Assembly: GCF_026151205.1 (NCBI RefSeq)
Contig: NC_087072.1
Span: forward strand, 19,055,103 to 19,119,102
DNA from: Bolinopsis microptera
Lineage: Eukaryota > Ctenophora > Tentaculata > Lobata > Bolinopsidae
Length of the DNA: 64,000 nucleotides
Reading direction: 5' to 3'
The notes below the pieces were generated by a model that was not told the DNA's origin, searched no databases, and worked only from the letters and a program-made list of their open reading frames with translations. Shown piece by piece: positions 1 to 64,000 of the stretch. The position numbers were made by a program, and so were the translations under genes. The number at the start of each line of letters is the position of its first letter. The stretch's first letter is position 1.

Positions 1-3000
1 GAGTTGTATTTATAAGAGACAGGGCTTGTTGTGCAAGGAAGAAAAGCGGGAGAAACCATTACAAATTATACAATTAAATATTATAAACCGAGCAAAAAGA
101 ATTTCCAATAATCTTACTCTATTACCAATGTTTATTACATTTTACAATGCGAAACACGATAATTATATGCCGTATTAAACAAGAAACAGGGCTTGCAGAG
201 CAAGAGAAAGAAAACAAGAGAAAACTAACAACTGCAACAATTGTATATCACAAAGTCTTTATTATTATTATTATTATTTATAATTTAATTATCCTTATTA
301 AGTAAGTTGTACTAGTATTGCCTCCCGGGCAGAAATAGAAGAGAAAAGCACGTTCTCTCGTCACTGTTTCGAAAAGATGAGTCGTGTGTTTTCCTGGACG
401 AACACAACCAAAAGAAACTGCTAAGAATGGACAGAAGAAGAAATGTCAGCGAGGGACAAAGATGTCTTCAATAACTACCAATTTTGGGGATATTCTTGTT
501 ATCAATAAAGCAGATATGTGTTCAGAGACGAGCACAATAGATATCACAGAGCGGATATGTATAGAGACTGAGTTAAAACTCAACATACAAGATTTATTAC
601 GTATTGTTTGATAATAAAGCATCTCATGAGATTGATAAAGTAATTCAAGACATTCGAAGAAGTGGGACTCAGAGTGGGACTTGGAGCCACCAACGGGCTT
701 CTGCAAGTTCTTATTAAGAACTTTTTAAATTGTAAGTTAATAACTATCTTTATATATTTATTTTACACTTAAAGCTTACGATTTATTATAATTAAATTAT
801 TATAATTACGAATTATTATAATTAAAATCCTGAAAAGCTTAATGGTAATTATACCGATCAAATAATGATGTCTTCTTTGTAATTGTACGTTCAGTATTAA
901 CGACTAACGTGTCGTAAAGTAGAGCATGCACTACTGTATAAATCCTTACTACTCAGAAGCCTTGGCCTTGGCCTGCGAGTGCAATTCCAGATTTAACGGC
1001 TCTGCTCTAACTTGCTGTTAATACCTACCGATAAGTTTTACATTATTTCAAAAATATATTCTTAGTTAAAGGTTAACAAAATATTCTGAATGATACTAGA
1101 GGAAAAAATTGGTTATAACTTGCTCTTAAACTTAATATTACATTTAATTACGTTCACATTGAGTTTACACGTCTATTCCTAATTTCGAATTAGGAAAATA
1201 TTCCGATGAATTTTTAAAACTTAATTTCTGATAGATAACTCGGAATCATATCAATAACGTATTCTAATCCTGGTACACTTACACTCACTTGCACAGTCAC
1301 TCGTTCCTGAGGTACAACTTACAACACTCTATGGTGTTACATTTAAAAATAAACTCTCAATCTCTAAACTTAAAGGTATGAAGTTCTCAAAACTTGGCAT
1401 TACACCGCAACACAAAACATCAGCAACTCCTAAGCCTAAATTCAGGTCGTTCACTTTATCACTAAACAACCACAAGCTGCGATCAGTTATAATGATTATA
1501 ACTTTGCAACTTTGTATAAAATACAACTGGCAGTTTACCATAGTCGGCTAGTCCTAATGTACTAATGGACTAAATTCTGTCCTATCCCTAAGATTCACCA
1601 TACAAACTGAGACAAGATTTCTGTTTCTACTTTCTAGATGGGCAGACTAATTTATTCAGACATAAATTAAATTGCATTAAAATGTCCCGTGCCACTCGGA
1701 AAATACTTGCCCGAAATTCACTTATACTTATTCTTACACTTTCTCACAAAACATCTCTCACTCACACTTAGCATTTATTACACGGTCAGTAGTTTAAGTT
1801 CTCAAAACTTGGCATTCGACGGCAACAAAAAAAAAACTCTCCACAATAGCTTGCAAGCATATTCTCGGTTGTCAACTTAACAACCACACGCCGTTACACA
1901 ATTCTCACAACAAAAGCGCCAAGTTCTGCTTGTCTTGGCTGTTAGCTTCGCAACCAAGGACAAAGCAATTATTCATGATCATGATCTGTACATATACTAT
2001 AAACTTCAAACAAAGCAATTTCAACATTGCTAATAGGTCAACCTCCATTAAAATCAAACCGTATCAACGTCAGTCTAATTTATGACGCATACATTATTAC
2101 ATTACTCTCAAAAGAGAACTACTACGACCTAAAATGCATTCAAATTCATCCAGCGTGTAAGTGCAATTCCTTACTTTGAATGGTACGATTTAATACTTCA
2201 ATGCTCTTACTGAAATACTAGTATCAGTAACTAAGGCTTACTCAACTGAATAATTTTCTGTCTATTATGATATATTATACGATATCGCTATTCCATGAAC
2301 GGCCGAACTTACTAACTTTCCCTAAAATAATTCAAAGTTAAAGTCGTCGGTTCAGTCTTGAGTCTTTGTGCATAAAGAGAGTCAGTGCCCTGTCAGTGCA
2401 TCCTTATCTGTCATTTAATTTCATACAATCGTCATTGCACAAAATATTGTCAGGTTAATGTATTAATAGTCTCAAGAGTTATATCAACTTGAAATACACA
2501 CTACAAATTTCCATGGATTTTACCATGTGAAGCAGTTCTAGCCGTCATGTTTTATACAAGGCCAATATTATAGGTAAACTTATACTCTTATAGTAGGCTA
2601 CAAGTCAATAGCAAGTTTTTATCATAAATAGCAGGACCCGCAAGTAATTCAAACCCATTCGTTTTCGGGATTTACACTAACAGCTGGCTATATTATTATT
2701 ATTCATAAACTTTTTAAAGCTGTAACAAGCCAACTCAATTGTTGGACCTTATCACTCATTATCAGACCGTCGCAGCATGCGGTCACTCGAGAAACACCTA
2801 CCGATATTTTTACTGCACATTTCACATACACTTCACTTTAAATTCACTGTGCATTTCACTCAAATTTACCGTGTATTTCACTGTTCATTTCACTTACACC
2901 AGACACCTACTGCGTATTTCACTTAAACCTACTGTGTCATACTGGTATTTCACTGGAACAAACGATCACACTCCTAGTTCAAAATGCTAAACAACTCTAG

Positions 3001-3585
3001 TTTCTAGTTAGTATATGAACTAACTTTAACTTAGCTCCAAGTCAAGCATCAACATATCATTAACTTGAAATAGCATAATAATACTTGAAAAAATGACAAA
3101 GATTTGAGGTTGGGCAATGTTATACGAAAAATTTTCAAGTGATAACCTTAGTTTTTGTTCACTTACTAAGTAGACTGTTTCATTAAAATGTTGAACATTA
3201 TGAAACTCGTAAACTTATCATAAAATTTTGTTAAAATTTTAGATGAATCTATTCATGATTTCGTAGCAAAAAATAAGATTGACAATTTTTTGAAATCTCC
3301 AAAATTTTCTGCTCTCGTGTTGATTTTGATAAAAATTTTTATTATTTCTTCTCAAATAGGCTTTAAAAATTAAAAGGTTAAAAAATATACCTCTTTTCAT
3401 CTCAACTCTTATGTTTGTATCCAGTAGATTAAAGTAGGACTAGATTGTCCGAGTAATCAACCGTTTGTAGTCAGCTTATCCGTTCTCCACACCCCTCTGT
3501 CACTATGTTCCTATCGTAGGTTGACGCCACTATAGATACCATGGATTGAGTTCCATTTTAAGTTTACAGGATCTTGGGGAAACAT
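1..3585. other. AT-rich non-coding stretch, no gene recognised
   Basis: I see no convincing coding region. The open frames are short, unrelated to known domains and not framed by splice signals. It does contain a TTA microsatellite at about 258-279, a direct repeat (AAGTTCTCAAAACTTGGCAT at 1381 and again at 1796), and a block at about 2815-2960 where TTTCACT recurs every 20-30 bases as a decayed tandem repeat. Base composition resembles the introns further right. Confidence 0.6.
258..279. repeat. (TTA)n microsatellite
   Basis: A short uninterrupted run of TTA/ATT units in AT-rich DNA. LINE 3' ends in this window also finish in ATT runs (about 42325), so it could be a relic tail, but no LINE sequence is visible beside it. 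Confidence 0.7.
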
Positions 3586-3590
3586 CAGAT

Positions 3591-3908
3591 CTGGGTTACC
3601 TCCCAGCAAGGACTTGATATCTGGGTTACCTCCCAGTAAAGACTAAATCTGGGTTACCTCCCAGCAAGGACTTTATCTGGGTTACCTCCCAGCAAGGACT
3701 TTATCTGGGTTACCTCCCAGCAAGGACTTTTATCTGGGTTACCTCCCAGCAAGGACTTTATCTGGGTTACCTCCCAGCAAGGACTTTTATCTGGGTTACC
3801 TCCCAGCAAGGACTTTATCTGGGTTACCTCCCAGCAAGGACTTTTATCTGGGTTACCTCCCAGCAAGGACTTTATCTGGGTTACCTCCTAGCAAGGCCTT
3901 TTATCTGG
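3591..3908. repeat. 28/29-bp minisatellite, 11 full copies plus one partial
   Basis: Units start with CTGGG at 3591, 3621, 3649, 3677, 3705, 3734, 3762, 3791, 3819, 3848 and 3876, with a decayed unit at 3905. From 3705 the spacing alternates 29, 28, 29, 28, so the true period there is a 57-bp dimer. Each unit contains CTGGG-TTACCT-CCCAG, a 5-bp inverted repeat around a 6-base loop. Because 57 is divisible by three, one minus-strand frame stays open across the array (19-residue repeat). I take that as a by-product and not a gene. Confidence 0.92.
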
Positions 3909-4117
3909 AACCAGGATCTCAGTTGTCCGTTGTTACCTTTTCTCCATCATTTATTCTGCAGTAAGGCGTAATTGTTGTAGCCTTCAGCAGCAAGATGTCC
4001 CAACGTCGGTCGTAATCCTCGTCGCCAATGTTAACGGGCTCTTCTCTTGTAGTTTTGGGTCCAACGGAAACAACGGTTTAGAAGAAGTGGTTTAAAATAA
4101 AACTAAAACTAACTTTT

Positions 4118-5785
4118 ACGTCACGAAACATCTGTCAATTTTGTTGCTTTTCTCATAAGCTTCTTCTACATTTTGCCATTAATAAAAATGTGGTGTCGTC
4201 CGGCACATAGTATGAAAAGATTCAAATCGAGGAATTGAAATATCATTTATGTATAGAAGAAAAAGGAGCGTTCCAAAGAACAGAGCCTTGTGGAACTCCA
4301 TATTTAATGAAGAGGTTTTCGGAATTTACCTTGGAGTACTTCTGTTACGTGTTCAAATTTGATAAGTAGCTTTAATGAGACAGTTTGCATTGCCTCTTAA
4401 TCCAAACCTATCTAGTTTTGTTAGGAGTGTACTATGGTCGATTGTACAAATGCTTTAACTCAAATCTATAAATATCCTAGAACATGGTTTCTTTTTTTAT
4501 GCTCTCTTCAATAATCTAACAGAGTAGTTAACAGCATGGCTAGTAGAATGGACTTTGCGGAAGCCTAATTGGTTTTCATCAAGGATATTTTGTGACAGAG
4601 CGAAACTATAGATTACGGCTGTATATCACCTTTCAAATACTTACCAAAGTATGGGCAGAGTAGAGACAGGTCTGTAGTTTCCTACAACCTCTTCGTTTCC
4701 TTTCTTAGATATAGGAGGTAACTGCCCAACTTCAATACATCGGGAAATACCCGCCATCATCAGTGGTTGAAATGTTGGGCTATAACAGGGCAGATAGATG
4801 AGCTGACTTTTTGATCACAACGGATTGGGATAACACTAGATTTGCCATTTTTCCAACTTGGAAATTATTTCCATGAGCTCATAAGTAACAGTTCATTTTA
4901 GAAAATATAGAGTTGGTTTGTTGGATGGCAGAGGTAGTCTTCAATGTTGAAAATTCAGAAGCCTGTATAGGCAGTCAGCTATTGATTCATTAGATTGAGC
5001 AATGGGAGTTAAAGTATTTGTTGAACTCGTTTGCAATAACACTTCTATCTGTTGATTTTTCTGTTTTCGATTTATATATGGGGTTTGAATACTCTTTTTA
5101 CACCTCCCTCTGAGTACATTAATAGTTGCCATGTCTTCTTAACGGTTCGTGCTTATTTTCTATGATTTGTTGCAAGAGTAAGTATTTTTTGCCAGTGATA
5201 ATTACAGATTTGAGGATCCTTCGTTATACCTTAGAAGGTTTGCTCGAATCCTGGTTTTCCATCAGGGTTTGCCTTAGTTTTTTAGATTTAATCCCAGGCT
5301 ATCTTTAGATTCATGTTTTGTTTTTCAACGGCTGATGAAATACTATCTGTATCCAGGGGATATTGATAGGATTCCGTTTATTAAGTTAATGGCTTTACAA
5401 GTTTTTGCATGTTTGAATCAAGTACTACAAATAATTTTAGTAAATCCGCAGAATTCATGAGAAGTGTGGAGCTTGAGAGTATCAGTGTTCAGTAGGGTTA
5501 GGAATTTATTAAGGTTGATTGCTGAAGTCGTAGTACAGGACATGTTTTCACTTTTTGGACCAACCACGAATTCGGATGTCAGTGAATTCAAATGTGGAGC
5601 ATGTTCACCAATTCTATCTGTTATACAACCTGAGAGAACACAGTTACCAGGGTCATTTGTGAGGATGTTGTCAATACAAGATGGTTTGCAATTTGGTCCT
5701 CTCATGTGTAGTCATCGAAATAACAGGAGTGGGGAAACATTTTTCTAAATAAGGCATCATCAAAAAGAGTATAGTCAATAAAACA
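4118..5785 (-). pseudogene. Broken copy of LINE-A ORF2 (endonuclease to reverse transcriptase)
   Basis: This stretch matches about 10000-11640 of LINE-A almost base for base in the same orientation, covering part of the endonuclease, the linker and the reverse transcriptase up to just past the FADD region. The frame is broken many times. Most differences are single-base insertions or deletions and few are substitutions, which is odd for an old pseudogene and more like an uncorrected long-read sequence. No 3' end of the element follows it, so it is a fragment. The 100-odd bases before it (3980-4117) do not match LINE-A. Confidence 0.85.
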
Positions 5786-6520
5786 AAAGTTTTTAATAAA
5801 ACAAAAGTTAAAATTTATTTCCAATTTCAATCAATACATATCATAAATTCTTTCTAATATGGAACACAATGCAGAATGGAATGTTTAAACTATAATTGTT
5901 GTCACTAATAATCTATTTTTACTTTCAAATTTTGAAATTAGTTACGAGTATGAAAGGCCACCACAGTCATAGTTAGGGTAAAATATAAGTCCTTAAGAAA
6001 GTTTTAAATTAAGAAGCTTGCTCTATGACTTTAAAATTTAAAATTTTAGCTAAAGATGTCTAATTTTTAAATAGTTGGTTACAGTTTTATGACTGTGTAC
6101 TGGGCATGACCAATTTTATTGAGGCTGGTAAAAGGACACAGTTGCCTGTAAGGGCTTCACCGAACCCCCTGGGGACGCACAATGTGAAAAGGATCAGGCC
6201 AGATGTTTGTATGTAGTACAATATATTTATTTCGGAGCTATGGTTACGTGGTATAGTTGGTGTCATGTTTTAAAGGTCAGTTTAGTCCTTGTGTGCTAAT
6301 TATCCATCGCAGATGCTCAGTGATGTGAGTAAAGGAAACTAAAAGCAGAATGCAGATAATGGCAACATACCGACGACCAACATAGTTTCAGTACTTTAAG
6401 TTTGGCATATTTGAATAAAGTTGAAAAGTCCCTCCAGGCTTACCAGGATCGGAGAGTACGATCCCTTTTAAGGGGGCCCAGGGGCTCTGCGCAATCTTCA
6501 AGAGAATTGTAAACAGAAGC
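5786..6520. other. Spacer between LINE fragments
   Basis: No coding region seen. At 5777-5810 the motif AATAAAACAAAAGTT occurs twice in a row. The remainder is unique-looking AT-rich sequence with a GC-richer patch at 6120-6200. It ends where the LINE-C 3' end begins. Confidence 0.5.
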
Positions 6521-6524
6521 TGAT

Positions 6525-7240
6525 AATGATTATAATTCTATACAGTTACATAATTGAGACAATTATGGCCCCTTATTGTGGGCAGAGTATGTGTCTTTGT
6601 TGAAGTGTCCAGGTATAAAACTTATCTGAGTGACTGCATTAAAATAATTTAAAGAGAGTTCTCTTAAAAGTTTAAAACAATGGGGATAAATACTAGGACC
6701 TAATAAATCAAACAAAATGCAGCCATCAAATTTGTTATTAAGCTTTCTCTTCTCCTACGATTGACTAGTGGAACCAGTGCTGTAAGTTTGCAAGGTATGT
6801 GGACTAAGTGGGTCGAGAGTACTCAACTTGAGAGTGGGTGTTGAGAATCCTCAACTAAACTAAAGATAATGACATCCAGAAGATGAGGCAGTAGAGTGAG
6901 TGGTAGAGGCTGAAGGAGAAGAAATGTCACAAGGAGAAGGGTAGGGAGAGCACTATAATAATAATCTTTATGATAGTTCACCAATGGAAATTTGTGCTAG
7001 AGAGCGGAAGGCAGTGATGCTGTTATCACTATCATCTCTTAAGATAGACCAGCATGGTTGGTCATTAGAGGAGTGCTCCTGCAGGGTTTCCCTGTAAGAG
7101 CAGCTGCACAGTGGACAGTAGAAGATTCTATGGTAATTGGTGTCCAATACATTACAATTTGGACACTGAGGATATAACCTTGGTCTCTGTGCTTCTGCTT
7201 GAGTAGCGAGGAAATAATTGTTTGCTCCTTTCATCAATGT
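6525..7240 (-). pseudogene. 3' end of LINE-C: CCHC knuckle and 3' untranslated region
   Basis: Reading the minus strand, 7237 to 6968 encodes the last part of a reverse-transcriptase protein. It has a cysteine/histidine knuckle (CPNC, H, then CPLC) of the kind found after the RT in several LINE clades, and it matches 22680-22990 closely. Below 6968 the sequence continues as a 3' UTR to about 6525; this UTR is found again in opposite orientation at 40261-42340. The copy is 5'-truncated, starting at the codons for a LMKGA-like motif. It ends in a short ATAAT-rich tail. Confidence 0.75.
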
Positions 7241-7254
7241 ACTGCGTCGAACTT

Positions 7255-7345
7255 ACTGCGCCTGATTTACCGCAAACCCCAATTTACCGCTGTGTTTCTT
7301 TTCCCCAAATTCCACAGTAAATCAGGGTTTTACGGAAAGTGTGTC
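7255..7345. repeat. Small foldback repeat, family 1 (CAAACCC / ATTTACCG)
   Basis: GATTTACCGCAAACCCCAAT near 7263 is followed about 45 bases later by an approximate reverse complement (GTAAATCAGGGTTTTACGG). A relative with the same arms in a similar arrangement lies at about 42700-42820 in the first coding intron of the copine gene. The two arms could form an imperfect hairpin. Its class is unknown; it may be a very short MITE. Confidence 0.5.
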
Positions 7346-7493
7346 AAACAGTATTATATATACATTCAATTTAATCAAGTGATGCAATTGGCAGAGCACA
7401 ATCAAATTTTTAGTGTTGCAATTGGCAGAGCAAAATTCATTGCTACCAATAATTTTTTCAAAAAATTTTTAACAAAACACATGATCTACTCCA

Positions 7494-8144
7494 TTATAGG
7501 GGCAGGGATGAGCTTGTATGAGACTTCTGATAGCTGAATCTCACGTTGGTGTCCACCTTCTTTCCTTGGTACCCTCGTAGAGCAACAAGAGTTGTTCTCA
7601 ACATTGCAAATCTTATCCTTGTTCTCACATGTCTTACTACATCACAGTACCTTTCCTTCCTTTTTCTTGCAATGAGGTCTGTTACTCTGTTGACGAACTG
7701 CTTACACTCTTTAGACATTCCTCCAGATGTGAAGAATACAGCCGGGGTGAAGGTAGCCTTCTCCACATTCAACACTCTCTCCAAGTACTTGTCCTTCTTC
7801 TCGTTCTCGTTCTCTCGTATACTTCTTGAAGAGTTTTTGTCCTGTTTGATTATAAGCAATTGGGGTGTGAAACCCTTATGTCAAGAAGGTCTTATCAAAT
7901 GGAGTCCAAACTCCTCTAGCAGATACATCAAGCCGAACTTGGTCACCTGTTATAGTCTTGGGGTTGAGGCAGTCACCCTCATTTACCTTCTGTAGCTGGG
8001 GTTGAACTTTTACATCATGACATACCTCACGAAGCTCAATGTTATCCAGAAGCTGAACTGCCTCCATGAGGCGTTGGGACTACCACAAGCAATGCTATCG
8101 ACTACACTAAAAGCTTATCTACTAAAACATATCAGGACGGATCA
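7494..8144 (-). pseudogene. RLE-like nuclease module of an RT element (fragment, frameshifted)
   Basis: Two adjoining minus-strand frames (8067-7876 and about 7860-7494) together match the module at 21130-22017. They share an EVCHDV/EVVVEP-like stretch, the VRLDVSARGVW motif, a DIRVSHP segment and an R-rich C-terminal helix region ending near LVALRGYQG. The RLD...D pattern resembles the PD-(D/E)xK core of restriction-like endonucleases at the C-terminus of some LINEs. The frame breaks immediately before DIRV, so this copy cannot make the whole module. The 5' side stops at 8144, where tail repeat R begins. Confidence 0.65.
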
Positions 8145-8360
8145 AGAAAACAACAATTACAAGAAACCAACAATTTTATTTAGTATCAATTAAAACAAAC
8201 AAAAATAAATTTTACATATAACTATCACGACCTTTAGTCCGTTTCAAAACGGAGGCTTATAAATATTATTATATTATGATTGTAAAATAAAGGATAAAAT
8301 TTTAAATTTGTTTCACTAAAAATTTGTTTCACAATAAAATTATGTACACAAATTTATGTT
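8145..8360 (-). repeat. Repeat R (3' tail repeat); empty site for the RTE insertion
   Basis: On the minus strand this reads GTGAAACAAATT..., then TTACAATCATAATATA, then ATAATATTTATAAGCCTCCG, and ends in two units of AATTGTTG(G/T)TTTCTTG. The first part occurs at 15340-15405 and the second from about 18961, with the RTE-like element between them. So this copy shows the uninterrupted site. The last ~70 bases recur at about 40195-40262. Repeated 3' units are typical of LINE or SINE tails. Confidence 0.75.
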
Positions 8361-8784
8361 TGATTATTTCAGTTAAACAAAAATTCAGTTAAACAAAAAT
8401 TCAATTTTATGCCATTTATTACAGAGTAAACAAGTTTACAATAAATCAATTTGATATTTAAAGGAATCCTAATTCAATGTGTAGTATGGTTGTCACTCTT
8501 TAAATAGATTAGATATAGGTTGACGGGGCAAAGGAGTGTTCGTGCTGTTCGCTATTGCTCACACCAAACGGCAACCTAGTAAAATTTTTGTATGGACACC
8601 GGTCTCCATCACGATACAAAATTAGGATTGAAGAATTTATTGTATAACTTTTAGTGCAGTGGAGGAAGCGGTGTGGTGCATTAATAGAGTGACAGCCTAC
8701 TGATTTAGAGTTGTTTTTACGTGAGCATAATGGGTATATTTTTGGACCTAAAGGCTTTACTATGGCAACTTTAAAATTGGTTCT
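8361..8784. other. Spacer downstream of LINE-A
   Basis: AT-rich. A 94-codon minus-strand open frame (8793-8509) crosses the LINE-A 3' boundary and matches nothing I recognise, so I treat it as chance. The 14-base motif CAGTTAAACAAAAA occurs twice near 8370-8400. Confidence 0.45.
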
Positions 8785-9099
8785 TTTAATCATTTATTAA
8801 ATATCACTTTAAAAATATATAAATCTGGAATCTGTTCACACTGTGAACCAGTCCTATAAAAAAAACCTCTTAAATCAAATATTTAAAACGTCTCAATAAT
8901 GGAAATAGTCATACAATTAAGAAATTTACCAAATTCTTAATATCTACCTTAAGAGAAAAATACCTACCTAAGTCAATGTCTACCTGTAATACACTAAATA
9001 TTAGGTTAAATACATAGGTGGTGGAGTCAGCACACATTTACCAAAATCAAAAATTTTTTAATAGGAGGAACCTGTGGGCCGAGAAGTGAGAACACTGGA

Positions 9100-12000
9100 T
9101 TACATTTGTTGAAGGGGATTGTTTTCAAATGACAGCTGCATTATGTCATAATCGCTTGAAGTCCATGCTGAATCATTATAAGCATGTTGCAGCTTTAGAA
9201 GTGCCTTTTTCAGGCGACTTTTAGCAAGGCTAATCTTGTAGGAGTAGTCAAAAAGCTTAAGTTTAGGTGCAATTGTGCTCCAGATTTTTGTGGATCTTGA
9301 TATGAAGTCATTAGATGGGAGTTGTGAAATGAGAGTGGTTTCCTTTCTAGAAGATGGCTGATAATGCTGTTGCAGTGATGCTGGGCACCTTAATTTCAGT
9401 ATTTTAAAAACTTCCATAAAAGTGTGATATGTATATAAATTTTTGAAAGCCAGGATGTTTTGTTGCTTGAAAAGTGGTTTACAGTGCTCTAGTTGGAAGA
9501 ATGTATGGTCAAGTGCCTGGCTGTCAAACTCTCTTGTTCTTGCACATGTTAGGAACTTGTTTAGGTATGCCTCTTTATCACCAAAGAGGACCCGTACGCA
9601 GTGCTTCTGAGACAACCAGATACTTGCTGTCCTAAAGAGTGCTGCATCACCCCAAACTGAGATACAATATGTAAGGTGGGATTCAAATAGTGTGTGGTAT
9701 AGGTCTTTATGGAGTTCCTTCGGTACAGAGTCCCTAATTCTATTTAAGGTGGCAGAGGCATAGTTTAACTTTCGTTTAAGTGCTGTTATATGAGGCCCCC
9801 AGGAAAGCTGTTCATCAATAACAACTCCAAGAAACTTTGTTGCTTTGGTTTTTTTAATTGGAAAGCCATCAATATGGAGTTGAAGCGAATCTGGAAATTC
9901 TACTGGTTTACTAGCCTTTGGTTTAAAATGCATATAACAGCACTTTGACATGTTGATGTGTAGTTTGTTAAGGATCATATACTTTTTTATACAGCTTAGC
10001 AATTTGTTGCCTTTCTCATAAGCTTCTTCTACAGTTTTGCCATTAATAAAAATGTTGGTGTCGTCGGCAAATAGTATGAAAGTTCCTAAATCTGAGGAAT
10101 TGGAAATATCATTTATGTATAGAAGAAAAAGGAGCGGTCCCAAAACAGAGCCTTGTGGAACTCCATATTTAATGATGAGGTTTTCGGATTTTTCATTAAG
10201 GACTTCTGTGTACTGTGTTCTATTTGATAAGTAGCTTTTAATGAGACAGTTTGCATTGCCTCTTATTCCATACCTATCTAGTTTTGTTAGGAGTGTACTA
10301 TGGTCGATTGTATCAAATGCTTTACTCAAATCTATAAATATTCCTAGAACATGGTTTCGTTTTTTTATGCTCTCTTCAATAATCCTAACAGAGTAGTTAA
10401 CAGCATGGCTAGTAGAATGGGACTTGCGGAATCCAAATTGGTTTTCATCAAGGATATTTTGTGACAAAGCGAAACTATAGATACGGCTGTATATCACTTT
10501 TTCAAATATCTTACCAAATATGGGCAGAGTAGAGACAGGTCTGTAGTTTCCTACATCCTCTTCGTTTCCTTTCTTAAATATAGGAGTAACTTTCCCAACT
10601 TTCAATACATCGGGAAATACCCCGCTCATCATCAGTTTATTGAAATGTTGGGCTAAAACAGGGCAGATTAGATGAGCTGACTTTTTGATCACACGGATTG
10701 GGATATCACTAGATTTGCCATTTTCCAGCTTGGAAATTATTTCCATGAGCTCAGTATGTGAACAGTCAGTTAGGAATATAGAGTTGTTGTTGGATGGCAG
10801 GAGGTAGTCTTCAAATGTTGAAAATTCAGAAGCCTGTATAGGCAGGTCAGCTATTGATTCATTTAGAGTGGAGGCAATGGAGTTAAAGTATTTGTTGAAC
10901 TCGTTTGCAATAACCCTTCTATCTGTTATTTTTCTGTTGTCGATTATAAATGAGGGTTTGATACCCTTTTTACACTTCCCTCTGAGTTCATTAATGATTT
11001 GCCATGTCTTCTTACGGTCGTGCTTATTTTCTATGATTTGGTTGCAAGAGTAAGTATTTTTTGCAGTGTTAATTACAGATTTGAGGATCCTTCGGTATAC
11101 CTTGAAGGTTTGCTCGAGATCCTGGTTTCCATCAGGGTTTGCCTTAGTTTTAGATGTAATCCAGGCATCTTTTAATTCATGTTTTTTTTCAACGGCTGAT
11201 GAAATACTATCTGTTATCCAGGGGTTATTGATAGGATTCCGTTTAGTAGTTTTTGGCTTTACAAGTTTGCATGTTGAATCAAGTACATGATCAAATAATT
11301 TAGTAAAATCCGAGAATTCATGAGAAGTGTGGAGCTTTGAGAGGTCAGTGTTCAGTAGGGTTAGGAATTTATTAAGGTTGGCATTGCTGAAGTCGTAGTA
11401 CTGGACATGTTTTTCACTTTTTGGACCAACCTCGAATTCGATGTCAGTGAATTCAAATGTTGGAGCATGGTCACCAATTCTATCTGTTATACAACCTGAG
11501 AGAACACAGTTACCAGGGTCATTTGTGAGGATGTTGTCAATACAAGATGGTTTGCAATTTGGTCTCTCATGTGTAGGTATCGAAATAACAGGAGCGAAAC
11601 CATTTCTAAATAAGCATTCTTCAAAAAGAGTATAGTTGCCATGACCAGCGTCACCATTCACTTTAAGAAGGTCAACATTAAAGTCCCCCATTATACGTAC
11701 ACCAGATTTAGGGAGGAGTTTACATATGTGATCAAATGACTTAAGGAAATTATGAATGTCACCATTTGGAGGGCGATAGATGACCCCTGAGATGAGTGTG
11801 AGCTTGCTGGATGATTGAGTGATCTTAACAAAGATTGATTCAATATCAGGCGTGCAGTAGCCAAGATTTTCTATGACTTCTGCATTAAGGTGATTTGCTA
11901 CATAGAGGGCAACACCAGTCCCTTTCAGCTTGTTTTCCTGAGTGACCTGATAAAAACTGTTGTATTGCGGTATTCTGTATAGTTCTTTAAGAGGTTCATC

Positions 12001-12495
12001 TGTGTTTGTTTCAGCGATACCAATTACAGAGAAATTTAGTTCAATTCGTTTGAGTTCAACGTTAAGACAATCGAAGTTGGTTTTGTTACCATCTAAGTTG
12101 ACAAAGTAGGATGTGAATTTTGAGTGTGTGGATGAAAGATTACATGAGTTTTGAAGTTCCTTGACTACCCTATTAAGATCAGCTGTGGAGTAGCTCTGAC
12201 ATTGGTCTAGAACATTCGAAATTTTTTGAATAGTTTCGTCATCACATCCACCTTCATCATCGTAGAATTTATCACCACCATCACTAATCATCCCAGAGAA
12301 GGGGTTGTAGCGTGGTATCACGTTCAGTGAACAAACCTTACATACCCATAGACCGTTGGTGGGGCAGAAACCAGCTACTTTAAAACATTTAGTATGAATA
12401 GCTGTCCGACAGGCTTCACATTCTAGTAGGGGCTGCCCAATGTTGATGGGCCTTGAGCATGGCTCACAGACCTCCTTAATTAATTTCATGATCAT
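9100..12495 (-). CDS. LINE-A ORF2: PHD-like finger, APE endonuclease and reverse transcriptase
   Basis: About 1,131 residues from the ATG at 12495. I chose this start because the eight zinc ligands (C10, C13, C26, C29, H34, C37, C52, C55) then fall at exactly the same residue numbers as in LINE-B ORF2. An upstream TTG gives a longer frame but is not a plausible eukaryotic start. After the finger come the APE endonuclease motifs (AETNT, YRPPNGD, GDFNVDLL, IGDHAP, so the catalytic D-H pair is present) and a CR1-type reverse transcriptase with GIFIDLSKAFDTIDH, GVPQGSVLGPLLF and the catalytic FADD at about residue 809. The product would nick target DNA and copy the RNA in place. No internal stop is seen, so this copy could be functional. 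Confidence 0.9.
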   Translation of the reverse strand: MIMKLIKEVCEPCSRPINIGQPLLECEACRTAIHTKCFKVAGFCPTNGLWVCKVCSLNVIPRYNPFSGMISDGGDKFYDDEGGCDDETIQKISNVLDQCQSYSTADLNRVVKELQNSCNLSSTHSKFTSYFVNLDGNKTNFDCLNVELKRIELNFSVIGIAETNTDEPLKELYRIPQYNSFYQVTQENKLKGTGVALYVANHLNAEVIENLGYCTPDIESIFVKITQSSSKLTLISGVIYRPPNGDIHNFLKSFDHICKLLPKSGVRIMGDFNVDLLKVNGDAGHGNYTLFEECLFRNGFAPVISIPTHERPNCKPSCIDNILTNDPGNCVLSGCITDRIGDHAPTFEFTDIEFEVGPKSEKHVQYYDFSNANLNKFLTLLNTDLSKLHTSHEFSDFTKLFDHVLDSTCKLVKPKTTKRNPINNPWITDSISSAVEKKHELKDAWITSKTKANPDGNQDLEQTFKVYRRILKSVINTAKNTYSCNQIIENKHDRKKTWQIINELRGKCKKGIKPSFIIDNRKITDRRVIANEFNKYFNSIASTLNESIADLPIQASEFSTFEDYLLPSNNNSIFLTDCSHTELMEIISKLENGKSSDIPIRVIKKSAHLICPVLAQHFNKLMMSGVFPDVLKVGKVTPIFKKGNEEDVGNYRPVSTLPIFGKIFEKVIYSRIYSFALSQNILDENQFGFRKSHSTSHAVNYSVRIIEESIKKRNHVLGIFIDLSKAFDTIDHSTLLTKLDRYGIRGNANCLIKSYLSNRTQYTEVLNEKSENLIIKYGVPQGSVLGPLLFLLYINDISNSSDLGTFILFADDTNIFINGKTVEEAYEKGNKLLSCIKKYMILNKLHINMSKCCYMHFKPKASKPVEFPDSLQLHIDGFPIKKTKATKFLGVVIDEQLSWGPHITALKRKLNYASATLNRIRDSVPKELHKDLYHTLFESHLTYCISVWGDAALFRTASIWLSQKHCVRVLFGDKEAYLNKFLTCARTREFDSQALDHTFFQLEHCKPLFKQQNILAFKNLYTYHTFMEVFKILKLRCPASLQQHYQPSSRKETTLISQLPSNDFISRSTKIWSTIAPKLKLFDYSYKISLAKSRLKKALLKLQHAYNDSAWTSSDYDIMQLSFENNPLQQM

Positions 12496-12508
12496 AGTAA
12501 TGTGTCGG

Positions 12509-14221
12509 TTAGGTTGGACCAGTGGATCCAACCCTCTGTGCTGACTCCCTAGACACCTTTTCCTTCAGAAACACACAGTTTTTCATGTGGCTTACAAACT
12601 TAGCTAAACCTCTACTTCCTAAGTGAATCATGTCGTTACCCCTAGTGAATTTAACAGATAATAGCTTATTGTTATCTAAAAAACCATACATACCCTGAAA
12701 CCAAATATTAGGAAAACAGTTCTTTATCATCTCCTGTACCAAGTTGTTGTAGAGCATTATATTTTTATTCATTTCATGGATTCTTGATGGTAAAACAGGT
12801 ACAACAAAAATGTTAGTAAGTGGACACAATTGACGTATTTCCGTTAGTTTATTCTTCAGTGTTGACACTGCCTCGTGGATATCTGAGACATTTTTTACGT
12901 TTTCGCAGCGTAGATCGTTGGTACCACACATAAGGAAAGCGTTGGAGAATCCAGCACACAGGTGTGGATTGATGTCTTTGACACGGGCAGCCTTTACTCG
13001 TTTACCAGGGAAGGAATGACCAACTTTACCTGTACCATCCCCAAAGTTGACATCTTTGGTATTCGAATCACCGATTAAAACGATGCTTCGTCGAGACTGG
13101 CTGCTGAGAGATCTGAAGGTGATCGAAAATCTCTCCTCTGTTGAGGTATCATCAGATAATTTTGGCACACCGTGGCGGTACCAATTTTGTGAAGACCTTG
13201 TCATGGTGTAAAGTGAGTTAGACTTCACATCAAGCTTAACAGGATCTTGGTCTCTGTCTTGTTTGGACTCAAAAAGCACAGTTCTAGTTGCACCAATGGA
13301 GATTGTGACAATTTTTGAGTTGGCAAGAATCGTGGATTCATCATCAGAATGCATAGCTAGGTAGCTTTGGGATGGGGAAAGTCTGTCTGAGGAAGGATAG
13401 TGGTTAATGAGGACCGAGTTTGGCTTGTGCTCGAGTTGTAGTTCTGAGGAGAACCTGTCAATAATAGAAACAAGTTCAGGTGGGATGGGCTCCTGTTGTT
13501 TAGGGGGCTGGGAACCAGTGTAGCTGTAGGACTCTCCATATAGCCGGACGCTGTGGCCATTCTCTTCAATGAAATCTCCAGAGTCCTTCAGATAACCTAA
13601 AAGGTCTCCTACACTGCTCAATTCCTCGTTTGTCAGATATAACTCTTTGTACTGCTCGTAAGGCTGTTCAGGACATTTTAGATTTCTTTTCGTGGGTGAT
13701 GGAGTAACAGGTCTAGGTTGTTCTTTGTAGTTAAGCTGAGGGGATGCATTTGCTCTTCCTTTAAACTCCTGAATTTCACTGTTAAGGTCGTCTAGGCGAG
13801 CATTCAGGGATGTTATGTCAATGCTCGGGATTGACCTTTCAATGCTTTCTTTAACTGATTCACTTATCTTCTGGAGCAATGAAGTTTCCAGGAGGGTGCT
13901 CTCGTTGAGTTGAACTGCTGTGGCACAGGTAATGGCTTCTTCAGCAAGAATTTTTTCTTTTTTAGCAGATGGGTGGTTCTTAGGCCTAGGAAAGATGCAA
14001 GTGTAACACCAGGGACATAGCCATTTTTGGCTGATGCAGTCTAAATCACTCTGGGAGAGTTTATTGGTACCAGGTAGATTACCGCAAGAGGCATGCCATG
14101 ATTGTTTACAGTCTGAGCACTGTATTACCCAGTCTTTTGTTTGCAATAATTTTATTTCAACACTTGATCCCTGTTCAGACATCTCTTTGGGGCAATAGCA
14201 TTTCCATTTCAGATATGTGCA
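12509..14221 (-). CDS. LINE-A ORF1: PHD finger, AlkB-like dioxygenase and SGNH hydrolase
   Basis: The frame stays open back into the TIR element. The first ATG is at 14182, but it would drop the first two PHD ligands, so the real 5' end is probably missing. Numbering codons from 14245: PHD finger ligands C16, C18, C43, C46, H51, C54, C77, C80 (about 16-80); a polar linker with a likely coiled coil (about 115-165); an AlkB-like Fe(II)/2-oxoglutarate dioxygenase (about 230-380) with H299-x-D301, H358 and R372-x-S-x-T-x-R378; and an SGNH hydrolase (about 388-560) with GDSN at 392-395, GTND at 441-444 and D538-x-x-H541. E. coli AlkB has H131, D133, H187, R204 and R210, at very similar spacing. 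PHD and esterase domains are known in CR1 ORF1; the AlkB domain is the unusual part. The stop lies 13 bases before the ORF2 ATG. Confidence 0.85.
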   Translation of the reverse strand, partial: CTYLKWKCYCPKEMSEQGSSVEIKLLQTKDWVIQCSDCKQSWHASCGNLPGTNKLSQSDLDCISQKWLCPWCYTCIFPRPKNHPSAKKEKILAEEAITCATAVQLNESTLLETSLLQKISESVKESIERSIPSIDITSLNARLDDLNSEIQEFKGRANASPQLNYKEQPRPVTPSPTKRNLKCPEQPYEQYKELYLTNEELSSVGDLLGYLKDSGDFIEENGHSVRLYGESYSYTGSQPPKQQEPIPPELVSIIDRFSSELQLEHKPNSVLINHYPSSDRLSPSQSYLAMHSDDESTILANSKIVTISIGATRTVLFESKQDRDQDPVKLDVKSNSLYTMTRSSQNWYRHGVPKLSDDTSTEERFSITFRSLSSQSRRSIVLIGDSNTKDVNFGDGTGKVGHSFPGKRVKAARVKDINPHLCAGFSNAFLMCGTNDLRCENVKNVSDIHEAVSTLKNKLTEIRQLCPLTNIFVVPVLPSRIHEMNKNIMLYNNLVQEMIKNCFPNIWFQGMYGFLDNNKLLSVKFTRGNDMIHLGSRGLAKFVSHMKNCVFLKEKVSRESAQRVGSTGPT

Positions 14222-14223
14222 AA

Positions 14224-14980
14224 TAGTAGAGGCTCTTACGGGCAAAAAGGCGTGTTTTCTGCTACGAGTTTAGAGACCTAACCGCTAATTGGACACAATA
14301 TTATGATGTCTAAGGATCGATAATATGTAAAGAAGCAATAAGATCACATTATTTTCTATTTGGTGTGAAAATATGATCTAGAACATAATCTCGCTGAGTT
14401 ATAGCTGTTTGAAATTTATGATGAACGCGCGGGTGCCAATTGATAACAACTAAATGCTTTTGCGCGTAGTGCGCGTCGAAAATTTGGCAAAAACGCTTGC
14501 GGAGTGACAATATTCAAACTTCGATAAAGTATATGAAGTGGGTGCTTCTCGGAAACGAAAAATTTAGGCGAACACGATGAAACTATTTTTGGGTTGATTT
14601 AATACAACTGCAAAAAATTATTCAAACTTCAAGCAAAAAAGTCAAAATTTTTACCACTTTTTTGGATTTTTACCCCAGAAAAAATAGATAAGAGGGATTT
14701 GTTTTATTTTTATACCATCTTGTGCGGCTGTCTTTCAGCTATCTCCATGCAAATTTTGCCGACATGCCAACAAAATTAACTTGCTCAAAATATCAAAAAA
14801 CATGGTTTTTTGGCCTATTTTTGGCCCAAAAATCGGTTTTTTGCGATTTTAACCCAGAAAAATCAGTCCAATCATCTTGAAACTACTTTTAATCGATTCT
14901 ACGGTCAAAAATACGTCTAGTAAGGTGTATCTGGGGTCCCTAGCGTATTGAGCAGACAATGCCCGTAAGAGCCTCTACTA
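14224..14980. mobile_element. 757-bp TIR transposon, non-autonomous, family T1
   Basis: The ends are perfect inverted repeats of 21 bases: TAGTAGAGGCTCTTACGGGC at 14224 and its reverse complement ending at 14980. If the outer TA is the target duplication, the TIR is 19 bases. There is no coding frame inside. A second, one-ended copy at 19948-20396 shares the first ~330 bases and holds about 110 internal bases missing here. The element abuts the 5' side of LINE-A ORF1. TA target use suggests a Tc1/mariner-type mobiliser, but that is inference. Confidence 0.85.
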
Positions 14981-15405
14981 AAAAGGGCGCAGTATTGAGT
15001 ATATAATAGTAACTTTGATGTTTATCGAACGTAGGATATTGTAATTGCAGTTTTATACTATTTTACCCAAACTTAAAATTTTTAACTTTTACTGTTATTA
15101 TACATTAAATTAAATCAATTGATGCAATTGGCAGAGCGCAAAACACAGGTAATGCAGAAATTGTCCAGCGCACTGCTACCAATATTCAGTTAAATCAAAA
15201 AAGATCAACAATCAAATATATATACATCAAGCCATCATAGAGACAGGGATAAAGTTGTAATTTAACACAGTTTGTGTTTTCTTTAGTCTCTTTGTTGTTT
15301 GTAGCGCGATGCACTACTGGGCCCACAGGAGGGGTGCAAAGAAGTGAAACAAATTTTAGTGAAACAAATTTAAAATTTTATCCTTTATTTTACAATCATA
15401 ATATA
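14981..15405. other. Spacer with repeat R, left half
   Basis: No gene. At 15110-15250 a GCAATTGGCAGAGCG motif and GGGATAAAGTTG match the region around 7370-7520. At 15340-15405 the sequence is the left half of repeat R, ending in AATATA, which is the left target duplication of the RTE-like element. Confidence 0.6.
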
Positions 15406-15914
15406 TTGGTGGTTAAGGGGTTTTCCAAACTCCAGGGGCTCGTGAAGTGTCTTACACAACCTCTCCGAGCCCAAGATCCGTAGTGCGTGGTGAAGAGCCA
15501 CACCCTTCTTGAGGTGCCACTGTTAAGCTTAGTAGCCTGTTCTGGGTGATTCCAGTTAAAACAGGTGAACGGTAACAGAACACTGCGGCTCTAGACCAGT
15601 ACAGGTCGAAAAATATAACCGGGACATCTGTCTCGTTAGGACTGCATGCAGTTCATCGGGTGCGAAGGGCCAGCATCCCTTCCACCTCAAATAACAACGC
15701 TACTGAAACAACACACACATCAAATGGACGGAGTGCTACTTCCAATTCAAGGACGGATGTTCCAGCATGACGGAGGCTGGGCAAAGCCTACGGGACCCCA
15801 GTCGCCTGATGAGAAGAGGGGGTACTCGTCATCCGACCAGATTTATTAGTCAACAGATCATCCATGTTGACCCTGCTTCCAACAAATCAATCCAGTAAAT
15901 TATTGCAAACAGTT

Positions 15915-16700
15915 TTTACGTTTTGGAACATGGAACGTTCTATCTCTTGTCAGCTCATCTACACAGCTCTACCAACTTAGTAAAAACATTGATCAGTACA
16001 GATTGGATCTTTTGGGGATCACCGAGACTCACATGCCTGGATCTGGCACCACTCTACTGGACAATGGCAGTCTACTCATCCATTCCGGTAGAGTCGACGG
16101 GATCAAGAGACAGGGAGTCGGTCTCAGTCTTTCAAAACGAATCAGAAACTCCCTGATATCGTTCACTCCCACATCGGAGCGGGTTTTAAACTGCTAGGCT
16201 GCATAGTAAGCAAATCAACATCTCTGTTGTTGTGGCCTATGCTCCAACTGAGGGTGCAGAGGAGAGTGAGAAAGATAAGTTTTATAGGACACTCACAGAT
16301 ACATTTGATGGGCTACCTCGTCACGATATCAAGTTACTGCTCGGCGATTTTAATGCAAAAGTAACATCAGGCAGATATGGAAGTGAAGCGGTCATCGGTG
16401 GGGAATCACTCCATAGCTCATCAAATGACAACGGGACAAGACTTGTGGATTTCTGTGCGACGAACCAGCTTGTCATCGGGGGAACTCTCTTCGAGCACAA
16501 GAACATTCACAAGGGAACATGGCGGTCCCCCAACGGGCTCACCGTCAATCAGATAGATCATATCTGCATTGGAAAGCGGTTTCGTCAGTCACTTTTTGAT
16601 GTTAGGGTATGTCGCGGGGCAGACATCGGCTCCGATCATTATCTGGTTCTAGGACTGCTGAAAATCAAACTTCAGTCAGTGACAAAGATCAACGCCAACA
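15915..16700 (+). pseudogene. RTE-like APE endonuclease region (frameshifted)
   Basis: The frame opens with a GTWNVLSL motif (about 15919), continues to LLGITETHMPGSG (catalytic E), then shifts near 16200. In the new frame come VVAYAPTEG, LLLGDFNAKV and GSDHYLVLG, the last holding the catalytic D-H. All the main endonuclease motifs are visible, but in two frames. Known members of this family cut target DNA to prime reverse transcription. Confidence 0.85.
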
Positions 16701-16759
16701 GGCCCAATGTGCCTGCCATTGAGCGCCTGAGGGATAGTAATACGGTTTTAGAGTACAAT

Positions 16760-18931
16760 GTGGCTCTTCAAAAAACCGATTTGCAAGTCTGGATAGTGAG
16801 GTCGACCTCGAGGATATGTGGCGTAATCTCAGTCAGACCGTCACTGATGTCTCACTGGAGGTACTATGCAAAAGACCCCGGAAGGCAAAGGAGCAACACC
16901 TGTCACGGAAGACCAAGGATTTATTGACTCAGCGGGCACAGTTTAAGCGCAAAGACCCAAACTCGGACACTAACAGGTCAGAGTATTCTAAACTTAATAA
17001 GTTAGTCAAGAAAAGCAGCAAGCTAGACGACAATAACTGGGCAGTAGCTCAGTTAGAGTAGCTACTGATCTTGAGGAAGCAGCGAGCAAAGGTCAGCAGC
17101 GTGAGGTATGGGCAAAGATCAAGAAGATCTCTGGTAAGAACAAGAAGCCTCAAGCACCTTGTGTCCGGGACAAGGACGGTAGGAAGATCACGGATCCCCA
17201 ACAGCAGAGGGATAGGTGGAAGGAGCACTTTACTGAACTTCTGAACCCCCCATCATCAAGTGTCAACCTTGCCGACCTTGATACAGTACCACCCCAACCC
17301 CACTTTAACTCTCTCTCTTGTTCGGATGGACCACCCACCAGAGACGAGATTAGTTATTCCCTGACAAAGCTTAAGAACAACAAAAGCCCAGGAGTGGACG
17401 GGATAACTAACGAGCAACTGAAGTATGGTGCGAGTGCTCTAGTTGATCAACTAGAGTGTCTATTCAAGAAAGTGTGGGAAGAAGAGACTGTTCCTGAAGA
17501 TTGGTTAAAGGGTGTGATCATTGTTATTGGGAAGAAAGGAGACACTTCAGTCTGCGGGAACAACAGAGGGATCACATTAAGGTCTACAGCATCCAAGCTT
17601 TTTCAGATGATTCTTCTTAAGCGGTTACATGCTGGTATGGAGTGTCTCCTCAGGGAGAATCAGTGCGGATTTAGACAGAACCGCTCATGTATTGATCAGA
17701 TTTATTCTCTCCGAACTATTATTCATAACTGTCTTGAGTTTAACATTCCTCTTTACATTAATTTTGTGGATTTCAAGGCAGCGTTCGATTCTATCAGAAG
17801 GGACTTTATTTGGTGCAGTATGAGACACTATGGGCTGCCTGAAAAATATGTCAGAATATTTCAGTCATTTTTTGGGGGTACCATGAGTGCCGTGAGGGTT
17901 AATGGGGAGCTGACAGACTGGTTTGATGTTAACTCAGGCACAGGTCAGGGTGACATTCAAGCACCTCCTGTCTTTAATTTCTGCCTAAACTTTTCTGCAT
18001 TTCTGGCTGAGACCAACAAGATCATCAGTCAAGGCGCAGTGCTGCAGAAAGAGATGAAGACGGTCGAGGAAAAGGTCATTCTGGACACCGATTATGCTGA
18101 TGACATGGCTATTATGGACAACTCAGGGGAAGGCCTACAGGAATCAACTGATCTATTAGTTCATTACAGCTCCTACGCTGGGCTCAGAATAAATGCAAAG
18201 AAGACCCAATGCATGGCTGTAAGCAAGTGCGCCTCCCAGCGACCTTTCATCAAGGATGATTGTATTGAGCCGTCGGTTGAGGGTGAACCCGTCGAGCAGG
18301 TTAGCAACTTTGTCTACCTGGGTGCAACTATTAGTGGGGATGGGACAATCAACAGAGACCTGGATGTCCGTATCCAGAAGGCTAATGGCGCCTTTCATCA
18401 GCTCTGGAACATTTGGAATAGCAGAACTATAAAGACTCCAACCAAGATCAGGATCTATAGGGCTGCTGTCCTCACCATCTTGTTGTTGTGTATGGAGCTG
18501 AAGTCTGGAACACCACCAAAAAGCAGATGAAACGTTTCGAGGTTTTCCATCAAACCTCCTTGAGAAGGATCCTTAGGATTAAATGGTTCTTTCATGTAAC
18601 CAACGACGAAGTTCTTAGGAGGGCTATCATCAAGTCAGTTGAGACTTTCATCAGTGCTGCCAAGCTACGTTGGTATGGACATGTAGTTAGAATGCCAGAC
18701 TCTAGACTACCGAGGTTTCTGTTGAACTGGAAGCCAAACTATGGAAAGAGGTCAAGGGGCAGACCCCGTAAGAACTGGAAGTCCTGCGTACTCGAAGATG
18801 CTGCTAAGTTTACAGGTGTTGAAAACATCGACAACGACACAACAGAAGCTTTGGCTACCAATCGAGTACAGTGGAGACATATGTTACGCCGCCAACGCGA
18901 TGTGTGTGATGCAGGCCACTCCAACGACTAG
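16760..18931 (+). pseudogene. RTE-like reverse transcriptase and C-terminal region (frameshifted)
   Basis: Three main frames follow one another: 16816-17061 (linker), about 17390-18500 (RT) and 18488-18931 (C-terminus). The RT part has NNRGITLRSTASKLF, FVDFKAAFDSI and a catalytic YADD in DTDYADDMAIMD (about 18090). The loop normally read as QGD is present as GQGDIQAPPVF. The C-terminus carries the RWYGHVVRMPDSRLPR and RSRGRPRKNW motifs common in RTE-type proteins. The stop at 18931 is about 30 bases before the target duplication, so the 3' UTR is very short. Confidence 0.85.
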
Positions 18932-18966
18932 GAGGAGACCTTACCATGTAACATGTATGTAATATA

Positions 18967-19372
18967 ATAATATTTATAAGCCTCCGTTTTGAAAGTTTTA
19001 AATTTTAATATATTCACATTTCTATTTAAAATTCAATTTAATGTATAAGTCAATAACTGGCCGCCAAAGCCGCGCATTCTTGAAAACAGGATTAAATTGT
19101 TTATGATTATACGACGAATAAAAATAAATTTAAAACTATCCGTGGTTTTTTAAAATAAATTACAAATTATAATCTTTCCTAAATCCAAAGCCAGCTTTGT
19201 AAATTTACTATCAGATCATAATATATTGTCAATTCTCAGTATTTACAATGCAACATTTCATTAATCTACATACAAGCGTACTCCAGCCCCTGCACGCCAG
19301 CACGCATCCGTTCTTATGCGGCGCGGCTCAAGCCACTCACGTATTATATTATACTTTTTGCTTTCTTCAGAA
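18967..19372. other. Right half of repeat R and AT-rich spacer
   Basis: The first ~45 bases (AATATTTATAAGCCTCCGTT) continue repeat R beyond the RTE-like insertion. After that no gene or known repeat is seen. Confidence 0.55.
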
Positions 19373-19545
19373 ACTGCTGCTCACTGCTGCTCACTGCTAC
19401 TAAATGCTGCTCACTGCTGCTATGGGCGCGCGCGCGACAGCAGCAGTGAGCAGCAGTTAGTAGCAGTGAGCAGCAGTGAGCAGCAGTGAGCAGCATGAGC
19501 AGTTAATAGCAGTGAGCAGCAGTGAGCAGCAGTGAGCAGCAGTTT
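19373..19545. repeat. Large hairpin and tandem repeat of GCAGCAGTGA units
   Basis: Arms at 19373-19421 and 19439-19487 are 49 bases each and reverse complements with one mismatch, around a 17-base GC-alternating loop (GGGCGCGCGCGCG). The right arm continues as further GAGCAGCAGT units to about 19545. The unit is 10 bases (GCAGCAGTGA) with occasional TAGTAGC variants. A left arm mirrored this exactly suggests inverted duplication of a pre-existing tandem array. Confidence 0.9.
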
Positions 19546-19559
19546 CTTTGCACTTAGCC

Positions 19560-20955
19560 CCTCCTGTGGGCCGCGCCGCGCATCAAATAATTCTTCTCGC
19601 AATTTTTCGGTAGATCGGCGAAATGCACCACTGGGCCTCGCCGAGCTGCGAAGGATTGACATCCTGAATCAACTTTGTTGTTTGTTCATTGTTGCTACAT
19701 GAAATTTGTATTTGATTGTGTTCTACCGATTGTATCAATTGCCATTTAATTATAAGTAGTTTGAATGCAAATGACATTTTCCTCACTTATTTATTTATTT
19801 TTAAACTGGAACCCTTCCAGGGCTTACATTAAAAACAAAAAGTGTTTTAAATGTTTATTTTTAGCGGCCCAATTTGACGAACGCGAATGCAATGTTACTT
19901 GTTTAAATTTTTTCAAAGTTGCGCACCGCTTTCTTCTCGAGGCAATATAGTAGAGGCTCTTACGGGCAAAAAGACGTGTTTTCTGCTACGAGTTTAGAGA
20001 CCTAACCGCTAATTGGACACAATATAATAGTATGATGTCTAAGGATCGATAATATGTTAAGAAGTATAAATTTGGCCTTATTAGTCACGTGCTATACCAA
20101 TGCCGATGCGCGTTTTAAACTTTGACAGTCTATTACTCTAAGGCAAATAGAGTAATTATATTCATATTTTGTCAGCAATAAGATCACATTATGTTCTATT
20201 TGGTGTGAAAATATGAGCTAGAACGGACATAATCTCGCTGAGTTATAGCTGTTTGAAATTTATGATGAACGTGCGGGTGCCAATTGATAACAACTAAATG
20301 CTTTTGCGCGTAGTGCGCGTCGAAAATTTGACAAAAACGCTTGCGGAGTGACAATATACAAACTTCGATAAAGTATATGAAGTGGGTACTTCTCTAATAT
20401 TTACGAAATAGTGCGTGCTGCATGCTAGTCAATTAACAATGAACGACAGCCCAGTGTTTTCGTGAACTAGAAATAAATTGACCTTCCGCTCAACTATCAT
20501 CAATCGTTTAATTTGTTGCAAGATGCATTACTGGAACAGCGAAATATTCCACACTGCACACTGGGCCACGCCGAGCTGCAAAAGATTGACATCTTCAATT
20601 AAGTTTACGAATAATACTCGTTTAAATATCTTCGAAGAACAAAGTCAAAAGTAGCGGCGTAGCGCGCGCTGCTTTCTTCTCAAAATTTTAACCCGAGACA
20701 ATGATCCGAAAAAGTTCGGCGAGATGCGAAGGATAAACATTGTGAATTAAGTGCAAGGGCTTTAAATAGAGCAACGATCGTTGCTTTGACAAAATCGTAT
20801 ATGCTCTGTTAATTTGCGGCCGGCAACGATTTGGAAGGGTCGACATGATCGTCAATCAAAACGGTTGTAGCGCTATGCCCTAGTGGGCCGCGCCGCGCAT
20901 CCAATAATGCTTATACAGATCGGGAAATGCAAAGGATTGACATCGTGAATCAATC
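19560..20955. repeat. Dispersed decayed repeats around GCGAAGGATTGACATC
   Basis: A short motif resembling GCGAAGGATTGACATCCTGAAT occurs near 19650, 20571, 20724 and 20926, always in the same orientation. It is often preceded by TGGGCC(G/A)CGCC and an initial CGAGCTGC-like word. Part of it also appears at about 15305-15325. The spacing is irregular (920, 150 and 200 bases), so these are separate relics of one interspersed repeat and not a tandem array. No coding frame accompanies them. Confidence 0.5.
19948..20396 (+). mobile_element. One-ended copy of TIR family T1
   Basis: Begins with the same TAGTAGAGGCTCTTACGGGC end as 14224 and stays alignable to about 20396, after which the two copies diverge. 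It contains about 110 bases (roughly 20060-20170) absent from the copy at 14224-14980. No second TIR is found nearby, so the right end was lost. Confidence 0.8.
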
Positions 20956-21129
20956 AAAACGGGTAATCTTTAAATATTAAAATTACTTTAAAAAGCACCA
21001 CTTATAAAGTACTATAGTAAATCGAGCGTTACCATACAATTTTCTTTCATGTCTATTTTTGCTACAAGACAATACTGTACTAATATCTTTAATTCTGCAA
21101 TAACTTACTGTTACTCTTACTTCCACCTT

Positions 21130-22017
21130 CGATCAGTGAAAAGATCCCACATGCATGTGAAAAAGGTGCATCAAGCTGGCTGACCGGACTTCCCTATGAG
21201 AAGTACGGCTTTGTCCTGAACAAGCGAGGGTTCAAAGACGCGATACCATTGAGATATGCTCTACCCATTGCCAACATAGCCAAGAAATGCATTTGTGGCA
21301 AAGATAACACCTACAACCACATTCTTATTTGCAAGAAAGGAGGCTTTGTCAACAGCAGACACAACCGACTGAGAGACACTGTTGCAAGCATTCTTGAAAA
21401 AATCTGTAATGAGGTTGTTGTAGAGCCCACACTCCAGCCATGCACTGGAGAAAGCCTTCACCCTGGTACCATCCTTGATGATGGGGCAAGGCTCGACATA
21501 GCAGCTAGAGGTTTGTGGTCACCAATGGAGATGGCATTTTTTTGATATCAGGGTTTTACACCCCGGAGCCAAATCCAACGCTAATCACAATACCCCAGCA
21601 AAGATGTACAGCAAGCATGAGAGAGAGAAAGAAAGGAAATATGGAGACCGCTGTGTACAAATTGAAAAAGGAACCTGCAATGGCCTTGTATTCTCGACCA
21701 CCGGAGGTATGGGCCCACAGGCTACCATGTTCCTTAAACGAGTAGCAACACTTCTGGCAGCCAAGACCAGCCAGGACAAAAGCCTCATCATGGCAAATCT
21801 AAGACGTCGTTTGCGGTTTGAGCTACTTAAGACAGTATTGATTGCAGTGAGAGGACACAGAGGACGGTATTATGAGAAAGCAATACCTGTTGATGAACTG
21901 GACCTAAATCTCGCACACACCACCAGTGATGAAGACAGGGGTGATGATGTTGATGATGAAGATAATGAAGTTGAGGATGAGGCTGAGAATGTAGAGGAAG
22001 AGGTTTCAGAAGAGTGA
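21130..22017 (+). pseudogene. RLE-like nuclease module of an RT element
   Basis: Starts mid-protein with GASSWLTGLPYEKYGF, then a zinc-knuckle-like CICG...H...C (about 21285-21330), GGF...RHNRLRD, then GARLDIAARGLW followed by a DIRVLHPG segment, an Arg-rich helix (LRRRLRFELLKTVLIAVRG) and an acidic tail. This combination is one I associate with RT-element proteins of cnidarians and other invertebrates. The RLD...FFD pattern is compatible with a PD-(D/E)xK nuclease. A run of seven T at about 21536-21542 shifts the frame exactly before DIRV. AATAAA at about 22070 may be the poly(A) signal of this element. Confidence 0.7.
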
Positions 22018-22096
22018 GCTGAAAAGAAGACAAGTTTCTATTCTAATTTATTGATTATTATATATATTGAAATAAACATATAATATCCATTACTCC

Positions 22097-22996
22097 AGGA
22101 GTGATGACAGGATATACTGTTACAGCCCACAGGATCACCCAAAACTCCAACCGCCACAGAGGTCTGAATGCAAGCTCACTCACAATGCTCTTCAGAACAG
22201 TAGTACCCACAAAACTTCTATTTGCTGCTCCTATATGGCTTAAAGATAACCTCGATACTTTCAAAGACATTTATGCCAGGGTCCTTTTGAAGATAAGCGG
22301 GGCCACTCACCGGATCCTCCCAAAGATTTGACCTCTGTTGTGCTTGGGATTCCCCCCTTGAGATATCCTACAAGATGGTCACTATAAAAGTCATAATAAA
22401 AGCTCTTACAAGTGACCCATTTATGCAAGGGCTCATCTTGCAGCTAGAGGAAGCAAAGGCCCACCGATACCAGCACCATATTGATGAGATACGCAAGATT
22501 CTAACGTGAACAACTGGGTCCAACGAACTGAACAGAAGCAAAACAGACCTTCTGACTAGTGTCCAGAATGATGTTGTCAGCTACTCAAAAGAAGAAATTA
22601 TGCACTTCATGGACTTTACTTGGAATAAACATCTCCTGCTGAACGCAATAATAAATCAGAGTGAGGATCAGATACTGGATAACATTGATGAAAGGAGCCA
22701 AAAGTTCTTTCCTCGCTACTCAAGCAGAAGCACAGAGACCAAGGTTATGTCTCTCTTACACGGCCATGACTTCACCTTTGCAGCCTTCCAGGCAAGGGTG
22801 GCCCTCAGTGTCCAAATTGTCAGGTATTGGACAACAATTACCACAGAGTTTTCTCCTGTCCACTGTGCAGCTGTTCCTACAGAGAAACCCTGCATGAGCA
22901 TTCCTCTAGTGACCAACCATGCTGCGCTGGTCTATCTTAAGAGATGATAGTGATAACAGTATCACTGCCTTCCGATCTCTAGCACAAATTGCAGGT
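22097..22996 (+). pseudogene. LINE-C reverse transcriptase C-terminus with CCHC knuckle (broken)
   Basis: Reads as the thumb and C-terminal region of a LINE protein: RTVVPTKLLFAAPIWLKDN, an ARVLLKISGATHR stretch, then after several frame changes a knuckle with CPNC and CPLC. The last ~310 bases match 7237-6968 on the other strand. Frames change near 22330, 22510 and 22800. It ends where LINE-B sequence begins (about 22997). Confidence 0.75.
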
Positions 22997-23048
22997 TTTT
23001 ATTTGGATACTGTGATACCAATTCTAGAATAGGTACATTAGATTTTAA

Positions 23049-23886
23049 GGCCACAGGGGGGGGTCGAGGCCTCAAAAAATGCAAAAAAACATTATGCTTT
23101 GAATCAATATATATTTTTGTGGTGGATACTTTGCCACCACTCATTTGTCTGTAGCTATTTTACTTTTTTTTATAAATGAGGTTAACCAATTCTCATTTAA
23201 CCTCATTTTTTTGATAAATCGATAATGGAGGGCAGAAATATTGATGCCATTACAACTGAAAACTACGATAAGCTTTGTTTTTATTGTTTTTGTGTTATTT
23301 CAGCAGTTAAACTTTGAAAAATATACAAATAAAGGCAAAATTTTCAAAAATCACATAACATAAAAAACAGTTTTTTGCCTCTCCTGAAAACCTCGAATTT
23401 TTGACTTCAAAATCTATCTTCTCCTAGAGTTTTTATCCATTTCACCTCAAATTTGGAACTTATGTTCCTGACATAAATTTAAAAGTTTGTTATGTAACGA
23501 TTGTTGTAATTTTGCTCCTAACTCTTTTTATGAGGTTAACCATTTTAAATTTTGTAACCAGCACTCATGGTTAACCTCATATCTCAGCTTTGGAGCAAGA
23601 TATTATAAATCGTTACATAACAAAAACTCAAAATACCTTGAAGAACATTGTTGCCAAGTTACAAGGTTCTAAGTCATAAACTGAAAAAGAAGATAGATTT
23701 TGAACACGATTTCATTTAAAGTTTTCATTTACAATAGAATTACAGGTAAACCTCAAAATTCAACGCGCGATATCTTCAAATAGGAAACTTTGTTTTCGGT
23801 AAGGACAAAAGCATTTGAAAATTTAGATCGAGCTCTACAACATATCTCAAAATCTCAAAATCGACCTCGGACCCCCCCCTGTGGCC
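23049..23886. mobile_element. 838-bp TIR transposon with TTAA target, inside LINE-B ORF1
   Basis: Flanked by TTAA on both sides (23045-23048 and 23887-23890). Ends are inverted repeats beginning GGCCACAGGGGGGGGTC. Joining the flanks with a single TTAA restores a continuous frame in the LINE-B ORF1 (GTLDFNSFVDEDG), which supports the boundaries. Inside are two perfect hairpins built on TGAGGTTAACC: 12-base arms at 23174-23185 and 23197-23208, and 14-base arms at 23530-23543 and 23567-23580. No transposase frame. TTAA use is piggyBac-like; the terminal bases are not the usual CCY, so the assignment is tentative. Confidence 0.85.
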
Positions 23887-23890
23887 TTAA

Positions 23891-24116
23891 TAGCTTTGTT
23901 GACGAAGATGGTCTGCTGAATCAGCAGTTTTGTAGATATAAGAAGCCGGATGACCCAATTCACCTTGGATCAAACGGTATATTCAAACTCTCCCGGGCTT
24001 TTGCTCACAAGATATTTGGTAGCCCTGTTGACGGGAGATCATTCAGTGATGTTGTTAATGCCAAAGCTAGAGGCAGATTTTCCCCACGACCACGTAGATC
24101 TATACTTCAGTCATGA
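23891..24116 (+). pseudogene. LINE-B ORF1 remnant: end of the SGNH hydrolase domain
   Basis: Encodes the C-terminal ~75 residues of an ORF1 like that of LINE-A. FVDEDGLL matches FLDNNKLL, and DPIHLGSNGIFKLSRAF carries the D-x-x-H catalytic pair of the SGNH fold. The 5' part continues left of the inserted transposon to about 22997, where the element is truncated. The stop overlaps the ORF2 start as ATGA (24113-24116). Confidence 0.75.
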
Positions 24117-27100
24117 TAGTTAGATTGATATGCGAAATTTGCTGCTGCTGCAATAAACCTGTACGAGCTGGACACCCTTTCATAATTTGTCAGATGTGTG
24201 ACAAAATAATGCACAAAAAATGCAAAACTAATGACAACATAGTCAAATTTCGAGATGAAATATACTGCAAAGTCTGTATTGAAGCCAACGATATTATTCG
24301 ATACAACCCTTTCTACCAAGCTCCCCACTTTGCTAACAACGGCCTTATTGATGATGAGCCAGTTAATTATATTGAATCTATCTACAACAGCTCAAAAATT
24401 CTTGAAAACTGCAAAACATTCTCCATAACAGAGTTGAATGCCACCACCCTGCCTGGAAATTCAGTCGAATATATGTCCACTTTATTCCTCAACATTGATG
24501 GGAATGCAACAAACTTTGACAACTTTGCAGTTGAGCAGTCTAGTATAAACCACAAGTTTTCTGTTATTGGTCTTGCAGAAACAAACACTGATGCTGACAA
24601 TGGAACACTATATCAGCTTAGTGGATACTCCTCGTGTTACCAATCCCGTTATTTCTGTCAAGACAAAAACCAGTTCAAGGCTAAAGGATCAGGAGTTTGT
24701 CTTAACCTGAAAAACTCTCTAAACTTTAATAAGATTACTGGATTATCTCTCTGTAATGAGCACATAGAATCACTGTTTGTATCTATCACCAGTATGAAAG
24801 ACCCAACCGTTGTAGGGGTTATCTACCGTCCTCCAAACGCATCACTTGAACTGTTTAACGAAGCATATGAACGTATTCTCTCTAAACTGAATGGCAAGAA
24901 GGTATATATCCTTGGGGATTTCAATGTTAACATTTTAAACCACCCATCTTCATCAGAGGACAAATTCCAAGAAATAATATTTAACAATGGCTTTATACCA
25001 ACCATATCAGTGCCAACTCACCATATGCCTGGTTGTTCCAGGACTTGTATTGACAATATCCACACCAATGTATTAGACCAATCCCTTATCTCTGGTGTCA
25101 TATCTGACAAGATCTCCCATCACCACCCTATATTCACTTTTGTTAAGCTTTCCCCCGACTCTGTGTCACTATCTGATTCACCAGACAAAATTACTATACA
25201 CTACGACTATAGTAATGCTAACCTAGAGAAGCTCTGTCTTGAAATAGAAAACGATTTGGATATGTTCCACTACAGTTGTGACACATTTGACTCTTTTATG
25301 CAGCTATTTCAAGAAAAAATAGACTTGTCTTGCAAACTTCCAACTCCAAGAACCACTAAACGTAATAGCATAACCAACCCTTGGATTACCCAGGGCCTAA
25401 TTAATTCCATCGAGAAGAAAGCTAGATTGTATTTCGAATGGAAAAAGACTTGTACATTAAAATTACCTGACGGGGATCCGAATAAGCACATTTGCTACAA
25501 GGAATTCGACAAGTTTCTCAAAAGCTCAATAAATATGGCAAAGGCTATGTGCTACACTAGAAAATTCGAAAAGTACAGCATGAACTCTAAAAAGACGTGG
25601 GAAGTTATTAATGAACTCCGTGGTAAAACTATGTCTCGATGTAAGGACGATTTTGTCATAAACGGTCAGAGAGTTACCTGCAGACGAATAATTGCTAACA
25701 AATTTTGTGAATACTTTACATCTCTTGCAAGTAATCTCAATAAAAATGTACTGTCGAACAATAGTATTTCTCTGGAACCAATTGAATCATTTGCTCAGTT
25801 CATGTCAAATTCAGTATCTGACTCCATTTATCTGGAAGAAACTAATAAAGACGAGATCATTGAGGTGATCAAAGATTTTCAAAATGGCAAGGCGAGTGAC
25901 ATACCAATAATTGTTGTAAAGAAATCATCAAAGCTTATAGCTGGTACCTTGGCCAGGCTTTACAACACATGTATACAAAGTGGTACATTCCCGACTATTT
26001 TTAAAACTGGTAAAGTTATTCCTATTTACAAGAAAGACAATAAGGAATGTATCGAAAACTATCGGCCTGTATCAATATTACCTTTATTTGGAAAAATTTT
26101 CGAGAAGATCATTTACAAACGGCTCTATAATTTCTTCACATCTAAAGGTGTACTGACAGACTCACAGTTTGGATTTAGAAAAGGTCATTCCACCACTCAT
26201 GCTCTACACAAATCTATAGACTCCGTTACAAAGACTCTAGCTGGCAATAAACATGTCTTAGGAATATTCATTGACTTAAGCAAAGCCTTCGACACCCTTG
26301 ACCACAACATTCTTCTAAGCAAATTAAACTCCTATGGTATTAGGGGCACAGCACTTACCTTACTTAAAAGCTATTTGACTAACAGAAAGCAGTATGTTAT
26401 GTATAACGATGTACCATCAGAAACACTGGATGTGAAATTTGGGGTACCACAGGGGTCAATTCTAGGGCCGTTACTTTTCCTACTGTATATGAACGATATA
26501 GTGAACTGTTTTTCTGACAGTGAGGTGAAATTTGTACTTTATGCTGATGACACTAATATCTTTATATCAGGACCATCTAGAGAAGCAACATACAAAAAAG
26601 CAAACTTAGTTCTTAAACATGTGTCGATTTACATGAAATGTAATCTACTCCATATCAATATGTCTAAATGCTGCTACATCCATTTTAAACCTGCCTCTGA
26701 ATATGATGAGACCTGTGCAAGGACCAGACCATTTGCTAACCTACTAGATGAGTCTAGGTCAATATTCATCGATGGTAAGGTTATTACTAAAGTCAAGGAT
26801 ACCAAATTCCTAGGTATTGTTATAGATAGTAAGTTAAACTGGGCTGCCCATATGCACTACATTCGTAAAAAACTTCGGTCCATGACTGGTGCAATCTGTA
26901 GAATTCGACACTCGATACCTGGTGAACTATATTTGAAAATATATAATGCTCTCTTTGAATCACATCTCAGTTATGGTATAAGTGTCTGGGGCGTTGTCCT
27001 TAAAGAACGATCAAATGACAGTCTTTTTATCACACAGAAGCACTGTGTAAGGATCCTTTTTGGTGATCTCGACTCATATTTAGATAAACAATCAACATGT

Positions 27101-27517
27101 GCACGTACTAGACCGTATGGTATGCAAAAATTAGACCATAAACACTTTGAAAAGGAGCATACAAAACCCATTTTTAATAGACTAAAAATTCTAACGGCTC
27201 AAAACTTGTACAAATATCACTGCATTTTAGAATTCTCTAAGATTATCAAGTACCACTGCCCCTACTCCCTTTATGAGGCCATCAACATTTCAAACCGTGC
27301 AACGAGTCTAACTGTTATTCTTCTAAATAAATCAAATACCTTTTTGTTTAATGCAGCCAAGCTTTGGAACACAGTTCATAAAAAAATTTTAACTTCAAGC
27401 AATTGCCTAGAAACTTCCATTAACTTGATAAAATTGAGAACCAAAGCACTATTAGTACAATCACAGGCAGCTGACTTAAAAGATACCTGGACTCCAACCA
27501 ATTTTAAATTGCAGTAA
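24113..27517 (+). CDS. LINE-B ORF2: PHD-like finger, APE endonuclease and reverse transcriptase
   Basis: 1,134 residues, no internal stop, ATG overlapping the ORF1 stop by four bases. Zinc ligands C10, C13, C26, C29, H34, C37, C52 and C55 are numbered exactly as in LINE-A ORF2. Endonuclease motifs AETNTD, YRPPNAS and GDFNVNIL are present. The motif that should read S/G-D-H reads S-H-H (H336 in place of the catalytic Asp, codon at 25118), so cleavage may be impaired. The reverse transcriptase has GIFIDLSKAFDTLDH, GVPQGSILGPLLF and YADD at 810-813. The C-terminal domain ends with the short thumb/C-terminal region usual for CR1. The frame looks young; the Asp to His change is a single base. Confidence 0.9.
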   Translation: MIVRLICEICCCCNKPVRAGHPFIICQMCDKIMHKKCKTNDNIVKFRDEIYCKVCIEANDIIRYNPFYQAPHFANNGLIDDEPVNYIESIYNSSKILENCKTFSITELNATTLPGNSVEYMSTLFLNIDGNATNFDNFAVEQSSINHKFSVIGLAETNTDADNGTLYQLSGYSSCYQSRYFCQDKNQFKAKGSGVCLNLKNSLNFNKITGLSLCNEHIESLFVSITSMKDPTVVGVIYRPPNASLELFNEAYERILSKLNGKKVYILGDFNVNILNHPSSSEDKFQEIIFNNGFIPTISVPTHHMPGCSRTCIDNIHTNVLDQSLISGVISDKISHHHPIFTFVKLSPDSVSLSDSPDKITIHYDYSNANLEKLCLEIENDLDMFHYSCDTFDSFMQLFQEKIDLSCKLPTPRTTKRNSITNPWITQGLINSIEKKARLYFEWKKTCTLKLPDGDPNKHICYKEFDKFLKSSINMAKAMCYTRKFEKYSMNSKKTWEVINELRGKTMSRCKDDFVINGQRVTCRRIIANKFCEYFTSLASNLNKNVLSNNSISLEPIESFAQFMSNSVSDSIYLEETNKDEIIEVIKDFQNGKASDIPIIVVKKSSKLIAGTLARLYNTCIQSGTFPTIFKTGKVIPIYKKDNKECIENYRPVSILPLFGKIFEKIIYKRLYNFFTSKGVLTDSQFGFRKGHSTTHALHKSIDSVTKTLAGNKHVLGIFIDLSKAFDTLDHNILLSKLNSYGIRGTALTLLKSYLTNRKQYVMYNDVPSETLDVKFGVPQGSILGPLLFLLYMNDIVNCFSDSEVKFVLYADDTNIFISGPSREATYKKANLVLKHVSIYMKCNLLHINMSKCCYIHFKPASEYDETCARTRPFANLLDESRSIFIDGKVITKVKDTKFLGIVIDSKLNWAAHMHYIRKKLRSMTGAICRIRHSIPGELYLKIYNALFESHLSYGISVWGVVLKERSNDSLFITQKHCVRILFGDLDSYLDKQSTCARTRPYGMQKLDHKHFEKEHTKPIFNRLKILTAQNLYKYHCILEFSKIIKYHCPYSLYEAINISNRATSLTVILLNKSNTFLFNAAKLWNTVHKKILTSSNCLETSINLIKLRTKALLVQSQAADLKDTWTPTNFKLQ

Positions 27518-28194
27518 TTAAATTGCACATGCAGCAGCACACACCTAATATTACTATCATGATTGAACTATAAGCTGATAAGCTTTCAGATCCATTTTTA
27601 ACCACTTGATGTAATGTTTTTAATAATTAAATATTTTATTTTACAAATTTATATCAGATCGAACCTACATTTGATAATCGAACCTATATTCGATAATCAA
27701 ACCTGTATTCGATAGTTAAATTTATGCGATAAATTGATATTGATATTATTATTGTTGAATGAAGTTAACTCCTGAGATAAATTTTATTAATTTTTTAACA
27801 AAGGGACTTGGAGTATAAACGACCAAGTTCGCATAAATGATTGATTGATTGAGGAGCACTACCCGAAGGCATTACTCGGCACTAACGCCTTAAAATCTTT
27901 AATTACAATCAAATATAAATATATGCACACAATGTATAAAGTATTAATAATGTATAAAATATGATTATGCTATTAGCAAATTTAAATAGTACTATTAAGA
28001 ATTTTAAATAACTCTTATCTCTTGACATAAATTTAGAACAGCGACACAGGGTCTGAAGAATGCGCGGTGATATTTTTATCTTTTAAAAGTTGTAAATGAC
28101 AGTGAAATTGCGCGGTGTCGATAGCATTGTAAAAAAAAAAAAATGCTCGAAGATAGTCATATTTTGTTATGAGGTTAAAGTTTTGTTGCTCGTT
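27518..28194. other. LINE-B 3' UTR and spacer
   Basis: The LINE-B 3' UTR runs to the GATT tail at about 27853. From there to 28194 the sequence is AT-rich with no recognised feature except a run of A at about 28129-28142. A frame in this spacer happens to run into the truncated RLE-LINE at 28195, adding about 33 unrelated codons. Confidence 0.55.
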
Positions 28195-30078
28195 ATGTTA
28201 GGCCTCTTTCAAGGAGACCCTCTTTCAGTAGTGTTGTTCCTGATTGTATTCAACTTACTGTTAGATCTTCTACAAGATCAAAAAGAACTGGGTTATAAGC
28301 CCTCCTTTAGCTCGCAACCTACATCGAATCGGGCTTTTGCAGATGACCTAACACTTATGTCCTCCAGACTAGAGAAGGTAAAGAAGCAGATAGAGTTGAT
28401 GGAGCAGTTTTTGGATTGGAGTAGGAAAATGAAGGCCAAGCCTAGCAAGTGTGTCTCCCTGGGAATGAAGGTGATAGATGGTACGTACCAGGCTTATGAC
28501 CCAGAGATATTGATTGACGGCCAGATAATCAGCTATGTAGGAAACAACCCGATTAAGTTCCTGGGCCACTGGATCTATGTCGATCTAGGGTTAAATGACA
28601 CTAAACAACGGATTGAAGACAAACTAAAAACTCTGTTTCAGACAGTGGATGAGTGTGGTCTCAACGGTGTCATGAAGTGTTGGATCTACAATAACATGCT
28701 GACTAGCAAGATGTCCTGGGATCTGATGATTTACAACCTTCCTGTAAGTTTTGTGTACGAACTGGATGCTATCTGCACCAGATTCTTGAAGAAGTGGTTG
28801 GGTGTTACTAGATCAATTACTGTGACAGTCCTGTACAGGAGCAAGGATTACTTCGGGCTAAACTTGAAGAAGCTGAGTGACTTATACAAGTCTCTTCAGG
28901 TATCAAAGGGACACGCCCTGAAGAACAGTGATGACACCAAAGTTGTAGAAGCCTATAATAAGAAGAGAGAGAAACAGGAGAACAGCCCGAGATGGTCTTA
29001 TACAACGGAGCTGACGGCAAGAGAGCGAGATCTTTACTTCCAGGAGTTGGTTGGAGTAGTGACTAAAGACCGAGTAGGACTCGGATGCAAACCAAAGTTG
29101 ACTGAGAGGCAGAAGCTAAGACAACTGGTAGAATCGGTGTCAGAGAACGACATGCTAGTCACCCTGGTAAACAAGGGAGTACAGGGCAAGTTCTTGACAT
29201 GGGAGAACACGATGCAGTTAGACTTAGGATGGAACAGCCTTATCTACAACTACAAGATGAGCCCGGCTCTCCTTAAATTCCACCTAAACTCGACACACGA
29301 CGTGGCTAATACCCCTGCAAACATGAAATTGTGGAACTACTCGAGTACAGGAAATTGTGCACTTTGTGGATGGAAGACGTGCAACATCAAGCACATCCTA
29401 GCCGTCTGCAGTGTAGCAAGAAACTCCAAAAGGTACAACTGGAGACATGACAACGTCCTACGTGTTATAGCCGGAGCCTTGCTTGACCAACTCAAGATGT
29501 ACAATTCCTCAGGTTCCACGACCTTCGACAAAGAATGGATACGGTTCAAGTCGAAGGATGGGAAGTATGAACACCCAAAGCCAAAGTTGAGGAAGGATAG
29601 GCCCTTTGAAAGAGCGAAAGACTGGAAGCTGATATGGGACGAGGATACACTACCTGCCCAGTTCCCACAGCACATCTACAACACAGCGGAGAGACCCGAC
29701 ATTGTAGTATGGTCGGATAGTTTGAGAGAAGTAGTTCTGATTGAACTGACTTGTGGTGACGAGAGTAACTTCAGTGACCAAGTAGCACGTAAAGAAGCAC
29801 GCTACAACAGAGAGCTGATTCCTGGCATCGACGGGTGCGGTTGGAAAGCTCTGCTCTTTACGGTAGAGATTGGGTGTAGGGGCTTCTGGCACCATACTGT
29901 ACCAGCTCTATTTAACTACTTTGGATTGGCGAAGAGAACGAAGAATAAAGCCCTGAATGAGGCTGCTTTGGTCGCTCTTCGATGTTCCTATACAATCTGG
30001 TTAGCCCGCGACAACAAGAAATGGTCTACCTGCTACGACATCGCAAGGAGGCCAGAAGTCATAAACTGTGAAAGCTGA
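28195..30078 (+). pseudogene. RLE-LINE copy 1 protein: RT (partial), CCHC knuckle and restriction-like endonuclease
   Basis: Lacks the N-terminal zinc finger and the first RT blocks. From 28195 it has the QGDPLSVVLF block, the catalytic FADD (about 28336), a long thumb region, a knuckle C-x2-C...H...C (CALCGWKTCNIKHILAVC, about 29356), and a PD-(D/E)xK endonuclease core with RPDIVVWS (Asp codon at 29698) and IELTCGDES (Glu codon at 29743), followed by VEIGCRGFW. This order is that of R2-superfamily LINEs. The frame is open to the stop at 30078, so the C-terminal half is undamaged, but the copy cannot make a complete protein. Confidence 0.85.
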
Positions 30079-30240
30079 GTGTTGGGCCCATAAAACATGT
30101 TGAAAGCTGCAACCAGGATCACAAGTACTGGTGGAATACAGAATGACTTGCTAATCAGATTGATAGATGGAGTTGCTATCGAAAGATATAGAACTCAGGT
30201 AAACATCTAACCTGTAATAGTTTATTGTTGATTTTTCTCA
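28195..30240 (+). mobile_element. RLE-type LINE, copy 1 (5'-truncated)
   Basis: Identical to 31982-34027 as far as I can read, apart from one base (G at 29350, T at 33137). It starts within the reverse transcriptase and ends at ...TTGATTTTTCTCA with no poly(A). The next base, 30241, is the first base of the full copy, so the two form a head-to-tail tandem. Confidence 0.92.
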
Positions 30241-33200
30241 CACACGGAAATGGATTGTGCGCCTGCAGACGGGCGTGTTAGTCTGCTGACAGCTGGAAAG
30301 ACTGCTGACGTCAGGGAAAGTGCTGATGACGATTGGGGAAAGACTCGATGACTTCAGGGAAAGAACTGATGACTCCTGTGAAAGAGCAGAGTACGTAACT
30401 GCCTCAGTAAGGCTCCTCGTACAGACAAATCACACTACGTCAACTAAAAGAGAATGCCCCAAGACCTCCGATCAGGTGGGGAGGATCAAAGGTCAACCCG
30501 GATTTAACGATGAAGGATCTTTGAGAGAATTTGACAATAGTACTTGTCAGTGGTGTAAGCGAATGTTCAAACAGATCAACAAACATCTCTGGAGATGCAA
30601 AATGAGACCGGCGGAGCTCGAACCCGAACCTTTGGTGAGGATAGATGATATCCGTAATACTATGTCGGAGCAGGAACCTAGCCAGGAACACAACCACAGA
30701 GCTACAAAGGAACCTGCCTGCTCAGACTTGCGTTTTCAGTTCATAGATCATGAACCGCCCAACATCGAGATTGAGGTTACAAAGAAGCTTAAATTACCAC
30801 AAGCAGCAGAGAGAGGAATATGGAAAGGAATAGATGAAGATTTGGTTATGCTTTGTCACGAGATCGTAGAGAAGGATGAGGCGATCAGGCTTCAAAAGAC
30901 TGAAGGGAGAATCTACAGCTACCTGGAATATAGATTTGGGGAAGAGAAGAGGATATTCGAACAGAAACAGCAGAGAGAGGACAGGGAGACTAAGGCGATT
31001 AGGGTTTCTAAGAGGATAGCAAAGAAAGATATGAGGTCGGCAAAGAGGAGTAAGGACACTAACGCTACAGCCACAGCGAAAAGAGAGTACCTCCGGCTGG
31101 TGCGGCTCCACAACAAAAGTCGACGCAATGAGCTCAAGAAGAAGAGGGGCAAGCAGGAGAAGAAAGAGCAGGATAAGTTTAAGAAGAACCCGTATGACTA
31201 CAGCAAGAAGCTACTTAATGGTAAGCAGAACAACGCACCGCCAAGCTTCTCTAAGGAAGAAGCAGACAGGTTCTTCAAGAAGGAGTATAAGGACACGGAC
31301 AGAGGTGCAATCTACACTAAGTTGGAAGGCCTTCCTGAGGCCAAGCCCCCAGTAGTTAAGTTCGAGCTGACAAAGCTGGACAAGGAAGATTTCGATGCAA
31401 AGCTGAAGAGCAGGCGTAATAAGTCATCCCCTGGTCCAAACGGTGTACCATATGTGGTGTATAAGAGATGCCCGAGAACCGCACACATGATCTTCCAAAC
31501 CCTATCTACCCTGTGGGACAAGAAGATAGTGCCACTACAATGGCGATTTGGTGAAGCAGTCCTTATCCCAAAGACTGAGGATCTGTCAGACCCAAGCAAG
31601 TTCAGGAATATTACAAAGACGAACACCAGCGGCAAGTTGAACATGGGAATTCTAGCAGACAAGATGCTGGATTATATGGTGTCTAATAAGTACATAGACA
31701 AGTCAGTTCAGAAGGGCTTTCTGAAGAAGACTCCTGGTTGTCTTGAACACACCCAAGTGCTTATGGAAGAACTAAAAGACGCCAAATCTACTAGACGTCA
31801 GATATTCGTTGTCTGGGTGGATTTAATGAATGCATATGGCAGAGTCCCACACAACTTGATCCTCTATGCCCTCCGGCATTACAAATTCCCTGAATGGCTC
31901 ATAGATTACATGTTTAAGTACTATGATGAACTGATTGTAAGGGTGGTAACCAAAGACTGGAAGTCAAATTGGTTCTACTACATGTTAGGCCTCTTTCAAG
32001 GAGACCCTCTTTCAGTAGTGTTGTTCCTGATTGTATTCAACTTACTGTTAGATCTTCTACAAGATCAAAAAGAACTGGGTTATAAGCCCTCCTTTAGCTC
32101 GCAACCTACATCGAATCGGGCTTTTGCAGATGACCTAACACTTATGTCCTCCAGACTAGAGAAGGTAAAGAAGCAGATAGAGTTGATGGAGCAGTTTTTG
32201 GATTGGAGTAGGAAAATGAAGGCCAAGCCTAGCAAGTGTGTCTCCCTGGGAATGAAGGTGATAGATGGTACGTACCAGGCTTATGACCCAGAGATATTGA
32301 TTGACGGCCAGATAATCAGCTATGTAGGAAACAACCCGATTAAGTTCCTGGGCCACTGGATCTATGTCGATCTAGGGTTAAATGACACTAAACAACGGAT
32401 TGAAGACAAACTAAAAACTCTGTTTCAGACAGTGGATGAGTGTGGTCTCAACGGTGTCATGAAGTGTTGGATCTACAATAACATGCTGACTAGCAAGATG
32501 TCCTGGGATCTGATGATTTACAACCTTCCTGTAAGTTTTGTGTACGAACTGGATGCTATCTGCACCAGATTCTTGAAGAAGTGGTTGGGTGTTACTAGAT
32601 CAATTACTGTGACAGTCCTGTACAGGAGCAAGGATTACTTCGGGCTAAACTTGAAGAAGCTGAGTGACTTATACAAGTCTCTTCAGGTATCAAAGGGACA
32701 CGCCCTGAAGAACAGTGATGACACCAAAGTTGTAGAAGCCTATAATAAGAAGAGAGAGAAACAGGAGAACAGCCCGAGATGGTCTTATACAACGGAGCTG
32801 ACGGCAAGAGAGCGAGATCTTTACTTCCAGGAGTTGGTTGGAGTAGTGACTAAAGACCGAGTAGGACTCGGATGCAAACCAAAGTTGACTGAGAGGCAGA
32901 AGCTAAGACAACTGGTAGAATCGGTGTCAGAGAACGACATGCTAGTCACCCTGGTAAACAAGGGAGTACAGGGCAAGTTCTTGACATGGGAGAACACGAT
33001 GCAGTTAGACTTAGGATGGAACAGCCTTATCTACAACTACAAGATGAGCCCGGCTCTCCTTAAATTCCACCTAAACTCGACACACGACGTGGCTAATACC
33101 CCTGCAAACATGAAATTGTGGAACTACTCGAGTACATGAAATTGTGCACTTTGTGGATGGAAGACGTGCAACATCAAGCACATCCTAGCCGTCTGCAGTG

Positions 33201-34027
33201 TAGCAAGAAACTCCAAAAGGTACAACTGGAGACATGACAACGTCCTACGTGTTATAGCCGGAGCCTTGCTTGACCAACTCAAGATGTACAATTCCTCAGG
33301 TTCCACGACCTTCGACAAAGAATGGATACGGTTCAAGTCGAAGGATGGGAAGTATGAACACCCAAAGCCAAAGTTGAGGAAGGATAGGCCCTTTGAAAGA
33401 GCGAAAGACTGGAAGCTGATATGGGACGAGGATACACTACCTGCCCAGTTCCCACAGCACATCTACAACACAGCGGAGAGACCCGACATTGTAGTATGGT
33501 CGGATAGTTTGAGAGAAGTAGTTCTGATTGAACTGACTTGTGGTGACGAGAGTAACTTCAGTGACCAAGTAGCACGTAAAGAAGCACGCTACAACAGAGA
33601 GCTGATTCCTGGCATCGACGGGTGCGGTTGGAAAGCTCTGCTCTTTACGGTAGAGATTGGGTGTAGGGGCTTCTGGCACCATACTGTACCAGCTCTATTT
33701 AACTACTTTGGATTGGCGAAGAGAACGAAGAATAAAGCCCTGAATGAGGCTGCTTTGGTCGCTCTTCGATGTTCCTATACAATCTGGTTAGCCCGCGACA
33801 ACAAGAAATGGTCTACCTGCTACGACATCGCAAGGAGGCCAGAAGTCATAAACTGTGAAAGCTGAGTGTTGGGCCCATAAAACATGTTGAAAGCTGCAAC
33901 CAGGATCACAAGTACTGGTGGAATACAGAATGACTTGCTAATCAGATTGATAGATGGAGTTGCTATCGAAAGATATAGAACTCAGGTAAACATCTAACCT
34001 GTAATAGTTTATTGTTGATTTTTCTCA
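30241..34027 (+). mobile_element. RLE-type LINE, copy 2 (apparently full length)
   Basis: Follows copy 1 without any spacer and ends at the same 3' terminal base. 5' UTR of about 85 bases with GATGAC/GGGAAAG repeats. It sits against the 3' end of LINE-D: only 24 bases separate its end (34027) from the LINE-D ORF2 stop. The family has no poly(A), as in R2-type elements. Clade within the R2 superfamily (Hero, NeSL, R4 or other) is not resolved by eye. Confidence 0.88.
30326..33865 (+). pseudogene. RLE-LINE copy 2 protein, complete but with one nonsense codon
   Basis: From the ATG at 30326 the frame covers an N-terminal zinc finger (CQWC...H...C, about 30547-30600), a Lys/Arg-rich helical region (about residues 190-310, likely nucleic-acid binding), the RT (SPGPNGVPYVVYKR, VVWVDLMNAYGRVPH, QGDPLSV, FADD at 600-603), the CCHC knuckle and the RLE. 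A TGA at 33137-33139 in place of GGA interrupts it just before the knuckle; the frame then continues to 33865. Without it the protein would be about 1,179 residues, normal for R2-type LINEs. Copy 1 still has the Gly codon, so the stop arose after the two copies separated or is a sequence error. Confidence 0.88.
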
Positions 34028-34051
34028 TCAACGTATGTTGTACCAAATTAT

Positions 34052-37000
34052 TTAAATTTCTAAAAGTACGAAATTTGAGTTGTCCCAGTCCTTGTCATCC
34101 GGTTTATGTGCTTGTGCAGTAAGCACATGCTTGTTGACTGTAGACTTGAATGAATTTAGGAATTTGTCTTGTAGGCAAGTGGTGACATATTTTATGTCCT
34201 TGTTAATAATGTTGACTGTTTGGTTATATAACTTAGGCCCAATGTAAGAAATGCTCTTGTCTGAATTACATAAACGGTTAAATGGTACTGCAAAGAACTC
34301 AGGTTCTCTTCTAGGTGCGTTTAAGTTTGAAACAGTGAACATTCTTATAATATTTGGTGGTGCAGTGTTAGAATAAACTTTGTGCATTAAGCATAATATA
34401 CATTTAGCTATCACGTTCGGTAAAGCTAATACTTCAAGTTTATTGAAAATTTCCTTTGTGTGTGAAGGTGTGCTATTCAGATCTTTGTCATAAAAATAGC
34501 GGTGGTATTGGTTATCTGCAGCGCGAATGCCCTTTTTCTGGGCCGAGAAGACTCTTTTAACGGAGTTTAGCGATCTTGTTCCCCAAACTGTGCAGCAGTA
34601 GTACAAGTGAGACTGAACAAAGCTGTTGTATATCAACTTGAGTGCTTTGTTAGGTACTGAGCCTTTGAGTTTGTAGAGAATACCCGCATTTCTAGATACT
34701 TTAGTGGCTAAATGTCTAATGTGGTGGGCCCAATTTAGCTTAGTATCAATGATCACGCCAAGAAACTTTTCGTGATAACTTTGCTTTAGTCGCTCACCTC
34801 CCATGTAGATTTCTATATCCTTAGTTTTTTTATTTGTAAAGATCATATATTTAGTTTTGCTAGCATTTAATTTAAGCCCGTTATTAGTAGCCCAATCAAT
34901 TATCAAAGTCAGAATCTCATTCACCAATGCATTAAGTTGTTCAAATGTATCTGTACTTATTATTAGGTTTGCGTCGTCAGCGAAATAAATATGTTTAGCT
35001 AAATTACTAATCTGAGGAAGGTCGTTGATGTAGATTATGAACAGAATTGGTCCGAGAATGGAGCCCTGTGGTACTCCGTAGTTAAGTTTGAGGTGAGAGG
35101 ACTTGCAGTTGTTGACGCTCACGTATTGCTCTCTATCGGTTAGATATGAGTGAAACCAAGATAAAGCCAACCCCCGAACTCCATAGTGCTCAAGTTTTCT
35201 CAGAAGAATACTGCTGTCAACCATGTCAAAGGCCTTGCTGTAGTCCAATAGAAGCAGTGCTGTGACCTGCTTTTTTTCTAGTGCCCTGTGAATATGGTTT
35301 TGGGCTTCTAGTAAAGCATGTTCGCAGCTGTGCCCAGCCCGAAATCCGTATTGAGAGTCAAATAGGATTTTCTCTGTCTTTAAGTGATCTAATAGTCGCG
35401 CTTGCATAATTTTTTCAAAGATTTTTGAGAAACATGAGAGTAGTGAGATAGGTCGATAGTTTGAAACTTCAGCACGTGACCCACCTTTGTGAAGTGGAAC
35501 TACTTTCGCGATTTTCAATTTATGCGGAAACTTCCCCTGATGTAGAGACGCAGAGACTAGGCAGCTAAGCACTGGTGCAAGTATATTGCTCACTTTTTTC
35601 AGGGGAAGTATACTCATATCAGAAGTCGACTTAATCTTCAAACCCTTAACTATTTCAATTATTTCTGATGCGGACGAATCTTCTAGATTCATGCTCCGCT
35701 GGCATTTGCTATCTTGAGTTTCTGTTACGATAGTCCTGCCCTCAGAGCATACGAGACCATTTTCTCTCTTAAGAGTCTCAGCTATATTGCAGAAATAGTC
35801 ATTGAAGCTATTCGCAATTTGCTGAGAATCTGTTATCTCGCTCCCATTATAGTTAATTTTGTTTATCTTAATTTTGCCTTTTTTTTTCTGTTTAACAAGT
35901 TATTAACCATTTGCCATTGTTTTCTGCTGTCGCTAGAATATTTTGTAAAGTACGCGTTGTAATATTTGTTTTTGGCCTTATCCACGTGTTTATTCACAAA
36001 TTTCTTCATTTTCTTGTACCTAATATCATTTTCAGTGGTCGGGTTTGTGACAAAATCTTCATAAAATTTATTTTTGCGATCACATGCGCACCGTAACCAT
36101 TCTTGGATCCACGGCTTTGTGTTTTTACGGCGGCCTGGTTTACTCTTTTTTGCCTTAATTGGGAAATTTCGGTCGTATAGTTCACTATATTTTTTATCGA
36201 AAGCCTCAAATTTTTCATCTACAGAATCATAGTTATTAACCAAGTTCCAGTCTACCGCAGAAATGTCGTTCTCGAACTTTTGGATACTGTCATCGTTTAT
36301 TACTCGAGAAGACATTTCTGTTGTATCTTCTTGAAGTTTACAACTGAGCCTATTCTGATCAACCATGATTGTGACAAAAGTTGCCAAGTGGTCAGAGATT
36401 GACTCAGAAATTACTCCCGATTTTGTAACAGCGTGGCAATTATTGACGAAAATATGGTCAATGATTGTCGCACTGTGATCTGTGACTCTAGTTGGTCTAG
36501 ATATCACAGGAGCGAACCCATGCTCTGCTAGAGTGTCCACATACTTAGTGACAGAGTCTATTCTCCCGTAATCTAGTAGGTCTATGTTAGTATCACCGGC
36601 CAGTATGATATTTTTGTTTCGATGTCTTGCTAAGTTACGGAGGAAAATTTTTAATTGTTCAAGGAAACCATTCAAATCTCCACTTGGAGAGCGATATATA
36701 TTACATATTAACGCGTTTTTGTGCCCTTTCAAGGTAAGTTCTGCAACCAAGAATTCTCCTATCTTAGGATTATCGTGGCAACATAGAGCGCTCTTAACGT
36801 TTATGTCAGATAATTCACATAGTTTTTTGTTAACATATATAACTAATCCTCCACCACGATTTGACGCTCTGGCGGGAGTCTGAACATACGGTGGATAGAA
36901 ACCGTCTAGTTCGAGCTCCTCTCCCTGAAAAGGCAAACATTCCGTGTTACAATTTGTTTCATTGAAGCAGAGAACGTCGTATTTTGTGTATTGATCTATA

Positions 37001-37662
37001 TTCTCCCGAAATTCTTCAATGTTCCCATTAAGTGACCTAACGTTTAGCGAGAAAAGTTTTAATTCATACTCCTTCGTATTTTTTATTGCTTTCGCGGTAT
37101 AGTATTTGCAGTTATTTAGAAGACTAGACGTTGTTTCCCATGGATTCAAATCAGCATCAGTATCATCACGATCACCTATTTGATTTGATAGGTGGTCGCG
37201 ATTAAAGGGGTTAAACCTAATAGTGTTACTGAGATTTATCATGTGAAGCTGTCTAATGGAGACATCATATGCTGGGAAAATTTTTCTCAAGCATTCTTTG
37301 CAGCCTGTTGAGCCAGCAGAACATCTTGTGTGAGATAGGTTGTCACAGTAGCAACATTTGGTCATTTGTCTTACATTCCCAATTTTTGTGCAAGTGTGAC
37401 ATTTTTCTCGTTTATTGGAGACTGGGATTTGTATAGGCCGTGATGGTAATAGAGGCATGACGGCGCCCACTGGAAGAATTTCTGAAATGCAGCTGTAGCA
37501 AGACCATTCTCCAGTAAGTTCAGTTATGTCGCTAGGTGTTAGGTGAGCACATTTTGGGTGATATGTCATATAACAGATACTACAAGTGATGCTTATCTTG
37601 TGTGAGACTAGGCGCTTTGTACAGGCCTTACAGCTATTTTTACTATTTCGGATAACTACCAT
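34052..37662 (-). pseudogene. LINE-D ORF2: two PHD fingers, APE endonuclease and reverse transcriptase (one frameshift)
   Basis: ATG at 37662. First finger C11, C14, C27, C30, H35, C38, C55, C58. A second Cys/His finger follows (CHTC...CCYC...HTRC...CKEC). The endonuclease has LNVRSLNG, FNETN, IYRSPSGD, AGDTNIDLL and SISDHLATF, so the catalytic residues are present. The frame ends at about 35863, soon after a run of nine A (35879-35887). The next frame is open through the A run without stops into the RT (YRPISLLSCFSKIFEK, DYSKAFDMVD, GVPQGSILGPILF, FADD near 34980) and the stop at 34052. Either one base was lost from the run, or the ribosome is meant to shift there; see the separate entry. 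All motifs are otherwise intact. Confidence 0.85.
35879..35887 (-). other. Run of nine A at the LINE-D ORF2 frame break (A AAA AAG heptamer)
   Basis: In the upstream frame the minus strand reads AGA AAA AAA AAG, which contains a slippery A_AAA_AAG. A -1 shift after AAG leads into exactly the frame that carries the reverse transcriptase. No strong stem-loop is evident just downstream, so loss of one A (mutation or base-calling) is the simpler explanation. Confidence 0.55.
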
Positions 37663-38150
37663 TTTTTTTGGCTGTAAATGATACTCTTGTTTAAATGTAG
37701 ATATAGGTTTGCTACTGTATATTAATATATAATAAAGTACACGGAAAAAACAGTTACTGAAAGTATCTACTCCAGATGAGTGAGCCAAGAAAATGGGGCC
37801 AGGGAAGAGTGAGAAAACGTGCGAGGTTTTGTGAACACTCTGTCCGGGTCCCTAACTTCAGCTCCTAACTAGAGAAATCAATTCAGTTAAGTGTTATTCT
37901 GTGGGAATAAGTTTAAAAAGTTAATTGAAGTATGTGAAATGTGAATGTGACTTGTATTCTGTATTTGTAACTTGTAAGTGTATGTACTTAGTGGTCTGAT
38001 TACGTGATTCAAATTAGTAAAGATAAGATTTCGATTAGCCGTAAGCTGGTGCAGATAAGACATGGTTCGTATACTGTACGATTCTTAGTATAAGATTAAT
38101 AATTATGTCCAAATTTTCGATGTAGTATGTTTGTATATTGTATTGCTGTT

Positions 38151-39887
38151 CTAAGGTCTGCCCAATGAAGAAACATACTCCCGTCTTAGCGGCCAGTGTT
38201 TTCGAATTAAGTAGCTGCGCCCCATAAATTCTTTGACACAGGTAGCAAGAGAGCGAGCTATCTCTCTCTTGGACAGTACTGTTAGGTGGATTCCGTTTCC
38301 ATCAGGATCTACAATGACCTCTCTTCTCTGGTATAAAACAGTACAAATATGGTGCGAGTCAAAGAACCATAGCTTGGACACTCTATTGCTTAGTTCAAAA
38401 ATAAAACTGTTAAAAAGCTTAACCTCCTCATTAAGCCACGAGAAACGTGTGAGAACTAAAGAATTAAATATAAAAGTCGTGTTAGGATATTTCTCAATTA
38501 GATAATCAATATTTCTTTTAAAATCACATGAAAGGGAGTGGTGGTGGTGGTCATAGCGAGATAAATCGTTTATACCAGAAGAAATTATGACAATTTTAGA
38601 GCCAGAAATATACTGTTCGTGATCTAAAATTTTGGATAACTGGTACATTTCGCGTTTGATGCAGTGTACGTTAGGAAGGTCGAAAGGAACATCTCTGAGA
38701 AGCGAGTCCGTCAAGAATAATAGACGCTCCTTAGGTTGAGACTGCTCAGTAACTGTAGGCTTATGAATCGGTTCGTGGATCCTCGGGATTTTTTTGCGAG
38801 GGGGGATATTCTGAGAGAGGCGTCTGAACGTAAGCGATATTCTGCAGTCCTGAGTTTCTGGTTGTGGCAATATACCATGCTCCCAGAAATTCTGTGATTC
38901 ACGTGTCATCACATACACACATCCATGATCAAGTTTGTGGATCTGTTGTTTGACCGGACCGACTTTGCTACGAAATACCAGGTCTCTAGAAGCCCCAAGA
39001 CTGAGTGTAATGATGTCACCAGTGACCTCATTTTCATCATCACTGTGGAAGGGTATATGGCACTTGCCGTTTTCATATTTGGTGATTAGACAAGTTACCT
39101 GCTCCTTATTAAACGTAGGGTCATCTAATGCATTCGAAATGTTTGTAAAAATGTGGTCAATAACGGAGTTCTGAGGATAGTTTCTGGCATGATGCACGGT
39201 TGACCCATAGCGGTAATCTGTTGCTCCGAAGTACTGTACGGATCGGGATGCGATTCTGCGGAAGTTCATGCCCTTGCAGATGTCCATCCAATTAATGTCA
39301 TTAAAGTTCACACTTAGATTACATACCGGAGTAGGTAGAGCTGCGGAGGGTGAGCTGATTACTAACTGTGGTTGGGCTGGAGCAGAAGGGAGTGCGCTGT
39401 TTCTGACGCAGTCTGCGGTTGTTCTCCGAACTTCTGTCTTGTAGTCCTCTAGTGTTGTTTCTGCCTTCTCCAGCAAACCGGAAAAATGGTTCATTAACGA
39501 ATCTATTTTAGCGACATCTACCGTAAACGAATTGATAAAGTTAGCATTTTTACAATCGTTCTCCAGTTTTTGTTTCAATAGAACTTTACGTTTTGAAGTC
39601 TTAGTGTTGGATTTAATCCCTAAATCAATTCCCAGTGAATTGTTGTACGATATTTCGTGCGCCATGTGCTCGTCCTTAACGTGCTCGAACAGATCGAGAC
39701 ATAGTTTAGGTGACAGGGTAGGAAGCCACTGTCCAAAAGTTATGTCTGTTTGAGTACTAACGCACATACCGTGTGTGGTAGGGGTTGCCAGGCAGTGTTC
39801 TGTAGAGGTAGTGGTATGGGCACCACTACCTGGCAGCCCGGAGTCCGAAGAGATGATGTCCATATTAGGAGTTGGTTGGATGTACAT
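38151..39887 (-). CDS. LINE-D ORF1: AlkB-like dioxygenase fused to SGNH hydrolase
   Basis: 578 residues from a true ATG, uninterrupted. Residues 1-160 are polar with a possible coiled coil (about 120-160) and no PHD finger. Residues about 205-360 are AlkB-like: SVQYFGATDYRYG, then H281-x-D283 in PFHSDDENE, a TLSLGASRDLVFRS strand, H337 in WEHGIL, and R349-x-S-x-T-x-R355. The spacing H281 to H337 (56) equals that of E. coli AlkB (H131 to H187). Residues about 388-560 are SGNH-like: LTDSLL (Ser395), SGIND (438-441) and NGIHL, where Asn531 stands at the usual Asp position before His534. So the dioxygenase motifs are complete while the esterase triad may be altered. About 490 bases separate it from ORF2. 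Confidence 0.83.
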   Translation of the reverse strand: MYIQPTPNMDIISSDSGLPGSGAHTTTSTEHCLATPTTHGMCVSTQTDITFGQWLPTLSPKLCLDLFEHVKDEHMAHEISYNNSLGIDLGIKSNTKTSKRKVLLKQKLENDCKNANFINSFTVDVAKIDSLMNHFSGLLEKAETTLEDYKTEVRRTTADCVRNSALPSAPAQPQLVISSPSAALPTPVCNLSVNFNDINWMDICKGMNFRRIASRSVQYFGATDYRYGSTVHHARNYPQNSVIDHIFTNISNALDDPTFNKEQVTCLITKYENGKCHIPFHSDDENEVTGDIITLSLGASRDLVFRSKVGPVKQQIHKLDHGCVYVMTRESQNFWEHGILPQPETQDCRISLTFRRLSQNIPPRKKIPRIHEPIHKPTVTEQSQPKERLLFLTDSLLRDVPFDLPNVHCIKREMYQLSKILDHEQYISGSKIVIISSGINDLSRYDHHHHSLSCDFKRNIDYLIEKYPNTTFIFNSLVLTRFSWLNEEVKLFNSFIFELSNRVSKLWFFDSHHICTVLYQRREVIVDPDGNGIHLTVLSKREIARSLATCVKEFMGRSYLIRKHWPLRREYVSSLGRP

Positions 39888-39950
39888 TTGTTGTAAATTT
39901 GAGTGTAAGGCAGTCTTATCAGCACCAGCTTACAATCTATCGGCAGCTTA

Positions 39951-40194
39951 TCAAACTATACTAGCGATTTAAAAGCATGCGTAATACATAAAACTCAATA
40001 AATGCCTACCCAACCAAGAATTTAGGAGGCAAGGGTGGGTGCGTAAACTTTACGGTCTGCACTCTCCGATCCTGTATCACCCTGGATTCTTTTTGACGTA
40101 TTTTTGTATTAGGTATATACCTTCTATCCATTCTCTTGCTACTCCAAGTCCCCTAAGATATCTGGTAAAAAGGTCCTGCTAGTTATATATAAAA
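39951..40194. other. Spacer between LINE-D and LINE-C 3' copy
   Basis: No feature recognised. AT-rich with a short GC patch. The 13-base word CTCTCCGATCCTG here also occurs, inverted, at about 6450. Confidence 0.4.
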
Positions 40195-40595
40195 TATATT
40201 TATGTTTGCTTTAATTGATACTAAATAAAATTGTTGTTTTCTTGAAATTGTTGTTTTCTTGCCATTGGTGAACTATCATGAAGACGATTATTATAGTGCT
40301 CTCTCTGTCCATCTTCTTGTGAAATTTCTTCTCCTTCAGCTGCAGCCTCTACTACTCACTCTACTGCCTCATCTTCTGGACGTCTCTTTAGTTTAGTTGA
40401 GGATTCTCAACACCCACTTTCAAGTCAAGTACTCTCGACCCACTTAGTCCACATGCCTTGAAAAACTTACAGCACTGTATTTTTAATGGTCTGAGTTCCT
40501 AATACTCGCCAAAGATGGTTCCTCTAGTCAATTGTAGGAGAATAGAAAGCTCAACAACAAATTAGTTGGCTGCATTTTTTTGATTTTATTAGGTG

Positions 40596-40889
40596 ACTAG
40601 AAAACCCGTGGTCACAGGGAGAAAGCTAATACTCAAATAGTATTTTTTGTTTGTAAGTTTAAATCGCGTCAAAAAATATCCGTCACAACCAAAAATACAG
40701 CCGATCTAAATGTTGCTCGTACTAAACACAGCGTAATATCAACAAAACCGATCAAAATGACGTTAAAACAATCATTGCATGTGCACGTGCGTGTAATAAC
40801 TCAATAACCCTCGTTACCATGGTTACTTTGCAACCTTTTGCTTTTTCTTTTTTTTTGCACGTGGGCAATTTTCTGAATTATAGTAGAGA
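40596..40889 (+). mobile_element. 294-bp insertion G (GACTAGAAAACCCGTGGTC family), copy 1
   Basis: Flanked by TAGGT at 40591-40595 and 40890-40894; the empty site in LINE-C near 6700 has one TAGGT. No terminal inverted repeat is visible. The first ~170 bases have an inverted relative at 43738-43915 sharing CCCGTGGTCACAGGGAG and AAAAAATATCCGTC. No coding capacity. A SINE or a Helitron fragment are both possible; I cannot decide. Confidence 0.78.
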
Positions 40890-40911
40890 TAGGTCCTAGT
40901 ATTTATCCCTA

Positions 40912-42174
40912 CGGGTAAATGCCTCACAGAATGGCTAGCCTCACAGAATGGCCAAATTTGTAAATGTTTTTGTAACTAATTTTTTATAAAAGACTGGTAG
41001 GTTTTGTGGATACCATATGAAACAAAAGTCTTCTGGCAACACTTCCTGTGGTGAAATCATTAACTAGGACCACATTTTCTGGCATAAATATGACTGTTTA
41101 TGTAGAAATTTTGAGCACTGAAAAATTTGTTTTCAAATTTTTGAACTAAGTTTACATTTTGGTGAGAACTTCTGGCACCAGTATGACAGAAGATGTTCAA
41201 AGAATAGTATTCATCAAAAAAAACGAACATTGTTCAATATAGGAAGAAAAAAATGCTAAAATGGCTACACGCCTCACAAAATGGCCAAAATATGCCTCAC
41301 AAAATTTGTTTTCAAATTTTTGAACTAAGTTTGCATTTTGGAGAGAACTTCTGGCACCAGTATGACAGAAGATGTTTAAAGAATAGTATTCATCAAACAA
41401 AACGAACATTGTTCAATTTAGGAAGAAACAAAATGTTAAAATGGCTAAACGCCTCACAAAATGGCCAAAATATGCCTCACAAAATGGCCAAAATTTAAAA
41501 CTCCTTTTATTCAATGAAACCATAAGTCTAAAGTATTCACAAGCTATTTATTATACAATAACACCCCAGATGGAGTGTTTTTACAGCCGAATGAAGGTTA
41601 TAAATCATGAAATCAGGGAATATGAACAACGCCACACAAAATGGCCATTTTTGGTGTAGGAAATTATGCCCTTTTTATTCAGTTCTAAGAAATTTCACCT
41701 ATATGGGGGTGTTAACAAGGCATATTAATACCAGCAGCATGCCTGAAACAAGAGCCAAAGGTTTTAGAAAAATAAAATTTTCTCGTTTTCTTTTTTTTTT
41801 GCCATTTTGTCAGGCATTTTTTCTTTTTTGTGAAATAATTTTTCACAGCTCAGTTTTTTCGTGAGTTTTAGGTTATTACCCCATTCCTTAATAGGTTTTC
41901 TAAGAACGTGTGGTGATAGAAATTTAAAAAGTATCTCCATCAACAAAATTATAGAAATTCAGATTTGGCCATTCTGTGAGGCATGTTTTTTTCGAGGAAG
42001 ATTTTCCGGCCAATTTTTCTCAAAGAAAAAATGGTTATGAGATTAAATGAACCCCCGGGAAGAAAAATATGAGTGTCAACTTAGCTTCTTATGAGATAAA
42101 AACTGGAATAAAGTGTGTTTTGTGACTTTGAGAGACCTTCCTTTTTTTTGGCCATTCTGTGAGGCAAATACCCG
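40912..42174. mobile_element. 1,263-bp TIR transposon with TA target and internal CCTCACA(A/G)AATGGC repeats
   Basis: TIRs start CGGGTAAATGCCTCACAG and, on the other strand, CGGGTATTTGCCTCACAG (24 bases, two mismatches), flanked by TA at 40910-40911 and 42175-42176. The TIR word GCCTCACA(A/G)AATGGCC recurs inside: direct copies near 40935, 41267, 41285, 41450, 41475 and 41632, and inverted copies near 41801 and 41966. A ~176-bp unit is tandemly doubled (about 41126-41301 and 41302-41480). No transposase frame. Multiple subterminal copies of a terminal word are typical transposase binding sites; that role is inferred. Confidence 0.85.
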
Positions 42175-42413
42175 TATTGTCTTAAAGTTTTAAGAGAACT
42201 CTCCTTAAATTATTTTAATGCAGTCACTCAGATAAGTTTTATACCAAGACACTTCAACAAAGACACTTACTCTGCCCTCAATAAGGGGCCATAATTGTTT
42301 CAATTATGTAACTGTATAGAATTATTATTATTATTATTATTTTGAGCAGAGACATTTGCTGTAAATAACATTTTCCACCTCATTTTTCTTTCCTATAGCT
42401 CAGTAGTCAGTGG

Positions 42414-50641
<8,228 letters not shown>

Positions 50642-51056
50642 TAAGGCTCTGCTCTTTTACTCCTGATACACAATATTATGTAGTACTTGTTTAGTTCATT
50701 TTTAAATATTGATTGTATTGTTATCCCAACCGTATCTAGATTAATTGTATTATTCGATATTTTGAATTATTGACCATTTCCTTTAAGAAAAGGAAACTAA
50801 ACATTTTATATTATGGGTTTTACGTTTCTAGGTGTTAATTGCTGTTCCATAATGAATTCTCATAGACTCGTAAAGTTAGTTTAACTTCAACTACATAGTT
50901 CAATTGTACTTGCATAGATTGAAGAATTTGCACTATAAATAGCATTTCTGGGTACCAAGGTCAGCTTTAACTACTCATCAGTAAAACTTTGGACGGGTTA
51001 TTGATCATCTGATATCTTAAATAGTAATTCAGAATTACGGAATTATTTCATATATA

Positions 51057-51062
51057 AATAAA
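51057..51062 (+). promoter_or_regulatory. Candidate poly(A) signal for copine
   Basis: AATAAA about 416 bases after the exon 12B stop and before the next gene begins at 51528. Confidence 0.5.
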
Positions 51063-51527
51063 GTATAATGATGCTTTGATCGCTGAATCAGACATGATAG
51101 GATAGTTGATAGTGTAATTTGTAGTGATCCTTGGGCTAGATTCAATTTACAACACTAGCTAAGAACTTTTATACTTAGGGTACTTAGTGCAATATACATA
51201 GTAATACTAATATACAAATTTAATGATTATGTGCTATTAGAAATATGTATTATAAAGTTTCTATGATGTTATTGGATTCTCTACTTTGACCCCGCAATGT
51301 GTCGAATTTTGACTGTGAATATCAAAACATCTTCAAATACAGCTTCTTTGATAAGTGAAATTGTCTCAAAAATAAAAATTTCAAAATTGCTGACATCTTT
51401 TTTTATTTTTCTAAACAGATAATTATATCAAACTGACAATCATTAAGAAGATGAATTAGAAGAAAAACGTATTTCCTTGGATTGCTCAGTGGAGTGATCA
51501 CTTGTAAGAAGATGTTACCAAGACAAC

Positions 51528-54500
51528 ATGGCTGTTCAAGTAAAAACACTAAAAGAAATCGTATTAGCTTACGTGTGTAGGAATATTGACATTCTTTTCA
51601 TAAAAGAGTGAGTTAGAAAAATAAAACAATGCTATTTTAAATACCTTTTTAATTTCTGATTCACAGTATTTAAAATTTATCCGATGTAATTTAATAACCC
51701 ACGAATCGATTTATCTGGATCAATCTTTAACGCAACATTTTTTCAGATTGTACAAGATTTCCAGATACCTCCGTGAAAACGACTGTGATGACGTCACGGA
51801 GTATTTTATAGATAACCAGGTACTTCCTACTTAGCAATTTAAATCGTACATGTGAAGAATACACCTTACTGCATACTATTACAACTTTACAAGGCTCGAG
51901 TATCTTTGGTTTTTTTCGAGCCCCCTCCTCGAGCCATCTCCTTATTTTCGTAAAAGAGATAAGAAATACTTTACCATGCATTGCTTATATATGCAATGTA
52001 CATTGTACATTGTGCAACGTACGTACTACATTACAGTTAAATGTACGAAAGCATGTGCTTCAAACCGTTAAATATTTGTAATACCATGTATTGCTCGATA
52101 TAAAGAAGATACATTGTAAATCAGGGTTGAAAGGATAAGGATTTCGTCGTTATCAACGTTTGATACGCCCCTTTACAATTATATGTAGTAATCGTCACTT
52201 TTTAGGAATTAAACGAAGAAATTTTGAAAGAGACGGCAGGTTCGTCGAACCATGCAATCAAAGTCTTGAGAGCCTTCCTTAAGTCACAGGGACTTCCCAA
52301 GGTTAGATATAATGGGCAGTGGGCACCCCCCTATAACGCATTTTAGAGTCTGATCAAGTATAATTACGTTTCGAAACCAATTTTAACTGATTTACAAGGA
52401 AATTCTCTTGAAATTATAAGAAATAATTCGTAAAACAATCACAAAGCCTTAAGCAGGTTATACATGTATATTGTATATTATGTATTTTCAACTCGGATAT
52501 AATGCATTACAAGTATTATAATATTTCTTGATATATCTACTCAGATTGTATGGAGAGAGTCTGACCAAAAGAATGACAGGATATCAGTTGGGCTCAGTAT
52601 AAACGATATCTCTGTCAAGGTGGATGAGGAGAGGAAGCCTAGGGCAAGGTATCTAGCTGCTAAGGTATGTGTAAATTGTGGATTAGAATTTATTTTTACT
52701 GACAATTTAATCAATTATTATGTCATTAAATTAAGTTACCTCATATAAATTTCGTACATTTTGTACAGTGCTGCGATTCTCAGTATAATATAAATACGAA
52801 GAACCTTTTCTGTAGACTATTAAATAGTGCACTACTGAGTGTTAGTTTTATTATCAAGTTATCAAGATTAGCAGCAATGCCTCCATCTGCAATATTTACG
52901 TCATAAGTGTTTCTCTTTTTCAGTTAATGTTAAGAAAGCTATTGTCCAAATACATCTCCGATCCTATCCTCAACAAATACAACCAACACGAAAAGGTTAC
53001 ATTTTACACATTACTAAGTTCTGGAGGTTGGAATTTTTAAAAACTTTTCAGTTTTTATTTCATACGAGAAACTATTTTGTTGTATTTCACTTCTAATAGC
53101 CTACTCACACAACTGATTTCCTCTCAGACCTACAGAAGAGCTCCTGTTTATGACTCTCACTCCTACCTCACCGGCAAATCAGTCCCGGCGTGCACAGTTA
53201 ACTCTGTAGACGAACTCCAGGGCTATGGTGAGTGTTAAGTTATTTACTTTCCTGTGTGACGTCATACCACGTGACATGACGCGTAGTGTGATATCATATC
53301 ACGTGACATGCCGCGTAGTGTGACGTCATAACACGTGGTACAATGTCATGTCACGTGGTATGACGAGCCTCAGCTCAGGGCTATGGTGAGTGTTATTTAC
53401 TTTTCTGTCTGTTGAAGAGGAGAAAACCCTCTCATCCTCTTAGCTGGCAGTTTCGTAAATACTCAGTATTGTCATGGGGGTAACCGCCCTGGGGTCTAAT
53501 TATTAGCTAGAGGCCCTGTTCACTGATATGGTACTTGCCAAGTGCCAATATCACACCCGATACTTCAGGCTCCAATAGAAGATAATATGTAGGACTATAA
53601 TGAACCTATTACATTACATCTGACTCGGACTAACTTATTCGACTGACAATTGTCTAAATTCTGGCTAAAGGACCACAATCTGCGCTAAAAACATTAAACA
53701 GATACTAAGTATTACAATTAAACGGAGAAGTTTAAAGTTTGTTTTCAGATTTCACAGAGGAAGAGAGGTGGGAGATACTGAAGAACATTTCAGAACATCG
53801 GTTGAGAAGATCCCACTACATGCTCGTTCTACACCCCAGCTGTCGGGAACTGGATTTCAGTTTCTGTCCTGCCGCTTTCTCACCGACCTTCTTAGAGCTC
53901 ATCTTCAAGAAGGCTAAGGATGTCGAAACTGTTAATCTGGACAATTGTTATAAAACGGTGAACAGTTCGTTGTGTGTGGAGACTATTGTCAAAAAATGTT
54001 GCAACCTAAGGAGTCTGAGCGTTAACAAGTTAGTTTTTATGATTTATTTTCATGGTCAGTATTTTGGAAGTTAAATGACAGTAATAATTCTTGATTTTTT
54101 AATTTCGTTATAATGACTTACTATCTTAGTTGTGAATTTGTGCGTTCGGAGAAGATCTTCGAGAACCTACGAAAGTACAAAGTTGATCTGGAAAAATTAA
54201 ACATTTCCAAGACTATGAAACTAAACGTCTCGGGGTCTCTTCAGTTTCAGAAGTATTTTAAAAGTCAACTTGGAAGGCGGTTGCGTGTTTTGGACATATC
54301 AGGTTTTTGAAAAGTTACTTTTTATGGAAGATTTAAAATTATTTGATTACAAAGTTGAAATATTGCCAATTTCATCCCTCATCTTACGATTAAATGCTGC
54401 TAAATGGATGTTGAGTAGATCAAGTATTCCCTGTTCAAATATGAACAGATTAAAGATACCACCTACATATATATTATATTGTACTTTATATGTGGCAGGT

Positions 54501-55927
54501 TTATCACTGTGTGTGAATGAACTGGGTTACCTTCTGGGGAGCTGCAAGAGATTGGTCAGTCTGAACCTGGCTGATACTAGGTTTGATTCCAGATGTTATT
54601 GTACAAACCACGATCCAGGACGGATTGAGTTCAATTCAACTGTCATCACTAATCTTCAGGTATGTTGTAGTTATATTCTATATTGTGGCATATATCATAC
54701 CCACTAAACCTAATTTAAGAGACGTTAGAAACGTCTTTTATGCTAATTTCTTATTATCGTACGTGTAAGTCAATATCGGAAGCCTGTACTGCTGTGGCAA
54801 TGTTTTGGCACTGACGTGCTATTCTTCCGATATAACAGAATAAATTGTGCGCAAAGTTTCAATCATAAATTTGAGATTACAGGTCTTTAATTCACAGCTT
54901 GTTATTTTTTTGCTTGATAAGAATTTTAGTAACACGAACACAAAAGAGATCTCATGTAAGTATTGCATAAATGCAACAACAAAAAAAAACACCGGACACG
55001 ATTCCTCAGTAGCTTGTTATGAAACAATAATTTGTACTAGAATGTGTGGGTCCACCTATTACATAATTAACATTTTCCTGAAACTAAACCCCATCGAAGT
55101 GCTATACATATTTTGCATACTTTTCTCTAACCATCACTTCCTCCAACCCCCAAAGGTTTACTGAGTAACCATATTGGTACTTTTAGATCACTTCAGAATA
55201 ACTTCTAACTATTGTATTTCACATTCCATAAAGCTATGTAGCATTTCAGCTCCGGATCTAACGATTCTAATCCCAGGATCTGAATATCTCCAGAACGTCG
55301 TGCAGCAAGCAAATACTAAAGTTGCTAATCGACAACAACAGAGGCTTAGCAAGCCTGTTAAAAGCATCTTCTGCGCTGACCAATGCCCAGGTTATCGCAG
55401 AACCTATCAATCTACTTAAACTGGAGCATCTGCGAGCTTTGGACATGTCATTTCAGGGTAAGAACTATTTGCTTCTGCGTGGCTTTGTTGAGCTCATACA
55501 TAATATGCAGGCTATGCCCTAGCATTATTTTCGATAAGGAACTAATTTTATTGCATAGACGGTGTCGAATTTCAGTTTGAACTTTCTTTGGATTCAAAAA
55601 TGTGTGGCAAATTGGAGCGTAATTTTGGAGCTGAGTAATATGTACATTACATTCTTATGTTTCCTACATCTTTAAACAGTTATGAGATTGGTATAATTGC
55701 TTTGCACTGCCACACAATTTACAGCTTCAGTTTTCACTGTTGTTAACTAATAGCTGTGTGTACCCCCTTAGGTAGTGGGGCGTATGAAGATTTTAGTCTT
55801 TACAAGCACGACCTGCCCATCTCCCTGCTCTACCTGAATGCTAGTGGGTTCTGTGATCTGGACATGTCCCATCTCTCTGTTGTCTGCCCTTATCTCCGCT
55901 CTCTCACTCTCAACGCTTGTATTATTA
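51528..55927 (+). CDS. Leucine-rich-repeat protein, 11 exons seen, 3' end not found
   Basis: Exons with matching phase and GT/AG junctions: 51528-51607, 51747-51819, 52206-52301, 52545-52664, 52924-52995, 53128-53227, 53749-54028, 54130-54302, 54499-54659, 55277-55457, 55772-55927. They give about 497 codons from an ATG (MAVQVKTLKEIVLAYVC). The first ~180 residues are helical and unrecognised. From exon 7 on, LRR-type motifs appear (CRELDFSFCP, VETVNLDNC, LEKLNIS, LRVLDIS, LVSLNLADT, LRALDMSFQ, LLYLNASG). The layout resembles F-box/LRR or ZYG11/ZER1-like substrate receptors of ubiquitin ligases, but I see no F-box or VHL box and do not assign it. Exon 11 ends at a GTGAGT donor, so at least one more exon is missing; the sequence ahead is poor. 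Confidence 0.8.
53228..53420. repeat. Intronic 33-bp repeats rich in CACGTG and TGACGTCA, and a copy of the exon 6 donor
   Basis: In the intron after exon 6 about three units of GTGTGACGTCATACCACGTG form occur at 53255-53355, with four CACGTG words and two TGACGTCA words. At about 53377-53415 the last bases of exon 6 and the start of the intron (CAGGGCTATGGTGAGTGTTA) are repeated, creating a second donor 160 bases downstream. Confidence 0.75.
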
Positions 55928-57170
55928 GTGAGTTACATTTCACATATGTCACAAATTTGACAACTGTTTAACCTAAGCCGAGAACTTTCCATTATCAGTG
56001 TACAGTTTCATTAAACTGTACATGAATGTGAAGTAGTTTCGTTTCATGTTTATTAATATTGAAATAAAAACGGTGAGTTAAAAAGTGTTAAAATGCCCCT
56101 GATTCAACATGCACCGCCACTCCTGGCTGCCCCTAACGCCACTGCTGGGTGCCCCTGAACCAAAACAGTGAACTGTAACTAACACCACGTGTTAATTCCC
56201 ACCTGATTTACCAGAAGTAGGATCATGTTACCAGATCTTAGTAAGCTGCTCAGCTTTATAACTCTTACCTAGCATTAAGCTAATAAGCTACTCGTATATC
56301 ATAACAAAATATTTGAACATTATTGTCGATGTTCAGCCCTCATCGATTAATCATTGGCGTGCGCAGGGGGGAGGCGACGCAGGCAAACTCTTTACGTCAT
56401 CGGAATGTGTATTAAAGTATGTATAAAGAACATAGTGGGTGTAGTTTGTTGTTAAAAATTTTTGAATTATAGATCATACGTAATATAAACGTTTTAAATT
56501 TACTATTTAATTACGTAATTTACTATTTAGGGTATTTAAAAACCGTCACACAGTTAAAGCGGAATATAAACGGTTGCATTAAATTGTTATTTAATAGAAT
56601 AATAAAATATCTGATATTAAATGGATTAGAGGAAGTCCTCCTATAGCCGTTAGATGAGCAACTATTTTACATATTGAGAAGCAGTAATACTAGCGGGCTG
56701 CGATCAATGGGGACTTGCCACCCCACGGCCTGGCAACATTAAAATATATCGACTCTGTTACATCGCTTCCTCAAATTATTTGTTCTAGCTTAGTAGTGTT
56801 GTATTAAACTGTCATTTGAATTATTCTAAAATTCAGGACTGCCATTACAATGAATATTCACTTAATGGGTACAATACAAAGTAACAATCAATTCCGTTTC
56901 TTAAATCGTATAATAAATAATTGCATAGTATACAAATTTGGGCGGGTGCAATTACCGATGAATTTTAGCCTGGTGGTTGGACCTTTGCCAGAATATAATA
57001 TCAAGAGACTTAGTTCCTTGTGTGGTGGCAGTGAAACTAAATTATCGAAGTCATAATATTGACAAATTTCGAAACTTCCAGGGCAGACAAGGGACTTTCG
57101 AGCAAGGTCAAAGCCTGGGAGATATGTCTCTACGCGGAGATGGGCCTGGGTTGAGTTCCTAGTGTAGAAT
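55928..57170. other. AT-rich spacer, no exon recognised
   Basis: I looked for a further LRR exon and saw none that I can support. A short block at 56100-56170 repeats CC(A/C)CTGCTGG-like words. No transposon ends were identified. Confidence 0.45.
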
Positions 57171-57850
57171 TTAATGAAAGTTCCTGGTAAAGAATCCTAG
57201 GAGGTTACCAAAAAAGGTTTTCCCTATAATCCAGTCTTGTCGACTGTTCCAAAAATTTGAAGATATGGTTGAGTTTACTGTTGTTAAGATCCTCCGTAGG
57301 GGTTTACCAAATATCCTCATTCTGAGCGTCATGAGCTGGATGCACTTGCAGAGGAGGTGCTGGGATGTTTCTGCTTCTCCTGGAAAGTGTTCACAATCTT
57401 GCGTCTCGAAGTTGACGTTGTTCGCCACGTTCTGAAAGTAAACTATCTATATGACAGCGGCCATGTTAACCATCTGATGTGAGTTCCTGAAAAATTAAAG
57501 TTCCTGTATTTATATTTGTTTAGGGACATCTCAAGAAGGGTTTTTCTTTGTCACTGAGTGTGGCCTAATTGGGAGGAAGGATTCTGGTCCTATGGGGATG
57601 TTGTTGGATTCGTCCCTTGCAAGTTCGTCCGCTAGTTTGTTACCGTATACTCCTTCATGTCCTGGAACATTTAAGTTCTACTCGATGTGAATACCTAGAG
57701 AGTTGAGTTGGTCTGAGATGTTCAGAGCGAACCTGAAGTTAAAACTGGTGCTGTCAAGCGCTTTAAATGCAGCCTGGGAATCTGAGAGGAATTAATAATT
57801 GTTTGGGATCCTAAGTTATCATTAGTCCAGACCACTTGGCGGTTCGGAGA
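57171..57850 (-). pseudogene. LINE RNase H and C-terminal zinc-knuckle remnant
   Basis: On the minus strand, about 57800 to 57560 reads SDSQAAFKALDSTSF, then VPGHEGVYGNKLADELARD, the last catalytic block of LINE-type RNase H, then GPESFLPIRP. From 57428 to 57171 it continues with a Cys/His segment (ETSQHLLCKC) and RMRIFGKPL, the usual tail of such proteins. Stops and frame changes interrupt it. None of the other LINEs in the window has an RNase H, so this is another family (I, Jockey or related group). Confidence 0.75.
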
Positions 57851-58129
57851 GGATTTTGTGGCCTTAAAATAATCTTACTCAGAGCTTCAGAGTTAGATAT
57901 TACCAAATCTGTATTATTACAATCGTTTACCCGCAGATACGAAAATAACGTGTCGTACAAAAGAGGATAGTCGAGGAAAAGCGGAAACTATTCCCCATTC
58001 TCTACAAAACCTTTCTTATTTAGTCAGGTAATTATTGTTTACTGATCTTCCCCGTTATAATCAATAAAATTTTCAATCCTTATATTTCTGTAGATAGATT
58101 TAGAGCCCTGTTATTTTTGGTGAATAGTT

Positions 58130-61100
58130 TGTATTTTTGTTTCTTTTTAGTTTTTTTTTTTTTTGTTTGTTTTTTTTTAGTTAATTTTTATGGTTATTTT
58201 TTTTAGTGTTATTTTTGGTTTAGTTTATTTTATTTTTTTGTGTTTTTATTTTTTTTTTTTTTATTTTTTTTTTTTTTTTTTTTTTTTTTGTTTTTTTTTT
58301 TTGTTGTTAGTTTTTTTTTATAGGTTTTAGTTTTCGGTTTTTTTTTTTTTTTTTTGTTTTGTTTAGGTTAGTTTTTTTTTTTTAGTTATAGTCTTTGTTT
58401 TTTTAGGAGGTAATTTTTTTTTATGTTTTTTTTTTTATATTTGTATTTTTATTTGTTTTTTTTTTTTTTTTTTTTTAGTTTTGTTTTTTTTTTTTAGTTT
58501 TTTTTTTTGTTTTTTTTTTTTTGTATGTTTATTTTTAGTTTTAGGTTTTTTTAGGTTTTTTTTAGTTATTTTTTTTTTTTTTTTTTAGGTTTTAGTTTAG
58601 CTTTTTAGTGGGTGATTTTATTGTTAGTGTAGATCTTTTTTGTTTGTATGTTTTTTTTTGTTAGTTTTTTATTTTTGGTTTTTATTTGTTGAGTTTGTTT
58701 TTTTTTTTTTTTATTTTTTTAGGTTTGTTGTTTGTTTGATATATCAGTTTTTATTATTTTTTTTTTTTTGATTGTTTTTGTTATTTTTTTTTTTGTTGGT
58801 TTTTTTTTGTATGTGGTTTGGTGGTTTTTTGTTTGTGTATTTTTAGTTTGTTTTTGTGTTTTTTTTTTTTTTTTGTTTTTATTTATCTTTTTTTGTTTTT
58901 TAGTTTTTTTTTTTTATTGTTTTTTGTTTTTTTTTTGTTTTTATTGTGTGTTTTTTTTGTTTTGTTTTTGTTTTTTTTTAGTTGTTTTGGGTTATTTTAG
59001 TTTTTTTTTTTTATTTTAGGTTTTTGTTTTGTTTGTGGGTTATTTTTTATTTTTTTAGATTTTAGGGTTTGTATTTAGTTTAGTTTCATTTTTATTTTTT
59101 TTTTTTGTTGGTTTAGCGAGGTAATTTTAGTATTTTTATTTGTTTTTATTTTTTTTATTTTTTATTTTTGTTATTTTTTTTAGTTATTTAGTGTATTTTT
59201 TTTTTTTGTTTTGGTTTTTTTTTAGTTTATTATTATTATTTTTATTTTTTTTTTTTTTTGTATTTTTTTTTGTTTATGTTTGTTTTTTTTTGTATTGTTT
59301 TGTTTATTTATTTTTTATTTTTTTTTTTTTTTTGTTTTTTTTTTTTTTTAGGTAGGTTTGGTTGGTGTTTATTGGGGTGTGTTGTGGTTGTATGGGAGGG
59401 TGGGGTGGATTTGGGTAGGGTGTTGGGGGGGGTGAGGGGTTTTTTTTTTTTTAGTAGTGTGTGTGTTTGTTTTTTGTGTGTGTGTTTGGTGGGGTGTTGT
59501 TTTTGGTGGTGTGTGGGTAGTTGGTGGTGGTTGGGTTTTTGTTGTGGTGGTGGGAGTGTTGGGTGTTTTTTTTGTTGGATTGGTATATTTGTTGGGTTTT
59601 GGTTGTGGAGGGGTTTTTGGTTTAGGGTTATTGGTTGTGTGTGTTTTATGTGTTTTGGAGATTAGTAGGTGATGGGGGTGGTTTTTTTTGGTGTTATGGC
59701 GAGAAGGGTTTTGGGTTTGTGTAGTTTTTTTGTGTTTGTTTTTGGAGGTGGGGTGGTGTGTGTGGTTGGGGGTTGAGTGATGTATGGGTGGGGGGTTGAG
59801 GTGGGGTGTGTTGGGTTGTGGTTGTTTTGTGTTTAGTGGGGGGGAGTTATTTGTGGTTGTTGTGTGTGTTTTTTGGTGGTGATGATTTGGTGGGGGCGGG
59901 GTGTGGGGGGTGGTGGTTGGGGGTGGGTGTGTGGTAGGGGGTTTTTAGTATAGTGTGAGTTAGGGGTGTGGGTAGGAGGTTTGGAGTAGGAGTATTTTGG
60001 TTTTTGTGGTTGGTGGAGGGGGTTGAGGTGTGGGGGTGTGGGGTGTGGGGGGGTGGTAGTTGGGTTTGGGTATGTTGTGTTGTGGTTTTGGTGTGGTGGG
60101 TGGGGGAGGAGGGTAGGGGAGGTGATTGGTGTTAGTATGGGTGTGTGGTGGGGATGGGGGTGTCTGTTGGGGTGGGGGTGTTGGGGGTTTGTGGTTTGGG
60201 TTGTTTGTATTTGGTTTGGTTTTTGAGAGGGGGAGGTTGGGGGTGATATGTGGTGGGTAGTGTGGGGGGTAGGGGGGTGGGGGTGGTGTTGGGGGAGGGT
60301 TGTGGGGTTGGTGGGTGTGTTTTTCTGGGAGGTGTGGAGGAGGTTGGTGGTTGGAGGTGGGGAGGTGTTATGGAGGTTGGAGTAGAGACGGGGGGGGGGG
60401 GGGGGTTTGTTGGTGGGATGAGGGAGGGGGTGGTTGGAGTTGGGGGGGGGGGGTGGGTGGGGTGGTGGTGGGGGGTGGGTTGGTGTGGGGGGTGGGTAGG
60501 GGGTTTGAGTTGTTGTAGGGTTTTTTTGTGTTTTTAGTGTAGTGTTTGTGGTTGAGTTGTTGTGTTGTTATGTGGTTGGGGTGTTAATGATGAGGGCGGG
60601 GATGTGGTTTGTTAGTTGGTTGGTGAGTGTGTGTAGGGGGGGAGGTATCTGTGTTGTGTTGTTTAGGGGTGTTGTGTTTGATTGGTGAGTGGTTTGGTTG
60701 AGGGGGGGTGTTGTGTGGATGTTTGGGGTGTGAGTTTGTGTTGTGATGTGTTGGTGTTTATGGGATTAGGTGTTTTTTTTAGTGTGGTTTGGGTTTGTAT
60801 TTGGGTGGGGGGTTTGGGTTTTGGGGGGAGTTGGTTTGGTGGAGGGTTTGGCTTTGTGTTATGGGTGGGTGGGGTCGTATTGGGGGGGTGTAGAGAGCGT
60901 GGTGTGGGGGGGGGTATGAGTTGGGGGTTGGGAGGGGGGGTGGGGGGGTGTGGGGTTATGGGGGTTTGGGTGTATGGTGGGTTTTTGGTGTGGGGTGTGG
61001 CGGGGGGATGATTATTGGGGGGGAGGGTGGGGGTGGAGGGGGAGGGTGTGGGTGGGGTTGGTGTTGGGGGTGGTGGGTTGGGGGTGGGGGGGGGGTGGTT

Positions 61101-64000
61101 GGGTGTTAGGTTTTGAGGGGTGGCGGGAGTGGTAGGGGTGGGTTAGTGGTTTGTGGAGGGGTGGGGGGGGGGGGGGGTGGGGTGTGGTGGGGGGGGGGTG
61201 GGGGAGGGGTGGGGTGGGGGGGGGGGAGGGGGGGTGGGGGGGGGGTGGGGGGGGTTGGTGGGGTGGGGGGGGGGTGGTTTGGGAGGGGGGGGGGTTGGGG
61301 AGGGCGATGGAGGGGGGGTGGCGGGGGGGGGGGTTGGGGGGGGGGGGGTGGGGGGGGGTGGGGGGGGGTGTGGGGGGTGGTGGGGGAGGGGGGGGGGGGG
61401 GGGGGGGGGGGGGGTGAGTGGGGGGTTGGGGGAGGGGGGGGGGGGGGGTGGGGGGGAGGTGGGGGGGGGGTGGGTGGTGGGGTGGTGGGGTGGGGATGGG
61501 GGTGGGGGGGGATAGGGGGGTGGGGGGAGGGTGGGGGTGGGGGTGTGGGGGGGGGGGGGGGGGGGGGGGGGGGGGTGGGGGTGGGTGGGGGTGGGGGGAT
61601 GGGAGGGGGGGGAGGGGGGGGAGGGGGGGGGGGGGGGTGCGGGGGGGGGGTGGGGTGTTAGTTGTTATTTAGTGTTTAGGTTTTTGTGTCGTTTTGTGTG
61701 TTTTTTTTTTTTTGTTAGTTTATTTGTTTATAGTTTTTTGTTGTTTTTTGTTTAGTTAGTTTTTTTATTGTGTGTTGTTTTAATATATGTTGTTAGTTTT
61801 TTTTTTTTTTTTATTTTTTTTTAGTAGGTTTTGTTTTTTGTGTTTTTTTATTTTTTTTTTTTGTTTTATTTTTTTTTATTTTTTGTTAGTTTTTTTTTTT
61901 TTTTTTTTTTGTGGTTTTTTTTTTTGTTTAGTTTTTTGTTTTTTGTTTTTTTTTTGTTTTTGGTTTAGTCACTTTATTTTATTTTTTTTTGTTTTTTTTT
62001 TATTTTTTTTTTTTTTAGTATTATTTATTTTTTTTTTTTTTTTTTTATTTTGTTTTTATAGGTTTTATTTTTAGATCTTTTTTGGTTTTTTTTTTTTTTT
62101 TTATTTTTTAGTAGGTTTTTTTTGTATTTTTTTTTTTTTTTTTCTTTTTTGTTTAGTTTTTGTCTGGTTTTTTATTTTTTAGTTGGGTTTTGTTTATTGT
62201 TGTAGTATTTTTCGTTCTTTTTTTTTTAGGTTTTTTTGTTTTTTTTTTTTAATTTTTTTTTTGTTTTGTTTATTTTTGTTAGTAGTTTTTTTTATATTTT
62301 ATTTGATTTTTAGTTTTTTTGATTTTTGTTTTAGGGTTTTATGTTGTTTTATGTGTTTTATTAGAGTTTGTTTTGTGGTCGGGATGTTTTTTTTTTTGTG
62401 GTTTTTTGCGGTTTGTTTTGTTTCTTTATTATAGTAGGATTTATTTTTTTGTTATTTCTTGAGTTTTTGTGTGTTTGTAATTTTTTTTTGTGAAATTTGT
62501 TGTGTGTTTTAGGGGTGTTTATTTGTGGGGAGGGGGTTTTGTTTGGGGGATAGGAGGTTATGTGAGTAGGATGTTTTTTTTTGTTTTTTATGTTTCTTGT
62601 GGGATTTTTTAGTGTTTTAGGATGTGGTTTGTTGTTGTTTGTGATTTTAGGGTTGTTGTGTTGAGGAGTGTGATTTTTTTTTTGTTTTTTTTAGTGTTTT
62701 TGTTATTTTTTTATATTTTTTTTTTGTTTTTTAGGTTTATTTTAGGTTGTTTTTTTTGTTGTAGGTATTTTTTTTGTTGGTAGTTAGTTTGTTTTTATTT
62801 TTTATTTGCTTTTTTAGTTGTGTGTTTTTTTGAGTTTTTGTGAGGGTGTGTGTGGTTTTTTTATATTTTTGTATTTTGTTGGGTTGGTTAGGTTTTTTTT
62901 TTTTTATGGTTTTTTTTTGGTTTTTTTTTGGTTCGGTTGTTTTTAGGTTTTTTTTTATTTGTTTTTATTTTTTTTTTTTAGTGTTTATTTTTTTGTTTAG
63001 GTTTTTTTTGGTTAGGTTTTGTTTTGTTTTTTTTTTTTTTTATTTTTTGTTTTGTTGTTTTTTTGGGTCTTTTTTTATTTGGTTTTTGTTTTTTTAGTGT
63101 GTTTTGTTATTTTTGTTTTTTTTTTTTTTTTTTTTTTTTTTTGTTTTTTTGGTGAGTTTTTTTTTTTTGATTTATTGTTGTTAATGGTAGGTGTTTTTTT
63201 TTTTTTTTTTTGTTGTGGGTGGTTTTTTTTGTAGTTTTTTTAGTGGTTATTTTTTTTTTTTTATTTTATATTGGTTTTTTTTTTTTTTTTTTTTGTTGTT
63301 ATTTTTGTTGTTTGTTTTTTTTTTTTGATATATTATTTAGTATTTTTTTTTGGTTTTTTTGTTTGTTTTTTTTGGTATTGTTTTGTTTTTTATTTGTTTT
63401 GTTTTTTTTTTTTAGGTTTTTTTTATTTGTGTTTTTTGTTTTTGTTATTAAGTTTTTATTTGTTTGTGTGTATTGGTTTTGTTGTTCTTTTTTTTTTAGG
63501 TGTTGGTTGTAAGATTTTGTTTGTATTTTTTTTTTTAGGAGTTTTTTTAGGTTTTATTGTGTATGTTGGTTTTTTTTTTTTGTTTATTGTTTTTTTTGTT
63601 TTTATGTTGAGTATTTTGTTTTTTATTGATTTCTTTTTTTTTTTTTAGTTTTTGTAGTTGTGATTTTAGTTTATTTTTGATTTTTTGTGATTTTTTTTAG
63701 TTTTTATTTTTAGGTTATTGTGTGGATTTTTTATATTTTTGTGTTGTATTCTGGTGTTGTTTTAGTTTTTTTTTTTTGAGTATTTTTGGTATTTGTTTTT
63801 TTTTTTTTTATGGCTTTTTGTTTTTTTGTTTGTTGGGATTTATATTGGTGTTTTCTGTAGTGTTTTTTTTTTTTTTTTATTTTTTTTTTTTTGTTTGTTT
63901 TTTTTTTTTATTTAGTTTTATTGGTTTGTTTGTTGTTTTATTTTTTTGTGGGGATGGGTTGGGGGGTGTGTGGGGGGGGTGGGGGGGTGGGGGGGTGGGT
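58130..64000. other. Almost pure T/G block, probable assembly or base-calling artefact
   Basis: From about 58130 C is nearly absent and A is rare. T-rich stretches (58130-59350 and 61680-63950) alternate with G-rich stretches (59350-61680 and from 63950). Long open frames here only encode Phe, Gly, Trp and Val runs and are meaningless. No gene, repeat unit or structure is supported. The change from normal sequence takes fewer than 50 bases. Confidence 0.85.
59350..61680. repeat. G-rich sub-block with runs of up to about 30 G
   Basis: About two-thirds G and one-third T with isolated A and very few C. Runs of ten or more G are frequent between 61160 and 61640. If real, it would form G-quadruplexes throughout; more likely it is low-quality sequence. 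Confidence 0.7.

Follow-up and report, generated by a model that had tools for sequence, protein, structure and literature searches.

The analysed window, a stretch of 64,000 nucleotides from the ctenophore Bolinopsis microptera, contains a non-LTR retrotransposon (LINE), here called E1, in which an ORF1 is followed by an ORF2 for endonuclease and reverse transcriptase (Table 1). The reverse transcriptase was recognised with E=1.7e-38 (RVT_1) and the endonuclease with 2.1e-5 (PF14529; 24.8 bits, under the cut-off of 27.4). The TTG at 14245, from which the ORF1 length is counted, lies inside a foreign insert and is not E1's own ORF1 start, because a 757-bp inverted-repeat element adjoins the 5' end of this ORF. 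A partial second copy of the inverted-repeat element is located at 19942-20394. Another copy of the same LINE type (L069, type F1) shares 96.4% identity with window positions 12062-14138.

Table 1. Transposon features in the window, with positions counted from its first nucleotide.
Feature	Position	Strand	Remarks
E1 (type F1) ORF1, PHD-like - linker - AlkB - SGNH-like	12509..14245	minus	578 aa counted from TTG
757-bp element, 21-bp perfect terminal inverted repeats	14224..14980	.	adjoins 5' end of E1 ORF1
E1 PHD finger	14006..14137	minus	Pfam PF00628, E=5.3e-4, 20.4 bits, below curated cut-off of 24
E1 AlkB Fe(II)/2OG dioxygenase domain	13112..13540	minus	PF13532, E=7e-23
E1 SGNH/GDSL-like domain	12566..13084	minus	Pfam, 2.6e-3, 18.4 bits, below cut-off of 23.6
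E1 ORF2, PHD-like N-terminal finger + endonuclease + reverse transcriptase	9100..12531	minus	Pfam
E2 (type F2) ORF1, AlkB - SGNH-like	38151..39887	minus	578 aa from ATG
E2 AlkB domain	38823..39224	minus	PF13532, 1.8e-20, 74.5 bits (cut-off 31.2)
E2 SGNH-like region	38280..38726	minus	Lipase_GDSL_2, 2.2e-3, below cut-off
E2 ORF2 first piece, PHD-like finger + endonuclease	35863..37788	minus	frame broken ahead of reverse transcriptase
E2 ORF2 second piece, reverse transcriptase	34052..35692	minus	Pfam
Third related LINE	23784..27517	plus	ORF2 at 24113-27517 and 3' remnant of ORF1

The initial annotation had described a LINE ORF1 with an AlkB-like dioxygenase between PHD and SGNH domains. This order holds, with PHD and SGNH matches that lie below the Pfam cut-offs; the S394, N443 and H541 motifs of the SGNH-like domain are present. 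A 2OG-dioxygenase profile match, named beforehand as one test of that description, was found with E=7e-23 for PF13532 (82.3 bits, cut-off 31.2), which rules out a chance motif. The single sequence also matched structures of human ALKBH2 and ALKBH3, with best E-values of 1.5e-4 and 2e-4. We confirmed the claimed residues H299-x-D301, H358 and R372-x-S-x-T-x-R378, which comprise the presumed Fe ligands (H299, D301, H358) and the 2OG arginines (R372, R378), with S374 and T376 between the arginines, and found E303 in place as well. A separate host gene beside the LINE was likewise ruled out, as AlkB shares one ORF with PHD and SGNH and this ORF is repeated in many copies.

A second AlkB LINE in the window, E2, is missing from the initial annotation. 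Its AlkB domain carries the corresponding residues H281, D283, H337, R349 and R355, and no Pfam match was obtained in ORF1 upstream of it. The third LINE has a reverse transcriptase about 50% identical to those of the F1 group and an ORF1 remnant whose end, on visual inspection, resembles an SGNH domain; this element showed no AlkB. A photoprotein match to berovin (E=1e-123) marks the host as a ctenophore.

Across this ctenophore genome we counted at least 283 AlkB loci, among which three ordinary ALKBH genes were recognised. All but three of 20 inspected AlkB regions of about 10 kb are transposons, and a LINE reverse transcriptase lies downstream of the AlkB ORF1 in all 13 types sorted out (in F12 with a broken frame, in F13 partial). 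Separate insertions are evident from four F3 copies (L027, L011, L012, L013) that have identical first bases and unrelated flanks; three further copies (L018, L016, L010) begin near the same start, with shorter or diverged ends. A Pfam PHD match was obtained in two (F1 and F6) of the six ORF1 types scanned whole (F1-F6), and the resemblance of the F1-type LINE to CR1/L2 elements lies in its PHD/esterase ORF1 alone. The AlkB and reverse transcriptase trees have large groups in common. The AlkB of E1 belongs to a transposon-borne family that has descended along many LINE lineages of the genome; Helitrons carry it too. No relatives were found in the viral contigs scanned.

In seven cases a full Helitron_like_N (Rep) domain accompanies AlkB, either within one ORF or in the neighbouring one, and four loci (L025, L032, L034, L038) combine this HUH Rep with a PIF1-type helicase. 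The layout of these elements is SGNH-AlkB, followed by DUF6570-Rep-PIF1 helicase; their ORFs scanned with Pfam gave no PHD match at E<=0.1. Canonical Helitron termini are 5'-TC and CTRR-3', and five of the copies here share a common 5' boundary between unrelated flanks, with no obvious TC start. In the tree, the Helitron AlkBs nest among those of LINEs, and a LINE-only clade that excludes them is weakly rejected (p-AU 0.039), with a long Helitron branch.

The AlkB domain is kept by purifying selection. H, D, E, H, R, T and R do not vary across the 43 unique domains, of which three belong to the host. This set was drawn from top-scoring matches with a pattern that demands the catalytic motif, except for one host domain delimited by its Pfam coordinates, and degenerate copies are therefore under-represented in it. 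Representatives share 19-70% identity with one another (median 28%). Omega (dN/dS) ranges from 0.05 to 0.31 in 14 of the 16 AlkB pairs with a value, which share copies and include neither the saturated F2/F13 pair nor a window/L069 pair; the two highest values, 0.88 in F12 and 0.40 in F13, stand on 8 and 7 changes, and the 0.31 on 2. Within F5, omega is 0.02-0.09 in the AlkB windows, against values of 0.28-0.34 over residues 1-75 and 301-450. Among the 150 best-scoring AlkB rows in each of two listings, 149 and 144 matches are free of internal stops. The intact catalytic residues and the signature of purifying selection together lend good support, as far as sequence can, to the initial annotation's proposal that the element carries a nucleic-acid dealkylase of its own.

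Which bases such an enzyme would act on is suggested by its kinship. A profile built from 15 transposon AlkBs and searched against PDB chains gave 42 matches at E<=0.01, led by ALKBH3 (7e-31) and ALKBH2 (5e-26) and followed by ALKBH8 (7e-16) and E. coli AlkB (8e-12); a DNA 6mA demethylase (3e-4) and ALKBH1 (7e-3) matched more weakly, and no ALKBH5 or FTO chain was among these 42. By these sequence comparisons the transposon domains are ALKBH2/3-like, which narrows the predicted substrates of the proposed dealkylase somewhat, towards m1A/m3C and away from the m6A of ALKBH5/FTO-like enzymes. A position nearer to ALKBH3 than to ALKBH2 is suggested by the profile E-values only. The tree without outgroup set the transposon AlkBs beside ALKBH3; their placement became undecided once E. 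coli AlkB was added, and the rooted tree rejected neither grouping (p-AU 0.442 with ALKBH3, 0.446 with ALKBH2). ALKBH3 prefers single strands, ALKBH2 double strands. Identity between the 15 representatives and the ALKBH2/3 domains of host and human is 20-34%, and it is higher to human ALKBH2 in eight, to ALKBH3 in six and equal in one; searched by itself, E2 matches ALKBH2 best (2.8e-9, versus 4.5e-7 for ALKBH3). Type F5 groups with the other transposon AlkBs in the best tree (support 88/79 without outgroup, 75/73 with E. coli AlkB), and the tree without outgroup did not reject its grouping with ALKBH3, as an independent capture (p-AU 0.19). An orchid-like, m6A-type AlkB (ALKBH5-like, in Ty3/Gypsy) was rejected, given the lack of an ALKBH5/FTO match at E<=0.01 and inspected carriers that are LINEs and Helitrons.

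The best explanation overall, in which we place about as much belief as doubt, is that the ALKBH2/3-type AlkB of E1 ORF1, with all its Fe and 2OG residues present, would clear m1A and m3C from single-stranded intermediates. The ORF1 protein would coat the element's RNA, from which its AlkB domain would oxidatively strip such Watson-Crick-face methyl lesions; left in place, they would halt the reverse transcriptase during target-primed reverse transcription. PHD would anchor the particle on chromatin and the SGNH esterase on membranes, as put forward for other ORF1 proteins. The initial annotation had suggested the removal of methyl marks from RNA, or of damage in cDNA, before target-primed reverse transcription; a role limited to that process is too narrow, as Helitrons carry the same domain. 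There, AlkB would rid the single-stranded DNA formed in rolling-circle transposition of such lesions, a single-stranded nucleic-acid intermediate being what these otherwise unrelated element types would have in common. ABH2 and ABH3 are reported to act on m1A and m3C, polymerase-blocking lesions of single-stranded nucleic acid, and ABH3 to prefer ssDNA and mRNA (PMC11431407). A wider scenario, plausible with slightly more doubt than belief, is that an ancient LINE captured an ALKBH2/3-like repair enzyme, which persisted as a standard ORF1 component in at least 13 ORF1 types and later passed from a LINE to Helitrons, as a shared repair kit for single-stranded intermediates with which transposons mend their own template.

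Different substrates or none would follow from other readings. AlkB might serve against silencing, with the PHD bringing it to chromatin, where it would oxidise 5mC or 6mA in DNA copies or cDNA of the element and so evade host DNA methylation. We regard this as unlikely. A PHD-like finger does share E1 ORF1 with AlkB, and an ALKBH2-like double-strand preference is compatible with the rooted tree; moreover, some 5mC is reported in ctenophores (PMC8141815), oxidation of 5mC by ABH2 and ABH3 in vitro (PMC11431407), and DNA-methylation enzymes (DNMTs) borne by retrotransposons elsewhere (PMC5890265). However, the profile E-values of ALKBH3 and ALKBH2 are over 20 orders of magnitude better than those of the 6mA demethylase and ALKBH1, and a PHD match was obtained in just the two ORF1 types named above among six scanned whole, and in none of the AlkB Helitron ORFs scanned. 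Less probable still is the removal of m6A from element RNA, which host m6A readers could then neither destroy nor retain, a role suggested earlier for the AlkB of orchid Gypsy elements. Helitrons are not known to have an RNA intermediate, so this reading leaves the Helitron copies unexplained, and the HxDxE motif of the transposon AlkBs, with no ALKBH5/FTO match at E<=0.01, also speaks against it, even though the orchid enzyme, with its reported demethylase activity, is a direct precedent (PMC9289625).

AlkB could also be a nucleic-acid-binding part of ORF1 with dispensable catalysis, replacing RRM, CCHC or Tnp22, a view that we rank lower again. An RNA-binding part is thought necessary in ORF1 proteins, and none of these three domains was found in the AlkB ORF1s scanned with Pfam, but metal and 2OG ligands that stay invariant across the divergence described above would be needless for binding alone. 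Finally, AlkB as a host gene fragment carried along without function is highly improbable and largely refuted: Helitrons do capture genes, such as a fish SGNH gene (PMC4021074), but purifying selection, the groups shared by the AlkB and reverse transcriptase trees and the scarcity of internal stops in the best-scoring rows all argue against a mere passenger.

The finding suggests that transposition is genuinely hampered by methylated or alkylation-damaged bases in nucleic-acid intermediates, and seriously enough for elements to retain an enzyme against them. A role of m1A/m3C in limiting reverse transcription in vivo becomes testable. One accessory enzyme also joins two unrelated transposon classes. 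Since all but three of the inspected AlkB regions are transposons, 'expanded AlkB families' counted in such genomes may likewise be transposons.

In the CR1/L2 group, PHD and/or SGNH esterase domains of ORF1 were reportedly described by Kapitonov and Jurka in 2003. Plant RNA viruses (Flexiviridae and others) carry AlkB domains, presumably for RNA repair, and are likewise parasites with an AlkB of their own, but they are viruses and not transposons. Cellular ALKBH3 and ALKBH2, the best profile matches, have the metal and 2OG ligands and the HxDxE motif in common with the domains found here, which in contrast are transposon-borne, PHD/SGNH-fused, multi-copy and only 20-34% identical to them. CR1/L2-group LINEs likewise combine PHD and/or SGNH esterase in ORF1 with an endonuclease-reverse transcriptase ORF2 (PMC4120745, PMC3905857), and the ORF1 domains given in Table 1 of PMC4120745 are PHD, RRM, CCHC, Tnp22, coiled coil, zinc finger/leucine zipper and esterase, with no AlkB or other dioxygenase among them. 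Texim Helitrons also carry an SGNH hydrolase, and the term AlkB is absent from their description (PMC4021074), as it is from the texts PMC12221973, PMC11184263 and PMC12695648. GDSL and DEDDy ORFs common to several classes of bdelloid retroelements similarly place one accessory enzyme in unrelated types (PMC5408684), but there the sharing is among retroelements, with no AlkB mentioned in the passages concerned, whereas here it links a retroelement with a rolling-circle DNA transposon. Among the top-ranked titles and abstract starts from the open-licence PMC literature, none described an AlkB in a LINE or a Helitron. Closest is the Ty3/Gypsy element of the orchid Phalaenopsis, whose retrotransposon-encoded AlkB is reported to demethylate RNA in vitro; it is a plant LTR element of one lineage with an m6A-type (ALKBH5-like) AlkB in an extra ORF (PMC9289625), whereas animal non-LTR LINEs and Helitrons carry an ALKBH2/3-like AlkB within ORF1 here, in many lineages and loci.

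The initial annotation had placed an AlkB-like dioxygenase (the Fe(II)/2-oxoglutarate-dependent family, Pfam PF13532) between PHD and SGNH domains in ORF1 of a LINE, here E1. Pfam bears out the dioxygenase with a mid-protein match to PF13532 (2OG-FeII_Oxy_2; E=7e-23), and H299, D301, H358 and R372-x-S-x-T-x-R378 lie at the positions named; in a single-sequence PDB search, this stretch matched human ALKBH2 (1.5e-4) and ALKBH3 (2e-4). The flanking domains are less firm: a PHD match (5.3e-4) is in the right position before AlkB and a Lipase_GDSL match (2.6e-3) follows it, with the SGNH signature residues S394, N443 and H541 present, but both fall under the curated Pfam cut-offs. E1 is indeed a LINE, since an ORF2 with reverse transcriptase (RT) and a weaker endonuclease match comes after ORF1. 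The annotated ORF1 start is not the element's own, because a 757-bp terminal-inverted-repeat element abuts the 5' end; a partial copy of this element lies 5 kb off, at 19942-20394. L069, a region with the same ORF1 type (F1) and 96.4% identical to E1 over 2077 bases, has PHD-AlkB-SGNH in a 727-aa frame, whose start is likewise no guide to the true ORF1 start because its initial part resembles a piece of another LINE's RT.

LINE features and an adjoining element in the window
Feature	Position	Strand	Content
E1 ORF1	12509-14245	-	PHD, AlkB and SGNH matches in one ORF
E1 ORF2	9100-12531		Reverse transcriptase and weaker endonuclease match (Pfam)
757-bp element	14224-14980		21-bp perfect terminal inverted repeats; abuts E1 ORF1 5' end
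E2 ORF1	38151-39887	-	578 aa; PF13532 1.8e-20
E2 ORF2	35863-37788 and 34052-35692		Broken in two
Third LINE	24113-27517	+	RT group same as E1

The AlkB of the second LINE, E2 (type F2), matches human ALKBH2 (2.8e-9) and ALKBH3 (4.5e-7) and is 29% identical to that of E1. ORF1 of the third LINE is reduced to its last part, and no AlkB was found in this remnant. Two neighbouring copies of another RT ORF at 28096-33865 have a zinc-finger-like motif N-terminally and a PDIVVW...LIELT stretch C-terminally, where both repeat the same letters; the stretch recalls a restriction-like endonuclease, and the ORFs may belong to an R2-type LINE. Elsewhere in the window, about 61 copies of the 11-bp unit TCACAGTGTAG occupy 45911-46583, and one strand of 58120-64000 is nearly C-free (from 58501 onwards, each 500 bases contain 2-9 C), and has long T-rich, then G-rich, then T-rich stretches, a GC skew mostly above +0.9 and a sharp onset near 58115. 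The latter region looks bisulfite-like, or like a low-complexity array or an assembly artefact.

The genome (264.65 Mb, 232 contigs; 97.5% of bases in 13 contigs of 15-26 Mb) holds at least 283 AlkB loci, with pieces less than 1 kb apart merged; three were recognised as ordinary genes and some others are fragments. The PF13532 profile gave at least 151 matches (best 150 of 587 candidates scored; 150 listed) and the E1 AlkB domain at least 150 (best 150 of 718), the two lists having 15 rows in common and a union of 285; stop-free matches made up 149 of the 150 listed for the profile and 144 of the 150 for E1. Photoprotein-like EF-hand ORFs also occur in tandem arrays on several chromosomes, and the one array copy compared (L070, G000:C1:22000200-22001000, 207 aa) matched two photoproteins of ctenophores, berovin (1.1e-123) and mnemiopsin (4.6e-121), which identifies the host as a ctenophore.

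Context was examined for a chosen sample: L021-L040, each a region of about 10 kb; L041-L060, short AlkB regions; and L061-L068, RT regions placed by estimated distance (20, 20 and eight regions). The LINE AlkBs, with E1 as F1 and E2 as F2, were sorted into 13 ORF1 types (F1-F13), all 13 followed on the same strand by a LINE RT (frame broken in F12, partial in F13). GDSN, the SGNH block I motif, stands exactly 13 residues after the last AlkB arginine in F1, F6, F7, F9, F10 and F11, while in F5 AlkB is followed by weak coiled-coil-type matches and then, in two of four copies, a weak SGNH match. Copies of F3 are 98.8-99.6% identical to L027 (one piece 97.3%), and four of them have identical first bases and unrelated flanks.

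Seven further loci are Helitrons. L025, L032 and L034 encode SGNH, AlkB, DUF6570, Helitron_like_N and PIF1 helicase within a single ORF, L038 splits these over two neighbouring ORFs, and the other three (L028, L030 and L037) were assigned by DNA alignment to those four; all but L037 have an SGNH match. In five Helitron copies the 5' boundary is the same while the flanks are unrelated, a canonical TC start not being obvious. An AlkB locus lies within 8 kb of 9 of 41 Helitron Rep rows (8 elements, 7 with full Rep), against a chance expectation of about 0.017 per Rep; since the other 32 have none within this distance, only part of the Helitrons carries AlkB.

The AlkB enzyme is under maintenance, as is the SGNH domain. 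Among 17 AlkB-domain pairs, some with a copy in common and thus not independent, 16 gave dN/dS values (one was saturated), of which 14 were 0.05-0.31 (0.31 from two changes); the highest came from F12 (0.88, 8 changes) and F13 (0.40, 7 changes). Within F5 ORF1, where dS exceeds 1 in some windows, dN/dS was 0.02-0.09 in AlkB, 0.28-0.34 in residues 1-75 and 301-450, and 0.09-0.20 in the C-terminal part. Two Helitron pairs gave 0.10-0.33 in AlkB core windows, 0.22-0.51 in SGNH and mostly 0.4-1.3 in linkers, one window of 1.05 overlapping the AlkB end; for E1 versus L069, PHD plus linker gave 0.44, AlkB 0.19 and SGNH 0.16. Together, the comparisons show a predicted ALKBH2/3-like dioxygenase, intact, conserved and selected, fused to LINE ORF1 and Helitron proteins.

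ABH2 and ABH3 target m1A and m3C, polymerase-blocking lesions formed in single-stranded nucleic acid, ABH2 preferring dsDNA and ABH3 ssDNA and mRNA (PMC11431407). In LINEs, AlkB could act in the ORF1 particle, removing m1A/m3C-type lesions from element RNA ahead of target-primed reverse transcription; in Helitrons it could remove such lesions from single-stranded DNA. This inferred lesion clearance is the simplest reading found to cover both carriers. A fish LINE ORF1 SGNH esterase, for its part, is described as binding phospholipids and liposomes (PMC3905857).

AlkB might alternatively act as an anti-silencing DNA demethylase or as an m6A eraser. A profile built from 15 transposon AlkBs matched human ALKBH3 (7e-31), ALKBH2 (5e-26), ALKBH8 (7e-16) and E. 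coli AlkB (8e-12) best in the PDB; a DNA 6mA demethylase (3e-4) and ALKBH1 (7e-3) were weak matches, and the 42 matches with E<=0.01 included no ALKBH5 or FTO chain. A binding-only role is a further rival. All 43 unique domains (40 from transposons, 3 from the host) share the residues H, D, E, H, R, T and R without exception; degenerate copies are under-counted in this set because every domain except one from the host was extracted by motif pattern.

Host gene L021 is ALKBH2 (100/98 unrooted; 99/99 with E. coli AlkB), and host genes L022 and L023 group with ALKBH3 (91/87; 96/93). With E. coli AlkB as root, a single long outgroup row, the transposon AlkBs gave p-AU 0.442 with ALKBH3 and 0.446 with ALKBH2; the 15 are 20-34% identical to ALKBH2/3, human ALKBH2 being higher in eight, ALKBH3 in six and equal in one. 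All sampled transposon AlkBs form a single group (88/79 unrooted; 75/73 with E. coli AlkB), or 99/95 and 93/94 minus F5, whose placement with ALKBH3, which would suggest a second capture, has p-AU 0.19.

Groups common to the AlkB and RT trees speak for long joint descent: (F3,F4,F8) at 99/99 for RT and 83/94 to 88/91 for AlkB; (F1,F6,F7,F9,F10,F11) at 98/99 for RT, including the third window LINE, and 94/93 to 99/99 for AlkB, including Helitrons, with inner nodes that disagree; and F2 with F13 (RT 99/97), joined in AlkB trees by F12 (95/96 to 97/99), whose RT placement is weak (74/73). Helitron AlkBs are nested within those of LINEs, next to F1 and F11 (95/95, 94/96 and 95/95). A LINE-only clade was weakly rejected (p-AU 0.039) and grouping of Helitrons with host genes more clearly (0.011); the donor is uncertain because the Helitron branch is long. 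LINE ORF1 modules probably also move between elements: L033 (F4) and L027 (F3) are 99.4% identical in ORF2 over 2114 bases but just 55% in ORF1 protein. Helitrons L034 and L025 have a nearly identical Rep-helicase half and a diverged SGNH-AlkB half, and accessory modules thus seem to be swapped in LINEs and Helitrons alike.

Among the best-ranked open-licence PMC literature, we found no paper with AlkB in LINEs or Helitrons, and a survey that covers 448 elements of the Jockey superfamily lists none in its Table 1 (PMC4120745). PHD and esterase ORF1s are a previously known LINE architecture. AlkB in a retrotransposon is already known from orchid Ty3/Gypsy, with demethylase activity in vitro (PMC9289625), as are the association of fish Helitrons with SGNH (PMC4021074) and, in bdelloids, enzymes common to several retroelement classes (PMC5408684).
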